From Streptococcus sp. F0442 (GTDB taxonomy: Bacteria; Bacillota; Bacilli; Lactobacillales; Streptococcaceae): a stretch of 64,000 bases of DNA. Position 1 is the first letter of the stretch; each line of letters begins with the position of its first letter. The position numbers were made by a program, and so were the translations under genes. This document shows positions 1 through 64,000 of the stretch, piece after piece. The notes beneath the pieces are model-generated. The model was not told the DNA's origin, searched no databases, and saw only the letters and a list, made by a program, of their open reading frames with translations. The stretch lies in assembly GCF_000314795.2 (NCBI RefSeq), contig NZ_KB373314.1, forward strand, positions 1 to 64,000, written 5' to 3'.

Positions 1-215
1 CATGTTGAGGCGGTAAGTTTGCTAGTCAAGGAGTAAAACGACGAAGATTAGCATTTACTTCCGCCCATGCGATAGCTGTCCGTGATTGACAAGTGCTAGC
101 ACGCAGACAGAACGGAGATAGCGAACCGCTGAGTGTGTCGCTCTGCTCGTAAAAGCTTAGAAACCTTTGAACGAAAGGGATAATGAAAGCCTTGATTGCA
201 AGGCTTTTTGCTTTA
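1..215 (+). repeat. Intergenic repeat, copy A (left of MEGA)
   Basis: This stretch resembles 5500-5722 over most of its length. Shared blocks include CCGCCCATGCGATAG (from 61), GCGAACCGC...GAGTGTGT (from 121), CTCTGCTCGTAAAAGC, and a closing terminator-like hairpin AAAGCCTTGATTGCAAGGCTTTTT at 186-209. I see no open reading frame. The two copies lie on either side of the macrolide-resistance element. Function is unknown. Confidence 0.7.
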
Positions 216-301
216 TGGTGGGTAAGTATCAGAGTGAGAAAATTTTTGGAATGAGTAGAAGTGATAGCTAGAAATTATCAGTTTCTATTTCCATTTACCC
301 T

Positions 302-358
302 GTGGGTACGTGTTTGTTTCCATTGACAAGGAGTTTGTGGGAATAGAAATGTACCCAC
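302..358. other. Inverted repeat of unknown role
   Basis: GTGGGTAC (302-309) and GTACCCAC (351-358) are perfect complements separated by 41 nt. They could form a hairpin in RNA, or a protein site. The rest of 216-478 shows no gene or other recognisable signal. Confidence 0.3.
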
Positions 359-478
359 CTTGTTTGAATCAAGTGAAGTGTAGTTGAAGGAAATCTGTTG
401 AAAGCAATACTTCATTTTACCGAATAAGTAATAATTTAGGCAACTTCAAATCGATTAAAAAAAACTATTTTAAAGGTT

Positions 479-509
479 AAGAGTAGACAAAAATTGTCCA
501 CTCTTTTTT
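479..509 (+). terminator. Intrinsic terminator
   Basis: AAGAGTAGACAA pairs with TTGTCCACTCTT with one mismatch, followed by a run of six T. It sits just upstream of the recombinase-like remnant. Confidence 0.7.
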
Positions 510-550
510 GCAAACTCAATTTATCAATAAATGAAATGAGGGAATGTAAA

Positions 551-721
551 ATGAAATATTTTGAGGTTGAGTTAGAAAATCCTGATGAATTTTTAAAACT
601 ACAAACAGAAGATTTTGTGAAAGCTAATCGCTTGCTACTAAGGAAGATAATCCAGAGCGTTACAGTCTATGAAGAAAACTTCGTCATATCCTTTAAATCT
701 GGCATCGAATTGGAAGTATGA
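551..721 (+). pseudogene. Remnant resembling the C-terminus of a serine recombinase
   Basis: This 56-codon frame starts MKYFEVELENPDEF and ends in KSGIELEV. The tail (LLRKIIQSVTVY...FVISFKSGIELEV) looks like the extreme C-terminus of large serine recombinases carried by streptococcal conjugative elements. The catalytic and DNA-binding domains are absent, so if the assignment is right it is a non-functional leftover. GAGGGAATG upstream could act as a weak ribosome site. A small unrelated protein remains possible. Confidence 0.45.
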
Positions 722-743
722 GTCTCATTCCATAACTTTTATA

Positions 744-772
744 TTGAACATATCATCTTGTTGTGTTATACT
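744..772 (+). promoter_or_regulatory. mef(E) promoter
   Basis: A -35 box TTGAAC (744-749) and a -10 box TATACT (767-772) are separated by 17 bp. They lie directly upstream of the macrolide-sensing leader peptide of mef(E). Confidence 0.75.
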
Positions 773-812
773 GTAAATTGATATAAACAAAGATGTAGGA
801 GGAACCGAAACT

Positions 813-839
813 ATGACAGCCTCAATGCGTTTAAGATAA
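813..839 (+). CDS. mefL: Mef leader peptide MTASMRLR
   Basis: This eight-codon frame reads MTASMRLR and follows a strong AGGAGG (797-802). It is the known leader peptide of the inducible mef(E)-msr(D) operon: a ribosome stalled on it by a macrolide remodels the downstream RNA so that transcription passes the attenuator. It is too short for routine gene callers. Confidence 0.9.
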   Translation: MTASMRLR

Positions 840-848
840 GCTGGCAAT

Positions 849-1045
849 AAAAAAAGCAGAATCTATACCCGATGATAGGCTTTTTTGTTGTGCTTATTTA
901 TACGATATTGAGCATTCATTAGTTACGGTGAGGATATTGGTTATTTAACTATACCTTTATTTAACTATGTCTTTAATATGAATGTTTCCAAATTGTATGT
1001 ATGCAGACCAAAAGCCACATTGTGGGGTTTGGCCTGCATTTTTTA
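849..1045 (+). promoter_or_regulatory. mef(E) transcription attenuator
   Basis: Two hairpins followed by T-runs lie between the leader peptide and mef(E). The first is AAAAAAGC...GGCTTTTTT around 849-886. The second, stronger one has ATGCAGACCAAA (1001-1012) facing TTTGGCCTGCAT (1028-1039) with a trailing T-run. The second is a canonical terminator and is expected to stop transcription when no macrolide stalls the leader ribosome. Confidence 0.8.
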
Positions 1046-1106
1046 TTGCCTAGAATGCTATTCAAAATAGAAATTCAAGCAAAATAATATGCAGGAGATA
1101 ATATAA

Positions 1107-2324
1107 ATGGAAAAATACAACAATTGGAAACGAAAATTTTATGCAATATGGGCAGGGCAAGCAGTATCATTAATCACTAGTGCCATCCTGCAAATGGCGA
1201 TTATTTTTTACCTTACAGAAAAAACAGGATCTGCGATGGTCTTGTCTATGGCTTCATTAGTAGGTTTTTTACCCTATGCGATTTTGGGACCTGCCATTGG
1301 TGTGCTAGTGGATCGTCATGATAGGAAGAAGATAATGATTGGTGCCGATTTAATTATCGCAGCAGCTGGTGCAGTGCTTGCTATTGTTGCATTCTGTATG
1401 GAGCTACCTGTCTGGATGATTATGATAGTATTGTTTATCCGTAGCATTGGAACAGCTTTTCATACCCCAGCACTCAATGCGGTTACACCACTTTTAGTAC
1501 CAGAAGAACAGCTAACGAAATGCGCAGGCTATAGTCAGTCTTTGCAGTCTATAAGCTATATTGTTAGTCCGGCAGTTGCAGCACTCTTATACTCCGTTTG
1601 GGATTTAAATGCTATTATTGCCATCGACGTATTGGGTGCTGTGATTGCATCTATTACGGTAGCAATTGTACGTATACCTAAGCTGGGTAATCAAGTGCAA
1701 AGTTTAGAACCAAATTTCATAAGGGAGATGAAAGAAGGAGTTGTGGTTCTGAGACAAAACAAAGGATTGTTTGCCTTATTACTCTTAGGAACACTATATA
1801 CTTTTGTTTATATGCCAATCAATGCACTATTTCCTTTAATAAGCATGGAACACTTTAATGGAACGCCTGTGCATATTTCTATTACGGAAATTTCCTTTGC
1901 ATTTGGGATGCTAGCAGGAGGCTTATTATTAGGAAGATTAGGGGGCTTCGAAAAGCATGTATTACTAATAACAAGTTCATTTTTTATAATGGGGACCAGT
2001 TTAGCCGTTTCGGGAATACTTCCTCCAAATGGATTTGTAATATTCGTAGTTTGCTGTGCAATAATGGGGCTTTCGGTGCCATTTTATAGCGGTGTGCAAA
2101 CAGCTCTTTTTCAGGAGAAAATTAAGCCTGAATATTTAGGACGTGTATTTTCTTTGATCGGAAGTATCATGTCACTTGCTATGCCAATTGGGTTAATTCT
2201 TTCTGGATTCTTTGCTGATAAAATCGGTGTAAATCATTGGTTTTTACTATCAGGTATTTTAATTATTGGCATTGCTATAGTTTGCCAAATGATAACTGAG
2301 GTTAGAAAATTAGATTTAAAATAA
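1107..2324 (+). CDS. mef(E): Macrolide efflux MFS transporter Mef(E)
   Basis: A 405-residue, 12-helix major facilitator protein that exports 14- and 15-membered macrolides across the membrane using the proton gradient. The MFS signature loop GVLVDRHDRKK lies at about residues 65-75, between helices 2 and 3. Sequence details such as the opening MEKYNNWKRKFYAIWAG agree with the Mef(E) rather than the Mef(A) allele as I remember them. It starts 14 nt after AGGAGAT. The gene lies behind a leader peptide and attenuator and 119 bp before msr(D), with which it is co-transcribed and functionally synergistic. Confidence 0.97.
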   Translation: MEKYNNWKRKFYAIWAGQAVSLITSAILQMAIIFYLTEKTGSAMVLSMASLVGFLPYAILGPAIGVLVDRHDRKKIMIGADLIIAAAGAVLAIVAFCMELPVWMIMIVLFIRSIGTAFHTPALNAVTPLLVPEEQLTKCAGYSQSLQSISYIVSPAVAALLYSVWDLNAIIAIDVLGAVIASITVAIVRIPKLGNQVQSLEPNFIREMKEGVVVLRQNKGLFALLLLGTLYTFVYMPINALFPLISMEHFNGTPVHISITEISFAFGMLAGGLLLGRLGGFEKHVLLITSSFFIMGTSLAVSGILPPNGFVIFVVCCAIMGLSVPFYSGVQTALFQEKIKPEYLGRVFSLIGSIMSLAMPIGLILSGFFADKIGVNHWFLLSGILIIGIAIVCQMITEVRKLDLK

Positions 2325-2344
2325 ACAATATTGGAGGAATATTT

Positions 2345-2398
2345 ATGTATCTTATTTTCATGTAACTCTTCCTGCTAAAATCGCAGGGTTTTCCCTGC
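2345..2398 (+). promoter_or_regulatory. msrDL: msr(D) leader peptide MYLIFM and hairpin
   Basis: A six-codon frame MYLIFM (2345-2365) is followed by hairpin GCAGGG-TTTT-CCCTGC (2383-2398). This matches the MsrDL leader, at which erythromycin-stalled ribosomes control msr(D) expression and on which MsrD itself acts as a feedback regulator. A weak GGAGGAA lies upstream at 2333. Confidence 0.85.
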
Positions 2399-2443
2399 AT
2401 ACAAGCAAATGAAAGCATGCGATTATAGACAGGAGGAAATGTT

Positions 2444-3907
2444 ATGGAATTAATAATAAAAGCAAAAGACATTCGTGTGGAATTCAAAGGACGCGATGTT
2501 TTAGATATAAATGAATTAGAAGTATATGATTATGACCGTATTGGTTTAGTAGGAGCAAATGGTGCTGGAAAAAGCACTTTACTCAGGGTACTTTTAGGAG
2601 AATTAACTCCCCCAGGATGTAAAATGAATCGTCTGGGTGAACTTGCCTATATTCCCCAGTTGGACGAAGTAACTCTGCAGGAGGAAAAAGATTTTGCACT
2701 TGTAGGCAAGCTAGGTGTTGAGCAATTAAATATACAGACTATGAGCGGTGGTGAAGAAACAAGGCTTAAAATAGCACAGGCCTTATCGGCACAGGTTCAT
2801 GGTATTTTAGCGGATGAACCTACGAGCCATTTAGACCGTGAAGGAATTGATTTTCTAATAGGACAGCTAAAATATTTTACAGGTGCACTGTTAGTTATTA
2901 GCCATGACCGCTATTTTCTTGATGAAATAGTAGATAAAATATGGGAACTGAAAGATGGCAAAATCACTGAGTATTGGGGAAACTATTCTGATTATCTTCG
3001 TCAGAAAGAGGAAGAACGTAAGAGCCAAGCTGCAGAATACGAACAATTTATTGCGGAACGTGCCCGATTGGAAAGGGCTGCGGAGGAAAAGCGAAAACAG
3101 GCTCGTAAAATAGAACAGAAGGCAAAAGGTTCTTCAAAGAAAAAAAGTACTGAAGACGGAGGGCGTTTAGCTCATCAAAAATCAATAGGAAGTAAGGAAA
3201 AAAAGATGTATAATGCTGCTAAAACCCTAGAGCACAGGATTGCGGCCTTAGGAAAAGTAGAAGCTCCGGAAGGCATTCGCAGAATTCGTTTCAGGCAAAG
3301 TAAAGCATTGGAGCTCCATAATCCATACCCTATAGTCGGTGCAGAAATTAATAAAGTATTTGGGGATAAGGCTCTGTTTGAAAATGCATCTTTTCAAATT
3401 CCGTTAGGAGCAAAAGTGGCGTTAACTGGTGGTAATGGAATCGGAAAAACAACTTTAATCCAAATGATCTTAAACCATGAAGAAGGAATTTCTATTTCGC
3501 CTAAGGCAAAAATAGGTTACTTTGCACAGAATGGTTACAAGTACAACAGTAATCAGAATGTTATGGAGTTTATGCAGAAGGATTGTGACTACAATATATC
3601 AGAAATTCGTTCAGTGCTAGCATCTATGGGGTTCAAACAGAACGATATTGGAAAAAGTTTATCTGTTTTAAGCGGTGGAGAAATTATAAAATTGTTGCTT
3701 GCTAAAATGCTCATGGGTAGATATAACATCCTAATAATGGATGAACCCAGTAACTTCCTTGACATACCAAGTTTAGAGGCTTTGGAAATACTAATGAAGG
3801 AGTACACCGGAACTATCGTGTTTATCACCCACGATAAACGATTACTCGAAAATGTAGCAGATGTAGTTTATGAAATTAGAGATAAGAAAATAAATCTGAA
3901 ACATTAA
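2444..3907 (+). CDS. msr(D): ABC-F ribosomal protection protein Msr(D) (Mel)
   Basis: A 487-residue ABC-F ATPase that dislodges macrolides from the ribosomal exit tunnel. It has two nucleotide-binding domains and no membrane segments. The first has Walker [10 protein letters not shown] at about 37-45, signature SGGEE near 101 and Walker B ILADEP near 121; the second has GGNGIGKTT near 329, LSGGE near 408 and IMDEPSN near 431. Between them is a charged Lys/Glu/Ala-rich linker (about 185-265), the region that reaches the peptidyl-transferase centre. An AGGAGG lies 7 nt before the ATG. Confidence 0.97.
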
Positions 3908-3995
3908 ATTTAAGGTAGTCGCTGGTCAGTATAGTCTGTTCTGGTTGGCGACTCCATTGTTAAAGAGTATAAAGACTTTAGATTTTATGAATATT

Positions 3996-4032
3996 AAAAA
4001 TAGGAACAGTCAATTGAACTGCTCCTATTTTT
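3996..4032. terminator. Bidirectional terminator between convergent genes
   Basis: AAAAATAGGAACAGT pairs with ACTGCTCCTATTTTT (one mismatch), giving A- and T-tracts on both flanks. It serves msr(D) and the minus-strand SOS cassette. Confidence 0.75.
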
Positions 4033-4324
4033 CTGCTAAATATATTGTAGTTTTCTTATATGTATAATGATAGATTAGCGGATTCTCATCTACGGTACTT
4101 ACTTCAAATATGAAGAAGTGATCGCGGTTATCTCTGGACTTTTCCTTATTGAGGACAAAGTAATTCTTACGTGAAGTCGCCATTGTTTTTAGGATATCAT
4201 CAGTTAGGAAGGTCAATGGAATATTCATGTTAGAGTAGCGGTAGAAGTCACGTTCAAAATCTTGGTAGCTCTCGCTATAATAGTCCATTTGTAGGTGATT
4301 ACGCTGAAACTCAAGCTGATTCAT
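4025..4324 (-). CDS. DUF5960-like protein of the SOS cassette
   Basis: A 99-residue protein beginning MNQLEFQRNHLQMDY. It resembles the small last gene of streptococcal umuC operons found on ICEs and phages; its function is unknown. I chose the ATG at 4324 because GAGGAGGTG stands 6 nt upstream; an ATG eight codons earlier has no such site. The start overlaps the stop of the preceding gene (4311-4313), which suggests translational coupling. Confidence 0.65.
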   Translation of the reverse strand: MNQLEFQRNHLQMDYYSESYQDFERDFYRYSNMNIPLTFLTDDILKTMATSRKNYFVLNKEKSRDNRDHFFIFEVSTVDENPLIYHYTYKKTTIYLAEK

Positions 4325-4679
4325 AGAGCACCTCCTCGACAAGTTCAATACTAATAATGTCTTTTAATTTCAAATTGATGTGACCTGTTGTAGTTTTTAT
4401 CAAAATGAAATCTTTGGTCAGACTTGGTATTGTTCCAGTGTAGGAAACACGCTTGTTTTTTTCAATCACTTGAATGCGTGTGCGTAGCTGCCCGGCGTAT
4501 ACTTGACTGAGGAGTAATAATTTCTTCTCTAGTGATAAGTCAGACATGTACGTTACTTTGTTTGTATCATCAGAGAGTGCTGATGCATGTTCAGATAGGA
4601 AAAAGCCCATCCATTTTTGCATCTTTGTATCCTGGTACTCTCTTGCTGATTGAAATGGTAAATATGAACGGTCAATCAT
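4311..4679 (-). CDS. YolD-like protein
   Basis: A 122-residue YolD-like protein, a family regularly encoded next to Y-family polymerases in Gram-positive SOS operons and thought to assist or regulate them. It opens MIDRSYLPFQSAREY and ends with a small beta-rich segment (VSYTGTIPSLTKDFILI...). AAAGGA lies 9 nt upstream of the start. It is part of a four-gene minus-strand run whose polymerase is now broken, so its present role is doubtful. Confidence 0.75.
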   Translation of the reverse strand: MIDRSYLPFQSAREYQDTKMQKWMGFFLSEHASALSDDTNKVTYMSDLSLEKKLLLLSQVYAGQLRTRIQVIEKNKRVSYTGTIPSLTKDFILIKTTTGHINLKLKDIISIELVEEVLYESA

Positions 4680-4691
4680 ATCAAATCCTTT

Positions 4692-5027
4692 CTATGCAGA
4701 GGCAAGGGTATTTTTATCAAATTGAATCGTAAAACCTTGAATTCCCCCACCTGTGTAACATTCTTTAAAGCGATTGATTACCTCAGTATAGATTATCACA
4801 GATGAGCTTGTTGGCTTAATGCTAAATGTAAATTCCAATGGTAATCGGTTTTCAGATTTAGCATGTACTAGTCGTATCGATATTTCAGTTGTTTTGAGTT
4901 TTCTCTGACGAAGTTTTGAAGTTGCTGTTTCAACGATTCCATGTAAAAATCTTTCAAGCATTTCAATATCATTACATCCTTTGCTACGGATTTCTGAAAA
5001 TTGTACTGTATTTTTTTCTTGTTTCAT
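4692..5027 (-). CDS. Small protein resembling a UmuC little-finger domain
   Basis: This 111-residue protein follows the umuC remnant with an ATGA overlap and has GGAGGG upstream. Its middle (RQRKLKTTEISIRLVHAKSE...INRFKECYTGGGIQGFTIQF) parallels the DNA-gripping little finger of UmuC, where the remnant reads TTVVSIHIGYSRTE...LFRK-YTSGAVRQIGVSYS. No palm or fingers residues are present. It corresponds in position to the third gene of MEGA/Tn5252-type SOS cassettes. Function is unknown; a stand-alone clamp or DNA-binding helper is only a guess. Confidence 0.55.
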   Translation of the reverse strand: MKQEKNTVQFSEIRSKGCNDIEMLERFLHGIVETATSKLRQRKLKTTEISIRLVHAKSENRLPLEFTFSIKPTSSSVIIYTEVINRFKECYTGGGIQGFTIQFDKNTLASA

Positions 5028-5454
5028 TTTAATCCCTCCAATCCACCCGCGGAATGACCACCGATAAGTTTACTGCGTTCAATATTTCTGGAACCTTCAG
5101 TTAGGACGGTTCCTTTTTGTATGGCTAAAAAACCAAACTGTTCTCTGACAACATCAATAGCTGTCTGAAGTCTATTATCTTTTTCAATTTGTTCTACATC
5201 ATCAAAGAGTGATAGTAGAGTATAGCTTTCATCTACGAAGCCACTATAAGATACACCAATTTGTCTCACTGCACCAGAGGTGTATTTTTTCGGAATAATA
5301 CAAGTACATGACTCACCATTGTTTTGGGGAGATTTGCGGGTTCAATTTTATTCTGAGCATTTATAGATTTTTTCATCTCAGTCCTAGAATAGCCAATATG
5401 AATAGAAACGACAGTAGTCAATACTAGGGCTACTGTTCCGTTCCACAGTATCAT
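5024..5454 (-). pseudogene. umuC: Truncated, frameshifted UmuC/UvrX polymerase
   Basis: Two overlapping minus-strand frames together encode only the C-terminal third of a Y-family DNA polymerase. The first (5454-5266) ends LFRKNTPLVQ. The second carries YTSGAVRQIGVSYSGFVDES and ends at the family hallmark ERSKLIGGHSAGGLEGLK. The frames join at a T6 run on the plus strand (5285-5290), as expected for an indel. The catalytic palm (about 300 residues) is missing upstream, so no polymerase activity can remain. Confidence 0.85.
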
Positions 5455-5499
5455 TTAAAAATCATTTTCACACCCTTTCGTCTATTAGTATAGAAGAAA

Positions 5500-5722
5500 G
5501 CTCTCAGCACACGTTGAGGCAGTATCACTGCTTGTAAGAGCTGAGGCATCAGCGTAGTAGAAGGAGATGTTCCGCCCATGCGATAGATGTCGTAGAGTAA
5601 GGAGTTTACGACGAAACGATACGGCAACAGCGAACCGCCGAGTGTGTTGCTCTGCTCGTAAAAGCCTAGAAAGCTTGGTATGAATTAATAATGAAAAGCC
5701 TTGATTGTAAGGCTTTTTTTGT
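5500..5722 (+). repeat. Intergenic repeat, copy B (right of MEGA)
   Basis: Diverged copy of 1-215, sharing CCGCCCATGCGATAG (from 5573), GCGAACCGCCGAGTGTGT (from 5630), CTCTGCTCGTAAAAGC and the terminal hairpin AAAGCCTTGATTGTAAGGCTTTTT (5695-5718). The rest of 5455-5817 shows no gene. Shorter degraded relatives occur at 8985, 9650 and 11425. Confidence 0.7.
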
Positions 5723-5817
5723 GTTTTTGTGATAGAATATAGGTAGTTATAATCGACAGCAACTAAGAAGCAGTAAAAAAATATTATTCATAGAATAATC
5801 AGGATTAGGAAGATAAA

Positions 5818-6570
5818 ATGACAGAAATTGACAAAAAGAATTTAAAAAATTATCTTTATTGTACATTTGGAATTACTTATATAGCTTGGGGGATTCTTGC
5901 CATCTTTACGCAATCTCATATTTTGGGATTAGAAACATTTATAGGGAGAATGTTACATATAGTAGGTGCACTTGGTCCAGCTATTGCAAGTGGCTTTTAT
6001 TTGAAAAGGAATAATATAAAATTTAAACAATTTTTATTTAGTAAGAAAGAAAATAGTAGTATTTATTTCATTATTCATCTGTTAGCAATTTTGATACTAT
6101 TTTCTGTATCTTCCTTAGAATTAAACGGAGTATCCATTTATCTGATGCCATTATTCTTTATACAACTAATTTTTTTTGGTGGTGGACATGAAGAATTAGG
6201 ATGGAGAGGAATATTACAGCCGTTACTTGATAAAAAATATACTTATTGGCAATCTAATTTGATTGTAGGATCAATCTGGGGAATTTGGCATCTGCCTTTA
6301 TGGTTTATAGTTGGAGAAAGTCATCAAGGATTTCCTTTTATTTTATTTTTTATATATACATTATTTTTAAGTTTTGTTTTAGGGCTTCTTTACCGTCAAA
6401 CGAAATCTGTGGGATACTGTATAATATTTCATGCGTTCGCAAATTTGTTAAATCTCTATTTTGTGTTAAAAATTAATGTTATTTTTATTATCATTTTTAT
6501 TGCTTATTTAATTTATACAATATTGGCGAGTAATAGAATTAGTAAGGAAAAGAGTTTGTATCCAAAATAA
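5818..6570 (+). CDS. CPBP-family intramembrane protease
   Basis: A 250-residue integral membrane protein with about eight hydrophobic segments, of the CAAX protease/bacteriocin-processing (Abi) family. Motif 1, EELGWRG, has its two glutamates at residues 125-126 and arginine at 130; motif 2, WHLPLWF, is near 159; and an FHAFANL histidine/asparagine site is near 204. All catalytic metal-site residues are present. Members in streptococci mature peptides or give self-immunity to bacteriocins; no bacteriocin peptide is visible nearby, so substrate is unknown. Start: ATG after AGGAAGAT. Confidence 0.85.
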   Translation: MTEIDKKNLKNYLYCTFGITYIAWGILAIFTQSHILGLETFIGRMLHIVGALGPAIASGFYLKRNNIKFKQFLFSKKENSSIYFIIHLLAILILFSVSSLELNGVSIYLMPLFFIQLIFFGGGHEELGWRGILQPLLDKKYTYWQSNLIVGSIWGIWHLPLWFIVGESHQGFPFILFFIYTLFLSFVLGLLYRQTKSVGYCIIFHAFANLLNLYFVLKINVIFIIIFIAYLIYTILASNRISKEKSLYPK

Positions 6571-6658
6571 CTGGATATACTCTAGAAAATGAAGATGATT
6601 TTGTTCAAGGGAATAAAGTAGAAATAACGAACATTTAGATGAAAGGTTTAGAGTAAAC

Positions 6659-7150
6659 ATGAGTCTCTTATTTGAAGAATTTAAAACTATTTGTTTCCAT
6701 TTAAATCGAGTCGGAATTACACCGACACTGATGGGGTCTTTGGGATTGGAGTTTAGAACGAAAGAAAATTGGGGGCCGTCTGACATTGACGTTCATGTGC
6801 CTGGTGACCCTAGAGGTTGGGAAGCACCTGATCATCTCAGAATTTATGACTGGGACAAGATAATGAAAGTGATGAAAGACTTAGGCTACGTCTTAATAGA
6901 TATTCATGAGCATGAATTCAAAAAGGATCGAGTGAGTGTTGAATTTGGAAGTATCGATTCCTTACCTGATTTTGCAGGAGTTTCGGAATCGAATATAGAG
7001 CTTATTCACATTGATGGCATCACTTTTCGTCTTCCAAGTCTGGAGCAGTATCTAAGTATTTACAAAGCTTCTTCTCAAGACTCCTATCGAAATGAACACA
7101 ATAACAATAAGGATTTTAAAAAGATTGAGTGGATGGAAAGACATTTGTAA
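6659..7150 (+). CDS. Nucleotidyltransferase-fold protein
   Basis: A 163-residue soluble protein. The N-terminal part shows the nucleotidyltransferase signature GS followed by DxD (GSLGLEF...SDIDVHV, about residues 22-41), and a second acidic site is plausible in VSVEFGS. This is the metal/NTP site of the MNT/aminoglycoside adenylyltransferase superfamily. Substrate is unknown; resemblance to resistance enzymes or toxin-neutralising MntA-like proteins is only fold-level. It sits alone between a protease and a DUF262 gene. Confidence 0.6.
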   Translation: MSLLFEEFKTICFHLNRVGITPTLMGSLGLEFRTKENWGPSDIDVHVPGDPRGWEAPDHLRIYDWDKIMKVMKDLGYVLIDIHEHEFKKDRVSVEFGSIDSLPDFAGVSESNIELIHIDGITFRLPSLEQYLSIYKASSQDSYRNEHNNNKDFKKIEWMERHL

Positions 7151-7197
7151 ATTATCATATGAAAAGTAGAAATAATAAGTAATGACTGAGGTATATT

Positions 7198-8916
7198 ATG
7201 GCATATGAAAAGAAAAGTATTAGAGCAATAATAGATGATGTGAATAGTAGAAGAGTATATCTTCCTGCTATTCAAAGAAAATATGTTTGGGGAGATTCGC
7301 AGATCACAAAATTAATGGATTCTATCATGTTAGGATACCCTATAGGAACTTTTCTATTATGGAAAGTCAAGAAGAGTATAGTGAACCAAAAAGAATATTC
7401 AATGTATGAATTTATAAAGGAATATCATGACAGAGATATGTATAAGAATCCTACTGCCCCACAGCCCTTTCCAATTGGCAGTGTTGATGAAACAATCTGG
7501 GCAATTTTAGATGGTCAGCAGAGATTGACATCTTTGTACATAGCATTGCAAGGAAGTATGAGTAGAAAACTCCCAAACAAAAGATGGAAGAACGATGATG
7601 CTTTCCCAAAGAAGGAGTTGTACTTTGATTTGCACAGTAAAAAAACTGATGACGAGGATATATCTTATGAATTCAGATTTTTGACATCAAATGAAGCCTC
7701 AAATAATAAGAATGATAAGGTTTGGTATTTAGTAAAAGATATCCTTAAGTATTCAGCTGAGGAATTATTAACAGAAGTTATCATTCCAAACGGTTGGGCA
7801 ACCGATATTGTTGCAATAAAGAACATTTCTCTATTACATACAAGACTTGTTACTGATGAAATCATTAACTATTTTGAAGTAGAAAAAGATTCAATTGATA
7901 GTGTTTTGGATATTTTCGTCAGAGTTAATTCTGGTGGAACTGTTCTTTCAAAGAGTGACTTATTATTTTCGACTATTGTTTCTCATTGGGATAAGGCAAG
8001 AGATGAAATTGACAAGCTACTTTCAGAGATAAATAAGAAAGGTGAAGGTTTTAAGTTTTCTAATGATTTTATTATGCGCACTTGTTTGTATCTTTTAGAT
8101 ATGTCTGTAGCATTAAAAGTTGAAACATTCAAGAAAGATAGCGTATTAAAAATTAAAGAAAACTGGGATGCGATCCAAGAAGCAATAAAGGATACAGTTG
8201 ATTTGCTAAATGAATTCGGATTTAATTCAGAAAATATGATTTCTTATGTTGCTGTTTCTCCTATGGTCTACTACCGATACAAAGGTGGTAATTACGATTC
8301 GAATAGTAAAGCAGAATTGAGAAAGTATATAGTAATCGCACAGGTTAAACAGATTTTTGGTACTGCATCAAATGCTGCACTAACAAGCATTCGAGAAGCA
8401 TTGAAGACTGCTTCGACTAATTCGTTTAGTATGAAAAATTTTACTGGTGTAAGATTTACTGGTGATAGATCTCTTCGATATACAGCTGAAGAGATTGATG
8501 CTTTGTTTGATACATACGAGATTGGTGCCTATACATTTATGTTGCTTTCTCTTTTGTACCCAAATTTAAAGTTTAGCCAAAAGGGATTCCATCAAGATCA
8601 TATGCACCCTCATACGGGATTTGAAGAGAAGAAAATAAAAAGTTTGATATTATCGGACGGAACTGTGATTGGTGAAGATACTAAGGAAGATTGGCGTAGA
8701 AGAAGGAATACATTAGCAAACCTTCAGCTGCTGGAAGGCAGGGAGAACGAAGTCAAGAATGCAACACCACTTGTTGAATGGTTAAAGGTAGCTGAAAATA
8801 GAGAAAATGTAAAGTATCTTCCAGCTGGTATTTCTTATGAACTTTCTAATTTTGAAGAGTTTATGGAAAAACGCCAAGAGCTGATGAGCAAGGCATTAAA
8901 AGATATTCTTTTATAG
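7198..8916 (+). CDS. DUF262/DUF1524-like GmrSD-type protein
   Basis: A 572-residue protein built like a fused GmrS-GmrD modification-dependent nuclease. The N-terminal DUF262 (ParB/sulfiredoxin-like) domain has PAIQRKYVWG (about 23-32) and the NTP-site motif DGQQRLTSLY (about 105). The C-terminal part has an HNH-like signature, QDHMHP near 465 and then RRNTLANLQLL near 502. GmrSD-family proteins cut phage DNA carrying modified bases. No methylase or partner gene adjoins it, so it may be a single-gene defence. TGAGG stands upstream of the ATG. Confidence 0.8.
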   Translation: MAYEKKSIRAIIDDVNSRRVYLPAIQRKYVWGDSQITKLMDSIMLGYPIGTFLLWKVKKSIVNQKEYSMYEFIKEYHDRDMYKNPTAPQPFPIGSVDETIWAILDGQQRLTSLYIALQGSMSRKLPNKRWKNDDAFPKKELYFDLHSKKTDDEDISYEFRFLTSNEASNNKNDKVWYLVKDILKYSAEELLTEVIIPNGWATDIVAIKNISLLHTRLVTDEIINYFEVEKDSIDSVLDIFVRVNSGGTVLSKSDLLFSTIVSHWDKARDEIDKLLSEINKKGEGFKFSNDFIMRTCLYLLDMSVALKVETFKKDSVLKIKENWDAIQEAIKDTVDLLNEFGFNSENMISYVAVSPMVYYRYKGGNYDSNSKAELRKYIVIAQVKQIFGTASNAALTSIREALKTASTNSFSMKNFTGVRFTGDRSLRYTAEEIDALFDTYEIGAYTFMLLSLLYPNLKFSQKGFHQDHMHPHTGFEEKKIKSLILSDGTVIGEDTKEDWRRRRNTLANLQLLEGRENEVKNATPLVEWLKVAENRENVKYLPAGISYELSNFEEFMEKRQELMSKALKDILL

Positions 8917-8984
8917 TAAGTGTTGAACAGGTTGTTTATTGGAGAACTTAGTCGTTTTGAGGTGGTGTCAACACCTGTCCAATA

Positions 8985-9020
8985 TGATATGGGAATAGCG
9001 AACTGCGGAGTGTCTTAGTT
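8985..9020 (+). repeat. Intergenic repeat, fragment C
   Basis: ATAGCGAACTGCGGAGTGTCTT matches the core of copies A and B (ATAGCGAACCGCTGAGTGTGTC in A). Just upstream, GGTGTCAACACC is a short palindrome. Only the core is recognisable. Confidence 0.45.
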
Positions 9021-9066
9021 TAATATAAAAAAGTAATTAACGTTTGAAAACCAGAAGGAAGAAAAA

Positions 9067-9594
9067 ATGTATCTATTAGGATTATGTCAAAATGATTCCT
9101 CAAAGGATTTAGTCGCATTCGAGACTTTAGAAGAAGGACGAGAATTTGTAGCGCAAATCCCGGGATATACTTTAGAAACAGAAGATGGGTTTGAAGTGGA
9201 GTATGTAAATCCTAAACACTTACCGGATTATATGGAAATTGTTTTCAATGGAAATATTGTCCCTTTATCTAGATTTTCGTTTGAACCCGAAGAAAATGTG
9301 GACATTATTTGGAAAGAAATTTCGAATTTATCCGTTAAAAACGATGAAGTCAAAGCCTATATCGAAGCAAGAGAAGTAAACTTCCGCAAGGTAAAAGCTT
9401 TCTTAGAAAGCAAAGGTTATGAAGCCGACAGAATCTATTTCGGAAGTGAAGATGGCGAAGCAATTGTCTACAGAAATAAAGACGCCAAAGATTGGCGCTT
9501 CTTATGTCACTTAGATCCAATGTTTGTTGAGATTGAGGATGTAGAAGAATACGTAAAAGAAATGCTGGAAGATACCTCGCAAGGAGATGAATAG
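9067..9594 (+). CDS. Unknown two-part protein, shares N-domain with 16301-16717
   Basis: A 175-residue acidic cytoplasmic protein with no family I recognise. Residues about 12-55 (KDLVAFETLEEGREFVAQIPGYTLE... to KHLP) are nearly the same as in the protein at 16301, after which the two are unrelated. The C-terminal part (FRKVKAFLESKGYEADRIYFGSEDGE...) looks alpha/beta. A conserved head with a swapped tail, next to other small accessory genes, is reminiscent of immunity-protein families, but no toxin is visible. AGAAGGAAG precedes the ATG. Confidence 0.7.
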   Translation: MYLLGLCQNDSSKDLVAFETLEEGREFVAQIPGYTLETEDGFEVEYVNPKHLPDYMEIVFNGNIVPLSRFSFEPEENVDIIWKEISNLSVKNDEVKAYIEAREVNFRKVKAFLESKGYEADRIYFGSEDGEAIVYRNKDAKDWRFLCHLDPMFVEIEDVEEYVKEMLEDTSQGDE

Positions 9595-9649
9595 GGTATT
9601 AAACACTTAAACCGATTTCTATGAACTGGCTATTACTAGTGATACTATT

Positions 9650-9735
9650 ACTTGAATGAACTGATACGGCAAGTCTGAACCCCTATGTGCGTTGCAACAC
9701 TCTTCCGATCTGAGATAGTCGAAGAGTAGAAGGTG
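9650..9735 (+). repeat. Intergenic repeat, degenerate copy D
   Basis: GATACGGCAA...GAACCCC...TGTGCGTTGC parallels GATACGGCAACAGCGAACCGCCGAGTGTGTTGC of copy B. The similarity is patchy, suggesting decay. Confidence 0.4.
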
Positions 9736-9817
9736 ATGGTATTGGTATCAATCAATGAGTAACAAGGTAACAGCATGATTCGAAACATTTGCTTGTAATT
9801 TGCGGAGGAACATCAAT

Positions 9818-10246
9818 ATGGATGGAGTAACAAAAGATTCTATAAAAACGGCTAAACTAATGAAACAATTATGGCCCCAATTGACCGATAAAGAAGCTAT
9901 TGATGAAGTAAAAAGATATACGAATGGCAAAAATACTGAAATCTTTACTGAAGTTGAAGGTGACACAATTGTTGGTCTAGCACTATGTTCACTCAGATTT
10001 GATTATGTTGAAGGTTGTAAATATAGTCCTGTTGGATTCTTAGAAGGGATTATTGTCGACGAGGAATATCGTTTAAAGGATATTGCTAAAAATCTCTGTA
10101 CAAAATGTGAGGAATGGGCGAAAAATAAAGGATGTAAGGAATTTGCAAGTGACTGTACTTTAACGAATACGGATTCTATAAGATTTCATCTCAATATTGG
10201 ATTTCAGGAGGCAAATAGAATTATTCATTTTAAGAAGAAATTATAA
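9818..10246 (+). CDS. GNAT acetyltransferase, AAC(6')-like
   Basis: A 142-residue GNAT enzyme transferring acetyl from acetyl-CoA. The acetyl-CoA region is EGIIVDEEYRLKDIAKNLC (about 76-94), where the usual Q/RxxGxG loop is degraded to YRLKDIA. The C-terminal SIRFHLNIGFQE is typical of aminoglycoside 6'-N-acetyltransferases. Resistance activity cannot be inferred from this. I chose the ATG at 9818 (GGAGGAAC 6-8 nt upstream) over an in-frame TTG at 9800 that lies within the ribosome site. Confidence 0.75.
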   Translation: MDGVTKDSIKTAKLMKQLWPQLTDKEAIDEVKRYTNGKNTEIFTEVEGDTIVGLALCSLRFDYVEGCKYSPVGFLEGIIVDEEYRLKDIAKNLCTKCEEWAKNKGCKEFASDCTLTNTDSIRFHLNIGFQEANRIIHFKKKL

Positions 10247-10293
10247 TTTCAGAACGTGGTCAAAATTTATGTATCTTTAGAAAGTGTGAAAGA

Positions 10294-10902
10294 TTGGACG
10301 AACAAATTTTTTTGATGGGTGGAAATCCGCCGATAAAGAACCATACGATTGTTAATAAAATTGTTTCATCAAGGAAGATCGATAGAATTGTCATTTTTAC
10401 AGTTTATCGAGAAAATTGGGAACCGTACATGAAAAAGTACACGGAAGTTTTTCAAAGTCATTTTCCTAACCTAAACACTGATTACTTACTCTTGGACACT
10501 GAGCAGATTGATTTTGATAGCTATCTAGATGCTGATCTAATTATCATTGGTGGTGGAAATACGGAAAAGTATTTAGCTACTTACGTCAATCAGCAGTTCA
10601 AAAATTATATCGATCGTATGCTGAATAAAGGGGCAAAAGTTATAGGGTTTTCTGCAGGAGCCCTATTATTAGGAGAAAAAGTCTATGTTTCACCTAATGA
10701 TAATTCAGATCATCAGATAAAGATAAAAAATGGATTAGGACTCTTTAGTCAGTTTTTATTGAGTGTTCATTATGATCCATGGAATGATAAAGCTAATAAG
10801 TCCAGTGCTGAAGAACTTGTTGATGTTCCCATAATTCCACTAAATGATCATTCCTGTCTTGTCTTGGATAAATCTGGGAACATTATAGAGAAAATTGACT
10901 AG
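10294..10902 (+). CDS. Peptidase E (S51), copy 1
   Basis: A 202-residue class-I glutamine-amidotransferase-like hydrolase of the S51 dipeptidase E family, which cleaves Asp-X dipeptides in the cytoplasm. The nucleophile elbow is GFSAGALLLG (serine near residue 121), preceded by IIIGGGNTEKY near 84; a late histidine lies in SVHYD. The best start is a TTG at 10294, because copy 2 begins at the equivalent ATG and both are then exactly 202 residues. Copy 2 at 12868 is about 93% identical. The TTG start and weak ribosome site suggest lower expression than copy 2. Confidence 0.85.
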   Translation: MDEQIFLMGGNPPIKNHTIVNKIVSSRKIDRIVIFTVYRENWEPYMKKYTEVFQSHFPNLNTDYLLLDTEQIDFDSYLDADLIIIGGGNTEKYLATYVNQQFKNYIDRMLNKGAKVIGFSAGALLLGEKVYVSPNDNSDHQIKIKNGLGLFSQFLLSVHYDPWNDKANKSSAEELVDVPIIPLNDHSCLVLDKSGNIIEKID

Positions 10903-11021
10903 TTTTCATTGTCTAAATCTTGATCTAGGTAACTAAAGCGTAGACGTACTGCATGGGACCCAATTTTCAATTTTATGAAAATGGACTATTGAAATTTTAG
11001 TAATTAAGGGAGATAGCAAAA

Positions 11022-11342
11022 ATGGCTTCAAGTAAAGAATATTTAGATTTCATTTTAGAACAATTGTCCGAGTTGGAAGAAATATCATATAGAGCAATGA
11101 TGGGTGAATATATAATTTATTATCGAGGGAAAATCATAGGTGGAATTTATGATGATAGATTTTTAGTGAAGCCTGTCAAATCTGCAATAGCGTATATGCC
11201 GAATGTAGAATACGAATTGCCGTATGAAGGTGCAAAGGAAATGCTATTGGTAGATGATGTTGACAACAAAGAATATTTAACCGGCTTATTTAATTCAATG
11301 TATGATGAGTTACCTACACCAAAACCAAAGAAAAAGAAATAA
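11022..11342 (+). CDS. TfoX N-terminal-domain protein
   Basis: A 106-residue protein consisting of one TfoX/Sxy N-terminal domain (SYRAMMGEYIIYYRGKIIGGIYDDRFLVK) and a lysine-rich tail KPKKKK. In gammaproteobacteria the full-length protein activates competence; in streptococci the single domain is common and of unknown role. GGGAGAT lies upstream of the start. Confidence 0.75.
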   Translation: MASSKEYLDFILEQLSELEEISYRAMMGEYIIYYRGKIIGGIYDDRFLVKPVKSAIAYMPNVEYELPYEGAKEMLLVDDVDNKEYLTGLFNSMYDELPTPKPKKKK

Positions 11343-11424
11343 TAAAATCTCAGTTTATCTAGGTAAATACCATTTAACGATAACCTTATGCGATCGTTAA
11401 AAAGTATGTGAATATGTTCTCGAT

Positions 11425-11465
11425 GACTGCGCATGTTGAGTGTGTAAGTTTGTTAATAAAACGCA
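11425..11465 (+). repeat. Intergenic repeat, fragment E
   Basis: GCATGTTGAGTGTGTAAGTTTG...AAAACG matches the 5' edge of copy A (CATGTTGAGGCGGTAAGTTTG). It is the left end only, complementing fragments C and D, which keep the core. Confidence 0.4.
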
Positions 11466-11473
11466 GTTAAACC

Positions 11474-11527
11474 ACTCGCTTTGACATTTCAAGGCGAGAG
11501 GCTTCAAAGCTCCACTGGAGCTTTGAA
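11474..11527. other. Two adjacent hairpins in a 300-bp gap
   Basis: CTCGCTTTGA-CATT-TCAAGGCGAG (11474-11497) is followed by TTCAAAGCTCCA-C-TGGAGCTTTGAA (11503-11527), a near-perfect palindrome without a T-run. The gap 11343-11644 otherwise contains only repeat fragment E and a ribosome site for the next gene. Protein site or structured RNA cannot be told apart. Confidence 0.45.
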
Positions 11528-11647
11528 CTCCCCAAACCTTTTGAGTTCTAAGCGAATTCCTGTTTGGATGGAGTGATACTTTGGTTTGGATCTGGGCTGT
11601 GATATAGATGCCATGACCAGAATTAATGAAATAGAGGAGTAAAATTG

Positions 11648-12691
11648 ATGGAGCAAAATAAGCTCAAAGCAATTATGTTTGCCTTTCTGGCAGCTGTTTT
11701 TTATGCCATAAATGTACCGATATCAAAGGTTCTTTTGCAGCATGTGGGCCCGACTACAATGGCAGCATTGTTGTATCTTGGTGCTGGGATTGGTATTGGG
11801 ATGATGTCACTCTTTAATAAGAAGGACAGGGAGAAAGCTGAGAGCCTGACAAAAGCGGAACTTCCCTATATTGTCGGAATGATTGTTCTCGATATTGCTG
11901 CACCGATTTTTCTGATGCTTGGAATCAGCTATGGTTCCTCTGCCAATGCTTCGCTTCTCGGCAATTTTGAAATTGTGGCGACGACGGTCATTGCACTGAT
12001 TCTCTTTAAAGAAGCTGTAACCAAAAGATTATGGGTAGCTATTGGGCTAATCACCCTGTCAAGCATCTTGCTGTCGTTTGAAGGAACAGACAGCTTTCAT
12101 TTCTCTTATGGTTCTTTGCTGGTGATCATGGCTACCGTTTGCTGGGGACTTGAAAATAACTGCACTAGAGAACTATCATCAAAGAGCACCTATCAAATTG
12201 TCATGCTAAAAGGCCTATGCTCAGGTCTTGGCGCTCTGGTCATTGCTCTGATAAAAAGAGAGTCCTTTCCAGGAATCGGTTATATCGCCATTGCCTTGGC
12301 TTTAGGTTTTGTAGCCTACGGACTCAGCATTTTCATGTATGTGAGAGCCCAGAATGTTCTTGGAGCAGCTAAAACCAGTGCCTATTATGCTGTCAATCCC
12401 TTGATCGGAGCTCTCCTTGCTTTTGTATTTTTAAGTGAATCCTTATCCTGGATGTATGTGATCGCCTTGATCGTTATGGTCATTGGTTCTGCTTTAGTGG
12501 TAGTCGATACGTTTATTCGCCAACATGACCATGAACACCAGCATGCATTCACGCATAGCCATGGCGGAAGTACCCACACGCATACGGTAAGGCATTCGCA
12601 TGTCCACAAGCATTATCTAACAGAAGAGAAGCACAGGCATCGTCATTCTATCGAGGAACTAGAGTGTCTAGCAGAGGAAAAAGATAGGTAA
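11648..12691 (+). CDS. DMT/EamA transporter with histidine-rich tail
   Basis: A 347-residue membrane protein with ten predicted helices formed by two EamA repeats (about 5-140 and 155-285), the drug/metabolite transporter fold. The last ~55 residues are cytoplasmic and extraordinarily His-rich (RQHDHEHQHAFTHSHGG, then HTHTVRHSHVHKH and EEKHRHRH), like the metal-buffering segments of zinc or nickel transporters. Transport of a metal complex or metal control of the carrier is therefore plausible but unproven. GAGGAG precedes the ATG at 11648; the TTG one codon earlier is unlikely. Confidence 0.85.
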   Translation: MEQNKLKAIMFAFLAAVFYAINVPISKVLLQHVGPTTMAALLYLGAGIGIGMMSLFNKKDREKAESLTKAELPYIVGMIVLDIAAPIFLMLGISYGSSANASLLGNFEIVATTVIALILFKEAVTKRLWVAIGLITLSSILLSFEGTDSFHFSYGSLLVIMATVCWGLENNCTRELSSKSTYQIVMLKGLCSGLGALVIALIKRESFPGIGYIAIALALGFVAYGLSIFMYVRAQNVLGAAKTSAYYAVNPLIGALLAFVFLSESLSWMYVIALIVMVIGSALVVVDTFIRQHDHEHQHAFTHSHGGSTHTHTVRHSHVHKHYLTEEKHRHRHSIEELECLAEEKDR

Positions 12692-12867
12692 AAGCAAATA
12701 GAAGATAGGCTATTACGAGAGGCTGATAAGAAATTAGAATGAGCTGCCTTTGTTCTGAAATTCGGTAGATGCGAAGAGTTTCTGAGAGCTATCGGCAAAA
12801 CTTGTATGGACAGATTAAAAGTTGGAGTACCATCTTTGCCTCGTTTTTGAGAAAGGACAAAGAAAAA

Positions 12868-13476
12868 ATGGAAGCACAAATTTTTTTGATGGGTGGAAAT
12901 CCACCGATAAAGAACCATACGATTGTTAATAGAATTGTGTCATCAAGGAAGATCGAAAGAATTGTCATTTTTACAGTTTATCGAGAAAATTGGGAACCGT
13001 ATATGAAAAAGTACACGGAAGTTTTCCGAAGCCATTTTTCTAACCTAAATACTGATTACTTACTCTTGGACACTGAGCAGATTGATTTTGATAGCTATCT
13101 AGATGCTGATGTCATCATCATCGGTGGTGGAAATACGGAAAAGTATCTAGCTACTTATGTCAATCAGGAGTTCAAAAATTATATCGTTCATATGCTGAAT
13201 AAAGGGGCGAAAGTTATGGGATTTTCTGCAGGAGCCCTATTATTAGGAGAAAAAGTCTATGTTTCACCTAATGATAATGCAGATCATCAGATAAAGATAA
13301 AAAATGGATTAGGACTCTTTAGTCAGTTTTTAATTAGTGTCCATTATGATTCCTGGAATGATAAAGCTAATAAGGATAGAGCTGAAGAACTCGTTCATGT
13401 TCCCATAATTCCACTAAATGATCATTCATGTCTTGTATTGGATAAACTTGGAAACATTATTGAGAAAATTGACTAG
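12868..13476 (+). CDS. Peptidase E (S51), copy 2
   Basis: A 202-residue S51 dipeptidase nearly identical to the product of 10294-10902, with the same GFSAGALLLG nucleophile loop and GGGNTEKY motif. I placed the start at the ATG 12868 (AAAGGA upstream) rather than at an in-frame codon 33 positions earlier, because similarity to copy 1 begins there. The homology continues about 60 bp past both stop codons. Changes are scattered and conservative (for example DRML to VHML), so both copies look intact. Confidence 0.88.
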   Translation: MEAQIFLMGGNPPIKNHTIVNRIVSSRKIERIVIFTVYRENWEPYMKKYTEVFRSHFSNLNTDYLLLDTEQIDFDSYLDADVIIIGGGNTEKYLATYVNQEFKNYIVHMLNKGAKVMGFSAGALLLGEKVYVSPNDNADHQIKIKNGLGLFSQFLISVHYDSWNDKANKDRAEELVHVPIIPLNDHSCLVLDKLGNIIEKID

Positions 13477-13582
13477 TTTTCATTATCTAAATCTTGATCT
13501 AGGTAACTAAAGTGTAGACAAACTGGATGGGTTACTAGTGAAAACTGCAAGAAGTGTTGGAAAGTGAATCGGAGAGTGCGTG

Positions 13583-14461
13583 ATGAATTTTAGTAGTAAG
13601 ATAGCCATAAATAAAGGCTGGTCAGATGATAAAAAATATTGTGTGACAGATCAAAATCAGCAAAAATATTTCTTGCGTGTTTCTGATAAGGAGAAGTTAG
13701 ATTCTAAAAAATTTGAATTTGATATGATGGAGAAAGTGGCTTCTCTTGGAATTCCGATGTGTAAGCCAATTAGCATAGAACTCTGCGATGACGAAGTACA
13801 TTCTTTACATGAATGGATAGATGGGAAAGATGCTCGAGAAACAATTTTAACTGTTTCAAAAGAACAACAATACATTTACGGACTAGAAGCAGGAAGAATC
13901 CTTCGAAAAATTCATTCACTCCTAGTTACAGAAGTTCGTGATGATTGGGAGGTCTTTTATAATCGAAAAATTGATGACAAAATCTCCAAATACAAAGAAT
14001 GTCCAGTTCAATATGAAAATGGTCAGATCTTTATTGAGTTTTTAAATGCAAATCGAGAATTGTTAAAAGATAGACCTCAGGTTTTCCAACATGGAGATTA
14101 TCATATAGGAAATTTCATGATTGGTGAAGATCGTAAAATTTATGTCATTGATTTTGATCGCTTTGACGTCGGGGATCCTTGGGAGGAATTCAATCGTATT
14201 GTATGGTCTGCTCAAGTCTCTCCCTCTTTTGCGTCTGGTATGATAGATGGATATTTTGATCATAAGGTTCCGGATTTATTTTGGAAGCTTCTCGCTATCT
14301 ATATTCTAAATAACATAGTTGGTGCTCTGTCATGGGCTGTACCATACGGAGTTGAAGAAATAGTAGTAATGCAACATCAAGCTAAGGAAATTTTAGAATG
14401 GTATGATGATATGAATCAAATCATTCCTAGTTGGTACTTGAACAAGAAGAAGACTGAATAA
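13583..14461 (+). CDS. APH/choline-kinase-family phosphotransferase
   Basis: A 292-residue kinase of the aminoglycoside phosphotransferase superfamily. The catalytic loop HGDYHIGNF (about 170-178) and metal motif IDFDRFD (about 188-194) are intact. The N-terminal lobe has KYFLRVSDKEK and the helical C-lobe is complete. The family includes APH(3'), fructosamine kinases and choline kinases; this one lacks features pointing to a specific substrate. The ATG at 13583 has GGAG 8 nt upstream; a GTG directly before it is possible. Confidence 0.8.
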   Translation: MNFSSKIAINKGWSDDKKYCVTDQNQQKYFLRVSDKEKLDSKKFEFDMMEKVASLGIPMCKPISIELCDDEVHSLHEWIDGKDARETILTVSKEQQYIYGLEAGRILRKIHSLLVTEVRDDWEVFYNRKIDDKISKYKECPVQYENGQIFIEFLNANRELLKDRPQVFQHGDYHIGNFMIGEDRKIYVIDFDRFDVGDPWEEFNRIVWSAQVSPSFASGMIDGYFDHKVPDLFWKLLAIYILNNIVGALSWAVPYGVEEIVVMQHQAKEILEWYDDMNQIIPSWYLNKKKTE

Positions 14462-14592
14462 TGTAAACGTTGGAATATCATTTTTGGAAAATATGACACG
14501 ATTATTTGCCCAAATTTAAACACATCTGACTATCTTTAATATGGGTGATTTTAATCAATACAAGTTAAACTGGTATAGTAAGGAGTTTAAAT

Positions 14593-15378
14593 ATGAAATT
14601 CCATGAATTTGGTGATAAGAATTTGCCTTCTATCTTGCTGATACATGGTGGTGGCAGTTCTTGGTGGAATTATCTTCGTCAAGCACGGATCTTATCAAAA
14701 GAATACCGTGTTATTCTACCCACTTTGAATGGCCACGGTGAAGAATATCAACTCGATTATGTTTCTACTGAAGATTCTGCTTTGGAGATCCTAGACTATG
14801 TCAAAGCAAACTGTGGTGGGAAGGTGTTTGCGATCGGTGGCGTTTCACTGGGTGGTCAAATTGCCATGGAACTTTTGTCCTTAGACAGCGAGATAGCTGA
14901 GAAGGCCATCATAGATGGAAGCCTCTGTATTTCTCAACCAAGGTTGGCTAAAATCAGCATCTTTCTAGTAGCTCTATTTGGTAAATTGATGTTCAGTAAA
15001 TTCTCTTGCAAACTTCAATTAAGCATGATGAACAAACTCTATCCTAAACTGGCTTATCCAGAGGAGATAAAAGCTTATTATTTGGAGGATTTGCCAAGGA
15101 CGCCTATCAAAACATTGGTGACCATTTACAAAACCTATATGGGGCGTTACAAGCTCAAGGACACGATTTCTGCAAGCAAGACGCAGGTTCTGTATATCTA
15201 CGGTGAAAAAGAATTGAACTGTGTGAAAGCATCGGCAAAATTATTTCAACAGCTCCATCCCAATACGATCTTGTATGAAGCTAAGGGCTATAACCACGGC
15301 TATTTATCAGCTTATCTACCTCAAGAGTGGATTGAGTTGGTGGTACCATTTTTAAAGAGCGACCCATTGGAAATCTGA
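14593..15378 (+). CDS. Alpha/beta hydrolase
   Basis: A 261-residue alpha/beta-hydrolase. The oxyanion-hole motif HGGGSSWWN is near residue 18, the nucleophile elbow GGVSLGG near 81-87 (serine 84) and the catalytic histidine in YNHGYLS near 235; an aspartate/glutamate in IYGEKE probably completes the triad. Substrate is unknown. AAGGAG precedes the ATG. It lies 21 bp before the ADP-ribosylglycohydrolase gene and is probably co-transcribed with it. Confidence 0.8.
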   Translation: MKFHEFGDKNLPSILLIHGGGSSWWNYLRQARILSKEYRVILPTLNGHGEEYQLDYVSTEDSALEILDYVKANCGGKVFAIGGVSLGGQIAMELLSLDSEIAEKAIIDGSLCISQPRLAKISIFLVALFGKLMFSKFSCKLQLSMMNKLYPKLAYPEEIKAYYLEDLPRTPIKTLVTIYKTYMGRYKLKDTISASKTQVLYIYGEKELNCVKASAKLFQQLHPNTILYEAKGYNHGYLSAYLPQEWIELVVPFLKSDPLEI

Positions 15379-15399
15379 TATGCTGTAAGGAGAAATCTT

Positions 15400-16254
15400 A
15401 TGCTAGGGGCAATAGTTGGAGACATTGTAGGTTCTGTTTACGAATGGGGCAATATTAAAACGAAAGACTTTCTATTATTTCGTGAGGATTGTTTTTTCAC
15501 TGATGATACGGTTATGACCTGTGCTGTTGCTGAAGCCATCATGAACGGTGGTCAGAAGGATGACTTTATTGATGCCATGAAAAAATATGGTAGGATGTAT
15601 CCCGATGCAGGTTACGGTGCAAGATTTGGGAATTGGGTTGATGGCGACGATCGAGAACCCTATAATAGCTTTGGAAATGGCTCAGCAATGCGTGTTTCTC
15701 CATGTGCCTGGACCATGGATTGTAGTTTCTGTGCACGAACGGGAGCCTGGCCGTCCAGAAGAGCAGTTGCACGACTTTCTGCAGAGGTGACTCATAACCA
15801 TCCAGAGGGGGTCAAAGGAGCTATGGCGACGTCTGATGCTATCTTTATGTGTCGTTATTACTTTGGAGGTTACAGTGGCGACTATGGAAAACCGATCAAC
15901 GATAATCCTACAGAGTGTAAGAGACTCATCAAGGAACACATAGAACAAGAGTATGGATATAATCTTTCTCAAACACTAGATGAAATTCGTCCTACTTATC
16001 GTTTTAATGAAACTTGCCAGAATACGGTACCTCAGGCCATCATTGCCTTTCTTGAAAGTACAGATTTTGAAGATGCTATTCGAAATGCGATTTCTCTTGG
16101 TGGGGATAGTGATACTCTTGCTGCTATCACAGGAAGTATCGCCGAAGCAGCTTATGGAATCCCTGATTGGATCAAAGACAAGGCCTATAGCTATCTCGAT
16201 GAGCCTTTGAAAGATGTGCTCAGACGATGGGAAGAAACGGTTGAAATAAAATAA
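15400..16254 (+). CDS. ADP-ribosylglycohydrolase (DraG/ARH family)
   Basis: A 284-residue all-helical hydrolase that removes ADP-ribose from proteins or other acceptors. Both binuclear-metal motifs are present: FFTDDTVMT near residue 31 and LGGDSDTLAAITG near 232-243, together with GAIVGDIVGS at the N-terminus. No ADP-ribosyltransferase gene lies alongside, so it may counter incoming toxins or phage enzymes or recycle nucleotides. The family's usual length is about 280-330 residues, so it is complete. AAGGAG lies 11 nt upstream. Confidence 0.88.
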   Translation: MLGAIVGDIVGSVYEWGNIKTKDFLLFREDCFFTDDTVMTCAVAEAIMNGGQKDDFIDAMKKYGRMYPDAGYGARFGNWVDGDDREPYNSFGNGSAMRVSPCAWTMDCSFCARTGAWPSRRAVARLSAEVTHNHPEGVKGAMATSDAIFMCRYYFGGYSGDYGKPINDNPTECKRLIKEHIEQEYGYNLSQTLDEIRPTYRFNETCQNTVPQAIIAFLESTDFEDAIRNAISLGGDSDTLAAITGSIAEAAYGIPDWIKDKAYSYLDEPLKDVLRRWEETVEIK

Positions 16255-16300
16255 TAGATAGGCGTTATGCAGACCGATACTGAATGACGGAGGGTTATCG

Positions 16301-16717
16301 ATGGTTATATTGGAATTGTATCAAGGTGATTATAAAAAAGATTTAGTCGTGTTTGATTCTTTAGAAGAGGGAAGAGTCTTTGTAGCGCAAATCCCGGGAT
16401 ATACTTTAGAAAAAGAAGATAGTTTTGATGTGGAGTATTTTAATCCAAAAAATCTACCGGCTATCACTTTGAAATTGGATGAACTCGACTTGACTAGTCG
16501 ACTTGATGTTCCACGTGTTCAAGAAACTTTCAAAAAGCATCTATGGTCAATCCCACCATCAAATACAAGTGATGTCACTCAATTATGGTATGGATTACAG
16601 TGGTCAAGTAACAGTGACTCTCTATTTTGGAATGAGTATTATAGTCTTATCCGTCTAGATGAAAATTATTTGATGACTGATTTTAAACTAGCTGCCAAAG
16701 TAGCGCGTGATGAGTAA
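16301..16717 (+). CDS. Unknown protein, shares N-domain with 9067-9594
   Basis: A 138-residue protein. The first ~50 residues (KKDLVVFDSLEEGRVFVAQIPGYTLEK... to KNLP) match the protein at 9067, including an identical stretch of 28 bases coding VAQIPGYTL; the remaining ~85 residues are unrelated and aromatic-rich (LWYGLQWSSNSDSLFWNEYYSL). This is a common head with a different tail. GGAGGGT stands upstream. I recognise no family for either half. Confidence 0.7.
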   Translation: MVILELYQGDYKKDLVVFDSLEEGRVFVAQIPGYTLEKEDSFDVEYFNPKNLPAITLKLDELDLTSRLDVPRVQETFKKHLWSIPPSNTSDVTQLWYGLQWSSNSDSLFWNEYYSLIRLDENYLMTDFKLAAKVARDE

Positions 16718-16770
16718 ATACGATTTTGAATAGTTGAATTTGCTTATGCCCATCTAAAGGAATTAATTTA

Positions 16771-16847
16771 TTTAGTTCGTTTTTTTGTTTTTGATTTAAA
16801 TTTAAAACGATTTCTATTTCTGGGTTGAATAAATTACACGAACTAAA
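16771..16847. other. Inverted repeat in the pre-speA gap
   Basis: TTTAGTTCG (16771-16779) and CGAACTAAA (16839-16847) are perfect complements around an AT-rich, T-rich centre. It may terminate the upstream operon or be a protein site. Nothing else is visible in 16718-16880. Confidence 0.35.
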
Positions 16848-16881
16848 TATTAAATGGTTTTAAAAAAAGTTCGAAAAATAC

Positions 16882-16910
16882 TTTACAAGTCTCTGAAAAC
16901 ATGATATATT
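16882..16910 (+). promoter_or_regulatory. Promoter of the speA leader/operon
   Basis: TTTACA (16882-16887) and TATATT (16905-16910) are spaced by exactly 17 bp. Transcription would begin near 16917 and produce a ~400-nt leader before speA. Confidence 0.7.
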
Positions 16911-16916
16911 GATGAA

Positions 16917-17247
16917 GCTTAGAAAATGAGATGATGTTTTCTAGCAAATATAAACCCGAGTAAAAAATGCCTACGGACAGGCAGGGTTGAATGCCGAAGC
17001 GTGGTTGAAAAGCCACATTATTGATAGGGTTAAAAGCCTACTTTTATAAGTTGATGTTAGGACATTAGTTCTAATTCGTATACATTTGTTAGTGTGGTGA
17101 AAGCACACGTCATCTTGTGAAACGATCAATAAAGTACGTAATATTTGCTACTAGAGAGTTAGGAAACATCAGGAACAGACATACTCAAAAGAAACAAGCA
17201 TAAACACGTCAGTAGATTGTAGAGCAGGTGCCAACCTGCTCTTTTTT
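16917..17247 (+). ncRNA. Structured leader or small RNA upstream of speA
   Basis: The segment begins at the predicted transcription start and ends in a perfect terminator, AGAGCAGGT-GCCA-ACCTGCTCT plus T6 (17221-17247). In between are several hairpins: GCTTAGAAAA/TTTTCTAGC (16917-16945), GCCT-ACGGAC-AGGC (16969-16982), GTGGTT-GAAA-AGCCAC (with a GNRA loop) and GTGTG/CACAC. No coding frame fits. I do not recognise it as tmRNA, RNase P RNA or any riboswitch class I know. It could be an attenuator for the polyamine operon or an independent small RNA. Confidence 0.6.
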
Positions 17248-17316
17248 CATAAGTTTCCTATAACACCTGATTTTAGCTCAGGTGTAGAAAATAAAGTAAA
17301 GGAGTATGTCTTCATA

Positions 17317-18771
17317 ATGTTAAATCAGAACCAAGCTCCCATTTATGAGGGGTTAGTTAAGTTACGAAAGAAAAGGATTGTTCCTTTCGATGTACCAGGT
17401 CATAAGCGTGGCCGTGGGAATCCAGAGTTAGTTGAACTTTTAGGGGAAAAATGCGTTGGTATTGATGTCAATTCTATGAAGCCCTTGGACAATCTTGGGC
17501 ATCCTATTTCGATTATCAGAGATGCAGAAGAGCTAGCAGCAGAGGCTTTTGGAGCTGCCCATGCCTTTTTAATGATTGGCGGGACAACCTCATCCGTGCA
17601 AACCATGATTCTTTCCACCTGTAAAGCAGGTGATAAAATCATCCTACCACGAAATGTCCATAAATCAGCCATCAATGCACTCGTTTTATGTGGAGCTATT
17701 CCCATCTATATCGAGATGAGTGTGGATCCCAAAATCGGTATTGCTTTGGGGCTTGAAAATGATCGTGTGGCACAAGCTATTAAGGACCATCCGGATGCCA
17801 AGGCTATCTTAATCAACAATCCTACCTACTATGGGATTTGTTCAGACTTAAAGGGGCTAACAGAGATGGCTCACGCTGCAGGAATGAAAGTCTTAGTAGA
17901 CGAGGCACACGGTGCTCATCTCCACTTTACAGATAAACTTCCTCTATCTGCTATGGACGCTGGAGCAGATATGTCAGCCGTATCTATGCATAAGTCTGGT
18001 GGCAGCTTGACTCAAAGTTCGCTTCTTTTAGTTGGCGATCAGATGAATCCTGAGTACGTGCGTCAAATCATTAACCTGACCCAATCAACATCAGCATCCT
18101 ATTTGTTAATGTCTAGTTTGGATATTTCACGCCGCAATTTGGCCCTTCGTGGTAAAGAGTCATTTGAGAAGGTCATTGAGCTATCTGAGTACGCTCGTCG
18201 TGAAATCAATGCCATCGGTGGCTACTATGCCTACTCAAAAGAGCTAGTAGATGGTGTATCGGTTTGTGATTTTGATGTAACCAAGCTGTCAGTTTACACT
18301 CAGGGTATTGGTCTAACAGGGATTGAAGTTTATGATCTCTTACGGGATGAATATGACATTCAAATTGAGTTTGGTGATATTGGCAATATCTTGGCCTACA
18401 TTTCGATTGGTGACCGTATCCAAGACATTGAACGCTTGGTTGGTGCTCTAGCTGATATCAAGAGACTATACTCACGAGATGGGAAGGACTTGATCGCTGG
18501 CGAATATATCCAACCAGAGTTGGTGCTATCTCCACAGGAAGCCTTCTACTCAGAGAGAAGAAGCTTAACCTTGGACGAGTCCGTTGGACAAGTCTGTGGG
18601 GAATTTGTCATGTGTTACCCTCCTGGGATTCCTATCCTAGCACCTGGTGAACGAATTACACAAGGTCTTGTCGATTATATCCAATTCGCAAAAGAACGTG
18701 GTTGTTCCCTCCAAGGAACGGAAGATCCAGAGGTTAATCATATCAACGTTATTAAGAGAAAGGAGAACTAG
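17317..18771 (+). CDS. speA: Arginine decarboxylase (Orn/Lys/Arg decarboxylase family)
   Basis: A 484-residue PLP-dependent fold-I decarboxylase, expected to convert arginine to agmatine, the first step of this pathway. The PLP lysine is K226 in SMHKSGGSLTQSS, and the aspartate binding the pyridine nitrogen is in VLVDEAHGAH (near 194-203). It has the short bacterial architecture (about 480 residues) without the wing domain. AAGGAG is upstream. It heads a six-gene operon whose later genes use agmatine. Lysine or ornithine as substrate cannot be excluded from sequence, but agmatine enzymes downstream argue for arginine. Confidence 0.93.
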   Translation: MLNQNQAPIYEGLVKLRKKRIVPFDVPGHKRGRGNPELVELLGEKCVGIDVNSMKPLDNLGHPISIIRDAEELAAEAFGAAHAFLMIGGTTSSVQTMILSTCKAGDKIILPRNVHKSAINALVLCGAIPIYIEMSVDPKIGIALGLENDRVAQAIKDHPDAKAILINNPTYYGICSDLKGLTEMAHAAGMKVLVDEAHGAHLHFTDKLPLSAMDAGADMSAVSMHKSGGSLTQSSLLLVGDQMNPEYVRQIINLTQSTSASYLLMSSLDISRRNLALRGKESFEKVIELSEYARREINAIGGYYAYSKELVDGVSVCDFDVTKLSVYTQGIGLTGIEVYDLLRDEYDIQIEFGDIGNILAYISIGDRIQDIERLVGALADIKRLYSRDGKDLIAGEYIQPELVLSPQEAFYSERRSLTLDESVGQVCGEFVMCYPPGIPILAPGERITQGLVDYIQFAKERGCSLQGTEDPEVNHINVIKRKEN

Positions 18772-19632
18772 ATGGATTTATGGTTTTCTGAAGTTCATAC
18801 TCCAGATGTGAAATTATCATTGAGAACTGCCAAACAACTCTATGCTGGAAAAAGTGAATGGCAGGATATAGAAGTATTAGATACACCAGCTTTTGGGAAA
18901 ATACTGATTTTAAATGGGCATGTCTTGTTTTCAGATGCAGATGACTTTGTCTACAACGAAATGACAGTTCACGTTCCTATGGCTGTCCATCCCAATCCAA
19001 AGAAAGTCTTGGTTATTGGGGGTGGTGACGGTGGTGTTGCCCAAGTATTAACACTCTATCCAGAATTGGAACAAATCGATATCGTGGAACCAGATGAGAT
19101 GCTGGTTGAGGTTTGTCGAGAATATTTTCCAGATTTTGCTGCTGGGCTAGATGATCCTCGTGTTACTATTTACTACCAAAATGGACTAAGGTTTTTGAGA
19201 AACTGTGAAAATGATTACGACATTATCATTAACGATGCGACCGATCCATTTGGCCATACGGAAGGGCTCTTTACCAAGGAATTTTACGGCAATAGTTACA
19301 GAGCCTTGAAAGAGGACGGAATCATGATTTATCAGCATGGTAGTCCCTTCTTTGACGAAGATGAGTCAGCTTGTCGAAGCATGCACCGTAAGGTTAATCA
19401 AGCCTTTCCAATCAGTCGAGTTTATCAGGCCCATATCCCTACCAGTCCTGCAGGCTATTGGTTATTTGGGTTTGCATCTAAAAAATACCACCCTGTCAAA
19501 GATTTTGACAAGGAAGGCTGGAAAAAACGCCAGCTTTTCACAGAATACTACACTGCAAACCTACATATTGGTGCCTTTATGTTGCCTAAGTATGTAGAAG
19601 ACATTTTAGAAGAAGAGGAAGGAAGAAAATGA
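18772..19632 (+). CDS. speE: Spermidine synthase
   Basis: A 286-residue aminopropyltransferase that joins putrescine and decarboxylated S-adenosylmethionine to give spermidine. The SAM-type nucleotide motif VIGGGDGGVAQ lies near 81-91, and the catalytic-site region NDATDPFGHTEGLF near 153-166. It begins 1 nt after the stop of speA. The presence of SpeE beside the carboxynorspermidine genes is typical of the pneumococcal operon; I see no S-adenosylmethionine decarboxylase gene in the window. Confidence 0.93.
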   Translation: MDLWFSEVHTPDVKLSLRTAKQLYAGKSEWQDIEVLDTPAFGKILILNGHVLFSDADDFVYNEMTVHVPMAVHPNPKKVLVIGGGDGGVAQVLTLYPELEQIDIVEPDEMLVEVCREYFPDFAAGLDDPRVTIYYQNGLRFLRNCENDYDIIINDATDPFGHTEGLFTKEFYGNSYRALKEDGIMIYQHGSPFFDEDESACRSMHRKVNQAFPISRVYQAHIPTSPAGYWLFGFASKKYHPVKDFDKEGWKKRQLFTEYYTANLHIGAFMLPKYVEDILEEEEGRK

Positions 19633-20888
19633 GTCGTTTATTAGTTATCGGATGTGGGGGCGTTGCCCAGGTTGCTATTTCAAAGATTTGTCAAGACAGC
19701 GAAACTTTTAAAGAGATTATGATTGCAAGCCGTACCAAGTCAAAATGTGATGACTTGAAGGCTAAATTAGAAGGCAAAACAAATACTAAGATTGAGACAG
19801 CTGCTCTTGATGCTGACAAGGTAGAAGAAGTGATTGCCTTGATTGAAAGCTACAAACCAGAAGCTGTTTTGAACGTAGCTCTACCATACCAAGATTTGAC
19901 TATTATGGATGCTTGTTTGGCAACAGGTGTCCACTATATCGATACTGCCAACTATGAGGCTGAGGACACAGAAGACCCTGAATGGCGTGCTATTTATGAG
20001 AAACGTTGTAAGGAACTTGGTTTTACAGCTTACTTTGACTACTCATGGCAATGGGCTTACCAAGAGAAATTCAAGGAAGCAGGTCTGACTGCCTTGCTTG
20101 GATCTGGTTTTGATCCAGGGGTAACCAGCGTCTTTTCAGCTTATGCACTCAAACATTACTTTGACGAAATCCACTATATCGATATTTTAGACTGTAATGG
20201 TGGTGACCACGGTTATCCATTTGCGACAAACTTTAACCCAGAAATCAATCTACGTGAGGTTTCTGCACCAGGTTCTTACTGGGAAGATGGAAAATGGGTA
20301 GAAGTCGAAGCCATGTCTATCAAATGTGAGTATGATTTCCCTCAAGTTGGTCAAAAAGACATGTATCTCCTCCACCATGAAGAAATCGAATCATTAGCAA
20401 AGAACATTCCAGGAGTTAAACGGATTCGTTTCTTCATGACTTTTGGTCAATCTTATCTAACGCACATGAAATGCTTGGAAAACGTTGGGCTTCTTCGTAC
20501 AGATGCAATTAATTTTAACGGACAAGAAATCGTACCAATCCAATTCTTGAAAGCCTTGCTCCCAGATCCTGCCAGCCTTGGCCCACGTACTGTTGGTAAA
20601 ACTAATATTGGATGTATCTTTACAGGTGTCAAAGATGGCGTTGAAAAGACCATCTACATCTACAATGTTTGCGACCATCAAGAATGTTACGCAGAAGTTG
20701 GTTCACAAGCCATTTCTTACACAACAGGTGTTCCAGCTATGATTGGGACAAAATTAGTGATGGATGGCACTTGGAAACAACCAGGAGTTTATAACCTTGA
20801 AGAGTTGGATCCAGACCCATTCATGGAAGATTTGAATAAATACGGTTTGCCATGGGTTGTGGTAGAAAATCCACAAATGGTGGACTAA
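19629..20888 (+). CDS. LYS9: Carboxy(nor)spermidine dehydrogenase (saccharopine dehydrogenase-like)
   Basis: A 419-residue NAD(P)H enzyme of the saccharopine dehydrogenase family. The Rossmann motif VIGCGGVAQVAIS is at residues 5-17. In polyamine operons the family condenses aspartate semialdehyde with putrescine or diaminopropane to give carboxyspermidine or carboxynorspermidine. The start overlaps the speE stop by 4 nt (ATGA). The next gene encodes the matching decarboxylase, which strongly supports this role over lysine metabolism. Confidence 0.9.
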   Translation: MSRLLVIGCGGVAQVAISKICQDSETFKEIMIASRTKSKCDDLKAKLEGKTNTKIETAALDADKVEEVIALIESYKPEAVLNVALPYQDLTIMDACLATGVHYIDTANYEAEDTEDPEWRAIYEKRCKELGFTAYFDYSWQWAYQEKFKEAGLTALLGSGFDPGVTSVFSAYALKHYFDEIHYIDILDCNGGDHGYPFATNFNPEINLREVSAPGSYWEDGKWVEVEAMSIKCEYDFPQVGQKDMYLLHHEEIESLAKNIPGVKRIRFFMTFGQSYLTHMKCLENVGLLRTDAINFNGQEIVPIQFLKALLPDPASLGPRTVGKTNIGCIFTGVKDGVEKTIYIYNVCDHQECYAEVGSQAISYTTGVPAMIGTKLVMDGTWKQPGVYNLEELDPDPFMEDLNKYGLPWVVVENPQMVD

Positions 20889-22015
20889 TGAAGTTAGAAC
20901 AAGTACCAACACCTTCTTATATCATTGACTTAGGAAAATTAGAAGAGAATTGCCGCATTTTACAAGAGGTTCAAGAAAAAACTGGCTGTAAGGTTCTACT
21001 GGCTCAAAAGGCTTATTCCCTCTATAAAACCTATCCTTTGATTAGTCAGTATCTGTCAGGTACGACGGCTAGTGGACTCTATGAGGCTAAGTTAGCTAGA
21101 GAAGAGTTCCCTGGGGAAGTCCATGTTTTTGCGCCAGCTTTCAAGGAATCAGATATGGAAGAGTTGCTTAAAATATCTGATCATATTGTCTTTAACTCAG
21201 AGAGACAATTACGAAAATATGGTCAACGTTGTCGTGAAGCTGGTATCAGTGTCGGTCTACGCCTCAATCCTAAATGTTCAACGCAGGGTGACCACGCGCT
21301 TTATGATCCTTGTGCTCCTGGCTCTCGTTTTGGAGTGACTTCAGACAAGATACCTAGTGATTTGCTGGACTTGGTTGACGGGCTTCATTTTCATACTCTT
21401 TGTGAGCAGGGGGCAGATGATTTAGAGACAACCTTGAAAGCAGTAGAAGAGCAGTTTGGAGCCTATTTGCATCAAGTTAAATGGCTCAATATGGGTGGTG
21501 GTCATCATATTACGAGAGATGACTATGATGTGGACTTACTGATTTCTGAGATTAAACGCATTCGAGAAACTTATAACCTTGACATCTATATCGAGCCAGG
21601 AGAAGCTATTGCCCTTAATGCGGGCTATCTAGCGACAGAAGTCTTAGATATTGTTGAAAACGGGATTGAGACCTTGGTGTTAGATGCTTCAGCAAGCTGC
21701 CATATGCCAGATGTTCTTGAGATGCCTTATCGCCCTCCATTGAGAGATGGTTTTGAAGCGCAAGAAAAACCTTATACTTATAGACTCTCTTCAAATACTT
21801 GCCTGACAGGGGATATCATTGGGGATTACAGCTTTGAAAAACCGATTGAAATCGGTGATCGCCTCTATTTTGAAGACATGGCTATTTACTCCTTTGTCAA
21901 AAATAATACCTTTAACGGCATTGGGCTTCCAAGTTTGTATCTCATGGATAAAGAGGGTGAGTGCAGTCTAGTCAAAGCATTTGGCTACCAAGACTTTAAG
22001 GAGAGATTATCATGA
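20888..22015 (+). CDS. nspC: Carboxynorspermidine decarboxylase
   Basis: A 375-residue PLP enzyme of the alanine-racemase-fold (fold III) decarboxylases. The PLP lysine is K41 in VLLAQKAYS; the substrate-side motif [14 protein letters not shown] lies near 238-251 and [14 protein letters not shown] near 275. It decarboxylates carboxyspermidine/carboxynorspermidine to spermidine/norspermidine. The start is the ATG at 20888, sharing TAATG with the stop of the previous gene; the upstream in-frame ATG lies inside LYS9. The stop overlaps aguA. Confidence 0.92.
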
Positions 22016-23097
22016 TGGATAGCCCAAAGAAATTAGGTTACCGGATGCCTGCAGAGTATGAACCCCATCATGGGACTCTCATGATATGGCCTACTCGACC
22101 AGGTTCTTGGCCTTTTCAAGGAAAGGCTGCTAAAGCAGCTTTCAGCAAGATTATCAAAACGATTGCTCAGGGGGAAACAGTCTACCTTTTGGTTGAGGAG
22201 GACTATCTATCTGAAGCGCAATCCTATCTAGGAGACCAGGTTGTTTATTTAGATATTCCGACAAATGATGCCTGGGCTCGTGATACTGGTCCAACTATTC
22301 TCCTCAATGATCAAAGGGAAAAGTTAGCGGTAGATTGGTCTTTCAATGCCTGGGGTGGTGCTGTTGATGGTCTCTACCAAGACTATGAAGCAGATGACCA
22401 AGTAGCTAGTCGTTTTGCTGAGGAGTTGGAAATACCTGTTTACGATGCCAAACCTTTTGTACTGGAAGGTGGAGCTATACATAGTGACGGTCAAGGAACT
22501 ATACTTGTGACTGAAAGTTGTTTGCTTAGTCCTGGTCGCAATCCCCAGCTGACTAAAGAAGAGATTGAAAAGACCTTACTAGAGAGCCTTGGTGCCGAAA
22601 AAGTCATTTGGTTTCCTTATGGTATTTATCAAGACGAAACAAATGAACACGTCGACAATGTTGCAGCCTTTGTTGGTCCTGCTGAGGTTGTTTTAGCTTG
22701 GACGGACGACCAAGACGATCCTCAGTATGCCATGTCTACAGAAGATCTAGCTCTTTTAGAGAAGGAAACCGATGCAAAAGGTCGAAGTTTCACTATTCAT
22801 AAACTTCCAATCCCAGCTATTCATCAAGTAGTGACGGAAGATGATTTGCCGGGCTATACTTATGAAGAAGGTGAAGAAGAACGCTATGCAGGTGAACGTT
22901 TAGCAGCTTCCTATGTGAATTTTTACATTGCTAATAAGTCTGTCTTGGTTCCACAATTTCGGGATGAAAACGACCAAGTGGCCTTGGATATTCTGAGCCA
23001 GTGTTTTCCAGACCGTGAAGTTGTCGGAATTCCTGCAAGAGATATTCTTTTAGGTGGTGGAAATATCCACTGTATTACCCAACAAATTCCAGAATAG
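22012..23097 (+). CDS. aguA: Agmatine deiminase
   Basis: A 361-residue guanidino-group hydrolase that turns agmatine into N-carbamoylputrescine and ammonia. The nucleophile cysteine is C354 in [21 protein letters not shown] near 89-97 and a NEHVDN histidine site near 210 complete the active site. Length is as usual for the family. The gene overlaps nspC by 4 nt (two adjacent ATGs, either could start). It continues the pathway from SpeA towards putrescine. Confidence 0.96.
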
Positions 23098-23106
23098 GAG
23101 AAAAAG

Positions 23107-23982
23107 ATGAGAAATGTAACGGTTGCAGCTATTCAGATGCAATGCGCTAAGGATGTGGAAACCAATATCCAAACAGCTGAACGCTTAGTTCGACAAGCTG
23201 CAGACAAAGGAGCCCAAATTATTCTCTTGCCTGAATTATTTGAACGTCCCTATTTCTGTCAGGAACGTCAGTATGACTACTACCAGTATGCCCAGTCGGT
23301 GACAGAAAATACGGCTATTCAGCATTTTAAAGTGATTGCCAAGGAACTAAAGGTCGTTTTACCGATCAGTTTCTATGAAAAAGATGGTAATGTATTATAC
23401 AATTCCATTGCTGTCATTGATGCAGATGGAGAAGTACTAGGCGTTTATCGGAAGACACACATACCAGATGACCATTATTATCAAGAAAAATTCTTCTTTA
23501 CTCCTGGAAACACAGGTTTCAAGGTCTGGGATACTCGCTATGCCAAGATTGGTATTGGCATTTGTTGGGATCAGTGGTTCCCAGAAACAGCCCGTTGCCT
23601 GGCACTAAATGGCGCAGAATTGCTCTTTTATCCAACAGCCATTGGTTCAGAGCCTATTTTGGATACAGATAGTTGTGGTCATTGGCAACGTACCATGCAA
23701 GGACACGCAGCAGCAAATATTGTACCAGTTATTGCAGCCAATCGTTATGGTTTAGAAGAAGTCACTCCTTGTGAGGAAAATAGGGGGCAAAGTTCTAGTC
23801 TTAATTTCTACGGTTCATCCTTTATGACTGATGAAACAGGAGCTATTTTAAGTCAAGCAGAACGACAAGGCGAATCTATCTTGTTAACTACTTATGACCT
23901 TGACAAGGGAGCGAATGAGCGCCTGAATTGGGGTCTCTTTAGAGACAGAAGACCAGATATGTATAAAGATATTGTCAGATGA
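23107..23982 (+). CDS. aguB: N-carbamoylputrescine amidase
   Basis: A 291-residue nitrilase-superfamily amidase that converts N-carbamoylputrescine to putrescine, CO2 and ammonia. The Glu-Lys-Cys triad is visible: E in LPELFERPYF, K in YRKTHIPDD and C in GIGICWDQWFPE. AGGAG is 5 nt upstream of the ATG. It is the last gene of the polyamine operon and is followed at once by a terminator. Confidence 0.96.
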   Translation: MRNVTVAAIQMQCAKDVETNIQTAERLVRQAADKGAQIILLPELFERPYFCQERQYDYYQYAQSVTENTAIQHFKVIAKELKVVLPISFYEKDGNVLYNSIAVIDADGEVLGVYRKTHIPDDHYYQEKFFFTPGNTGFKVWDTRYAKIGIGICWDQWFPETARCLALNGAELLFYPTAIGSEPILDTDSCGHWQRTMQGHAAANIVPVIAANRYGLEEVTPCEENRGQSSSLNFYGSSFMTDETGAILSQAERQGESILLTTYDLDKGANERLNWGLFRDRRPDMYKDIVR

Positions 23983-24092
23983 AAAAGCCTATCGTAGGCT
24001 TTTCTTTTTGGAAGTTCGTATAATAGGGGAAATAAGGAACTTCGTAAATATAAAACACAAGGTGATAGACAGAACAATCTATCACCTTTTTC
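23982..24092 (+). terminator. Two terminators behind aguB
   Basis: AAAAGCCTA-TCG-TAGGCTTTT (23982-24009) is followed by AAGGTGATAGA...TCTATCACCTTTTT (24059-24092). Both have T-runs. The second also has an A-rich 5' side. Confidence 0.8.
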
Positions 24093-24245
24093 AGTTTAAA
24101 ACTATTTGTCACCAGTTACGCACTCAGATTTCTTATCTCTTACAACTTTTATTTAGTGAAAGAAGAATCCATTTTTTACTTGATTCCCTTCTCCATCTTA
24201 TGGTAGTATGTATATACAAATCGTATGTACAAAGGAGAGGTAGAA

Positions 24246-24539
24246 ATGGCAAACACGAAAGCAGTGAATTTTCGGGCAGATGCGATATTTTACCAGAAAA
24301 CAAAAGAGGTGCTTGCAGATCAAAAAATTTCGGTGTCAGATGTCCTAAATGCAGCACTTCGAAAAATTGCCAACGGGACTGTGGATCCAGAAGAATTTGT
24401 TTCGAGTGATTTGCAGGACAAACAGTATCAAGTAGCCTTTGAGGACTTAAAAAAGGAGATTTTAGTGGGTCACCAGGAAATTGCTCAAGGAAAAGTTACT
24501 TCTGTAGACGATGTGAGAAAGGAATTTGGTCTTGACTAA
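24246..24539 (+). CDS. relB: RelB/DinJ-family antitoxin
   Basis: A 97-residue antitoxin with an N-terminal ribbon-helix-helix domain (TKAVNFRADAIFYQKTKEVL...ISVSDVLNAALRKIA) and an acidic C-terminal toxin-binding tail. It should neutralise the adjacent toxin and repress the shared promoter; GTATATAC and repeated GTATGTA sequences just upstream (about 24205-24232) are candidate operators. The ATG at 24246 has GGAGAGG upstream; an ATG seven codons earlier would swallow that site. Confidence 0.88.
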   Translation: MANTKAVNFRADAIFYQKTKEVLADQKISVSDVLNAALRKIANGTVDPEEFVSSDLQDKQYQVAFEDLKKEILVGHQEIAQGKVTSVDDVRKEFGLD

Positions 24540-24870
24540 GTTGAAACGTTATCAGGTCTTTCTTGCAGATCAGGCTAAGCAGGACTTGCGTGACATTCAC
24601 GACTATATTCTTGTGAATTTTTATAGCCAGCAAGCTGCAGACGGCAAAGTTGATTTGCTATTAAGTGCTCTTGAGACCCTAGAACTGTTTCCAGAAGCTT
24701 GTCCTCTGGTATCAAGCCGGGGCTATGGTGAGATGACGAATGATGGAAAACCCTATCGTTATATGCCAATAGAGAACTATCTCGCATTTTATTATATGGA
24801 GAAGCATAGGGTGTATGTTGCTCGTATCCTCAGTGCAAAGCAGGATTTGGTGAAAATTTTTTATAAGTAG
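24532..24870 (+). CDS. relE: RelE/ParE-family toxin
   Basis: A 112-residue RelE/ParE-fold toxin (YQVFLADQAKQDLRDIHDYI...) ending in the typical strand YVARILSAKQDLVKIFY. RelE members cut mRNA on the ribosome; ParE members inhibit gyrase; the target here is unknown. The best start is a TTG at 24532 with AAAGGAA 7 nt upstream, overlapping the antitoxin stop by 8 nt. A second in-frame TTG at 24541 is possible. Confidence 0.85.
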   Translation: MTKLKRYQVFLADQAKQDLRDIHDYILVNFYSQQAADGKVDLLLSALETLELFPEACPLVSSRGYGEMTNDGKPYRYMPIENYLAFYYMEKHRVYVARILSAKQDLVKIFYK

Positions 24871-24883
24871 GATGAGGACCCCC

Positions 24884-25321
24884 ATGTTAAAATCCAATAA
24901 GCTGATTATTTTTTTAATTTCCCTACCCTTTCTGATGGTCCTTGTTTTCTATTCTCTTAGTGAGCATCCTGGATACAGTGATGATGGGAATTTCGTCAGA
25001 AATCATGAGACTGCTATTAAGAGTGAGATCATCGCAAACTTAGCCCGGGAAAAGCAGGACATAGAATCTGTAACGCTCTTACCAAATACTGCTAGAGGAG
25101 AGTATGATAATGGTGGTGATGTGAGTGGACATTACCATATCTATTTTACAGCCTACGTTAATCATAATCGCGAGCGAACGATAAGAGTAGAACTATTCTT
25201 CCCAGATGCCAGCATTCCCCCTTTCACCTTGTTTCCTCCCAACCCATATAAAGACAAGGTCAAAAAGATGTCCAATTGGTTGATGGGGAATATTGAAGTA
25301 TCGGAAGAAACCTCTAAATAG
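24884..25321 (+). CDS. Membrane-anchored protein of unknown function
   Basis: A 145-residue protein with one N-terminal hydrophobic segment (LIIFLISLPFLMVLVFYSL) and an extracellular remainder without cysteines. It contains a beta-rich segment (HYHIYFTAYVNHNRERTIRVELFF). I do not recognise the family. The ATG at 24884 follows GATGAGG; an ATG at 24872 is also in frame. It is 13 nt after the toxin gene and may be co-transcribed with it. Confidence 0.6.
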   Translation: MLKSNKLIIFLISLPFLMVLVFYSLSEHPGYSDDGNFVRNHETAIKSEIIANLAREKQDIESVTLLPNTARGEYDNGGDVSGHYHIYFTAYVNHNRERTIRVELFFPDASIPPFTLFPPNPYKDKVKKMSNWLMGNIEVSEETSK

Positions 25322-25336
25322 AAATAAGAACAAGTC

Positions 25337-25780
25337 ATGATGAATAGAATAGTAGATGATCAGATAGTGCTTATTCCTTATTATAGGAATGATGACATTT
25401 CCCTTCTTTGGTATCAAGATAGTGAGGTTTGCAAACAAGTTGATAATACTGATCAGGTTTACGATCTAACAAAACTTCATAAAATGTATGATTACCTAAC
25501 TTCACACGGATCTTGCTATTATATCCAATATGAGGGAGTGTTAGTTGGGGATGTGACACTTCAAGATAACTCGGAACTTTCTATAGTGATCAGCAAAGAG
25601 TATCAGAATTTACATATCGGAAGACGATGTATTTCTGAAATGATACAGCTGGCAAAAGAGAAAGAAATGCTTAAGGTAACTGCTCAAATTTATCCTTTTA
25701 ATACTCAAAGTCAAAGAATGTTTTTGGCTTTGGGATTTCAGAAAGTAGATGAAAAGTGGTATGAATATAAGTTGATTTAG
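25337..25780 (+). CDS. GNAT-family acetyltransferase
   Basis: A 147-residue N-acetyltransferase with acetyl-CoA motif YQNLHIGRRCISEMI (about 94-108) and C-terminal NTQSQRMFLALGFQKV. It resembles RimJ/RimL-like enzymes; substrate unknown. Two consecutive ATG codons are possible starts and there is only a weak upstream purine stretch. Confidence 0.8.
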   Translation: MMNRIVDDQIVLIPYYRNDDISLLWYQDSEVCKQVDNTDQVYDLTKLHKMYDYLTSHGSCYYIQYEGVLVGDVTLQDNSELSIVISKEYQNLHIGRRCISEMIQLAKEKEMLKVTAQIYPFNTQSQRMFLALGFQKVDEKWYEYKLI

Positions 25781-25904
25781 AAAAGTTGTATATCTCCATA
25801 TATGTTAAGACTATAATCTACTGTTTATAAAACAATGTTCATGAAAAATAGACTTAAAGGGTACCTACTGATACATGGACAAGAGGTTTTTTCAGAAATC
25901 TAAA

Positions 25905-25952
25905 AATGAAGAGAACACCAACAGATGATTTTTTGTTGGTGTTCTCTTCATT
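25905..25952. terminator. Strong bidirectional terminator
   Basis: GAAGAGAACACCAACA (25908-25923) pairs perfectly with TGTTGGTGTTCTCTTC (25934-25949). It separates convergent transcription units. The rest of 25781-26062 shows nothing coding. Confidence 0.8.
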
Positions 25953-26062
25953 TGATTTTACGATCTATCTCGTTTTTTTATGTTTTCAACCAGTTAGACA
26001 GACAATTTGTAGGAGAACATTTAAACTCAAAATTTTGTACAGTTAATGAAAGCTTTTACCCA

Positions 26063-26848
26063 TTATAATCTGTCCGCAGTTCTATTTCGTATATGCATTG
26101 CTATCGGTGTGATGAGCAGGTATAGCAAGGTCAAAATGATAAAAAATCCGATATCGGCATCCAAAAATACATAAACGATATTAAAGCCAAAATGCATGAA
26201 AATAGAATAAATCAGATTATTATATTTTTCCAAAATAATATTCATACAAATAGTAATAGATGTAATCACAACTATGTTAGCAATAATATAAGGAATGGCA
26301 CGCCAGTCCGTAAATTTTGAATCTACAACCCACAGAAGTGTATGCCAGAAACACCAGACTAGACCTTGGTAAATAGATGATTTTAAAAAATGATACTTTT
26401 TATTAAATTCTTCTCTCATATAACCACGCCAACCTAATTCTTCACCAGTCGGACCTGATGTAAATGATAAGAATATACTTAGTGGCAATGATACGGTTCC
26501 TAGATTGATGTAGGAGAACATTGTTTTTTGGGTCATAAGTGAGTAGATGAAGAGTGATAATACACTGAGCCCAAATGTCAGACCAAATGAAGATAGGAGT
26601 GGGAGTAAAGACACTTTAGCGGAAAAACACCGCTTAAGGAAAGTTGTTCTTTTCTCATCAGTCCTGAAATATTTCCATCCAAATAAAAGTAGGTATGATG
26701 GAGACCACGCGACGATATTTCGTACAATCCACATGATAACGGGTGGAACCTTAAATAATAAACTTGCAGGAGCTGCTACAAAAATAATGAGTGCCCAAAC
26801 AAGGACATAAGAACTGATGATGTATCTTTTTAAATAATTTACGTTCAT
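26063..26848 (-). CDS. CPBP-family intramembrane protease
   Basis: A 261-residue multi-pass membrane protein of the CPBP family. Motif 1 is GEELGWRGYM (about 138-147), motif 2 is FWHTLLW near 174, and FMHFGFN near 226 supplies the last histidine and asparagine. All conserved residues are intact. It is 16 bp downstream of the XRE regulator gene on the same strand, so the two form an operon. The membrane substrate is unknown. Confidence 0.85.
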   Translation of the reverse strand: MNVNYLKRYIISSYVLVWALIIFVAAPASLLFKVPPVIMWIVRNIVAWSPSYLLLFGWKYFRTDEKRTTFLKRCFSAKVSLLPLLSSFGLTFGLSVLSLFIYSLMTQKTMFSYINLGTVSLPLSIFLSFTSGPTGEELGWRGYMREEFNKKYHFLKSSIYQGLVWCFWHTLLWVVDSKFTDWRAIPYIIANIVVITSITICMNIILEKYNNLIYSIFMHFGFNIVYVFLDADIGFFIILTLLYLLITPIAMHIRNRTADRL

Positions 26849-26864
26849 TTAGTTCTCCTCTTTC

Positions 26865-27740
26865 TTAGGCTGTATAGATAACCAGTTCACTCTTAATACC
26901 ATTTAATTCAATTATATTATCTGAATCGGGTGAATCGAATGGTTTAGTTTTTTGTCCATTTTTTTCATAATAAATGTTTGTTCCAATCCCTTTGGTGACA
27001 GCAGTAAATAGGCTGTTTTCAGGAATACGCATTCTAGATGTTGCTGAAATCTGGTTAATGTCAACTTCACCGTTTAATGAATGACATAATACTTCCATAT
27101 CAAGATTACAGTTTATTTTTACTTTACCTGAAATATCTTCTAGGGTTAAACGAGATGTCTTAACGTCAAGTTCGATATTGTCACATTCTAGGGAGTGAAT
27201 TTCTACAGACTTTGCACGAACCGCACATTCAATGTGACTAATATAAGGAGTTGGGATTTGCACAAAGATACTGACAGTTTCTTTAGCCGTTGCCTCTGTT
27301 ACACCATTATAACGTTTTACATCTACGTCAATTCTTTTTCTACTATCATCAATTTTTACTTTAAAATCATTTTGAAGTGTAGGAAGAAGGTTAGATACCA
27401 GACGAACTCGAATTTTTTCTCCCTTGTATCCAGACAATACAAACTTTTCTGCGCCTCCAAATTTCATATCATAGCTCTTGATCTTATCGATATCATACTC
27501 TGTGATACTCTCAAAAAGATATTCGCTCGTCTTAAGAGTAGTTCTTTCATTACAGATTAGCTCATCGATAGAGATGTTAAATAGGTTTGAGATGGATATC
27601 ATATTTTCGATATCTGGAATTCCAGCACCAGTTTCCCACTTTGTTACAGCTTGTCTGGATACACCGATTTTTTCAGCTAAAAGTTCTTGTGACATCCCTA
27701 CTTGTTTACGTATGGATTTTAATTTTTCAGCAAATGTCAT
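26865..27740 (-). CDS. XRE regulator with DUF4097 beta-helical domain
   Basis: A 291-residue protein. Residues about 5-60 form an XRE helix-turn-helix (EKLKSIRKQVGMSQELLAEKIGVS..., AVTKWETGAGIPDIENM). From about 85 on, the sequence is a repetitive beta-rich region with periodic hydrophobic/charged strands (SVEIHSLECDNIELDVKTSRLTLEDISGKVKI), like DUF4097/DUF4098 putative adhesin-fold domains. No membrane segment or signal peptide is present, so the beta domain probably acts as a cytoplasmic sensor. GGAGG precedes the ATG. Confidence 0.85.
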   Translation of the reverse strand: MTFAEKLKSIRKQVGMSQELLAEKIGVSRQAVTKWETGAGIPDIENMISISNLFNISIDELICNERTTLKTSEYLFESITEYDIDKIKSYDMKFGGAEKFVLSGYKGEKIRVRLVSNLLPTLQNDFKVKIDDSRKRIDVDVKRYNGVTEATAKETVSIFVQIPTPYISHIECAVRAKSVEIHSLECDNIELDVKTSRLTLEDISGKVKINCNLDMEVLCHSLNGEVDINQISATSRMRIPENSLFTAVTKGIGTNIYYEKNGQKTKPFDSPDSDNIIELNGIKSELVIYTA

Positions 27741-28027
27741 GTTGTATGACCTCCTCTATATTTTATGATGTAATTTGTCATAAAGTAGCAATATGACTGA
27801 TTTTAGTATAGAATAAACGATGATTACAGCACAAGCAAGTAGAGGTTGCATTCTCATTTTTTTTGCTACTTTGCGTGGCATTTATCGTTTTAACGTTGAT
27901 TTTTAGCATTATTTTAGTTATTTTATCATACATTCAAATAATAGAATTAAAAATAATATTTTGAAATCCCTGATAGTCTACTAGTAATAAAAATAGCATA
28001 AAATAGGTTCTAAAAAATTATTTGTTC

Positions 28028-28048
28028 TGTAACCGTTTTTTCTGCTAT
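28028..28048 (+). promoter_or_regulatory. Promoter with cre-like site before the nuclease gene
   Basis: TGTAACCGTTTTTT (28028-28041) matches 12 of 14 positions of the CcpA cre consensus and is followed by an extended -10, TGCTATAAT (-10 hexamer at 28044). A -35 is not obvious. The rest of 27741-28082 is AT-rich without genes. Confidence 0.5.
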
Positions 28049-28082
28049 AATATCACTATATAGAAATGTGGGAGTTTCAATC

Positions 28083-29102
28083 ATGGTTACAAAACGATTT
28101 TTGAAAAATGTTATTGTTGCGATGGTCTCGGTTTTTATGTCCATGGCCGTTGTTCAAGGGGGTCAAGCCCAGCAAACTGGACTCGACTATCAAAGTCTTA
28201 ACCTGCTACCTTTTACTGGTAACAAACAACTCGTTCTAGGGGAGTTTGACCATTTAGGTCGTGCGACCTCCGCTCATATTCAGCTGCAGGACAAGGATGA
28301 GCCAAAGAAAAAAAGAGAACCACGGCTCAGCTATAATCCGGTTGGATGGCACAATTATAAGATCGCTTATGGAAACAAGGGAAAGAAGGCCTGGTTGTTC
28401 CACAGAGGGCATTTGATTGGCTATCAGTTTAGCGGTCTGACCAATGAAGGGAAAAATCTGGTTCCTCTAACTGCATGGACCAATACGGGAAATTATAAAG
28501 GGACAGCGGATAGCAATGTGGAAGGCATGCTCTACTACGAGAAACGACTCGATAGCTGGCTGGCTACCCACCCAAATTACTGGTTAGACTATAAGGTGAC
28601 TCCGGTCTATACTGGAGATGAATTGATTCCTCGGCAGGTGACCTTGCAATATGTAGGAATTGATCGAGATGGCAACCTTTTACCTATCCATCTAAGTAGT
28701 CCCAAAGAGTCAGTAGATGCTTATGGAATCACCACCGTTACCTTGGACAACTACTCTAAGAATGCGACTATTGATTATCTGAAGGGAACTGCCAAGCCAT
28801 CTTTAGTGCCGACAGAACCAAGTAGTCAACCTCAGCCTGCTATTCCTTCTGTAGAGACGCAACCAAGTCAAGCCCCTCAACCGAGTCAAGCAGTAGAGCC
28901 AGCTCAGCCAGTCCAACCTGTCGAGCCTGCAGAGCCAACTCCTCAACTAGCTCCAGTTGTTTATGTGGCCAGAAATGGGAGTGCGGATGTTTACTGGTAT
29001 TCTAAAGATAGCATGCCACGAAATACCAACTTTGCGAAAGTAGTTGAAATGTCAGAAGAGCAAGCGCTAAGTCTTGGAAAGAGGCATACAAGTAAGGAAT
29101 GA
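28083..29102 (+). CDS. Secreted DNA/RNA non-specific endonuclease (EndA-like)
   Basis: A 339-residue beta-beta-alpha-metal nuclease with an N-terminal signal segment (FLKNVIVAMVSVFMSMAVVQGGQAQ). The active-site motif is HRGH at 107-110, where most EndA-type enzymes have DRGH; the metal-site asparagine region NLVPLTAWTNTGNYKG follows near 127-142. A Pro/Gln/Ser-rich linker (about 238-295) leads to a C-terminal module VYVARNGSADVYWYSKDSMP. Likely roles are extracellular DNA degradation or DNA processing at the surface. The ATG at 28083 has GGGAG 8 nt upstream. Confidence 0.88.
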   Translation: MVTKRFLKNVIVAMVSVFMSMAVVQGGQAQQTGLDYQSLNLLPFTGNKQLVLGEFDHLGRATSAHIQLQDKDEPKKKREPRLSYNPVGWHNYKIAYGNKGKKAWLFHRGHLIGYQFSGLTNEGKNLVPLTAWTNTGNYKGTADSNVEGMLYYEKRLDSWLATHPNYWLDYKVTPVYTGDELIPRQVTLQYVGIDRDGNLLPIHLSSPKESVDAYGITTVTLDNYSKNATIDYLKGTAKPSLVPTEPSSQPQPAIPSVETQPSQAPQPSQAVEPAQPVQPVEPAEPTPQLAPVVYVARNGSADVYWYSKDSMPRNTNFAKVVEMSEEQALSLGKRHTSKE

Positions 29103-29125
29103 GGAACAGTTATTATGATAATGAG

Positions 29126-29148
29126 AAAGCCCAATTGTTGGGCTTTTT
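29126..29148 (+). terminator. Terminator of the nuclease gene
   Basis: AAAGCCCAATTGTTGGGCTTTTT, a short stem with T-run. A near-identical terminator recurs at 29616-29637. Confidence 0.75.
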
Positions 29149-29221
29149 GTGTAGGGTAAGTACTAAATAGGAGAACTAAAATGATTGAAAATATGCTATA
29201 ATAATAGGACGGAGGTGGAAT

Positions 29222-29398
29222 ATGACCTTAGATATAGATAAAGAAAAAATGATGATTATGGGTGTGATTTTTGACAACAAAAAGGTTTTTAAGAGCGTCT
29301 GGTTTGCTCTGAGCACCAATATGATTGAAGGATGGCATCCCACGGTAGAAGACGTGGAGCGACTGAGAGAAGAGGCCATTCTGGAAAGTGCAAACTAG
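29222..29398 (+). CDS. Small VbhA-like antitoxin candidate
   Basis: A 58-residue protein with an excellent GGAGGTG ribosome site, probably too short for many annotators. The helix LSTNMIEGWHPTVEDVERL contains the (S/T)xxxE(G/N) inhibitory motif (T-NMI-E-G) of Fic-domain antitoxins such as VbhA, which block the ATP site of Fic AMP-transferases. No Fic toxin gene follows: 29399-29791 is non-coding. It may act on a Fic protein elsewhere or be an orphan. The family assignment is from motif and size only. Confidence 0.6.
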   Translation: MTLDIDKEKMMIMGVIFDNKKVFKSVWFALSTNMIEGWHPTVEDVERLREEAILESAN

Positions 29399-29528
29399 AA
29401 TGATCTGTTTTTGAACTATACTTGTAGGTTTAATTTTCTGTTTGTATGAATAATTGTATAAGTAAATTTTAAACAATACGAATAACACTTGAATTATCTA
29501 GTAAAAACTGTACAATATAATTAATAGG

Positions 29529-29637
29529 ACCGCCCACCTCTCTTTGATGTGACAAGGCGGACATTTTTTAAAAATATTGAAATAACTATTTAAGAATAAT
29601 TCCACCAAGATCTTTAAGCCCAATTGCTGGGCTTTTT
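29529..29637 (+). terminator. Two terminator-like hairpins in a 390-bp gap
   Basis: CCGCC...GGCGG followed by a T-run (29529-29570), and AAGCCCAATTGCTGGGCTTTTT (29616-29637). No gene is visible in 29399-29690. Confidence 0.55.
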
Positions 29638-29690
29638 ATGTTGCATTACAATCTTAAAAAGCTAGTAATCTAAAATGATCTCTCAGAATC

Positions 29691-29750
29691 TTGCAAACGT
29701 TTTTATAAAGTAGTATACTAGAAATAGTTTATGGAATCGTTTGCATAAAA
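29691..29750 (+). promoter_or_regulatory. Promoter with MalR/CcpA-type operators
   Basis: -35 TTGCAA (29691-29696) and -10 TATACT (29714-29719) are 17 bp apart. The -35 lies in TGCAAACGTTTTTA, and downstream of the start site is ATCGTTTGCATAAAACG; both contain the CGTTTGC/GCAAACG core recognised by LacI-family regulators such as MalR in streptococci. Repression in the absence of maltodextrins is expected. Confidence 0.65.
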
Positions 29751-29791
29751 CGGTAAATGATGAAAAGAGAGTATAGTAGGAGACGAGACAG

Positions 29792-31540
29792 ATGGAATTA
29801 ACAGCGATTTATCACCGGCCTGAATCGGAGTATGCCTATCTTTATAAGGACGGCCAGCTCCACATTCGCATTCGGACTAAGAAAGAAGATATCAAACGGA
29901 TTGTCTTGCATTATGGGGATCCTTTTATTTTTATAGAGGATCTTTATGAGGCGACCAAGGAAATGGACAAGGTGACAACAGACGACCTATTTGATTACTG
30001 GCAGGTGTCAGTATCTGTTGGCCATGCTCGGATCCAGTACCTCTTTGAATTAGAAGATACAAAAGGGAAGAAGGTCTTGTACGGAGATCGAGGTGTGGCT
30101 TCCTATAACAAGGAGAACCTTGACTTCGTCATGAACGGCTTTAAGCTACCTTTTATCCATGAGATTGATGGTTGTGCTGTTCCGGATTGGGTGGCGCAGA
30201 CGGTTTGGTATCAGATTTTTCCTGAGCGCTTTGCCAATGGGAATCCAGCCATTTCGCCAGAAGGTGTTCGTCCTTGGGATGCCTCTATTGCTCCTCAAGT
30301 ATTGGATTTCTTTGGTGGTGATTTGCAAGGGATCATCGATCATCTGGACTACTTGCAGGAGTTAGGAATTACAGGGCTCTATCTTTGCCCGATTTTTGAA
30401 TCTCCGAGCAACCACAAGTACGATACCATTGACTATTTTGAAATTGATCGACATTTTGGTGATAAGGAGACCTTCCACCAGTTAGTGAAAGAGGCCCATT
30501 CGCGTGGGATGAAGATTATGCTGGATGCCGTCTTTAACCATATTGGTTATGATTCACCCCAATGGCAGGATGTGGTCAAATACGGGGAGGATTCGATTTA
30601 CAAGGACTGGTTCCATATCAAAGAGTTCCCTGTCTCCTCAGGAAATCTGTGGAATAGTCGCGACTTGTCTTACCATGCTTTTGCCTTTGCGGGCTTTATG
30701 CCTAAGCTCAATACGGCTAATCCTGAGGTGAAGGCCTATCTCTTGAAGGTGGCGACTTACTGGATTGAAGAGTTTGATATTGATGCTTGGCGACTGGATG
30801 TGGCCAATGAGATCGACCATCAATTCTGGCGGGATTTCCGTAAGGCGGTCTTGGCCAAGAAGCCGGATCTCTATATCCTCGGGGAAATCTGGCATTCGTC
30901 CCAACCTTGGCTCAAGGGCGATGAGTTCCATGCGGTGATGAACTATCCCCTCTCTGAAAGTATCAAGGATTATTTCCTGCGGGGGCATAAGGAGACGCAA
31001 CGCTTCATTTGGGAAATCAATAGCCAGTCCATGTACTATAGGCAACAAATCTCTGAGGTTATGTTTAACCTCTTGGACTCGCATGATACAGAGCGCATCC
31101 TGACGACGGCAAAAGGCGATCTTCAGTCTGTCAAGTCTGCTCTCGCCTTCCTTTATCTGCAACGAGGAACGCCCTGTATCTATTATGGAACGGAGCTAGC
31201 CCTTATCGGTGGCCCAGACCCAGATTGCCGCCGTGTCATGCCATGGGAGCGCGTGTCAGCTGATAATGACATGCTAAACTTTATGAAGGACTTGATCCAG
31301 CTCCGAAAAGAAGTAGCAGGCATGATTCAGCATGGCAAGGTTAGCTTGGAAGAATTAGAGCCGGATGTAGTGGTAGTAGAATGGCAATATGAGGGTCAGA
31401 TTCTCAAAGCCTACTTTAACCACTCCAAGAAAGACGTTGTCCTAGAAAGAGAACAAGTAGGTCTGATCAGTCTTGGGAATATATCCGATGGTCGATTGAT
31501 CATTCAACCAAATGGCTTCGTTATTTATGGGGAAAATTAG
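29792..31540 (+). CDS. Neopullulanase / maltogenic amylase (GH13)
   Basis: A 582-residue intracellular alpha-glucan hydrolase (no signal peptide) acting on maltodextrins, cyclodextrins or pullulan. It has an N-terminal beta-sandwich (about 1-120, CBM34-like) typical of GH13_20, then the TIM barrel. Conserved regions are present: DAVFNHIG near 244, WRLDVANE with the nucleophile aspartate near 335, LGEIWH with the acid/base glutamate near 364, and LLDSHDTER near 428. GGAGACGAGACAG precedes the ATG. A terminator (31549-31581) follows. Confidence 0.92.
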   Translation: MELTAIYHRPESEYAYLYKDGQLHIRIRTKKEDIKRIVLHYGDPFIFIEDLYEATKEMDKVTTDDLFDYWQVSVSVGHARIQYLFELEDTKGKKVLYGDRGVASYNKENLDFVMNGFKLPFIHEIDGCAVPDWVAQTVWYQIFPERFANGNPAISPEGVRPWDASIAPQVLDFFGGDLQGIIDHLDYLQELGITGLYLCPIFESPSNHKYDTIDYFEIDRHFGDKETFHQLVKEAHSRGMKIMLDAVFNHIGYDSPQWQDVVKYGEDSIYKDWFHIKEFPVSSGNLWNSRDLSYHAFAFAGFMPKLNTANPEVKAYLLKVATYWIEEFDIDAWRLDVANEIDHQFWRDFRKAVLAKKPDLYILGEIWHSSQPWLKGDEFHAVMNYPLSESIKDYFLRGHKETQRFIWEINSQSMYYRQQISEVMFNLLDSHDTERILTTAKGDLQSVKSALAFLYLQRGTPCIYYGTELALIGGPDPDCRRVMPWERVSADNDMLNFMKDLIQLRKEVAGMIQHGKVSLEELEPDVVVVEWQYEGQILKAYFNHSKKDVVLEREQVGLISLGNISDGRLIIQPNGFVIYGEN

Positions 31541-31548
31541 TAAGAAAG

Positions 31549-31581
31549 AAGACTGAAATTGAGGTATTTCAGTCTTTTTTT
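31549..31581 (+). terminator. Terminator of the amylase gene
   Basis: AAGACTGAAAT...ATTTCAGTCTT with a seven-T run. Confidence 0.8.
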
Positions 31582-31644
31582 ATAAATGGTTTCTTTATTC
31601 GTACCCTTATATTATAATAGGAGATGAGAAAGGGAGAGACGGTG

Positions 31645-32163
31645 ATGAAGATGTTAGCAATCAATCCTATTTCGGTTAAAAAAAGAATGATAGAATTTCT
31701 ATTCGATTATCTTTTCATTCTAGCTTATTTAGTTCTTCTGTTTATAGTTTCGATGCTTATTTACATCATTTTTTTTAATGGTGTCCCAGAGTTTACAGAA
31801 ATTCAGTCACAGTGGCTTGTATTTTTAACATCTATTTTGCCAATCACGCTCCTGTTCACATTCTTGGATTATGCAAAAAATGGGAGTTTGGGGAAGACAA
31901 AAGCGGGACTTGAGCTGGTCTACCAGAAAAAAACAGTTCAGGCTAGCTTGATCAGAAATACCATTAAATTTTTACCTTGGCAACTCGGTCATATGGGCAC
32001 GATTCATGGTTTCTATAGTAATTTTGACGGATTATCCATTAGCCTCTCTATTTCGGCGACTCTCCTCGCAGTTTTGCTACTGGTAATGACGATGTTTAGG
32101 AAAGATAAGAGGCACCTAGGTGACCTGCTAGCCCATACGCAAGTGCAACTAAAAGAAGAATAG
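31645..32163 (+). CDS. RDD-family membrane protein
   Basis: A 172-residue protein with about four hydrophobic helices. The helix-1 motif RMIEFLFDYLFILAYLVLLF and the loop GSLGKTKAGLELVYQKK are characteristic of the RDD family, a group of unknown-function membrane proteins. The ATG at 31645 has GGGAGAG 6 nt upstream, so I prefer it to an ATG seven codons earlier that contains that site. Confidence 0.7.
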   Translation: MKMLAINPISVKKRMIEFLFDYLFILAYLVLLFIVSMLIYIIFFNGVPEFTEIQSQWLVFLTSILPITLLFTFLDYAKNGSLGKTKAGLELVYQKKTVQASLIRNTIKFLPWQLGHMGTIHGFYSNFDGLSISLSISATLLAVLLLVMTMFRKDKRHLGDLLAHTQVQLKEE

Positions 32164-32223
32164 GGTAGAGATTGTTTATCCTATCCTTAAAGAAAAAGAC
32201 AAACATAGTTAGGAAGTATCTTT

Positions 32224-32667
32224 ATGAATGAGACTGTTGAGTTTACAAATCTTTGTATGGTAAGAGACGGCGATAGAGTTCTTGTTATGGATCGTAAAAA
32301 AGAGGACTGGCCAGGTATAACCTTTCCTGGTGGTCATGTCGAAGTGGGAGAGTCATTTACGGAAGCAGTGATCCGTGAAGTGAAGGAAGAGACTGGCTTA
32401 AGGATCGCTTCTCCCCAGATGTGTGGAATGAAAGATTGGGTGGAAGACGACATTCGTTATGTAGTTCTCTTTTATAAGACAGAAAAGTTTGAAGGAGACT
32501 TAATATCCACTGAAGAGGGAGAAGTCTGGTGGGAGAACCTGAAAGAATTGCCAAATCTAGACCTCTCCGTAGATATGGAAGATATGCTTCGTATTTTTCT
32601 TGAAGAAGACCTGTCTGAATTTTTCTACTACCAAGATGGAGAAGACTGGAAGTACGATTTAAAGTAA
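32224..32667 (+). CDS. NUDIX hydrolase (MutT-like)
   Basis: A 147-residue NUDIX pyrophosphatase. The complete Nudix box GGHVEVGESFTEAVIREVKEETGL spans about residues 39-61 (split here: GX5EX7REVKEETG). It hydrolyses nucleoside diphosphates linked to another group; 8-oxo-dGTP is a common substrate of close relatives. AGGAAG precedes the ATG. Confidence 0.88.
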   Translation: MNETVEFTNLCMVRDGDRVLVMDRKKEDWPGITFPGGHVEVGESFTEAVIREVKEETGLRIASPQMCGMKDWVEDDIRYVVLFYKTEKFEGDLISTEEGEVWWENLKELPNLDLSVDMEDMLRIFLEEDLSEFFYYQDGEDWKYDLK

Positions 32668-32695
32668 AATTGAACGCTGATTCTGAAAAAAATAA

Positions 32696-32848
32696 CCTGA
32701 TCCAAGTGTAATAGAGCAAAGTACCAAATTAAAAGTGATGAGTGACTTAGTCAAGAAATATGATCGAAAATGGGATAATGATTGTGCCAAAGAGCACCAT
32801 GCTAGCATGCTCAGTCTATTAAAAACGGAGATAGAAAAGTACAAATAG
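32696..32848 (+). pseudogene. Possible C-terminal gene fragment
   Basis: An open frame after a TAA encodes about 50 residues, ending in SDLVKKYDRKWDND...LLKTEIEKYK; its only ATG (32738) lacks a ribosome site. The composition looks like a real protein tail. It could be the end of a decayed gene or a 36-residue small protein. No family recognised. Confidence 0.3.
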
Positions 32849-32947
32849 GTATTGACTTGCCCTTGCTCTGTTTTCAGTTTCTTTAGTTGTACATTCCTCT
32901 CCATAGGTGTATAATGTGTCCTTAGATAAACAAATGAGGAGTTTACT

Positions 32948-33259
32948 ATGGAATTAAAAGATTTTACAGAAAAAGAACAAGAACAGATCAACCAAGGTTT
33001 GAGTACAGCTGAGATTTCTGATAAAGAAGCGGCGAAGAAGTTGCTCGCTTTAGTCCCGCAAGAATGGATCAAGCGTATTCCATTCTTTGTCAGAGGGCAT
33101 GCGACGACCAAGACAGTTGAGCGTGTAGCCAAGAAATACCCTGAACTCTATGCTGTGGCAAAACGTCAAGGAGACCTTCCTGAAAAAGAACGGGAAGAAT
33201 TGCGTGTCATTATGACGGAAGTCTTTGAAGAAAAGATGAACAAACACAAGATTAAATAA
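32948..33259 (+). CDS. Conserved small cytoplasmic protein of unknown function
   Basis: A 103-residue charged, mostly helical protein (ELKDFTEKEQEQINQGL..., VERVAKKYPELYAVAKRQG). It has no membrane segment or cysteine. I know of similar small proteins in streptococci but no function. GAGGAG is 8 nt upstream of the ATG. A terminator (33301-33338, TGATTGCA/TGCAGTCG with T-run) follows. Confidence 0.65.
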   Translation: MELKDFTEKEQEQINQGLSTAEISDKEAAKKLLALVPQEWIKRIPFFVRGHATTKTVERVAKKYPELYAVAKRQGDLPEKEREELRVIMTEVFEEKMNKHKIK

Positions 33260-33358
33260 TCCTTTATAATACTTTGATATTTTTTATCTCTCAATGGAAC
33301 GAGTGATTGCAGTTGAAATATTGCAGTCGCTTTTTTATTTACCAGTATAAAGACTTTT

Positions 33359-33506
33359 ACATTAGTTAATAAAAAAGAAGAATATTTCATGATATAATAC
33401 TAATGAAAGTAGTTCAAGAGGAATGAAGTATTACATTAGTAAATAAAAATGAAGAATATTTCATGGTATAATACTAATGAAAGCAGTTCAAGAGGAATCA
33501 AATATT
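33359..33506 (+). repeat. Tandemly duplicated 74-bp promoter region
   Basis: Two consecutive ~74-bp units start at 33359 and 33433. Each contains ATTTCATG(A/G)TATAATACTAATGAAAG, an extended -10 promoter (TGnTATAAT; hexamers at 33393 and 33467), and TTCAAGAGGAAT. The units differ at a few positions. The downstream gene at 33539 may thus have two start sites. Confidence 0.8.
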
Positions 33507-33538
33507 CCATTGGAGAAAAACAAGTAAAGGTAGTCATT

Positions 33539-34216
33539 ATGAGAAAATTTTTTACATTTATTTTTGCGATGGTTGGAATGATGGTAGTATGGATAGCTTT
33601 TATGGTATATAGTTATGAAAGAAGTTATAATGAATGGAAAAATTCACGTTCAGGATCAAAAGTAACTTATCCTGTAGAAAAATACGCTTCTTCAAGTGAT
33701 AAGAAAAATAAGGATGATTTAGAATCATTAATGAATATGTTTATGAAAAGACTATTTCCTCCAACTTTACTAGATCCAGAATATACAAGGGCATATGAAA
33801 AAGCTAAATCTTGGTCAAAAAAGCATTTATCGCAGCAGCAAATTAAAAATGATCTTACTAAGAATGACAGGTATTCAGAAGATGCTTCCCTGTATGCTAT
33901 CAATAAGCTTAATATAGACTGGAAAGAGCAAGCACTTTTAAAAGCAAAATCATATCAAACGTTTCATTTTTCAAAAGAATATTTACTCGGGAGACTAATA
34001 AATGTTGATCTATTTACTCAAGAAGAGGCTGACTATGCCATAGAACAAGGTCATTTCGATTGGAAGGAGAACGCTGTGAAAGAAGTGGAATCTTTTGGAA
34101 GCGGTGGCAACTATTCGAAAGAAAGATTATTAGAAAAACTTGTTGATATAAGAAAATTTACTCAAGAGGAAGCTGAGTACGCAATAGAACATGCCAAAAT
34201 AGATAGGCCGGATTAA
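33539..34216 (+). CDS. Ltp-like surface protein with three repeats
   Basis: A 225-residue protein with one N-terminal membrane anchor (FFTFIFAMVGMMVVWIAFMVY) and no lipobox cysteine. From about residue 82 it carries three repeats of the Ltp type: A..A(K/E)S(W/Y)...(S)xxxLxxxL......(F)(T/S)...A.YAI...(I/F)DW. Ltp of phage TP-J34 blocks phage DNA injection; chromosomal relatives are common in Gram-positives. AAAGG is 9 nt before the ATG at 33539; earlier ATGs lie inside the duplicated promoter. Confidence 0.75.
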   Translation: MRKFFTFIFAMVGMMVVWIAFMVYSYERSYNEWKNSRSGSKVTYPVEKYASSSDKKNKDDLESLMNMFMKRLFPPTLLDPEYTRAYEKAKSWSKKHLSQQQIKNDLTKNDRYSEDASLYAINKLNIDWKEQALLKAKSYQTFHFSKEYLLGRLINVDLFTQEEADYAIEQGHFDWKENAVKEVESFGSGGNYSKERLLEKLVDIRKFTQEEAEYAIEHAKIDRPD

Positions 34217-34384
34217 ACAATCGTTCTAGTGTTGATCTGAAGACCTTAAAAGAGGCAACTGAACCCAACAAAAGCTACGATAGAAAATGATGAAAAGAGG
34301 CATAGTGTTTATCAAACACATTTTCTATCTTTAATTGCTAGTTGAACAGGGATGAATACAAAACAAGTCCAATGTAACATATTG

Positions 34385-34416
34385 AAGAGCTGGATAGTCT
34401 GCCAGCTCTTTTTTTG
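34385..34416 (+). terminator. Terminator in the gap 34217-34579
   Basis: AGAGCTGG...CCAGCTCT with a T7 run. Apart from this and a TATA-like -10 near 34556 I see nothing in the 360-bp gap. Confidence 0.75.
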
Positions 34417-34579
34417 CTACCTATAAAGTTTCCTCATTTCGTGAAAAATAGTTGGAGCTAAGTCCGTTTTAAACTATAATATAGGATAAGGAGATTCGAT
34501 AAGAAAAAGAAAAGAATCATGTTATAAAACGCTATTCAATGTTACAAAACATCTTAGTATATAGAAAAGGAACCAGTTT

Positions 34580-35467
34580 ATGAAACCATCTAAAAAAATC
34601 ACGCTCCTTACTAGCTGTGCCTTGGCGATCTTTGCTTTAGCGGCTTGTGGGACCAACCAAAAGCAATCCAAGGAAAAACAGGAAAGCTCCACTGTCCAAA
34701 AGGCCAGTTCAGACAAGGAGCACTACAAGGGAACTTACAGCAACCTCAATAGCAAGGAAAGTGTCGAAGAAGTGCGCGCTCTCTTGTCTGCTTATTTGGA
34801 TCAGGAAAGTGTAGACAAGTTTCTGGGTCTAGTAACGGACTATGATAACATCGTTGGATCTGTTGGTTTGACGGGCGACTTTAGCACCTTCAAAAAGACG
34901 GAATACGATGTGGAGAAGATTAGTGACTTGTGGACCAAGAAAAAGGGAGATTTTGTCGGAACCAACTGCCGGATCAATAGTTATACCTTGTTGAAGAACC
35001 GCATCGAGATTCCTAAGCAAAAGGCGGATAGTGAGCTCTTATTCGTGGACAATGATGCGATTGAGAAAGGGAAAGTCTTCGATGAGGCAGACAAGGAAGC
35101 CTTTAACATTCTGTATTCACGGGTTCCGACAGAGGCTACAACGGATGTTAAGGTCCATGCTAAGAAGATGGAAGAGTTTTTTGCCAATTTCAAATTCAAT
35201 GAAAATGCGCGCATGCTTTCCGTTATTGTTCATGATAACCTAGACGGTAATACCCTTTTTGTCGGTCACGTGGGCGTTTTGGTACCTGCTAAGGATGGCT
35301 ATCTCTTTGTCGAAAAGCTAACCTTTGAAGAGCCATACCAAGCCATTAAGTTTGCGACCAAGGAAGATGTCTACAAATACTTGGAGACCAAATACCAAGA
35401 TTACACGGGTGAAGGTCTGGCTAAGCCCTTTATCATGGACAATGAAAAATGGGTTGAAACCAAATAG
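34580..35467 (+). CDS. DUF4300 lipoprotein
   Basis: A 295-residue lipoprotein: a signal peptide ends in the lipobox LAAC (cysteine 23), then a Ser/Gln/Lys-rich spacer and a domain that fits DUF4300 (TYSNLNSKESVEEV..., VTDYDNIVG, FVGTNCRINSY). It is exported and membrane-anchored; function is unknown. AAAGGAA is upstream of the ATG. Confidence 0.82.
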   Translation: MKPSKKITLLTSCALAIFALAACGTNQKQSKEKQESSTVQKASSDKEHYKGTYSNLNSKESVEEVRALLSAYLDQESVDKFLGLVTDYDNIVGSVGLTGDFSTFKKTEYDVEKISDLWTKKKGDFVGTNCRINSYTLLKNRIEIPKQKADSELLFVDNDAIEKGKVFDEADKEAFNILYSRVPTEATTDVKVHAKKMEEFFANFKFNENARMLSVIVHDNLDGNTLFVGHVGVLVPAKDGYLFVEKLTFEEPYQAIKFATKEDVYKYLETKYQDYTGEGLAKPFIMDNEKWVETK

Positions 35468-35520
35468 AATTTCCAGCTAGTTAAGTTTGATGGAATTCCA
35501 GCTAAGGAAAGGAGCTAAAG

Positions 35521-35712
35521 ATGAATAAAAAACGGAGCTACTTTGCTCTAGCCCTTATTCTTATCGGTTTTCTATTAGTAGAATCAAGTATGTATGTCCT
35601 ACCCTTTATTGAAGTATTAAAAGATTTAGAACTAGTTGCTTTCGGATTTGGAATTCTTCTCTTAGTGGGTGTCATCATCTTATTAACAAAGACTAAAAAG
35701 CATACTGATTAA
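35521..35712 (+). CDS. Small two-helix membrane protein
   Basis: A 63-residue protein with two hydrophobic segments (FALALILIGFLLVE and LVAFGFGILLLVGVIILL) and a positively charged C-terminus. A perfect AAAGGAG precedes it. Function is unknown. Confidence 0.65.
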   Translation: MNKKRSYFALALILIGFLLVESSMYVLPFIEVLKDLELVAFGFGILLLVGVIILLTKTKKHTD

Positions 35713-35765
35713 GGTCGAGTCAACAATTGTACTTTGTATTTAGAATTTATGGAGGGAGAAATGGA

Positions 35766-36155
35766 ATGGCAAGTTTGGGATCAGGACCAGTATTGTTAAG
35801 TGTTGGTTTTATTGGTTTCTTCAGCATTACGTTGTTCGTTCGTCGCTGGTTGGCTAGCCGACGTAGTGGTGGTCCCTTCTTTGCACCCTTCCATATTAAC
35901 CGTGGCATTTTCTACATTCATGTGCCTTTGTGTTTCAGTCGGCGAATGCTTCCACTGAAAGAGATCAAGCAAATGACCTACTTGCTACTCCGTGGTTGCG
36001 CTGGTGGTGGGAGTCGCTATGCTTTCTATATTGAACTCAGAAATGGAAAGACCGTTCCCTTCTTTTTTGGGAAAAGCAAGCGGAATGAAGAGCTAGTTGC
36101 GAAACTCAAGCGAAATGCTGGCAGGTATGGGTTTAAAGTACATGATCCACGTTAG
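35766..36155 (+). CDS. Membrane protein of unknown function
   Basis: A 129-residue protein with one N-terminal membrane helix (VLLSVGFIGFFSITLFV) and a basic, beta-rich remainder resembling PH-like domains (RMLPLKEIKQMTYLLL...YAFYIELRNGKTVPFFFG). The ATG at 35766 is 8 nt after GGAGGGAG. It may be co-transcribed with the preceding small membrane gene. Confidence 0.6.
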   Translation: MASLGSGPVLLSVGFIGFFSITLFVRRWLASRRSGGPFFAPFHINRGIFYIHVPLCFSRRMLPLKEIKQMTYLLLRGCAGGGSRYAFYIELRNGKTVPFFFGKSKRNEELVAKLKRNAGRYGFKVHDPR

Positions 36156-36221
36156 AATACAATCATCTGTAAAAATAGAATTTACGATCTGATTCCTTTA
36201 AAAACGAAAGCGAGTAGTCCT

Positions 36222-37073
36222 ATGAACGATTCGATGAAAGAATATATCCATCTTAAAAAGCAGTTCCAAGAACAAGATAAGGATTCATCCAGCGTGCTGG
36301 CTTTCTATGAATTTGCGGATCGGCTGGCCTTACTGGAAACTCCAGAAGCTAAGCAGGTCTTGGTGGATGTGTATCAGGAGTTGGGCTTGTATGCCAGTGC
36401 CTTTGCTATCTTCTCAGAGCTAGTAGACAAGTCTGATCGCAAGCAAGTTAAGAAATTCTTTATCTTAGAAAAGATGAGTCTCAGTCATGGCGATCGCTTT
36501 GAGCTCCCGCGTCCCTTGACTGAAAAAGAAAAAGAGGCTCATAAGGAGAAGGTCAGAGACTTGCCAACCTTCCGCTATCATTCGGATCCACTAGCGACTG
36601 GTGCCTTTAAGGAAGGGGAGCCCAAGACCTGTCCTTCGTGTGGGGAAGAAAACACTATCTATTATGCTTTGAGACCCTATTGTGTGGAGGAGCTAAGCCA
36701 TCTCTGTCCGACTTGTATCTCTACTGGTCGTGCAGCCCAAAAGTTTGAAGCAGAGTTTATCCAAGATGCTGATTGTCAAGGGGTCATGGATAAGGAAAAA
36801 GCCCAGATTCTCTTCTGCCAAACTCCTGGCTATAGTAGTTGGCAAGGAGAATATTGGCTCTCCTGTTGTCAAGACTACTGTGCCTATCTGGGGACAGTTG
36901 GCACTCATGAACTGGAAGAGATGGGCATTGCTGAGCAAGTCTTAGCAGAATACGAGTCACGTAATGAATTTCAGGATGTGGCTGAATACTTAGTCAAGGA
37001 TGGTTCCATGTGTGGCTATCTCTTTCGATGTCTCCATTGTGAACAATACCATCTGTGGGTTGATGCGGATTAG
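36222..37073 (+). CDS. CbrC-family protein
   Basis: A 283-residue protein. The N-terminal ~115 residues are helical and charged; the C-terminal part is a cysteine-rich CbrC/UPF0167 domain with CPSCGEEN, LCPTC, SCCQDYCAYLG and FRCLHCEQYHLW, suggesting a zinc-binding site. In E. coli CbrC modifies sensitivity to colicin E2; the mechanism is unknown. Confidence 0.82.
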   Translation: MNDSMKEYIHLKKQFQEQDKDSSSVLAFYEFADRLALLETPEAKQVLVDVYQELGLYASAFAIFSELVDKSDRKQVKKFFILEKMSLSHGDRFELPRPLTEKEKEAHKEKVRDLPTFRYHSDPLATGAFKEGEPKTCPSCGEENTIYYALRPYCVEELSHLCPTCISTGRAAQKFEAEFIQDADCQGVMDKEKAQILFCQTPGYSSWQGEYWLSCCQDYCAYLGTVGTHELEEMGIAEQVLAEYESRNEFQDVAEYLVKDGSMCGYLFRCLHCEQYHLWVDAD

Positions 37074-37188
37074 GGTGTGATCTATCTGATTTATCATCCT
37101 GTTACGGAGGAAAAATGAGCAAGTTATTTTAGAAATCCTAGTATCCTCTTGGCTAGTGGCTATACGAAAATCATAGAAATAGAGTTGC

Positions 37189-37222
37189 ACCTCTCATCTA
37201 ATTTCGGTGGGAGGTTTTCTTT
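37189..37222 (+). terminator. Terminator
   Basis: ACCTCTCA pairs with TGGGAGGT (one G-U pair), followed by a T-rich run. The remainder of 37074-37360 holds only a weak -10 (TATAAT near 37298). Confidence 0.6.
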
Positions 37223-37360
37223 TTATCAGGTGACAAAAAACTGTTTGGCTATTTACACGTTCCATCATTTAGGACTTCATAGAGAAGTCTGTAAAATGAT
37301 ATAATTAGTTTAACGAAGAAATCAGAGTTACGATTATCTATGATTCAAGGGGGAAAGACC

Positions 37361-38032
37361 ATGCAAAAAACTTTTCAGTTGTTGCGAAGAGGAGATCTAG
37401 AGGCCGTCCGTCAGATATTGGATAAAAAGCCAGAAGAAGTCAATGCTGTTTCGGGTGACAAACCCAAAAGAGATCAAGGGCAATCCCTTCTTCAAGTCGC
37501 TATCAAATCGGGACATCTAGATATTGCAGACTTACTCATTGATAGAGGGGCAAATCTTAACTTTATTGAAGAGCCGACAGAGCTGAATCCATTTTGTCAA
37601 CCGGTCATCCAAACAGCCGGTGGACGAGCTGTATTTGACTGCAGGCGCATGATCAAACGTTGGAATGGCCAATATGAAATGTATTCGTCTAAGGAAAAGG
37701 CGGACCACTCTTTCAAGGTTTTCGAGAAAATGTTGGAACTTGGGGCAGATATCTCTCAGAAGAATAGTCATGGGGGAACCTTATTACAAACTATCTTAAT
37801 AGAAACCAAAGAAGTTCTGCCATCTTATTCTTGGAAAACAAAAGAAACAAGAGATAATGTCCTCATCACGGAGGAATTACGTCATGATTTAAATCGTATT
37901 TATAATCTCCTGATTCGTTACGGTGTGACTTCGGACGAAATCTCTGCCTATTATAAGATTCCTCTCAAAGAACTTTACCAGGACAGCCCGACTATGGAAT
38001 TCTTAAATCGCTTAGATCAGAGCAGATCTTGA
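37361..38032 (+). CDS. Ankyrin-repeat protein
   Basis: A 223-residue cytoplasmic protein with ankyrin-type repeats: GQSLLQVAIKSGHLDIADLL then IDRGANLNF, and later MLELGADISQKNSHGGTLLQ. The first ~25 residues (FQLLRRGDLEAVRQILDKKP) form a degenerate repeat. It is a protein-interaction module of unknown partner. The ATG at 37361 has GGGGGAAAG upstream, better than one seven codons earlier. A terminator (38053-38075) follows. Confidence 0.8.
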   Translation: MQKTFQLLRRGDLEAVRQILDKKPEEVNAVSGDKPKRDQGQSLLQVAIKSGHLDIADLLIDRGANLNFIEEPTELNPFCQPVIQTAGGRAVFDCRRMIKRWNGQYEMYSSKEKADHSFKVFEKMLELGADISQKNSHGGTLLQTILIETKEVLPSYSWKTKETRDNVLITEELRHDLNRIYNLLIRYGVTSDEISAYYKIPLKELYQDSPTMEFLNRLDQSRS

Positions 38033-38052
38033 TAAGCATTTGAACTACTAGT

Positions 38053-38075
38053 TAAAAGAGCCTTAGGGCTCTTTT
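38053..38075 (+). terminator. Terminator
   Basis: AAAAGAGCC-TTAG-GGCTCTTTTT. Confidence 0.75.
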
Positions 38076-38167
38076 TGTTTATTCTAATGAGGATAGAAAC
38101 AGATTGTTTTTTCTTTTGGGCAAATTATGGTACTCTAAAGATAGAATAATGGAAGGGTTTTCTGAAA

Positions 38168-39604
38168 ATGCATTTAGCTGATTTAATGGAAAAAAGTGAG
38201 GGTGGGCAGTTTTTAATCCTGTCCCATCTGCAGCAACATTCCCCAAGCAGTCTGTCAGAAGTGATGGCGGAGACGGATTTTTCCAAAGCAACCTTGAACA
38301 AATATCTCGCACTGATCAATGACAAGGCCAAAGAGAATCAGCTGGCCCTTTCCATTGAACTAGAAGATGAAAATCTTCGCCTTCTTGTGGGTTCGGATAC
38401 CAAGGGGCGTGACATTCGACGGGCTTTTTTGGACAATTCGATCAAGTACCAACTATTGATTTATTTGCTTTATCAGGGCCAGTTTCAAGCCCAGCAACTA
38501 GCTCAGGAACTCTTGATTAGTGAAGCCACACTAGGGCGTCATATTTCTGGCTTGAATAAATTATTAACTGAGTTCTCTATTTCAATTCAAAATGGGCGCC
38601 TCAAGGGACCTGAACATAAAATTCGTTATTTTTATTTTGGCTTGCTACGAAAGGTTTGGGCTAGTGCAGACTGGAAACAAGAACTTGCCAAGAAAGAAAG
38701 GCAAACCGAAATTGAAACCCTAGAAGAGCTCTGTGGTGCCCAGTTGTCTCAAGGACAACGCTTGGATTTTGTTCTATGGTCCCACATTAGCCAGCAACGA
38801 CTTAAGATCAATGCCTGTCAGTTTCAAGAAATTGAACAGAAGATGAAGGGCTATACGGACAACATTTTTTACCAACGCTTATTTCGTCGGGTAAACCAGC
38901 TCTTTTCTGGGAAACACATCGCTCTTAGCCATGAAGATGGAGAGATGTTAGTCCTCTTTGCTTTCCTTGTCACCCATCGGATCCTCCCGCTTCATACTAT
39001 GGAGTACATCTTAGGCTTTGGGGGAGAGATTGGTAATTTGACAACGCAACTCATTCAAGAGATGAAAACGCAGAAGTTATTAGGGGATTATATCGAAGGC
39101 CCTGTGACCTATGAATTAAGCCAAATTTGTGGACAGGTATATCTTTTTACAGGCTACCTTCTTCAAGACAAGTATAAGTACCAACTTGAAAGCCACAATC
39201 CTTATGTCTTTAGTAGTCATGATTATAGAGAAGTAGCAGACACTATCTTTAGCAAACTTCCGATCTTTTGCCAAGGGACAGCTCTGGATAAAAAAATCAA
39301 GTGGGAGTGGCTCCAGTTAATGGATTATATCGCGGAAAATAGTGGGAGACAAATTAAGATCGGCTTAGACTTAACAGTGGGCTATTTAGGTTATACACGG
39401 ATGACAGAAGTCCTCAAGCGCTACTTAGAGTACAATCGTTTTATTACCATTGAAGCCGTTGATCCAGCTTCAGATTACGATTTGATCGTGACCAACAATC
39501 CGATTAGTCTTACCCAGCGGATTCCTGTCTATTATTTAAAATATGATTTAGATATGATCGATCTAGCCAATATTCGCCAGATGATCTACCAAGAAGAAGG
39601 TTAA
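38168..39604 (+). CDS. Mga-family transcription regulator
   Basis: A 478-residue regulator with two N-terminal helix-turn-helix domains (TDFSKATLNKYLALIND near 37-53 and ELLISEATLGRHISGLNKLL near 117-136), a PRD-like middle and a C-terminal EIIB-like segment (IAENSGRQIKIGLDLTVGYLGY). This is the Mga/RofA layout. In pneumococci the same gene order (Mga-like, glpK, glpO, glpF) occurs, so it probably controls glycerol genes, with activity possibly tuned by PTS phosphorylation. The ribosome site (GAAGGG) is distant from the ATG. Confidence 0.85.
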   Translation: MHLADLMEKSEGGQFLILSHLQQHSPSSLSEVMAETDFSKATLNKYLALINDKAKENQLALSIELEDENLRLLVGSDTKGRDIRRAFLDNSIKYQLLIYLLYQGQFQAQQLAQELLISEATLGRHISGLNKLLTEFSISIQNGRLKGPEHKIRYFYFGLLRKVWASADWKQELAKKERQTEIETLEELCGAQLSQGQRLDFVLWSHISQQRLKINACQFQEIEQKMKGYTDNIFYQRLFRRVNQLFSGKHIALSHEDGEMLVLFAFLVTHRILPLHTMEYILGFGGEIGNLTTQLIQEMKTQKLLGDYIEGPVTYELSQICGQVYLFTGYLLQDKYKYQLESHNPYVFSSHDYREVADTIFSKLPIFCQGTALDKKIKWEWLQLMDYIAENSGRQIKIGLDLTVGYLGYTRMTEVLKRYLEYNRFITIEAVDPASDYDLIVTNNPISLTQRIPVYYLKYDLDMIDLANIRQMIYQEEG

Positions 39605-39675
39605 TAAAGCTATTCAATGCTTGATGAGACTTTTATGATATTATTGAGCTGAATTAGTAGTAATTAAAAAATTGA

Positions 39676-39723
39676 GGTTAGGAAGAACAGATTCTAAACG
39701 AATTGTTCTGCCTAGCTTTTTTA
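39676..39723 (+). terminator. Terminator of the regulator gene
   Basis: GGTTAGGAAGAACA...TGTTCTGCCTAGC followed by T-run. Confidence 0.75.
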
Positions 39724-39788
39724 TTAGATTTTTCTAAAAATTTCATTTTTTCTAAGTCTTAGAAATCCTTATGAAACAAGGGTTCTGA

Positions 39789-41426
<1,638 letters not shown>

Positions 41427-41459
41427 TCAAGACTTCAGTAGGATAGAAAGTGAAGAATT

Positions 41460-43286
41460 ATGGAATTTTCAAAGAAAACTCGTGAATTATCGATTAAGAA
41501 AATGCAAGAACGCACCCTGGATCTTTTGATTATCGGGGGAGGGATCACAGGTGCTGGGGTAGCCTTGCAGGCAGCAGCAAGTGGTCTTGAAACAGGTTTG
41601 ATTGAAATGCAGGACTTTGCGGAAGGGACATCAAGCCGTTCAACAAAATTGGTCCACGGTGGACTTCGTTACCTCAAACAATTTGACGTAGAAGTGGTAT
41701 CAGATACGGTATCAGAACGTGCAGTAGTGCAACAAATTGCTCCTCATATTCCAAAACCAGACCCAATGCTCTTACCAGTCTATGATGAAGATGGGGCAAC
41801 TTTTAGCCTCTTCCGTCTTAAGGTAGCCATGGACCTCTATGACCTCTTGGCAGGTGTCAGCAATACTCCAGCTGCCAACAAGGTCTTGACCAAAGAAGAA
41901 GTGTTGGCTCGTGAGCCTGAGTTGAAACAAGAAGGTCTAGTCGGAGGTGGGGTCTACCTAGACTTCCGTAACAACGATGCTCGTTTGGTGATTGAAAATA
42001 TCAAACGTGCCAACCAAGATGGGGCCCTCATCGCCAACCACGTAAAAGCAGAAGGATTCCTCTTTGATGAATCTGGCAAGATTACAGGTGTAGTGGCGCG
42101 TGATCTCTTGACTGATCAAGTTTTTGAAATCAAGGCTCGTTTGGTGATTAATACAACTGGACCTTGGAGCGATAAAGTGCGTAATCTCTCAAATAATGGA
42201 GAGCAGCATTCACAAATGCGTCCAACCAAGGGTGTTCACTTGGTAGTAGACTCAAGCAAGATCAAAGTTTCTCAACCAGTTTACTTTGACACTGGTCTTG
42301 GAGACGGTCGGATGGTCTTCGTCTTACCACGGGAAAACAAAACTTACTTTGGAACAACGGATACAGACTACACTGGTGACTTAGAGCATCCAACAGTAAC
42401 CCAAGAAGATGTCGACTACTTGTTAGGCATCGTAAATAATCGCTTCCCAGAAGCTCACATCACTATCGATGATATCGAAAGTAGCTGGGCTGGTCTCCGT
42501 CCTTTGATCTCAGGAAATAGTGCTTCTGACTACAATGGGGGAAACAACGGAACTATCAGTGATGAAAGCTTCAATGCCCTGATTGCAACAGTTGAAGGCT
42601 ATCTTTCTAAAGAAAAATCGCGTGAAGATGTTGAATCAGCAATCAGCCACTTGGAAGGCAGCACTTCTGAAAAACATTTGGATCCATCTGCTGTTTCTCG
42701 TGGATCAAGCTTGGATCGCGATGACAATGGTCTTTTGACCCTTGCTGGTGGGAAGATTACAGACTACCGCAAGATGGCTGAAGGAGCGATGGAGCGTGTC
42801 TTGACCATTCTCAAGGAAGAGTTCGACCGTCAGTTCAAATTGATTAACTCTAAGACCTATCCAGTATCAGGTGGAGAAATTAACCCAACGAACGTGGATT
42901 CTGAAATCGAAGCCTTTGCTCAACTTGGTGTATCTCGTGGTTTGGATAGCAAGGAAGCTCACTACCTAGCTAACCTATACGGATCCAATGCACCTAAGGT
43001 CTTCGCCCTTGCTCATAGCGTGGAACAAGCACCTGGATTGACTTTAGCTGATACCTTGTCACTTCACTATGCAATGCGCAATGAATTGGCACTCAGCCCA
43101 GTTGATTTCCTTCTTCGTCGGACAAACCACATGCTCTTCATGCGCGATAGCTTAGATGCAATTGTCGAACCTGTTTTGGATGAAATGGGACGCTTCTATG
43201 AATGGTCAGAAGAAGAAAAAGTTGGCTACCGCAAAGACTTGCAAGTCGCTTTGGAAAACAATGACTTGGCAGCATTAAAAAATTAA
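41460..43286 (+). CDS. glpO: Alpha-glycerophosphate oxidase
   Basis: A 608-residue FAD enzyme oxidising glycerol 3-phosphate to dihydroxyacetone phosphate while reducing O2 to H2O2. The FAD motif LLIIGGGITGAGVALQ is near residue 22 and FAEGTSSRSTKLVHGGLRYL near 60. The ~50-residue insertion that marks streptococcal GlpO versus GlpD is seen around 360-410 (SASDYNGGNNG...EGSTSEKHLD). It contributes to peroxide production. It is 33 bp from glpK. Confidence 0.95.
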   Translation: MEFSKKTRELSIKKMQERTLDLLIIGGGITGAGVALQAAASGLETGLIEMQDFAEGTSSRSTKLVHGGLRYLKQFDVEVVSDTVSERAVVQQIAPHIPKPDPMLLPVYDEDGATFSLFRLKVAMDLYDLLAGVSNTPAANKVLTKEEVLAREPELKQEGLVGGGVYLDFRNNDARLVIENIKRANQDGALIANHVKAEGFLFDESGKITGVVARDLLTDQVFEIKARLVINTTGPWSDKVRNLSNNGEQHSQMRPTKGVHLVVDSSKIKVSQPVYFDTGLGDGRMVFVLPRENKTYFGTTDTDYTGDLEHPTVTQEDVDYLLGIVNNRFPEAHITIDDIESSWAGLRPLISGNSASDYNGGNNGTISDESFNALIATVEGYLSKEKSREDVESAISHLEGSTSEKHLDPSAVSRGSSLDRDDNGLLTLAGGKITDYRKMAEGAMERVLTILKEEFDRQFKLINSKTYPVSGGEINPTNVDSEIEAFAQLGVSRGLDSKEAHYLANLYGSNAPKVFALAHSVEQAPGLTLADTLSLHYAMRNELALSPVDFLLRRTNHMLFMRDSLDAIVEPVLDEMGRFYEWSEEEKVGYRKDLQVALENNDLAALKN

Positions 43287-43296
43287 GAAAAACAAA

Positions 43297-43335
43297 AAGG
43301 GGTTGGAAAGGAGAATATCTGACCGGCCCCTCTTT
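43297..43335 (+). terminator. Attenuating hairpin between glpO and glpF
   Basis: GGGGTTGG (43299-43306) pairs with CCGGCCCC (43323-43330) using two G-U pairs, then a short T-run. It may lower glpF expression relative to glpKO. Confidence 0.6.
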
Positions 43336-43355
43336 ATAATGGAGAATTAAATCAT

Positions 43356-44057
43356 ATGAAAGAATTATTTGGTGAATTTTTAGGGACCTTAATCCTGATT
43401 CTTTTGGGAAATGGGGTTGTAGCAGGAGTGGTTCTTCCGAAAACGAAGAGCCATAACTCAGGTTGGATCGTCATTACCCTTGGTTGGGGGATTGCAGTTG
43501 CAGTGGCAGCCTTTATCTCTGGCAAGTTAAGTCCGGCTCATTTGAACCCTGCAGTAACAATTGGGGTTGCCCTTAATGGTGGGCTAGCTTGGGCATCTGT
43601 GATTCCTTATATCCTTGCTCAATTCGCAGGAGCCATGGTAGGGCAAATCCTTGTCTGGTTACAGTTCAAACCGCATTACTTAGCAGAAGAAAATCCTGGA
43701 AATATCCTTGGAACCTTTAGTACAGGTCCAGCAATTAAGGACACTACTTCAAACCTCATCAGTGAAATCCTTGGAACCTTTGTCTTGCTACTGACTATCT
43801 TTGCACTTGGTCTTTATGACCTTCAAGCAGGACTTGGTACTTTTGCCGTTGGTACCTTGATTGTAGGGATTGGTTTGTCTCTCGGTGGAACTACAGGCTC
43901 CGCTCTCAACCCAGCTCGTGACTTAGGTCCTCGTATCATGCACAGCCTCCTTCCTATTCCTAACAAAGGAGATGGTGACTGGGGTTACGCTTGGATTCCA
44001 GTAGTTGGTCCAATCATCGGTGCAGTACTTGCAGTAGCAGTCTTTAAAATGTTTTAA
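43356..44057 (+). CDS. glpF: Glycerol uptake facilitator
   Basis: A 233-residue six-helix aquaglyceroporin admitting glycerol. The two half-membrane loops carry HLNPAVT (near 68) and ALNPARD (near 186), the NPA boxes; the D after the second box indicates a glycerol-type channel. It resembles the PduF-like channel at 60059 (HLNPSVT). Last gene of the glycerol operon. Confidence 0.95.
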   Translation: MKELFGEFLGTLILILLGNGVVAGVVLPKTKSHNSGWIVITLGWGIAVAVAAFISGKLSPAHLNPAVTIGVALNGGLAWASVIPYILAQFAGAMVGQILVWLQFKPHYLAEENPGNILGTFSTGPAIKDTTSNLISEILGTFVLLLTIFALGLYDLQAGLGTFAVGTLIVGIGLSLGGTTGSALNPARDLGPRIMHSLLPIPNKGDGDWGYAWIPVVGPIIGAVLAVAVFKMF

Positions 44058-44066
44058 AAAATGAAA

Positions 44067-44250
44067 GAGGCTGGGACAAAAGTCCTAGCCTCTCAATTGT
44101 CTTTGGATTATCGAGCAAGACGCAGTGGTTGAGTGGGCTCTACCACGCTGATTTCATCAGCTTTTACAGCCCTACTCAACTGTGAGGAGGTGGGACGACG
44201 AAATCGAATTCTAACGAATTACCGATTTCTGTCCCACTCTCTTTTAAAAT
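44067..44250. repeat. Compound hairpin repeat after glpF
   Basis: Three successive stems: GAGGCTGGGAC/GTCCTAGCCTC (44067-44093, also a terminator for glpF), GTTGAGTGGGCT...AGCCCTACTCAAC with an inner GCTGAT/ATCAGC, and TGGGACGACGAAATCG/CGATTTCTGTCCCA. This kind of gggac-rich element is frequent between streptococcal genes and is probably a mobile-type repeat. No coding frame. Confidence 0.65.
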
Positions 44251-44286
44251 ACTGTATCAGATAAAGAGAGCTTTGTACGTTCTAAC

Positions 44287-44394
44287 TTAAAACAAGCTAT
44301 AAGAAATGTAAAACGCAATAAAGAAAATAATGATCGCAATAATGTATTGAACTGGTTTAGGTAGGTTATTCAATTTATCCATGAATTCTTTCAT
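44287..44394 (-). CDS. 35-residue membrane peptide
   Basis: A minus-strand frame reads MKEFMDKLNNLPKPVQ followed by the helix YIIAIIIFFIAFYISYSLF. AAGGAGAT lies 8 nt upstream of the ATG and a TATAAG-like -10 further upstream (about 44424). The amphipathic start and single transmembrane helix are typical of genuine small membrane proteins. Function is unknown; it is too short for normal gene prediction. Confidence 0.65.
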   Translation of the reverse strand: MKEFMDKLNNLPKPVQYIIAIIIFFIAFYISYSLF

Positions 44395-44724
44395 TGTTAG
44401 ATCTCCTTATTATTTGATTGTCTTATAATTAGTGTAGCATGAAATAAGGCCCAAAACAATAGGCAATAGGAGTGTTTTTGTCAAGATATAAAACCCTTTT
44501 CAAAATTATTATAATCAGTTAATCTATTACTAAATAAAGATAAGATAGATTGTAAAATACTTTAGAAAATAACAGGCTAGAGTTTGACACTTTTTTCACA
44601 AAGGAGTATACTGTTAGCATAGTTTTGGAAGGAACTTATGATAGATTCACCCAAAACTGACTGTCAACCTTTGCTGTTCTTCTATGAACGTTTGCTGGTA
44701 TCGGGGATACCAAGGAGGAATCAT

Positions 44725-45489
44725 ATGTCTAAAGTAGCTATTGTCACAGGTGCAGGTCAAGGGATCGGTTTTGCGATTGCAAAACGATTGGTACAAGATG
44801 GCTTCAAGGTCGGAGTCTTAGACTACAATGCTGAGACAGCAGAAAAAGCAGTAGCTGAGTTATCAGCAGAGAATGCTTTTGCGGTCGTTGCTGATGTCTC
44901 CAAACAAGCTGAAGTGGCTGCAGCTTTCCAAAAAGTTGTGGATCATTTCGGAGATTTAAATGTTGTCGTTAACAACGCTGGTGTTGCTCCAACTACACCA
45001 CTTGATACGATTACAGAAGAACAATTTGAACGCACTTTTGCCATCAACGTTGGTGGTGTCATCTGGGGTGCTCAAGCTGCACAAGCTCAATTCAAGGCGC
45101 TTGGCCATGGCGGAAAAATCATCAATGCAACTTCACAAGCAGGTGTTGTAGGTAACCCTAACTTGACTGTCTATGGTGGTACTAAGTTTGCAGTTCGTGG
45201 TATCACTCAAACTTTGGCACGTGACTTGGCAGATTCAGGCATCACTGTCAATGCGTATGCACCTGGTATCGTTAAGACTCCAATGATGTTTGACATCGCT
45301 CATGAAGTTGGTAAGAACGCTGGTAAAGATGACGAATGGGGTATGCAAACTTTTGCTAAAGATATAACCCTCAAACGTTTGTCAGAACCTGAAGATGTAG
45401 CAGCAGCGGTTAGCTTCCTTGCAGGTCCTGATTCAAACTACATTACAGGACAAACTATCATCGTGGATGGTGGGATGCAGTTCCATTAA
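44725..45489 (+). CDS. budC: Acetoin/diacetyl reductase (SDR family)
   Basis: A 254-residue short-chain dehydrogenase, most like meso-2,3-butanediol dehydrogenase/acetoin reductase, converting diacetyl to acetoin and acetoin to butanediol with NADH. The cofactor motif [11 protein letters not shown] is near 8-18, NNAG near 84, and the catalytic Tyr-Lys pair in [11 protein letters not shown] near 150-160. AAGGAGG precedes the ATG at 44725; the longer upstream frame has no such site. Length 254 is typical of the family. Confidence 0.88.
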
Positions 45490-45500
45490 GATAATAAATA

Positions 45501-45532
45501 GAGGTTGGGATCAACATCCTAACCTCTGATTT
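45501..45532. terminator. Bidirectional terminator
   Basis: GAGGTTGGGAT-CAAC-ATCCTAACCTC with T6; separates the convergent reductase and lipoprotein genes. Confidence 0.8.
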
Positions 45533-45538
45533 TTTATG

Positions 45539-45958
45539 CTATTTCGTTAATACAATGGTATCAGAAGGATCTCGATCATCATCTTCGATGGTCAGTTGAT
45601 TGCCTTCAAGTGTGTAATATTTGAGATCATCTCCCACAGTGAGAGTATGATTGTCAGCGTGAACGGTTACAGGCTTGCTTTCTCTCTCGCCATCCCTTTC
45701 AACCTCTTCCCATGTGCCCGTCGTACCAGACAGGGTCAGAGTGATCTGATCATTTTCATCAGCCCCTTTGTATGTACCGTCTAGATTTTCAGCTTGGCTA
45801 GCCGTTTGTGAACCTTTAGAGCTTGAAGTACTCGAAGAAACCTTTTGGGGACTAGCAGAGCTTGCAGGTGTTTGAGCTGTCTGGTTAGAGCAGGCTGCTA
45901 AAAGACCAAGAACTGCCATTGAGGCAAGAGAAAGTGTGAGTTTTTTGGACAATGTCAT
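45539..45958 (-). CDS. Lipoprotein of unknown function
   Basis: A 139-residue lipoprotein. The signal peptide (KKLTLSLASMAVLGLLAAC) ends in lipobox LAAC, followed by a Ser/Thr/Ala-rich spacer and a small beta-rich domain (LDGTYKGADENDQITLTLSG...). The start is the ATG at 45958 because GGAG stands 8 nt before it; two upstream ATGs have poorer spacing. Minus-strand, single gene. Confidence 0.75.
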   Translation of the reverse strand: MTLSKKLTLSLASMAVLGLLAACSNQTAQTPASSASPQKVSSSTSSSKGSQTASQAENLDGTYKGADENDQITLTLSGTTGTWEEVERDGERESKPVTVHADNHTLTVGDDLKYYTLEGNQLTIEDDDRDPSDTIVLTK

Positions 45959-46145
45959 TGGCATGTCTCCTTTCTTTGTTCCTCCAAGTATAACAGAGCT
46001 TAGAGGAGAAGACAATGAAAATGTCTTTTCTGAAAGCTAGGATAGTAGGATTCGAAAAGGAGTTATATTATATTAGTAATCGTCGTTAAATAGTTTCTTA
46101 TATTTCTTTCAATAAAATGAAAGAATTTTACAAACAAATGAAAAA

Positions 46146-46189
46146 TGTAACCGTTTTCGGTTGACATTCAATCAGCTAATTAGTATAAT
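46146..46189 (+). promoter_or_regulatory. Promoter of operon A with CcpA cre site
   Basis: -35 TTGACA (46161-46166) and -10 TATAAT (46184-46189) with a 17-bp spacer, a near-consensus promoter. Immediately upstream, TGTAACCGTTTTCG (46146-46159) fits 13 of 14 positions of the cre consensus. A strong promoter would need downstream control, which the next feature supplies. Confidence 0.85.
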
Positions 46190-46205
46190 GGGTGTGGAAT
46201 AATAT

Positions 46206-46275
46206 AAAAGGCAATGAGGCCTATGATTGCAATGGCGCAACCGTTTCAAATCATAGGTTCTTTGTTGCCTTTTTT
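46206..46275 (+). promoter_or_regulatory. ANTAR-type antitermination leader, operon A
   Basis: Two consecutive hairpins have six-base loops with A at position 1 and G at position 4: AGGC-AATGAG-GCCT (46209-46222) and TTGC-AATGGC-GCAA (46227-46240), joined by a 4-nt linker. The same bases are needed for an alternative terminator: AAAAGGCAA pairs with TTGCCTTTT (46264-46272) and CCTATGATT (46220-46228) with AATCATAGG (46249-46257), followed by T's. This is the two-hairpin/terminator switch bound by ANTAR regulators such as EutV, which is encoded at 62604. Confidence 0.85.
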
Positions 46276-46306
46276 CTAATTAAAAATTTTTTTTGGAGGT
46301 TTTCTC

Positions 46307-47626
46307 ATGAAGAAACATCGTCTCTTTTTAGTTTGTGGTCTAGCCTTATTTATGGTTGGTTGTCAGGCTTCTCAGTCGTCTAAAACAACGGAGTCTAGTA
46401 AAGCTAGTCAGGAAACAAGCGTGAAGAAAGAAGATCAAGTCCTTGAACGTGGTCAGTGGGAGGACAAACTATATAAGAAATTAAGTAATGTCATTAAAGA
46501 AAATGGCAAATCTAGTTCAAAATATGATGAATCAGCAAAACCATATGCTGTATTTGACTGGGATAACACAACCGTCATCAATGATATCGGTGAAGCAACC
46601 TTCACTTATCAGATCGAAAACTTGGAATTTAAGATGACGCCAGAAGAGTTGGATAAGGCGATTCGTACAAATATTCCAGAAGACAACTTCACAGAAGATC
46701 ACAACAACAAGGAAGGAAACCCTGTTAATATTGATAAGATCGCCAAAGATATTGTTTCTGATTACACTGTGATTTATAATGAGTACAAAGGATTCAAGGG
46801 TTCTAAGAGCCTCGAAGAAGTAAAAAAATTAGACGAATATAAAGATTTCAGTGCTAAATTACGTTATCTTTACGAAGCCATCGGTGGAACCTTCAGCTCA
46901 GACATTTCTTATCCATGGGTAACTTACTTGTTTACTGGTATGACATCTGAAGAAGTTCAAGCGGTATCTGAAAAATCAATTGAACGTGCTTTGAAAGAAG
47001 ATTTGGTTTTTGAAACATGGGAAAGTCCAGAAAGCTTGAAAGGCGAAGCTGGTCAAGTGGAAATCAAATTTAAACGTGGTGTCCGTGCTGTAAAAGAGAT
47101 GCAAAATCTTTATAAGACTCTTCAAGATAACGGCATTGATGTTTATGTTGTCTCTGCTTCCTTCCGTGATGTCATTGTTCCTTTTGCTACTCTGGATAAA
47201 TTCGGTTATAATATTACTGAAGACCATGTGTATGGAATGGAACTTGTTAAAAATGATTCTGGTGTGATTCAATCAGAATACAATAACGACTACTTCCAAA
47301 CACAAGGTGAAGGAAAAACAAAAACAATCAAGAAATTTATTGCAGATAAACATGGCAACCAAGATCCTATCTTAATCGCTGGAGATAGTAACGGGGACTA
47401 CGCAATGTTGAAAGACTTTGATGGTTTACAAATTGGAATTATCTTCAATCTTTTGCGTGATCCTTCTAAAGGAATCGGCTTGTTATCACAGACTGCAGTA
47501 GATACATATGATAGTAAGGATGCTAAATACTTCCTACAAGGTCGTGATGAAAACAAGGGTGTTTTGGTCAAGAGCCGTGAAACAATTAAGTTAGGAACGG
47601 ATGAGGCACAGTTAATTAAAAAATAG
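46307..47626 (+). CDS. HAD-family surface phosphatase lipoprotein
   Basis: A 439-residue exported lipoprotein (lipobox VGC, cysteine near 19; Ser/Lys-rich spacer) with a HAD phosphatase domain. Motif I is VFDWDNTTVI (near 84; DxDNT), motif II VVSASF near 283 and motif IV IAGDSNGDY near 358. DWDNT and the overall layout resemble phosphorylcholine phosphatases. Placed first in an ANTAR-controlled B12/microcompartment operon, it could release ethanolamine (or choline) from phosphoesters at the surface; that is inference. GGAGG precedes the ATG. Confidence 0.8.
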   Translation: MKKHRLFLVCGLALFMVGCQASQSSKTTESSKASQETSVKKEDQVLERGQWEDKLYKKLSNVIKENGKSSSKYDESAKPYAVFDWDNTTVINDIGEATFTYQIENLEFKMTPEELDKAIRTNIPEDNFTEDHNNKEGNPVNIDKIAKDIVSDYTVIYNEYKGFKGSKSLEEVKKLDEYKDFSAKLRYLYEAIGGTFSSDISYPWVTYLFTGMTSEEVQAVSEKSIERALKEDLVFETWESPESLKGEAGQVEIKFKRGVRAVKEMQNLYKTLQDNGIDVYVVSASFRDVIVPFATLDKFGYNITEDHVYGMELVKNDSGVIQSEYNNDYFQTQGEGKTKTIKKFIADKHGNQDPILIAGDSNGDYAMLKDFDGLQIGIIFNLLRDPSKGIGLLSQTAVDTYDSKDAKYFLQGRDENKGVLVKSRETIKLGTDEAQLIKK

Positions 47627-47635
47627 GGGACATAT

Positions 47636-48070
47636 ATGAAGAAAATCATGTTTGTTGGTTCTGTTGGAGTGGGTAAAACAACGCTAACCCAACGGTTAAA
47701 AGGATTAGATATTGAGTATTTTAAAACGCAGGCTGTTCAATTCCATGATAGTATTATTGATACGCCAGGGGAATTTTTACAGCATAGACGGTATTACAAT
47801 GCGTTAACAGTGACTGCAGCAGAAGCTGAAATCATTGGACTCTTAATCGCAGGAAATTCGACCATGCAAACTTTTCCTCAAGGTTTTTCTTCATTATTCA
47901 ACCAAGATGTGATCGGAATCATTAGCAAAATTGATTTGGTAGACTCTGAGGAGCAATTAGAATTCGCGCGCAAGCAATTGATAGATGCAGGTGTCAAACG
48001 GATTTTTGAAATTTCTTCAACAGAGAATACTGGAATCGATGCTTTAAAGGACTTTCTTGAGAGTGAGTAA
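47636..48070 (+). CDS. pduV: EutP/PduV-family GTPase
   Basis: A 144-residue Ras-like GTPase associated with ethanolamine/propanediol microcompartments. The P-loop GSVGVGKTT is at about 8-16, switch region DTPGE near 42, SKID (G4) near 98. Related proteins have been reported at the microcompartment surface or as acetate-kinase-like enzymes. It starts 10 nt after the phosphatase gene. Length matches the family. Confidence 0.88.
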   Translation: MKKIMFVGSVGVGKTTLTQRLKGLDIEYFKTQAVQFHDSIIDTPGEFLQHRRYYNALTVTAAEAEIIGLLIAGNSTMQTFPQGFSSLFNQDVIGIISKIDLVDSEEQLEFARKQLIDAGVKRIFEISSTENTGIDALKDFLESE

Positions 48071-48114
48071 ACATGATATAATCTAAAAGGACTACTTTAT
48101 CTTTCAAGAAGGAG

Positions 48115-49206
48115 ATGTGTATGATTGTTGAACACGGAGGGAATGGACGTCTATTAGCTGAAAAAAATGGGAACTCTTCTGAAAAGTGGATTGATTTTAG
48201 TGCCAATATCAATCCGCTTGGAGTTTCTACAAGCCTCCGCCAAGTCTTAGTGGACAGTATTGATAGAATTACGGAATATCCGGATATCACCAACCAATAT
48301 GAAAAGGATTTACTGAGGGAGCATCATGGAAATCAAGATCTAGAAATCCTTTTGTCAAATGGTGCAGTTGGGTTATTTTACGAACTAGCTCAAACCTTAA
48401 AGCCGAAGAGATTACTGATTTTAAGTCCTACCTTCATGGAATATGAAAAAGCTTTTCATCAAGAAGGGACAGAAATTCTTTACCATCATTTAACAGCTCC
48501 TCATTTTACTTGGACTGTGGAAGGTCTATTATCCGATATAGACCAATTGGAAGCTGGAGATGTTGTCCTATTGTGTAATCCTAACAATCCAACTGGCTCC
48601 CTTGCTCCAGTTGGTCACTTGCTAGAAATCGGAAAAAAATTGCTGGAACAGAATATTCATTTTATTCTAGATGAAGCTTTTATTGACTTTTTAGAAGACG
48701 AGGAAGCATATAGTTTTGTTCCGTACTTGAGTGATTTTGCAAATGCGATTGTCGTTCGCTCTCTAACGAAATTTTACGCTATACCAGGCTTACGCTTAGG
48801 CTACGCTCTGGGGATTCATCCTTGTTTAGCAAAAATTAATGAACGACGGGCTCCATGGACGATCAATGCATTGGCTCTTCAAGCCTTGCCGGTGATTTTA
48901 AAGGATCGAGATTATCAAACTCAAACTTTAAAATGGCTACAGAAGGAAAAAGACTTCCTCTATCAATCCTTGAAAACTTTTTCTGCATTAAGTGTTCTAA
49001 AACCAAGTGTCAATTATATTTTCTTTCAGTATACGGGATCTAAGGATTTACGTGAAGAATTATGGCGGCATAACATTTTTATCCGCTCCTGTGCGAACTA
49101 TCGCAATTTGACGAGTGATTACTACCGCATTGCGGTTCGTAGTAGAGAGGAGAATAGCTGTTTATTAGCTGCCTTGGAAGCGATTCTTGGAGGAAAAGAA
49201 GAGTGA
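48115..49206 (+). CDS. cobD: Threonine-phosphate decarboxylase
   Basis: A 363-residue fold-I PLP enzyme (aminotransferase class I/II family) that makes (R)-1-amino-2-propanol phosphate for the B12 nucleotide loop. LCNPNNPTGSL near 148, FILDEAFIDF near 180 and the PLP lysine in RSLTKFYAIPGLRLGY near 212-227. It resembles HisC-type transaminases, but its position beside pduX and cobT identifies it as CobD. It has AAGGAG upstream. Confidence 0.9.
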   Translation: MCMIVEHGGNGRLLAEKNGNSSEKWIDFSANINPLGVSTSLRQVLVDSIDRITEYPDITNQYEKDLLREHHGNQDLEILLSNGAVGLFYELAQTLKPKRLLILSPTFMEYEKAFHQEGTEILYHHLTAPHFTWTVEGLLSDIDQLEAGDVVLLCNPNNPTGSLAPVGHLLEIGKKLLEQNIHFILDEAFIDFLEDEEAYSFVPYLSDFANAIVVRSLTKFYAIPGLRLGYALGIHPCLAKINERRAPWTINALALQALPVILKDRDYQTQTLKWLQKEKDFLYQSLKTFSALSVLKPSVNYIFFQYTGSKDLREELWRHNIFIRSCANYRNLTSDYYRIAVRSREENSCLLAALEAILGGKEE

Positions 49207-50078
49207 TGGGGGCGATAAAAGCATCTTGTCCAGGCTCTTGCGGAGAATTGTTTCAATGTGTGGTAGATGGTGAAGAGTTTTTGATGTCTTATGGCATTGA
49301 AAAGAAAAGTCAAGTAGTGATTGGCCCTCAAACAGGTGTCATGGAAGAAGGGCTGCGGCCTAAAATGCTGCAAGTCATCAATGAACTAACAGATCAAATA
49401 GATTTCGATTATACTTTTCAAACAGATATTTCTGTTGGGAAGGGCTATTCTAGCAGTACAGCGGACATGCTCTCGATATTAGGAGCTTATTCTGCCTATA
49501 AATATGGAACAGTATCGGTTCCCTTATTAACGAGTCTTTGTTCAAAGATTGAACCAAGTGACTCCGTAGGATTTTCAGACTGGACTGTAATGAATCCTCT
49601 TAATGGTGAGATTCAATGGCAGACCAGGTGGAAACCAAAGCTTTATGTGTACATTCTAGAGCCAGATCAAATGGTTGATACGACGAGTTTTATAAGAATG
49701 ATGGAAAGTCCCTTATATCCTGCAGAGCAATCTAAAACATTGTTGACTGATTTTAAAATAGCCTGTGACAAGCAAAATGTAGAGTTATTAGGCGCCGTTG
49801 CGACTAGAAGTGCTTTATTGAATAACAAACGACTACCCAAACCCTATTTAAACGATATTATCGACCTAGTAAATAATTTAGGTTTACTAGGAGTTAATAT
49901 TGCCCATAGTGGTAGTATTGTTGGTATTCTGCTGACAGAAGAGCAACTGATGCACATGACTGAGTTAGAAGAACGACTGTCTCATCATCCTTTAGCAAGC
50001 TATTATTCTCTCAGAAATCTAAGCAAGATTATATACGACGGGCTCCAGGTAAAGAATGTGGAGGAGATCCTTGAATAG
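49206..50078 (+). CDS. pduX: L-threonine kinase (PduX)
   Basis: A 290-residue GHMP-family kinase making L-threonine O-3-phosphate, the substrate of CobD. N-terminal KASCPGSCGELFQC and ATP-site GKGYSSSTADMLS (near 80) are diagnostic. The start shares TGATG with the stop of cobD, suggesting coupling; an adjacent GTG at 49203 is the alternative. It directs salvage and assembly of cobalamin rather than corrin synthesis. Confidence 0.9.
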   Translation: MGAIKASCPGSCGELFQCVVDGEEFLMSYGIEKKSQVVIGPQTGVMEEGLRPKMLQVINELTDQIDFDYTFQTDISVGKGYSSSTADMLSILGAYSAYKYGTVSVPLLTSLCSKIEPSDSVGFSDWTVMNPLNGEIQWQTRWKPKLYVYILEPDQMVDTTSFIRMMESPLYPAEQSKTLLTDFKIACDKQNVELLGAVATRSALLNNKRLPKPYLNDIIDLVNNLGLLGVNIAHSGSIVGILLTEEQLMHMTELEERLSHHPLASYYSLRNLSKIIYDGLQVKNVEEILE

Positions 50079-51135
50079 GCAAGAAGAATTAAATCAAATC
50101 CTAGATAAAATTGTACCCATTAATGCTACAGCATTAGAAGAGGGGGTAAAGGTGTGTGATCGCTTAGCAAAACCTCTTGGTGCATTAGGTAAAATGGAAA
50201 AAAATTATGCCAAGCTATATGCGATGTTTCCTAACAAAATCCAGCTATCAAAAAAAATCGTTATGATCTATGTAGCGGATAATGGAATTTGTGAAGAAGG
50301 AATCTCCTCAAATCCTATCGAAACAACCTTTATTGTAGCCAATAATATCAGAAATGGTAAAGCAGGGGTTTGTAATATTGCAGAACATGCTGGGTCTGAT
50401 ATTTGTGTCATTGATATTGGTTGTAAGAGTCAAATTTATTCCGATAACCCGGACCATGTGTTACATGGAACTCGCAATATGCTTAAAGAAGCTGCCATGA
50501 CGCGAGAGCAAGCCATTGAAGCCATTTTAGTTGGGTATAGAAGAACAGTTGAAAAGATCAATCAGGGCTATACCTTATTTGGAACAGGAGAGATGGGGGT
50601 TGGAAATACCACAACTTCCGCAGCAGTCATTGCTGCCACTTTGGGAATTCCTGCCCAAAAGGTAACAGGATACGGAGCGGGAGTGACGGAAGATATGAAG
50701 GCTCATAAAACAGCTGTCATTCAAGAAGCGGTAACCAAACACGCTCCCTATAGTGATATTATCGATCTCGTCTCTAAAGTTGGTGGCCTAGACATGTTGG
50801 GGATGGTTGGCACCTATTTAGCTTGTGCCCAGTACCAACTTCCTTGTGTCATTGATGGGTTGATTTCTTTGACAGGACTCTTAATTGCTTCACAGTTAAA
50901 GAAAGAAGTGGTTGACTATTGCTTCCCATCCCATTGTTCTACAGAACCGGGCTATCAAATTGTTTCGGATTATTTAGGCTTATCCCCGATGCTTCAAATG
51001 GATATGCGCTTAGGGGAAGGATCTGGTTGTCCTTTAGCTTTCTTTTTAATAGAAAGTTCCGTGTACACGATAGAGCGTATGCCGACTTTTGAGGAGGGAA
51101 AACTGGACCGGGATGACTACGTCGACATTAGATAA
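50071..51135 (+). CDS. cobT: Nicotinate-nucleotide:DMB phosphoribosyltransferase
   Basis: A 354-residue CobT that activates the lower-ligand base of B12 as alpha-ribazole phosphate. Motifs include ADNGICEEGIS near 68, GEMGVGNTTTSAAV near 172 and the catalytic-glutamate region LGEGSGCPLA near 315. A TTG at 50071 with GGAGGAG 5 nt upstream is the probable start, overlapping the pduX stop; an ATG five codons earlier also exists. No corrin-ring genes are in the window. Confidence 0.9.
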   Translation: MNRQEELNQILDKIVPINATALEEGVKVCDRLAKPLGALGKMEKNYAKLYAMFPNKIQLSKKIVMIYVADNGICEEGISSNPIETTFIVANNIRNGKAGVCNIAEHAGSDICVIDIGCKSQIYSDNPDHVLHGTRNMLKEAAMTREQAIEAILVGYRRTVEKINQGYTLFGTGEMGVGNTTTSAAVIAATLGIPAQKVTGYGAGVTEDMKAHKTAVIQEAVTKHAPYSDIIDLVSKVGGLDMLGMVGTYLACAQYQLPCVIDGLISLTGLLIASQLKKEVVDYCFPSHCSTEPGYQIVSDYLGLSPMLQMDMRLGEGSGCPLAFFLIESSVYTIERMPTFEEGKLDRDDYVDIR

Positions 51136-51157
51136 AGGCTAATAAAGGAGGAAAACT

Positions 51158-51760
51158 ATGCAACTATATACAAAGACTGGAGATAAAGGTCTTACAAAAT
51201 TAGTAGGTGGCCAAAGCGTTGCAAAAGATTCAGATCGTGTCAATGCTTATGGTACCGTAGATGAATTAAACACTTGGGTCGGTTATACAATTAGTAAAAT
51301 GGATCCAGATGATGAATTGAGAGACGAATTGTATCAGTTACAGAATTATCTGTTTGATTGTGGTTCTGATTTGTCTACTCCTCATGGTGTATACCCATAT
51401 AAAGTAGATGAAAGCCTCGTTAAATGGATTGAAGAACGAATTGATACTTATGCGGATATCCCACCAGCTCTGGAAAGATTTATTTTACCTGGTGGTGATG
51501 AAATTGCTTCAATGATTCATGTGGCAAGAACCATTGCTCGGCGTGCGGAGCGCCTTGTGGTAGCAACCATGTGGACGAATGAAATCAATAACCAAGTCTT
51601 GATTTTTATCAACCGTTTATCTGATTATTTCTTTGCGCTTGCACGTGTCATTAACTATCGTAAACACTGCCAAGATATTCCTTATGAAAGAGGAGCAAAG
51701 GTGTTCCACAATATTACAAAAGCAGATGTGGAGCGTTGGGCACAGAAGAATAATAGCTAA
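51158..51760 (+). CDS. pduO: PduO-type ATP:cob(I)alamin adenosyltransferase
   Basis: A 200-residue adenosyltransferase forming adenosylcobalamin, the cofactor of diol dehydratase and ethanolamine ammonia-lyase. It starts with the ATP-binding YTKTGDKGLTKLVGG and has VDELN near 34 and RTIARRAERL near 128-137. It corresponds to the N-terminal domain of Salmonella PduO; the C-terminal domain is encoded separately at 59550. AAAGGAGG precedes the ATG. A terminator follows. Confidence 0.95.
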   Translation: MQLYTKTGDKGLTKLVGGQSVAKDSDRVNAYGTVDELNTWVGYTISKMDPDDELRDELYQLQNYLFDCGSDLSTPHGVYPYKVDESLVKWIEERIDTYADIPPALERFILPGGDEIASMIHVARTIARRAERLVVATMWTNEINNQVLIFINRLSDYFFALARVINYRKHCQDIPYERGAKVFHNITKADVERWAQKNNS

Positions 51761-51763
51761 TAG

Positions 51764-51802
51764 AAAAAGCACTACCCAAACTAAAATTGGGGTAGTGCTT
51801 TT
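51764..51802. terminator. Terminator between operon A and the minus-strand RNA
   Basis: AAAAAGCACTACCC (51764-51777) pairs with GGGTAGTGCTTTT (51789-51802); A- and T-tracts on both sides make it bidirectional. Confidence 0.8.
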
Positions 51803-51851
51803 CTATTGATATCGAGACTAAAGTTTTGGAATAGAGCATCCTTTAGGAGAA

Positions 51852-52216
51852 AATAAAAAAACCTTACCTCCCCAGAGGGAAAGGCAAGGTTCACATTCGA
51901 AAGCCATATGTACATCAGTGTACAAACTTCATGTTAAGCATCGTTGGTTAACAGTAGCTCTCCAAATATTGACTCTGCTTCATCGCAGATGATGGAAAAA
52001 CCATCCTTAGAAAATGATACGTACTTAAACGTAGAGTCAATAGGGGAAAGCACTATTTTGGTGTATTTCCTAACTGACATCACCACCTTACATCGAGGCG
52101 TGAAATCTACTAAAATTTAAGAATAAAGACCTGACTTAAAGCAAAGCTTATCACAGTGGCGGGACCGTGTTGGATTTTCACCAAACTTCCATACCCTTAA
52201 AAGTACCAAAATCATT
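51852..52216 (-). ncRNA. Cobalamin-riboswitch RNA, EutX/Rli55-like
   Basis: On the minus strand, TTTGGTGAAAATCCAAC then ACGGTCCCGCCACTGTG (52187 down to about 52152) is the hallmark core of B12 riboswitches, with the B12-box-like AAGTCAGGTC at 52137-52128. No minus-strand gene follows. Downstream are CTGC-GATGAA-GCAG (51975-51988), TGTAC-ACTGAT-GTACA (51909-51924; loop A1, G4) with a weaker GCTT-AACATG-AAGT beside it, then a terminator AACCTTGCCT/AGGTAAGGTT with T7 (51891-51852). A riboswitch followed by ANTAR-type hairpins is the design of EutX and Rli55, which capture EutV when B12 is low. Confidence 0.85.
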
Positions 52217-52227
52217 TCTAGTAACTA

Positions 52228-52256
52228 CATAATATCACGATCTGGAAGAAACCGCA
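52228..52256 (-). promoter_or_regulatory. Promoter of the riboswitch RNA
   Basis: Reading the minus strand, TTGCGG, a 17-bp spacer and TATTAT lie just upstream of the riboswitch (about 52256-52228). It diverges from the pdu promoter, whose -35 is only some 45 bp away. Confidence 0.6.
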
Positions 52257-52297
52257 AGTATTATGCTTAAAAAATATAAAAATATATGCTTTTTCTT

Positions 52298-52326
52298 TTG
52301 CGTTGAAAACGTTTTTATGGTATACT
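52298..52326 (+). promoter_or_regulatory. Promoter of operon B with CcpA cre site
   Basis: -35 TTGCGT (52298-52303) and -10 TATACT (52321-52326), spacer 17 bp. The spacer consists largely of TGAAAACGTTTTTA (52304-52317), 13 of 14 positions of the cre consensus, so CcpA should block it during growth on preferred sugars. Confidence 0.8.
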
Positions 52327-52335
52327 CTTTGTAAA

Positions 52336-52425
52336 GTACAAAGGAGTACAAATTTAAGCGACGAAGCTATATGAAATATGCCAAAACTTTGTGTGGTTTG
52401 GCTGTATTTCATGTGGCTTCTTTTT
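52336..52425 (+). promoter_or_regulatory. ANTAR-type antitermination leader, operon B
   Basis: Hairpin 1 is GTAC-AAAGGA-GTAC (52336-52349; loop A1, G4). Hairpin 2 is AGC-GACGAA-GCT (52357-52368; loop G1, G4, the same GAYGAA type seen in the riboswitch RNA). The terminator GAAGC...GGCTTC with long inner stem TATGAAATA.GCCAAA / TTTGGCTGTATTTCAT and T5 (52363-52425) uses the 3' half of hairpin 2, so the two forms exclude each other. EutV binding is therefore predicted to permit pdu transcription. Confidence 0.78.
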
Positions 52426-52494
52426 ATGTATTCTGAAGAGTTTCATCTAGTAAAGGAGGTAAAATAATGAAACTCAAGAAAGAAAGGAGAACGG

Positions 52495-53637
52495 ATGTAT
52501 AACATATACTACAAAACACAAATTTATGTCGGCAAGGGTGCCTTGGCTCACTTGGGCGACTATCACAACCAATCGATATTGGTTGTTGCGGATCCATTTT
52601 TAAAAGAATCTGGACAGTTGGATCGCATTCTTGAATTCTTAGATACAAGTAACGATCTTGTGATCTTTACGGATATCGTTCCAGATCCGCCAATTGATGT
52701 CATCGTGGCAGGGATTAAAGCTACGGAAGGAAAATCAATCGATATTGTCTTATCAGTTGGTGGAGGATCTGCAATCGATGCTTCTAAAGCCATGTATTAC
52801 TTTGCTAAGAAACAAGGTGTCTTTAAAGATGTGAAACTCATCTCTATCCCGACGACTAGTGGTACAGGCTCTGAAGTGACGAGTTTTGCAGTGATTACCG
52901 ATGCTGAGAAAGAACAAAAGTATCCGATTGTCGATTGGGATATTTTACCAGAGGTCGCAATTTTGGATTCGAATTTGGTGGAAACTTTACCAGCTAATAT
53001 CACAGCTGACACTGGTATGGATGTGTTGACGCATGCAATCGAGGCTTATGTTTCTAATAAAGCGACTGATTTTTCCGACGCTTTGGCTGAAAAAGCTATC
53101 AAATTAGTTTTTGAATACTTACCTCGTGCATACAAAGACGGGCATGATTTGGAAGCGCGTGAAAAAATGCATGTGGCCTCTACCTTGGCAGGAATGGCCT
53201 TCAACTCAGCTTCATTGGGGATCAATCATAGTATCGCCCATGCTGCAGGAGCAAAATTCCATATCCCACATGGACGTCTCAACAGCATCTTAATGCCGCA
53301 TATTATCCAGTATAATGCTAATGTGACAACTAATGGTGCCCGCACAGGTAATTTGAATAAAGAAACTGCTGAACGCTATCAACAGATTGCTCGTTTATTA
53401 GGCTTGAGTGCTTCTACACCTGTTCTTGGTGTACGACAACTAGTCGATGCTGTTCGGAAACTTCAGAAGAAATTAGATCACCCAACTTCATTGAGCGCTT
53501 ATGGAGTAGGACTTGAAGATTTTAATGAAAATAAGCGTGAGATTGCAGAAGCGGCCTTAGTGGATAAGTGTACGATTACGAATCCAAGAGTTCCTACAGT
53601 TGAAGAATTGTTGAAAGTTGTAGAACAGGCTTTTTAA
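52495..53637 (+). CDS. pduQ: Iron-dependent alcohol dehydrogenase (PduQ/EutG type)
   Basis: A 380-residue group-III alcohol dehydrogenase, expected to reduce propionaldehyde to 1-propanol while regenerating NAD+ in the compartment. SVGGGSAIDASKA near 89 binds NAD; TTSGTGSEV near 120; iron ligands are in HSIAHAAGAKFHIPHG near 245-260. First gene after the antitermination leader; GGAG lies upstream of its ATG. EutG, its ethanolamine counterpart, cannot be separated from PduQ by sequence; position favours PduQ. Confidence 0.88.
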   Translation: MYNIYYKTQIYVGKGALAHLGDYHNQSILVVADPFLKESGQLDRILEFLDTSNDLVIFTDIVPDPPIDVIVAGIKATEGKSIDIVLSVGGGSAIDASKAMYYFAKKQGVFKDVKLISIPTTSGTGSEVTSFAVITDAEKEQKYPIVDWDILPEVAILDSNLVETLPANITADTGMDVLTHAIEAYVSNKATDFSDALAEKAIKLVFEYLPRAYKDGHDLEAREKMHVASTLAGMAFNSASLGINHSIAHAAGAKFHIPHGRLNSILMPHIIQYNANVTTNGARTGNLNKETAERYQQIARLLGLSASTPVLGVRQLVDAVRKLQKKLDHPTSLSAYGVGLEDFNENKREIAEAALVDKCTITNPRVPTVEELLKVVEQAF

Positions 53638-53679
53638 AAATATTACAGTCGTTTTTATCATACATAAAGGAGTAATAAA

Positions 53680-54384
53680 ATGGCTAATAATTGTAATGTT
53701 ACTGAATTTGTTGGTTCAAATCCAACAGGAGATACCATTGGTCTCGTGATTGCCAATGTCGATCAACAGTTGTTGGATGCTATGAAGTTGAAAAAATACT
53801 ATCGGTCCATTGGTATTATAGGTGCTCGTACAGGAGCTGGACCTCATATTATGGCTGCAGATGAAGCTGTAAAAGCTACAAATACAGAGATCGTTAGCAT
53901 CGAATTACCTCGTGATACAAAAGGTGGAGCAGGACATGGTAACTTAATTATCTTTGGTGGAGAAGATGTATCAGATGTACGCCGTGCAGTAGAAGTAACT
54001 TTAGGTGAAGTCAATCGTACATTTGGAGATGTCTATGCCAATGAAGCAGGCCATATCGAATTGCAATACACTGCGAGAGCAAGCCATGCCATCGAAACAG
54101 CTTTTGGTGCTGAAGTTGGTCGTGCCTTTGGTCTCATTGTAGGTGCGCCTGCAGCCATCGGAGTTGTTATGGCGGATACTGCAGTTAAATCAGCTACAGT
54201 TGATGTTGTTGGTTATGCTTCACCAGGTAATGGTGGAACAAGCCATTCAAATGAGGTCATTTTGTTTATCAGTGGTGATTCTGGAGCAGTGAGACAAGCT
54301 GTCGTTTCTGCAAGAGAAATCGGGCTTCAATTGCTTGGAAGTCTCGGTGACACACCAGTGAATGGTCAGCCATCCTACATTTAG
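53680..54384 (+). CDS. pduB: Microcompartment trimeric shell protein PduB
   Basis: A 234-residue shell protein with two tandem BMC domains (BMC-T): about 20-115 (SIGIIGARTGAGPHIMAADEAVKATN) and 125-220 (AFGLIVGAPAAIGVVMADTAVKSA). Such trimers form pseudohexagonal tiles with a gated pore. It is the only shell protein of the pdu section; no PduA/J-type hexamer is in the window. AAGGAG precedes it. Confidence 0.92.
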   Translation: MANNCNVTEFVGSNPTGDTIGLVIANVDQQLLDAMKLKKYYRSIGIIGARTGAGPHIMAADEAVKATNTEIVSIELPRDTKGGAGHGNLIIFGGEDVSDVRRAVEVTLGEVNRTFGDVYANEAGHIELQYTARASHAIETAFGAEVGRAFGLIVGAPAAIGVVMADTAVKSATVDVVGYASPGNGGTSHSNEVILFISGDSGAVRQAVVSAREIGLQLLGSLGDTPVNGQPSYI

Positions 54385-54402
54385 AGAATGGGGGAATGAA
54401 AG

Positions 54403-56067
54403 ATGACAAAATCAAAACGTTTTGAAGTTCTCAGTAAACGACCAATTAATCAGGATGGATTCGTAACAGAGTGGGTTGAAGAAGGTTTAGTGGCTATGGA
54501 TAGCCCTAATGATCCAAAGCCTAGTATTCGTATTGAAAATGGCGTCGTAGTTGAATTAGATGGAAAATCAAGAGAAGAATTTGATTTAATCGATCAGTTT
54601 ATCGCTACTTATGGAATTGATTTGAAACATGCAGAAGAAGTTGTTCGAATGGATTCTAAAGAGATCGCTAACAAAATTTTAACTCCGAATGTACCACGTT
54701 CTGAAATTGTTCGATTGACCAAAGCAATGACTCCTGCAAAAATTTGTGAAGTTGTGAATCACATGAATGTTGTTGAAATCATGATGTGTTTGCAAAAAAT
54801 GCGGACACGGAAACAAACAGCAACACAAGCGCACGTTACAAACGTGAATGATAATCCGGTACAGATTGCTGCGGATGCTGCAGAAGGGGCTCTGCGTGGA
54901 TTTGCTGAACAAGAAACCACAGTAGCCGTTGTTCGTTATGCACCTTTCAATGCCTTGTCTCTTATGATTGGTTCGCAAGTTGGTCGTCCTGGAGTTCTCA
55001 CTCAGTGTTCATTGGAAGAAGCAACAGAACTTGAATTTGGTATGCGTGGCTTCACGGCTTATGCTGAAACTATCTCCGTTTATGGTACAGAAGATGTATT
55101 TACAGATGGTGATGATACTCCTTGGTCAAAAGCCTTTTTGGCGTCTGCCTATGCTTCTCGTGGATTGAAGATGCGTTTTACTTCAGGGACTGGTTCAGAA
55201 GTTCAAATGGGACAAGCAGAAGGTAAGTCTATGCTTTACTTGGAAGCTCGCTGTCTATATATTACAAAAGCTGCGGGTGTTCAAGGAACACAAAATGGTT
55301 CTGTTAGTTGTATTGGTATTCCAGCAGCTGTTCCAAGTGGTATTCGTGCAGTCGTTGCTGAAAACTTAATTGCGACGATGCTGGACCTTGAATGTGCCTC
55401 TTCAAATGACCAAACATTTACTCACTCAGATTTGCGGCGTTCTGTACGTACCTTAATGCAGTTTGCACCTGGTACCGATTTTATTAACTCTGGATATTCT
55501 GCAACTCCAAACTATGACAATATGTTTGCTGGATCTAACTGGGATGCTGAAGATTTTGACGACTACAATGTTCTGCAACGTGACTTACGTGTAGATGGTG
55601 GTTTGCGCCCTGTTCGTGAAGAAGAAGTTATCAAGGTTCGGAATAAAGCGGCGCGTGTGATGCAAGCTCTATTTAAAGGTTTAGGTTTACCTGCTATCAC
55701 AGATGAAGAAGTGGAAGCGGCGACTTATGCACACGGTTCAAAAGATATGCCTGACCGTGATAAGGTTGAAGATATCAAAGCGGCTCAAGGTATCCTTGAA
55801 CGTGGTGTTCAAGGTGTGGATCTTATTAAGGCTTTGGCAAACAATGGCTTCCCAGAAATTGCCAATGAACTCTTGAATTTGTTTAAACAACGTGCTGCAG
55901 GTGACTTTTTACAAACGTCTGCTATTTTCGATAAAGATTGGAATGTTATATCAGCTATTAACTCTCCGAACGATTATGTTGGTGTCGGAACTGGACATCG
56001 CCTAGTGGGAGAAGAATGGGAAAAGGTTAAAGATATTCCACGTGCGATCGACCCTCGTGATATATAG
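54403..56067 (+). CDS. pduC: Propanediol dehydratase large subunit
   Basis: A 554-residue alpha subunit of B12-dependent diol dehydratase, which turns 1,2-propanediol into propionaldehyde. The TIM-barrel substrate and cobalamin-facing segments are intact (VNDNPVQIAADAAEGALRG; RFTSGTGSEVQMG; GSVSCIGIPAAVPSG; CASSNDQTFTHSD). Length matches Salmonella PduC (554). Propanediol rather than glycerol use is suggested by context, although both dehydratases are homologous. Confidence 0.96.
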   Translation: MTKSKRFEVLSKRPINQDGFVTEWVEEGLVAMDSPNDPKPSIRIENGVVVELDGKSREEFDLIDQFIATYGIDLKHAEEVVRMDSKEIANKILTPNVPRSEIVRLTKAMTPAKICEVVNHMNVVEIMMCLQKMRTRKQTATQAHVTNVNDNPVQIAADAAEGALRGFAEQETTVAVVRYAPFNALSLMIGSQVGRPGVLTQCSLEEATELEFGMRGFTAYAETISVYGTEDVFTDGDDTPWSKAFLASAYASRGLKMRFTSGTGSEVQMGQAEGKSMLYLEARCLYITKAAGVQGTQNGSVSCIGIPAAVPSGIRAVVAENLIATMLDLECASSNDQTFTHSDLRRSVRTLMQFAPGTDFINSGYSATPNYDNMFAGSNWDAEDFDDYNVLQRDLRVDGGLRPVREEEVIKVRNKAARVMQALFKGLGLPAITDEEVEAATYAHGSKDMPDRDKVEDIKAAQGILERGVQGVDLIKALANNGFPEIANELLNLFKQRAAGDFLQTSAIFDKDWNVISAINSPNDYVGVGTGHRLVGEEWEKVKDIPRAIDPRDI

Positions 56068-56079
56068 GAGGACCTAACG

Positions 56080-56751
56080 ATGACAGAAATAAATGAAACG
56101 TTGTTGCGCTCGATCATCGAGAGTGTGTTAAAAGAAGTGAAAGCAGAATCTAACGATCATGTAGAACCAACTCATCATGTAGATGCTACAACTACGGCAT
56201 CCGTCAATGAGGGAACAGTTATTCGAAAAGTTGGGGTTGCTCAGCCAAGTCAATCTGTTGATGAAGTTGTTATTGCGGTTGGTCCAGCTTTTGGGGAACA
56301 ACAAGTTAAAACAATGGTTGACATACCGCACACTGAAGTACTGAGACAATTAGTTGCAGGAATTGAAGAAGAAGGCTTGAAAGCTCGGATTGTGAAAGTA
56401 TATCGTTCATCTGACGTGGCTTTCGTGGCTGTTGAAGGGGACCACCTTTCTGGTTCTGGAATTTCTATTGGTGTACAGTCCAAAGGAACAACTGTGATTC
56501 ACCAACGTGATTTACCACCATTGAGTAATCTAGAACTCTTCCCTCAAGCACCACTCTTGACTCCTGAAACCTATCGTTTAATCGGCAAAAATGCTGCCAA
56601 ATATGCAAAAGGTGAAACACCAAATCCTGTTCCTACCTTGAATGATCAAATGGCACGTCCAAAATATCAGGCTTACTCAGCTTTGCTTCACATTAAAGAA
56701 ACAAAATTGGTCGTAAAAGGTAAGCCTGCAGATGAGTGTGTGTTAATTTAA
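56080..56751 (+). CDS. pduD: Propanediol dehydratase medium subunit
   Basis: A 223-residue beta subunit. Its N-terminal amphipathic helix [18 protein letters not shown] resembles the encapsulation peptide that targets Salmonella PduD into the microcompartment; a low-complexity linker follows (about 22-45) before the catalytic-core domain ([22 protein letters not shown]). AGGAGG precedes the ATG. It contributes to the cobalamin site with PduC. Confidence 0.95.
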
Positions 56752-56766
56752 AGTAGGAGGTCCACA

Positions 56767-57276
56767 ATGGCAGAATCAGTTGAATTATTAGTAAAACAAA
56801 TCTTAGAACAAATGAATCGTTCTGAGACAAGTGCTCCAAGCTTTTCAAGTAGCAATCAAGACGAAGCAACAGCTAATGATTATCCAATTGCTAAAAAGCA
56901 TCCAGACTGGATTAAAATTGGAGATAACAAGAAATTTGAAGATGTTACATTGGAAAATATTCTTTCAGGTCGAATTTCATCTCAGGACTTACGGATTAAA
57001 CCAGAGATTCTAATTAAACAAGGTGAAATCGCCAAAAATTCTGGTCGTGAGGCTATTCAATATAACTTTTCTCGTGCTGCTGAATTGACTCGTGTTCCAG
57101 ACAAACGTGTTCTAGAAATTTACAATGCTTTACGTCCTTATCGTTCTTCTAAAGAGGAACTCTTATCCATTGCAGAAGAATTGGAAACACAATATCAAGC
57201 AAAGATTTGTGCAGGATTTATTAGAGAAGCCGCTGAACATTATGAACGTCGTAAGAAATTGAAAGGCGATAACTAG
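56767..57276 (+). CDS. pduE: Propanediol dehydratase small subunit
   Basis: A 169-residue gamma subunit of diol dehydratase. It too has an N-terminal amphipathic helix (AESVELLVKQILEQMNR) followed by a Ser/Thr-rich linker, which could be a second encapsulation signal. The helical core (YPIAKKHPDWI..., LTRVPDKRVLEIYNALRPYR) is typical. GTAGGAGG precedes the ATG. Confidence 0.95.
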   Translation: MAESVELLVKQILEQMNRSETSAPSFSSSNQDEATANDYPIAKKHPDWIKIGDNKKFEDVTLENILSGRISSQDLRIKPEILIKQGEIAKNSGREAIQYNFSRAAELTRVPDKRVLEIYNALRPYRSSKEELLSIAEELETQYQAKICAGFIREAAEHYERRKKLKGDN

Positions 57277-57302
57277 CAGCGAGATAGAATTGGAGGAAAA
57301 TA

Positions 57303-59162
57303 GTGAAATATATCATTGGTGTTGATATTGGGAATTCCTCAACAGAAACTGCGTTAGCAGCATTCGATACTGCACAAAATAAACTTCACTTCCTTTCATC
57401 TGCTATTTCTGATACGACTGGTATTAAGGGAACGAAAGAAAATGTTCATGGAATCTATGATTCTCTTCGCAAATTAATGGCTAAGACGTCACTTGATTTA
57501 AAAGATATTAGTTTGATTCGCATTAACGAAGCAACGCCAGTTATCGGGGACGTAGCTATGGAAACCATTACGGAAACTGTGATTACAGAATCCACAATGA
57601 TTGGTCATAATCCTCGGACCCCAGGCGGACTTGGTTTAGGTGTCGGGAAAACGGTTTATATTCTTGACTTAATTAATCAAGTGAAAACGGAGCCTTATAT
57701 TGTAGTTGTTCCAAAGAATATTGATTTTGATTTAGTAGCGAAGTTGATCAATGCTTATTTTGAAAACGGTTACAATATTCAAGGAGCTGTGCTCCAAGCA
57801 GATGATGGTGTCTTGGTCAATAATCGTTTAAGATCTAAAATCCCGATCGTAGATGAGATTCTATACATTGATAAGGTGCCCTTGGGCATGTTAGCGGCGG
57901 TAGAAGTTGTAGAGCAGGGTAAAGTCATTACACAGTTATCTAATCCTTATGGGATTGCGACTGTTTTTGAACTGAATCCGGATGAAACAAAGAGCATTGT
58001 GCCAATCGCGCGTGCCCTGATTGGAAATCGTTCAGCGGTTGTGATTAAAACGCCAAAAGGTGATGTCAAAGCCCGTAAAATTCCAGCTGGGACAATTCAA
58101 ATTATTGGTGAAAATCAAATCTTACGTGTGGATGTTTCTAAGGGATCTGAAGCGATCATGGAGCAGGTGGTCCTTGCTAATAATATCCAAAATGTAATTG
58201 GAGAAGCTGGAACAAACGTCGGTGGCATGCTTGAAAAAGTACGGCAAACCATGGCCAAACTGACAGATAAAAGTCAAGATCAGATAGCTATTCAAGATTT
58301 ATTGGCAGTGAATACCTTTGTTCCGATCTCTGTTCAAGGGGGCTTGGCTGGTGAATTTTCTATGGAACAAGCAGTTGGAATTGCTTCTATGGTTAATTCT
58401 GATAAACTTCAAATGTCTATCATAGCGAAAGAAATTGAGCATGAGTTGGGCATCCCAGTTGAAATAGGAGGCTCTGAAGCAGAATCCGCTATTTTAGGGG
58501 CTTTGACGACTCCAGGATCAGACACCCCACTTGCTATTTTGGATTTGGGTGCTGGATCCACAGATGCTTCCATCATTAATAAGCAAGGTGAGATTCATGC
58601 CATTCACTTGGCAGGAGCAGGGGATATGGTGACCATGCTGATTAACTCAGAGCTTGGCCTTGAGAACCGTCATTTGGCGGAAGATATCAAAAAATATCCC
58701 TTAGCTAAAGTTGAGAGTCTTTTCCATATCCGTCATGAAGACGGAACTGTTCAATTCTTTGATCAACCCTTATCAAGTGATTTATTTGCACGTGTGGTTA
58801 TAGTAAAAGGTGAACAAGAGTTTGTTCCGTTGAACAACCAGGACTTTTCCATTGAGAAGATTCGCTTGGTTCGGCAATCTGCTAAAGAGCGTGTATTTGT
58901 TACCAATGCGATTCGTGCTCTGAAACGGGTGAGTCCTACGGAAAATATTCGTGATATTCCTTTCGTCGTCATCGTTGGTGGTTCTGCATTAGACTTTGAA
59001 ATTCCGCAGCTAGTGACAGAAGCTTTGTCACAACATGCCATCGTAGCTGGTCGCGGAAATGTACGAGGAAATGAAGGGCCAAGGAATGCTGTAGCCACTG
59101 GGTTAATCTTGACGTATGCTAGAGAGGCAGAGGGTGGCCGTTATGACTATTCAATTATCTAA
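57303..59162 (+). CDS. pduG: Diol dehydratase reactivase large subunit
   Basis: A 619-residue actin-fold ATPase (DdrA/DhaF family) that frees damaged cobalamin from inactivated diol dehydratase. It starts IIGVDIGNSSTETALAA (phosphate-1 loop) and has AILDLGAGSTDASII near 411-425 and the late VIVGGSALDFEIPQL. Length is close to 610 as in relatives. It overlaps pduH by 20 nt. Confidence 0.95.
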   Translation: MKYIIGVDIGNSSTETALAAFDTAQNKLHFLSSAISDTTGIKGTKENVHGIYDSLRKLMAKTSLDLKDISLIRINEATPVIGDVAMETITETVITESTMIGHNPRTPGGLGLGVGKTVYILDLINQVKTEPYIVVVPKNIDFDLVAKLINAYFENGYNIQGAVLQADDGVLVNNRLRSKIPIVDEILYIDKVPLGMLAAVEVVEQGKVITQLSNPYGIATVFELNPDETKSIVPIARALIGNRSAVVIKTPKGDVKARKIPAGTIQIIGENQILRVDVSKGSEAIMEQVVLANNIQNVIGEAGTNVGGMLEKVRQTMAKLTDKSQDQIAIQDLLAVNTFVPISVQGGLAGEFSMEQAVGIASMVNSDKLQMSIIAKEIEHELGIPVEIGGSEAESAILGALTTPGSDTPLAILDLGAGSTDASIINKQGEIHAIHLAGAGDMVTMLINSELGLENRHLAEDIKKYPLAKVESLFHIRHEDGTVQFFDQPLSSDLFARVVIVKGEQEFVPLNNQDFSIEKIRLVRQSAKERVFVTNAIRALKRVSPTENIRDIPFVVIVGGSALDFEIPQLVTEALSQHAIVAGRGNVRGNEGPRNAVATGLILTYAREAEGGRYDYSII

Positions 59163-59523
59163 TAAACCAAAGATCATTTTCTATATCCCAAAGGATAGTG
59201 AAACAACTGTTTTTGATCAAGTTGGTTTTGGTATTGAAGAAGAAGGGATACCGTTTGAATATATTCAGGCAGAATCAGTTGAAGATGTTGTTTTAACAGC
59301 CCATCGTGCTTCTCATGAATCGTCCTTACTAGTTGGCATAGCGGCCAATAAACATGATATCGTCCTTCATTATAGGAATTTACCCAAAGAAAAATATGTT
59401 TATAGAATTAAACAATATGACGGTGTTGGAAATCGGGAGTTACGTTTATTGGGCACAAATGCCGCTCGGTTAGTTAAAGGGGTACCCTTTAACACAAGTT
59501 CGATTTTTGATGTTACATTTTAG
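59143..59523 (+). CDS. pduH: Diol dehydratase reactivase small subunit
   Basis: A 126-residue DdrB/PduH subunit that swaps with the beta subunit of diol dehydratase during reactivation (KPKIIFYIPKDSE..., VGIAANKHDIVLHYRNLP). I chose the ATG at 59143, which follows AGAGGGTGG; earlier in-frame ATGs lie deep within pduG. Confidence 0.92.
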   Translation: MTIQLSNKPKIIFYIPKDSETTVFDQVGFGIEEEGIPFEYIQAESVEDVVLTAHRASHESSLLVGIAANKHDIVLHYRNLPKEKYVYRIKQYDGVGNRELRLLGTNAARLVKGVPFNTSSIFDVTF

Positions 59524-59549
59524 TTCAAGATTAGCAGGAGGTGGTTAAA

Positions 59550-60041
59550 GTGACGATGAATGAGGATAAAATTGAAAAAATGACTTTAAAGATCCTTAAA
59601 GAAATTTTGAATCGTTATCCTGTTGAATCAAATCATTCGAATTATTCCAATCCACTCTATCAAAAGGCGTGGGATATTGTACAAAGAGCAGTGAAAAAAG
59701 CAAAAGACTTACAAGTTGATGTGGTCATTACAGTTCTTGATTCAAGTGCTCGCGTCATCATGACTTATAGAATGGAACATGCGTTATTAGTTAGCGATGA
59801 GATGGCTTATAAAAAAGCATATACTGCTGTAGGAATGAAAATGGAATCAAAAGATTTAAAACCATTAACTCAACCGGGACAATGGTTATATCAATTGGAA
59901 ATGATGTTGGACAATAAAATTGTCAGTCTTTCTGGTGGGGTTCCAATTTTTGAGGGAGAACATCTACTGGGGTCCATTGGAGTCAGTGGTGGAAATTCTA
60001 TACAAGACCAAGAAATTGCGTTATATGCCATCGATAGATAA
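59550..60041 (+). CDS. GlcG/PduO C-terminal-type heme-binding protein
   Basis: A 163-residue protein of the GlcG/HbpS (DUF336) family, equal to the C-terminal domain of Salmonella PduO, which binds heme. The core is ALLVSDEMAYKKAYTAVGMKM... and GGVPIFEGEHLLGSIGVSGG. The first ~20 residues (NEDKIEKMTLKILKEILNRY) form an amphipathic helix and a short linker like the PduD and PduE targeting peptides, so it may be a lumen protein. Start: GTG 59550, 8 nt after AGGAGG; ATG 59556 is possible. Confidence 0.85.
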   Translation: MTMNEDKIEKMTLKILKEILNRYPVESNHSNYSNPLYQKAWDIVQRAVKKAKDLQVDVVITVLDSSARVIMTYRMEHALLVSDEMAYKKAYTAVGMKMESKDLKPLTQPGQWLYQLEMMLDNKIVSLSGGVPIFEGEHLLGSIGVSGGNSIQDQEIALYAIDR

Positions 60042-60058
60042 TAAGTAGAGGTATCATA

Positions 60059-60772
60059 ATGGAAAAATATTTAGGTGAATTCTTAGGGACAATGGTCCTG
60101 ATAGTCTTTGGTAATGGTCTTGGAGCATCTCTCAATTTGAACAAGGCAATCGCTAAAAATTTTGCTCCTAGCTGGTTCACAGCAGTCTTTGCTTGGGGCT
60201 TAGCAGTTACTCTAGGCGTTTATACGGCAGGATTTTATAATTCAGGTGGTCATTTAAATCCATCAGTTACCATTGCATTTGCGATTGGCGGATCATTCCC
60301 TTGGGATCAAGTGTTTGGTTACATCATTGCGCAAGTAGCAGGAGCTTTCGTTGGTGCTGCGATTATAACAGTGATGTACCATACACACTTTAAGGAAACA
60401 AGTCAAGAAGAAGGAAATTCAGTGGGCATTTTTGCAACGGGTCCAGCGATTCCAAATCCTTTCTATAATTTACTCAGTGAAATTATTGCGACTTTCTTCT
60501 TTATCTTTGCTTTGCTGATGATTACTCACGGTGAAATAACACCTGGATTAACACCTGTTCTAGTTGGTTTATTAATCATGGCAGTGGGTCTATCTTTGGG
60601 TTCAACTACAGGATTTGCCCTCAATCCAGCCCGTGATTTCGGTCCTCGCTTAGCGTATGCTATTTTACCGATTCCAAATAAAGGGGATGCAAATTGGTCT
60701 TATGCCTGGATTCCAATCGTAGGTCCTACTATTGGAGCGATTTTAGCAGTCCTACTTGTCAATATCATGTAA
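60059..60772 (+). CDS. pduF: Propanediol diffusion facilitator
   Basis: A 237-residue six-helix MIP-family channel. The first pore motif is HLNPSVT (NPS instead of NPA), the second ALNPARD. The PduF role, admitting 1,2-propanediol, follows from its place at the end of the pdu operon; it is paralogous to glpF at 43356. AGAGG precedes the ATG. Because a separate glycerol channel exists, a dedicated propanediol function is likely. Confidence 0.88.
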   Translation: MEKYLGEFLGTMVLIVFGNGLGASLNLNKAIAKNFAPSWFTAVFAWGLAVTLGVYTAGFYNSGGHLNPSVTIAFAIGGSFPWDQVFGYIIAQVAGAFVGAAIITVMYHTHFKETSQEEGNSVGIFATGPAIPNPFYNLLSEIIATFFFIFALLMITHGEITPGLTPVLVGLLIMAVGLSLGSTTGFALNPARDFGPRLAYAILPIPNKGDANWSYAWIPIVGPTIGAILAVLLVNIM

Positions 60773-60855
60773 TCGTGGAATACGCAAAAAAGCAGAAAAA
60801 TATACAACTTGATGAGAACAAGCATGATTGTTTAAAAAGTTGTACATAATAGATT

Positions 60856-60897
60856 GTAGGACAGAAGCTATTGAAATGAGGTCTGTCCTACTTCTTT
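60856..60897 (+). terminator. Terminator/attenuator before ackA
   Basis: GTAGGACAGA (60856-60865) pairs perfectly with TCTGTCCTAC (60882-60891), then TTCTTT. Upstream, TACAACTT and AAGTTGTA (about 60804-60844) form another stem around AACAA-GCATGA-TTGTT. The hairpin ends only about 18 nt before the ackA start, leaving no room for a promoter between. It either ends the pdu transcript with partial read-through or is a regulated attenuator; ANTAR-type loops are not convincing here. Confidence 0.65.
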
Positions 60898-60914
60898 ATT
60901 TAGAAGGTGAAAAA

Positions 60915-62108
60915 ATGTCGGATAAAATATTAGCAATCAATGCAGGAAGCTCATCTTTGAAATTTCAGTTACTAGAAATGCCAAGTGAAGCAGTTATAGC
61001 TAAAGGGATCTTTGATCGTATCGGTTTTAAAGATGGTAAAGTAAAGTATCAAACCAAAAGAAACCAAGTTCAAAAAAGTGTTTGTATACCTAGCCATGAA
61101 TTTGCAGTTCAAGTTTTGCTAGGGACTCTTGTAGAGAGTGGAGAAATTCATTCAATAGAAGAGATTGTTGGAGTTGGTCATCGGGTTGCCCATGGTGGAG
61201 AGAGTTTTAAAGGATCTGTATTGATAGATGAAAAAAATGAGGAGATCATTTCAGATTTAGGAGATTTGGCACCGAGTCATAATCCGGTCAGTCTTTCTGT
61301 TATCAAGTCATTTAAAACTCATTTTCCTAGCATCAAAAATGTCGCTGTTTTTGACACTTCTTTCCATCAGACCATGGACCCGGTTCACTACCTTTATCCC
61401 TTGCCTTATAGTTTGTACGAAAAGTTTCATGTTCGAAAATATGGTTTTCATGGTATCAGCCACGCCTATATTGCAGAAACGGTAGAAAAGATCTTTCAGC
61501 AAGAAGAGCATGCTAAGGAAAATGTTAAAATCATTAGTTGTCATTTAGGAAATGGTGCCAGTATTTGTGCGATCAAAGAGCAGCAGTCAGTAAATACGAG
61601 TATGGGCTTCACCCCTATTGATGGATTAATGATGGGGTCGCGATGTGGAAGTATTGACCCAATGATCATCCCTTACTTGGTTGAAAGACAGCAGATGCCA
61701 ATCCATGAAGTCAAGAAACTACTGAATGAAGCTTCAGGTCTCCTTGGAATTTCTGAAATGAGCAATGATATGCGTGATTTGATTCAAGCTGCGACGGAAG
61801 GGAATCAAAAAGCAGCATTAGCTATTGAGATGTTTGTGAATCGTGTGGCCCATACGATCGCATCCTATATAGTAGATCTTGATGGACTTGATGCCTTAGT
61901 ATTTACTGGAGGAATTGGAGAGAATGCAGCCCTAATCCGTTCCTTGATCGTTGATAAATTACAGGTGTTCGGAATGTCTGTGAACAAAGAGCTAAATGAA
62001 AATGGCAGTTTGTATATCCAAGATTCCAATTCCAATTGTAAGATCCTTGTCGTTCAAACGAATGAAGAATTGATGATTGCTAGAGAAACTTATCGTTTAA
62101 GCGTATAG
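60915..62108 (+). CDS. ackA: Acetate/propionate kinase
   Basis: A 397-residue ASKHA-fold kinase making ATP from acetyl- or propionyl-phosphate. Signatures: ILAINAGSSSLKFQL at the N-terminus, FDTSFHQTM near 146, GNGASICA near 205 and FTGGIGENAAL near 325. Its place within the microcompartment locus suggests the PduW/EutQ-like energy-conserving step. The ATG at 60915 follows AAGGTG; a longer frame from 60828 would run through the terminator. Confidence 0.93.
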   Translation: MSDKILAINAGSSSLKFQLLEMPSEAVIAKGIFDRIGFKDGKVKYQTKRNQVQKSVCIPSHEFAVQVLLGTLVESGEIHSIEEIVGVGHRVAHGGESFKGSVLIDEKNEEIISDLGDLAPSHNPVSLSVIKSFKTHFPSIKNVAVFDTSFHQTMDPVHYLYPLPYSLYEKFHVRKYGFHGISHAYIAETVEKIFQQEEHAKENVKIISCHLGNGASICAIKEQQSVNTSMGFTPIDGLMMGSRCGSIDPMIIPYLVERQQMPIHEVKKLLNEASGLLGISEMSNDMRDLIQAATEGNQKAALAIEMFVNRVAHTIASYIVDLDGLDALVFTGGIGENAALIRSLIVDKLQVFGMSVNKELNENGSLYIQDSNSNCKILVVQTNEELMIARETYRLSV

Positions 62109-62156
62109 CTAAAAGACAGATAGACGTTTGAAACAAAGATTGTGAAAATTTAGAGT

Positions 62157-62184
62157 TGAAAGCGGATACCAATTATAGTATAAT
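62157..62184 (+). promoter_or_regulatory. Promoter of eutS-eutV-eutW with cre site
   Basis: TTGAAA and TATAAT are separated by 17 bp in the gap before eutS (about 62156-62184). TGAAAGCGGATACC overlapping the -35 fits 12 of 14 cre positions. No antitermination hairpins are seen, as expected for the gene set that encodes the antiterminator. Confidence 0.7.
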
Positions 62185-62236
62185 CATATTATTTGGAACT
62201 ATATTTATTGTAAAACCAATCCAGAGGTGGTAATAT

Positions 62237-62581
62237 ATGTCAGAAAAACAAAGAATGATTCAGGAATATGTTCCTGGGAAACAAGTCACATTAGCTCATT
62301 TGATTGCGAGTCCTGATCCAGTAATTTTTGAAAAATTGGGGTTACAGACTGATTTTCAAGATGCTATTGGAATATTAACCATCACTCCAAGTGAGGCAGC
62401 TATTATTGCTGTGGATATTGCTACGAAAGCAGCGGGAGTACAGATTGGTTTTGTCGATCGCTTTAGTGGATCGGTTGTCATGACTGGAGATGTTGCATCA
62501 GTAGATGCTTCACTCCATGCAGTTCTAAATGGCTTAGAGGAAATACTAGGCTTTTCAAGTACCATTGTAACAAGAACATAA
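62237..62581 (+). CDS. eutS: Microcompartment shell protein EutS/PduU
   Basis: A 114-residue circularly permuted BMC-domain protein. The N-terminal beta-barrel segment [19 protein letters not shown] and the core [44 protein letters not shown] (split for length) identify EutS/PduU. It forms hexamers in the shell. AGAGGTGG precedes the ATG. First gene of the ethanolamine part. Confidence 0.93.
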
Positions 62582-62603
62582 TTTCAAACGAGGGAAGGAT
62601 TTC

Positions 62604-63182
62604 ATGAAGGGCAGAATACTAATTTGTGATGATGATCCAATTATTCGCTTAGATATCAAACAAATTTTAGAACAGTCAGATTATGAAGTGGCTGCAGAAG
62701 CAAGTGATGGTTTTGAAGCTATCGAACTTTGCCAAAAACACTTTTTCGATCTAGTCATTATGGATATTAAATTACCATTACTGGACGGATTATCCGCGGG
62801 GAAAAAAATACTAGATGATGGATTGGCGTACGGGGTGATTATTCTCTCTGCATTTAGCGATGACCATTATGTTCAAAAAGCGAGTTTAACGGGTGCTAGT
62901 GCCTATTTAGTAAAACCGTTGGATGCAAAATCGTTAATTCCTACAATAGCAGTTTGTATAGAGAAAGGGCGGCAACAGCAATTACTTTCAAAGGAATTAA
63001 TCAAAATTAGTAAAAAGCTCGACGATCGAATTCTCTTAGAAAAGGCAAAAGGGCTCTTGATGACAAGAGATAATCTTTCAGAACCTGAAGCTTTTAAACA
63101 GATTCGGACCATTAGTATGCAAAAACGCGTTCCAATGATTGAAATTGCAAAATTGCTGTTATTAAATAATGAAGCACAATAA
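62604..63182 (+). CDS. eutV: ANTAR-domain response regulator
   Basis: A 192-residue regulator. The receiver domain (about 1-120) has the acid pair DDD near 9-11, phospho-acceptor D54 in LVIMDIKLP and the conserved lysine in YLVKPLD near 104. The ANTAR RNA-binding domain (about 130-190) is KLDDRILLEKAKGLLMTRDNLSEPEAFKQIRTISMQKRVPMIEIAKLLL. Phosphorylated EutV dimers bind twin six-base-loop hairpins and prevent termination; such leaders are present at 46206 and 52336. Confidence 0.95.
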   Translation: MKGRILICDDDPIIRLDIKQILEQSDYEVAAEASDGFEAIELCQKHFFDLVIMDIKLPLLDGLSAGKKILDDGLAYGVIILSAFSDDHYVQKASLTGASAYLVKPLDAKSLIPTIAVCIEKGRQQQLLSKELIKISKKLDDRILLEKAKGLLMTRDNLSEPEAFKQIRTISMQKRVPMIEIAKLLLLNNEAQ

Positions 63183-64000
63183 TCAAATAAAGAAATTTTG
63201 TGAAGATAAAACGGATTTAAATGAGGCGGATATTGATTACTTGATTCGGCAATCAGAGGCGGTTTTATCTAGCAAAGAGTTTATGGATAAGGACGTCTTC
63301 ATTGATGTCAAAAATATTTATTCTGACCATGCAATTGTCGTTTTCCATAGAAAGCCTCATACAAAGGAAAGCTTATATGAAAAGACAGTGGTAGGGCAAT
63401 CAGCATTTTTGGAAAACGAACCAGGGGTGCTACGAACTCTCCAGACAGGGGTTCCTTCTGTTGGACTCCGTGGACAATCGCAAGAAGGAGTTGCAATTGA
63501 ACAGACTGTTTTTCCGATTACTAGAGGAGAAAAAGTCATTGCTACTTTAATTGTTGAAAGTGATTTTTCAAATAGCTTTTCGTCTAGCTTCTCTCTCAAG
63601 CCTTCTAAAGGTGACAATTCTTACATTTTTCAAGCTCCTTCAGAATCAAGTCGAGAAGACGAAGTTTCCTTACTGGATTATGTAGAAGATGCAGTATTAG
63701 TGTTTGATCAGGGAGGATTTCTACTCCATTGCAATCAGTCTGCTGTTCTTTTATATCGAACGAAGTTGGGCTACTTGGATAGTGTTCAAGGAATGCATTA
63801 TGATAATCTTTCCTTGGATGGAACCATCTTTTCTGAATTAGTAGAAGATCATTTTTCAGATAGTAATAAAACCGTTAAGTATGGGAAGCACTATTTTCAA
63901 GTCAAGTGTTACCCCAATGCTCGCAATCAACAAACTGTTCTTACCATAAGGGATATCAGTGACCTTAAAGAAAAAGACAAAGAGATTCAAGAGAGTGTGA
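63169..64000 (+). CDS. eutW: Sensor histidine kinase EutW (cut by window end)
   Basis: A partial frame of 277 codons without a stop, starting at the ATG 63169 and overlapping the eutV stop by 14 nt. The N-terminal domain (about 1-150) resembles the GAF-like H_kinase_N sensor of EutW/PdtaS-type kinases (QSEAVLSSKEF..., VVFHRKPHTKESLYEKTVVGQ, GVAIEQTVFPITRG); a PAS domain follows (LDYVEDAVLVFDQGGFLLHCNQ near 166-187). The HisKA_2/ATPase part is beyond the window. It is expected to sense ethanolamine and phosphorylate EutV. Confidence 0.9.
   Translation, partial: MKHNNQIKKFCEDKTDLNEADIDYLIRQSEAVLSSKEFMDKDVFIDVKNIYSDHAIVVFHRKPHTKESLYEKTVVGQSAFLENEPGVLRTLQTGVPSVGLRGQSQEGVAIEQTVFPITRGEKVIATLIVESDFSNSFSSSFSLKPSKGDNSYIFQAPSESSREDEVSLLDYVEDAVLVFDQGGFLLHCNQSAVLLYRTKLGYLDSVQGMHYDNLSLDGTIFSELVEDHFSDSNKTVKYGKHYFQVKCYPNARNQQTVLTIRDISDLKEKDKEIQESV

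Follow-up and report, generated by a model that had tools for sequence, protein, structure and literature searches.

Here we describe a leader element of Streptococcus sp. F0442, at positions 46206-46275 of the 64,000-nucleotide stretch of contig NZ_KB373314.1 that was analysed (hereafter the window), which is very probably controlled by the ANTAR response regulator EutV and would be the streptococcal counterpart of the Enterococcus faecalis eutP attenuator. The element is of a known kind; what is new is its set of targets, an interlocked terminator and a predicted positive AdoCbl loop. One switch appears to govern not only cofactor assembly but also de novo B12 synthesis and a surface enzyme; if this is true, vitamin B12 production by a common oral bacterium depends on ethanolamine and AdoCbl.

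The leader and the probable operon behind it

The leader, the genes downstream of it and the putative regulator comprise the following features.

46161-46189, plus strand: sigma-70 promoter, TTGACA-17-TATAAT, matching the consensus at 12 of 12 positions
46209-46222, plus strand: ANTAR hairpin P1, loop AATGAG on an AGGC/GCCT stem (sequence, fold, and a match to covariance model R1 at 46209-46240)
46223-46226, plus strand: 4-nt linker ATGA between P1 and P2 (sequence)
46227-46240, plus strand: ANTAR hairpin P2, loop AATGGC on a TTGC/GCAA stem (sequence, fold)
46206-46275, plus strand: intrinsic terminator whose folding excludes P1 and P2 (-30.2 kcal/mol, z -5.4; covariation in the basal stem)
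46307-47626, plus strand: HAD-fold lipoprotein, PchP-like phosphatase by homology (PF12710; PDB 4gxt, 4as2; lipobox)
47636-48070, plus strand: EutP/PduV-family GTPase, pduV (TIGR02528, above cut-off)
48115-49206, plus strand: cobD, threonine-phosphate decarboxylase (TIGR01140, above cut-off)
49203-50078, plus strand: pduX-like GHMP kinase (weak PF00288 match, slightly under cut-off)
50056-51135, plus strand: cobT (TIGR03160, above cut-off)
51158-51760, plus strand: pduO, cobalamin adenosyltransferase (TIGR00636, above cut-off)
51767-51803, plus strand: hairpin and T-run closing the operon (inverted repeat read in the sequence; our scanner gives its minus-strand form only)
62604-63182, plus strand: EutV, receiver and ANTAR domains (PF00072, PF03861; 6wsh, E 5.6e-61)

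The first-pass annotation called this leader a textbook two-hairpin ANTAR switch with a 4-nt spacing and a terminator that reuses the hairpin stems. The sequence at 46209-46240 bears out the loops and the spacing: both loops are hexaloops with A1 and G4, both have a C-G closing pair, and the linker is of 4 nt. Folding of leader nucleotides 1-43 gives P1 and P2, with three extra pairs on P2; at -9.4 kcal/mol (z -0.43) this two-hairpin fold is unremarkable alone, since 65 of 200 shuffles do equally well. The whole 70 nt folds into a single terminator that swallows both hairpins, as the annotation had it, with a T-run at its end, and none of 200 shuffles is as stable as its -30.2 kcal/mol (z -5.4). 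The leader thus has the paired A1/G4 hexaloop hairpins of an ANTAR element, on stems that reach the minimum of 3 bp, and a terminator overlapping P2, and the genome encodes an ANTAR response regulator. The word 'textbook' needs one qualification, for the linker, which falls slightly under the 5-12 nt described for E. faecalis eut leaders; cutting the eutP linker to 3 nt impaired that element (PMC3369931). More distant HAD leaders have linkers of 7-8 nt.

A scan of the 64-kb window for dual A1/G4 hexaloops on stems of at least 3 bp, separated by a short linker and overlapped by a terminator, returned 46209-46240 as its sole site, against a chance rate of 0.056 per window (301 matches in 5,338 dinucleotide shuffles). 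These criteria are strict: the ADH leader (G1 in P2) and the eutA leader (a mismatch in P1) of the same genome escaped the scanner and were recovered by reading and with R1. A DUF3642 lipoprotein gene (window 45539-46015, minus strand) diverges from the promoter region of the element.

To examine the relationship between hairpins and terminator we aligned 15 eutP and HAD leaders, one or two per distinct type (alignment A3). The base of the terminator consists of the 5' arm of P1 paired with the 3' arm of the terminator, with 98.1% standard pairs and 9 double-change cells against 3.9 in shuffles, none of 500 having as many; one pair is A-U in seven leaders and U-A in seven others. The hairpins keep 86.7% (P1) and 98.3% (P2) of their pairs, the outermost P1 pair being missing in 8 of the 15. 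Because the 5' arm of P1 forms the terminator base, both hexaloops are predicted to compete with the terminator in eutP and HAD leaders. This differs from E. faecalis eutP, for which P1 is described as remaining folded beside the terminator (PMC8934654), whereas the terminator studied here absorbs both P1 and P2. The P1 of the cbiA leader in the F0442 genome lies outside its terminator.

EutV is the only ANTAR-domain protein of this genome. It aligns with E. faecalis EutV (6wsh) gap-free across 190 residues and retains the phospho-acceptor D54 and the RNA contacts R142, K147, R168, M172 and R175, with Y164 replaced by F and the further substitutions K143I, N173Q and R177P; residue roles, including the stacking of Y164 on G4, are those described for the E. 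faecalis protein (PMC8934654). EutW (HisKA_2, GAF_PdtaS) starts at 63169 and extends beyond the window end.

Downstream of the HAD gene, pduV, cobD, pduX, cobT and pduO are tightly spaced or overlap and are followed by a terminator, so that a single operon running from the HAD gene to pduO is likely. The name of the pduX-like gene derives from its position and from the first-pass annotation, an NCBIfam search of 49203-50078 having given no match. The gene called pduV belongs to the EutP/PduV family (TIGR02528) and E. faecalis has an EutV attenuator upstream of eutP (PMC5821096); by this homology the site is the classical eutP site.

The HAD-fold lipoprotein

Of 197 genomes of the genus, 24 bear EutV and 173 were treated as lacking it; 26 gave ANTAR matches, and two weak ones (G022, G151) were set aside and counted within the 173. 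A HAD gene (E<=1e-20) is found in 18 of the 24 EutV-bearing genomes and in none of the 173 others (p 9.6e-21), related genomes in these and later counts being non-independent. A lipobox is present in 16 of 16 streptococcal homologues. The protein studied here is 99% identical to that of S. parasanguinis 886_SPAR, and the window thus probably belongs to this species group. In one S. sanguinis-type genome (G009) the HAD gene is interrupted and gives two matches (L064/L066), one with an internal TGA.

By sequence profile the closest structures are 4gxt (E 5e-97) and P. aeruginosa PchP, 4as2 (E 1.2e-16), and structure comparison with a model of mean pLDDT 69.7 gave Z scores of 37.9 and 23.2, respectively, with 18-23% identity in the structural alignments. 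An alignment of 11 of the 20 HAD match rows (A1; the rows omitted are seven near-identical copies of the S. sanguinis type and both parts of the split gene) has HAD motifs I-III in place; D84, D86, T88, K337, D360 and D364 do not vary, and S283 hardly does. Compared with PchP, motif I and S283 have aligned counterparts and motif III only a weakly aligned one; PchP E42 falls opposite G95 and E43 opposite E96. The lipoprotein thus shares with PchP (4as2/4as3) and 4gxt the HAD fold, DxDNT, the motif II serine, a GDxxxD-type motif III and export, and differs from PchP in being a lipoprotein and longer. PchP hydrolyses phosphorylcholine, phosphoethanolamine and p-NPP (PMC3170909).

Genome context outside the streptococci was drawn from the best 80 of 256 HAD relatives. 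Of 64 loci, 19 have eutB/eutC nearby and 45 do not, some loci being cut by contig ends. The linked loci include those of Cupriavidus, Herbaspirillum, Brevibacillus and Fusobacteriaceae, and eutB/eutC were found beside the HAD gene at none of 8 Paenibacillus loci and none of the Clostridium-type loci.

We favour, with moderate confidence, the reading that the HAD lipoprotein is a surface phosphatase acting on phosphoethanolamine, which would make it a candidate source of ethanolamine. It is also possible, if less probable, that the protein is a phosphocholine or general acid phosphatase, or a replacement phosphate acetyltransferase as proposed for Fusobacteria, and releases no ethanolamine. The first of these variants is consistent with the acceptance of phosphorylcholine and p-NPP by PchP (PMC3170909), and the second with a prediction for the Eut clusters of 12 Fusobacteria genomes, whose HAD protein, 28% identical to PchP, was assigned phosphate acetyltransferase activity (PMC6620236). 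Against this alternative, the locus studied here already has a PduL-type phosphate acyltransferase (PF06130), the lipobox of the streptococcal homologues would place the protein outside the cell, and the linkage of the HAD gene is to eutB/eutC.

Conservation of the element and predicted extent of the regulon

A DNA search of the 197 genomes with the leader found full-length relatives in just two besides its own, 16 other genomes giving short, weak matches, and elements were therefore sought by structure instead. The same leader gave no match in a phage collection. Covariance model R1 was built from 16 elements (alignment A2: 18 elements minus three near-duplicates plus that of S. danieliae), in which 97.3% of pair cells are standard and 23 double-change cells stand against 7.6 in shuffles, none of 500 having as many. 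G4 is invariant and A1 nearly so, and the loops are therefore conserved in related genomes, a point on which the first-pass annotation had staked its reading. In whole-genome searches, which scored 150 of roughly 1,000 candidates per genome, the covariance-model check that it had proposed came out in its favour: R1 matches at E<1e-4 in 24 of 24 EutV-bearing genomes, the best match often being the ADH leader, and at E<0.01 in 1 of 24 controls taken from the 173 EutV-lacking genomes. The control match, in G161, falls inside an open reading frame of 571 aa, where the scanner reports no terminator. R1 was in part built from leaders that it later recovered, its seeds including some of the genomes searched, so that the controls carry weight and the absolute scores do not.

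The element heads the pduV operon in 22 of the 24 EutV-bearing genomes, whether HAD is present or absent (21 complete matches of the targeted search, and G053, whose element came from the HAD-leader scan and the whole-genome search). In G013 its place is between cobD and pduX, and in G176 there is no R1 match at the head of the pduV operon. It precedes HAD in 17 of 18 HAD-bearing genomes, a count from a scan repeated with strands oriented, a strand-blind scan having missed most; the exception is G111, where HAD is located after eutH. Since the element stands immediately before pduV in the HAD-less genomes G064, G120, G124 and G157, and in G111, the switch appears to belong to the EutP-cobalamin operon, with HAD inserted behind it. 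Further afield, the HAD leader of Granulicatella (L146) scores 16.2 bits with R1 and was left out of the counts, and 9 of 10 further HAD-bearing genomes have ANTAR proteins, a hand-picked set that yields no rate. In Enterococcus sp. PF1-24 (L102, about 7353-7522), whose genome has two ANTAR proteins, hexaloops AATGTG and AATGAT can be seen by eye in the HAD leader, which has no T-run terminator and no R1 match.

The regulon would be wider than the operon named by the first-pass annotation, comparative evidence supporting candidate elements before ADH, eutA and cbiA as well. Two features within the window belong here.

52336-52369, plus strand: second ANTAR element, before the eutG-like Fe-ADH (R1 38.8 bits, E 7.1e-6)
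52495-53637, plus strand: eutG-like iron alcohol dehydrogenase, first of the pdu/eut genes (PF00465/PF25137)

The R1 matches of this genome rank as ADH leader (E 7.1e-6), cbiA leader (2.4e-5, contig position 76037), the element at 46209-46240 (1.5e-4) and eutA leader (0.05, contig position 64618); the next match (C3, E 0.17) has no terminator by the scanner, and the eutS leader within the window has no R1 match. The ADH leader has G at position 1 of its P2 loop (GACGAA), and P1 of the eutA leader has one A-C mismatch, read in the sequence. Natural A1 variants with G1 comprise P2 loops GACGAA and GATGAA and the P1 loop GACGAT, and occur at 52336-52369, in the pduV leader of G111 (L216) and in cbiA leaders (L220-L222), in elements that are conserved in other respects. 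What we take to be a cre-like box, TTGAAAACGTTTTTA (window 52304-52318), overlaps the ADH/pdu promoter and suggests carbon-catabolite control there. Diol-dehydratase pdu genes (window 53680-59523) lie between the eutG-like ADH and eutS, and the gene of an HbpS-like protein (PF03928, window 59541-60041) is flanked by those of the dehydratase reactivase and an aquaporin; in S. parasanguinis 886 (L088) just about 2 kb lie between ADH and eutV.

The de novo cobalamin operon begins with cbiA, which at E<=1e-60 occurs in 22 of the 197 genomes, all of them EutV-bearing, and a targeted R1 search gave a match directly upstream of it in all 22. The whole-genome search, with its 150 scored candidates, had listed the cbiA element in 9 of the 22; the other 13 score 18.5-23 bits. 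In these leaders A1 is kept in P1 in 19 of 22 (G in 3) and in P2 in 22 of 22, and the T-run is matched in 21 of 22.

A second alternative is that the element is a true EutV target while the cob genes and cbiA are mainly under internal promoters or other regulators. Promoter-like matches are indeed present inside the operon, the region 45000-64000 holding 72 against 51 in shuffles, so that many are chance. We consider this unlikely given the tight or overlapping spacing of the operon genes and the element directly before every cbiA, with TTGACA-type boxes upstream by eye, and regard dependence of the cobalamin genes on EutV control as probable. That the leader is a plain intrinsic terminator or attenuator unrelated to EutV, its hexaloops mere by-products of inverted repeats, is very improbable: it could appeal to the strong terminator, the unremarkable two-hairpin fold and the rate of look-alikes in shuffles, but the loops keep A1 and G4 while the stems change by compensation, presence tracks EutV (24 of 24 against 1 of 24), and eutA, ADH and cbiA are likewise preceded by such an element. 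EutV control of the HAD-pduV-cobD-pduX-cobT-pduO genes, as first proposed, is thus supported comparatively, by the single ANTAR protein, by the distribution of R1 matches and by the placement before HAD in 17 of 18 genomes; binding of the leader by EutV is predicted from these comparisons.

A putative AdoCbl-sensing decoy and the predicted sign of the feedback

Facing the ADH leader on the opposite strand is a candidate EutX-like RNA with the following parts.

52072-52217, minus strand: AdoCbl riboswitch of the EutX-like RNA (RF01482, 120 bits)
51933-51952, minus strand: decoy hairpin P1, loop AACGAT, one C-C mismatch (sequence, conserved)
51909-51924, minus strand: decoy hairpin P2, loop ACTGAT (sequence, conserved)
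51859-51892, minus strand: terminator of the EutX-like RNA, a 15-pair stem and T-run

The order of parts is that of EutX, with the AdoCbl aptamer upstream of dual hairpins, which would share a transcript with it and bind EutV; such a reverse-oriented EutX arrangement has already been reported for S. sanguinis (PMC5821096). The riboswitch is the only RF00174 match of the genome at E<=1, and the same search found none upstream of cbiA or the eutP operon. At E<=0.1 RF00174 matches every one of the 24 EutV-bearing genomes (8 of 24 above the family cut-off), exactly once in 23, G010 having a second, weak match. In 23 of 24 the riboswitch match is on the strand opposite the ADH leader and no more than about 0.5 kb from it; the exception, G176, has a partial, weak match some 0.6 kb upstream of pduV, on the strand of that gene, and no cbiA match. 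Decoy hairpins with A1 and G4 are found in 22 of 24 loci for P1 and 19 of 24 for P2. Elsewhere in the window, at 816-1046, Rfam sRNA_1300, which takes its name from an Enterococcus sRNA, is matched over its full length with 275 bits.

In the model that we propose, RNA polymerase would start constitutively at 46161-46189 and stop by default at the terminator. With ethanolamine, EutW would phosphorylate EutV, a dimer of which would hold P1 and P2, hairpins made from 5' strands required by the terminator, and transcription would thereby enter the HAD-eutP/pduV-cobD-pduX-cobT-pduO operon; EutV would act likewise at the eutG-like ADH, eutA and cbiA leaders. The minus-strand RNA with its decoy site would leave EutV free only when AdoCbl is present: AdoCbl would shorten the decoy, phospho-EutV would antiterminate cbiA and the eutP-cobD-cobT-pduO operon, and cobalamin synthesis would come on together with the pathway that uses it. 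Outside the cell, the HAD lipoprotein probably frees ethanolamine from phosphoethanolamine, and EutH would import the ethanolamine.

Because the sole riboswitch of the genome sits in the decoy RNA, AdoCbl may activate B12 synthesis if the decoy acts as in E. faecalis, a reading by analogy that we hold only provisionally. It is similarly as a tentative proposal, to which we give marginally more credence, that we suggest, for streptococci with de novo B12 synthesis, an ethanolamine-gated positive feedback in which AdoCbl would switch on cobalamin synthesis, possibly bistable and fed by a second positive loop through an EutV-controlled, ethanolamine-making surface phosphatase.

Streptococcus figures among the new matches named in the text of Ramesh 2012. 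To our knowledge no report links ANTAR to cobalamin biosynthesis, in a search of the literature that took in the text of PMC3369931; the cbiA and HAD-leader sites may be in the tables of Ramesh 2012. Earlier descriptions of ANTAR attenuation concern mainly ethanolamine catabolism and other nitrogen genes (PMC3369931). The closest known systems are the E. faecalis eut attenuators before eutP, eutG, eutS and eutA, with which the streptococcal elements share dual A1/G4 hexaloops, terminator overlap, constitutive promoters and EutVW (PMC3369931, PMC5821096). The eutP, eutG and eutA sites each have a counterpart in the present genome, whereas no element was found before eutS in the window; conversely, the streptococcal eutP operon carries cobD, pduX, cobT and pduO, and an extra element precedes cbiA. 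The decoy resembles the EutX and Rli55 RNAs in its AdoCbl riboswitch followed by dual EutV hairpins, and differs from them in that it would gate the AdoCbl-making genes too and in the one mismatch of its P1. Cobalamin riboswitches commonly repress cob/cbi operons. The present arrangement has in common with these an AdoCbl-sensing control over B12 genes, but here control would run through EutV and be positive in AdoCbl, so that, if this is true, the sign of the feedback is positive in place of riboswitch repression.
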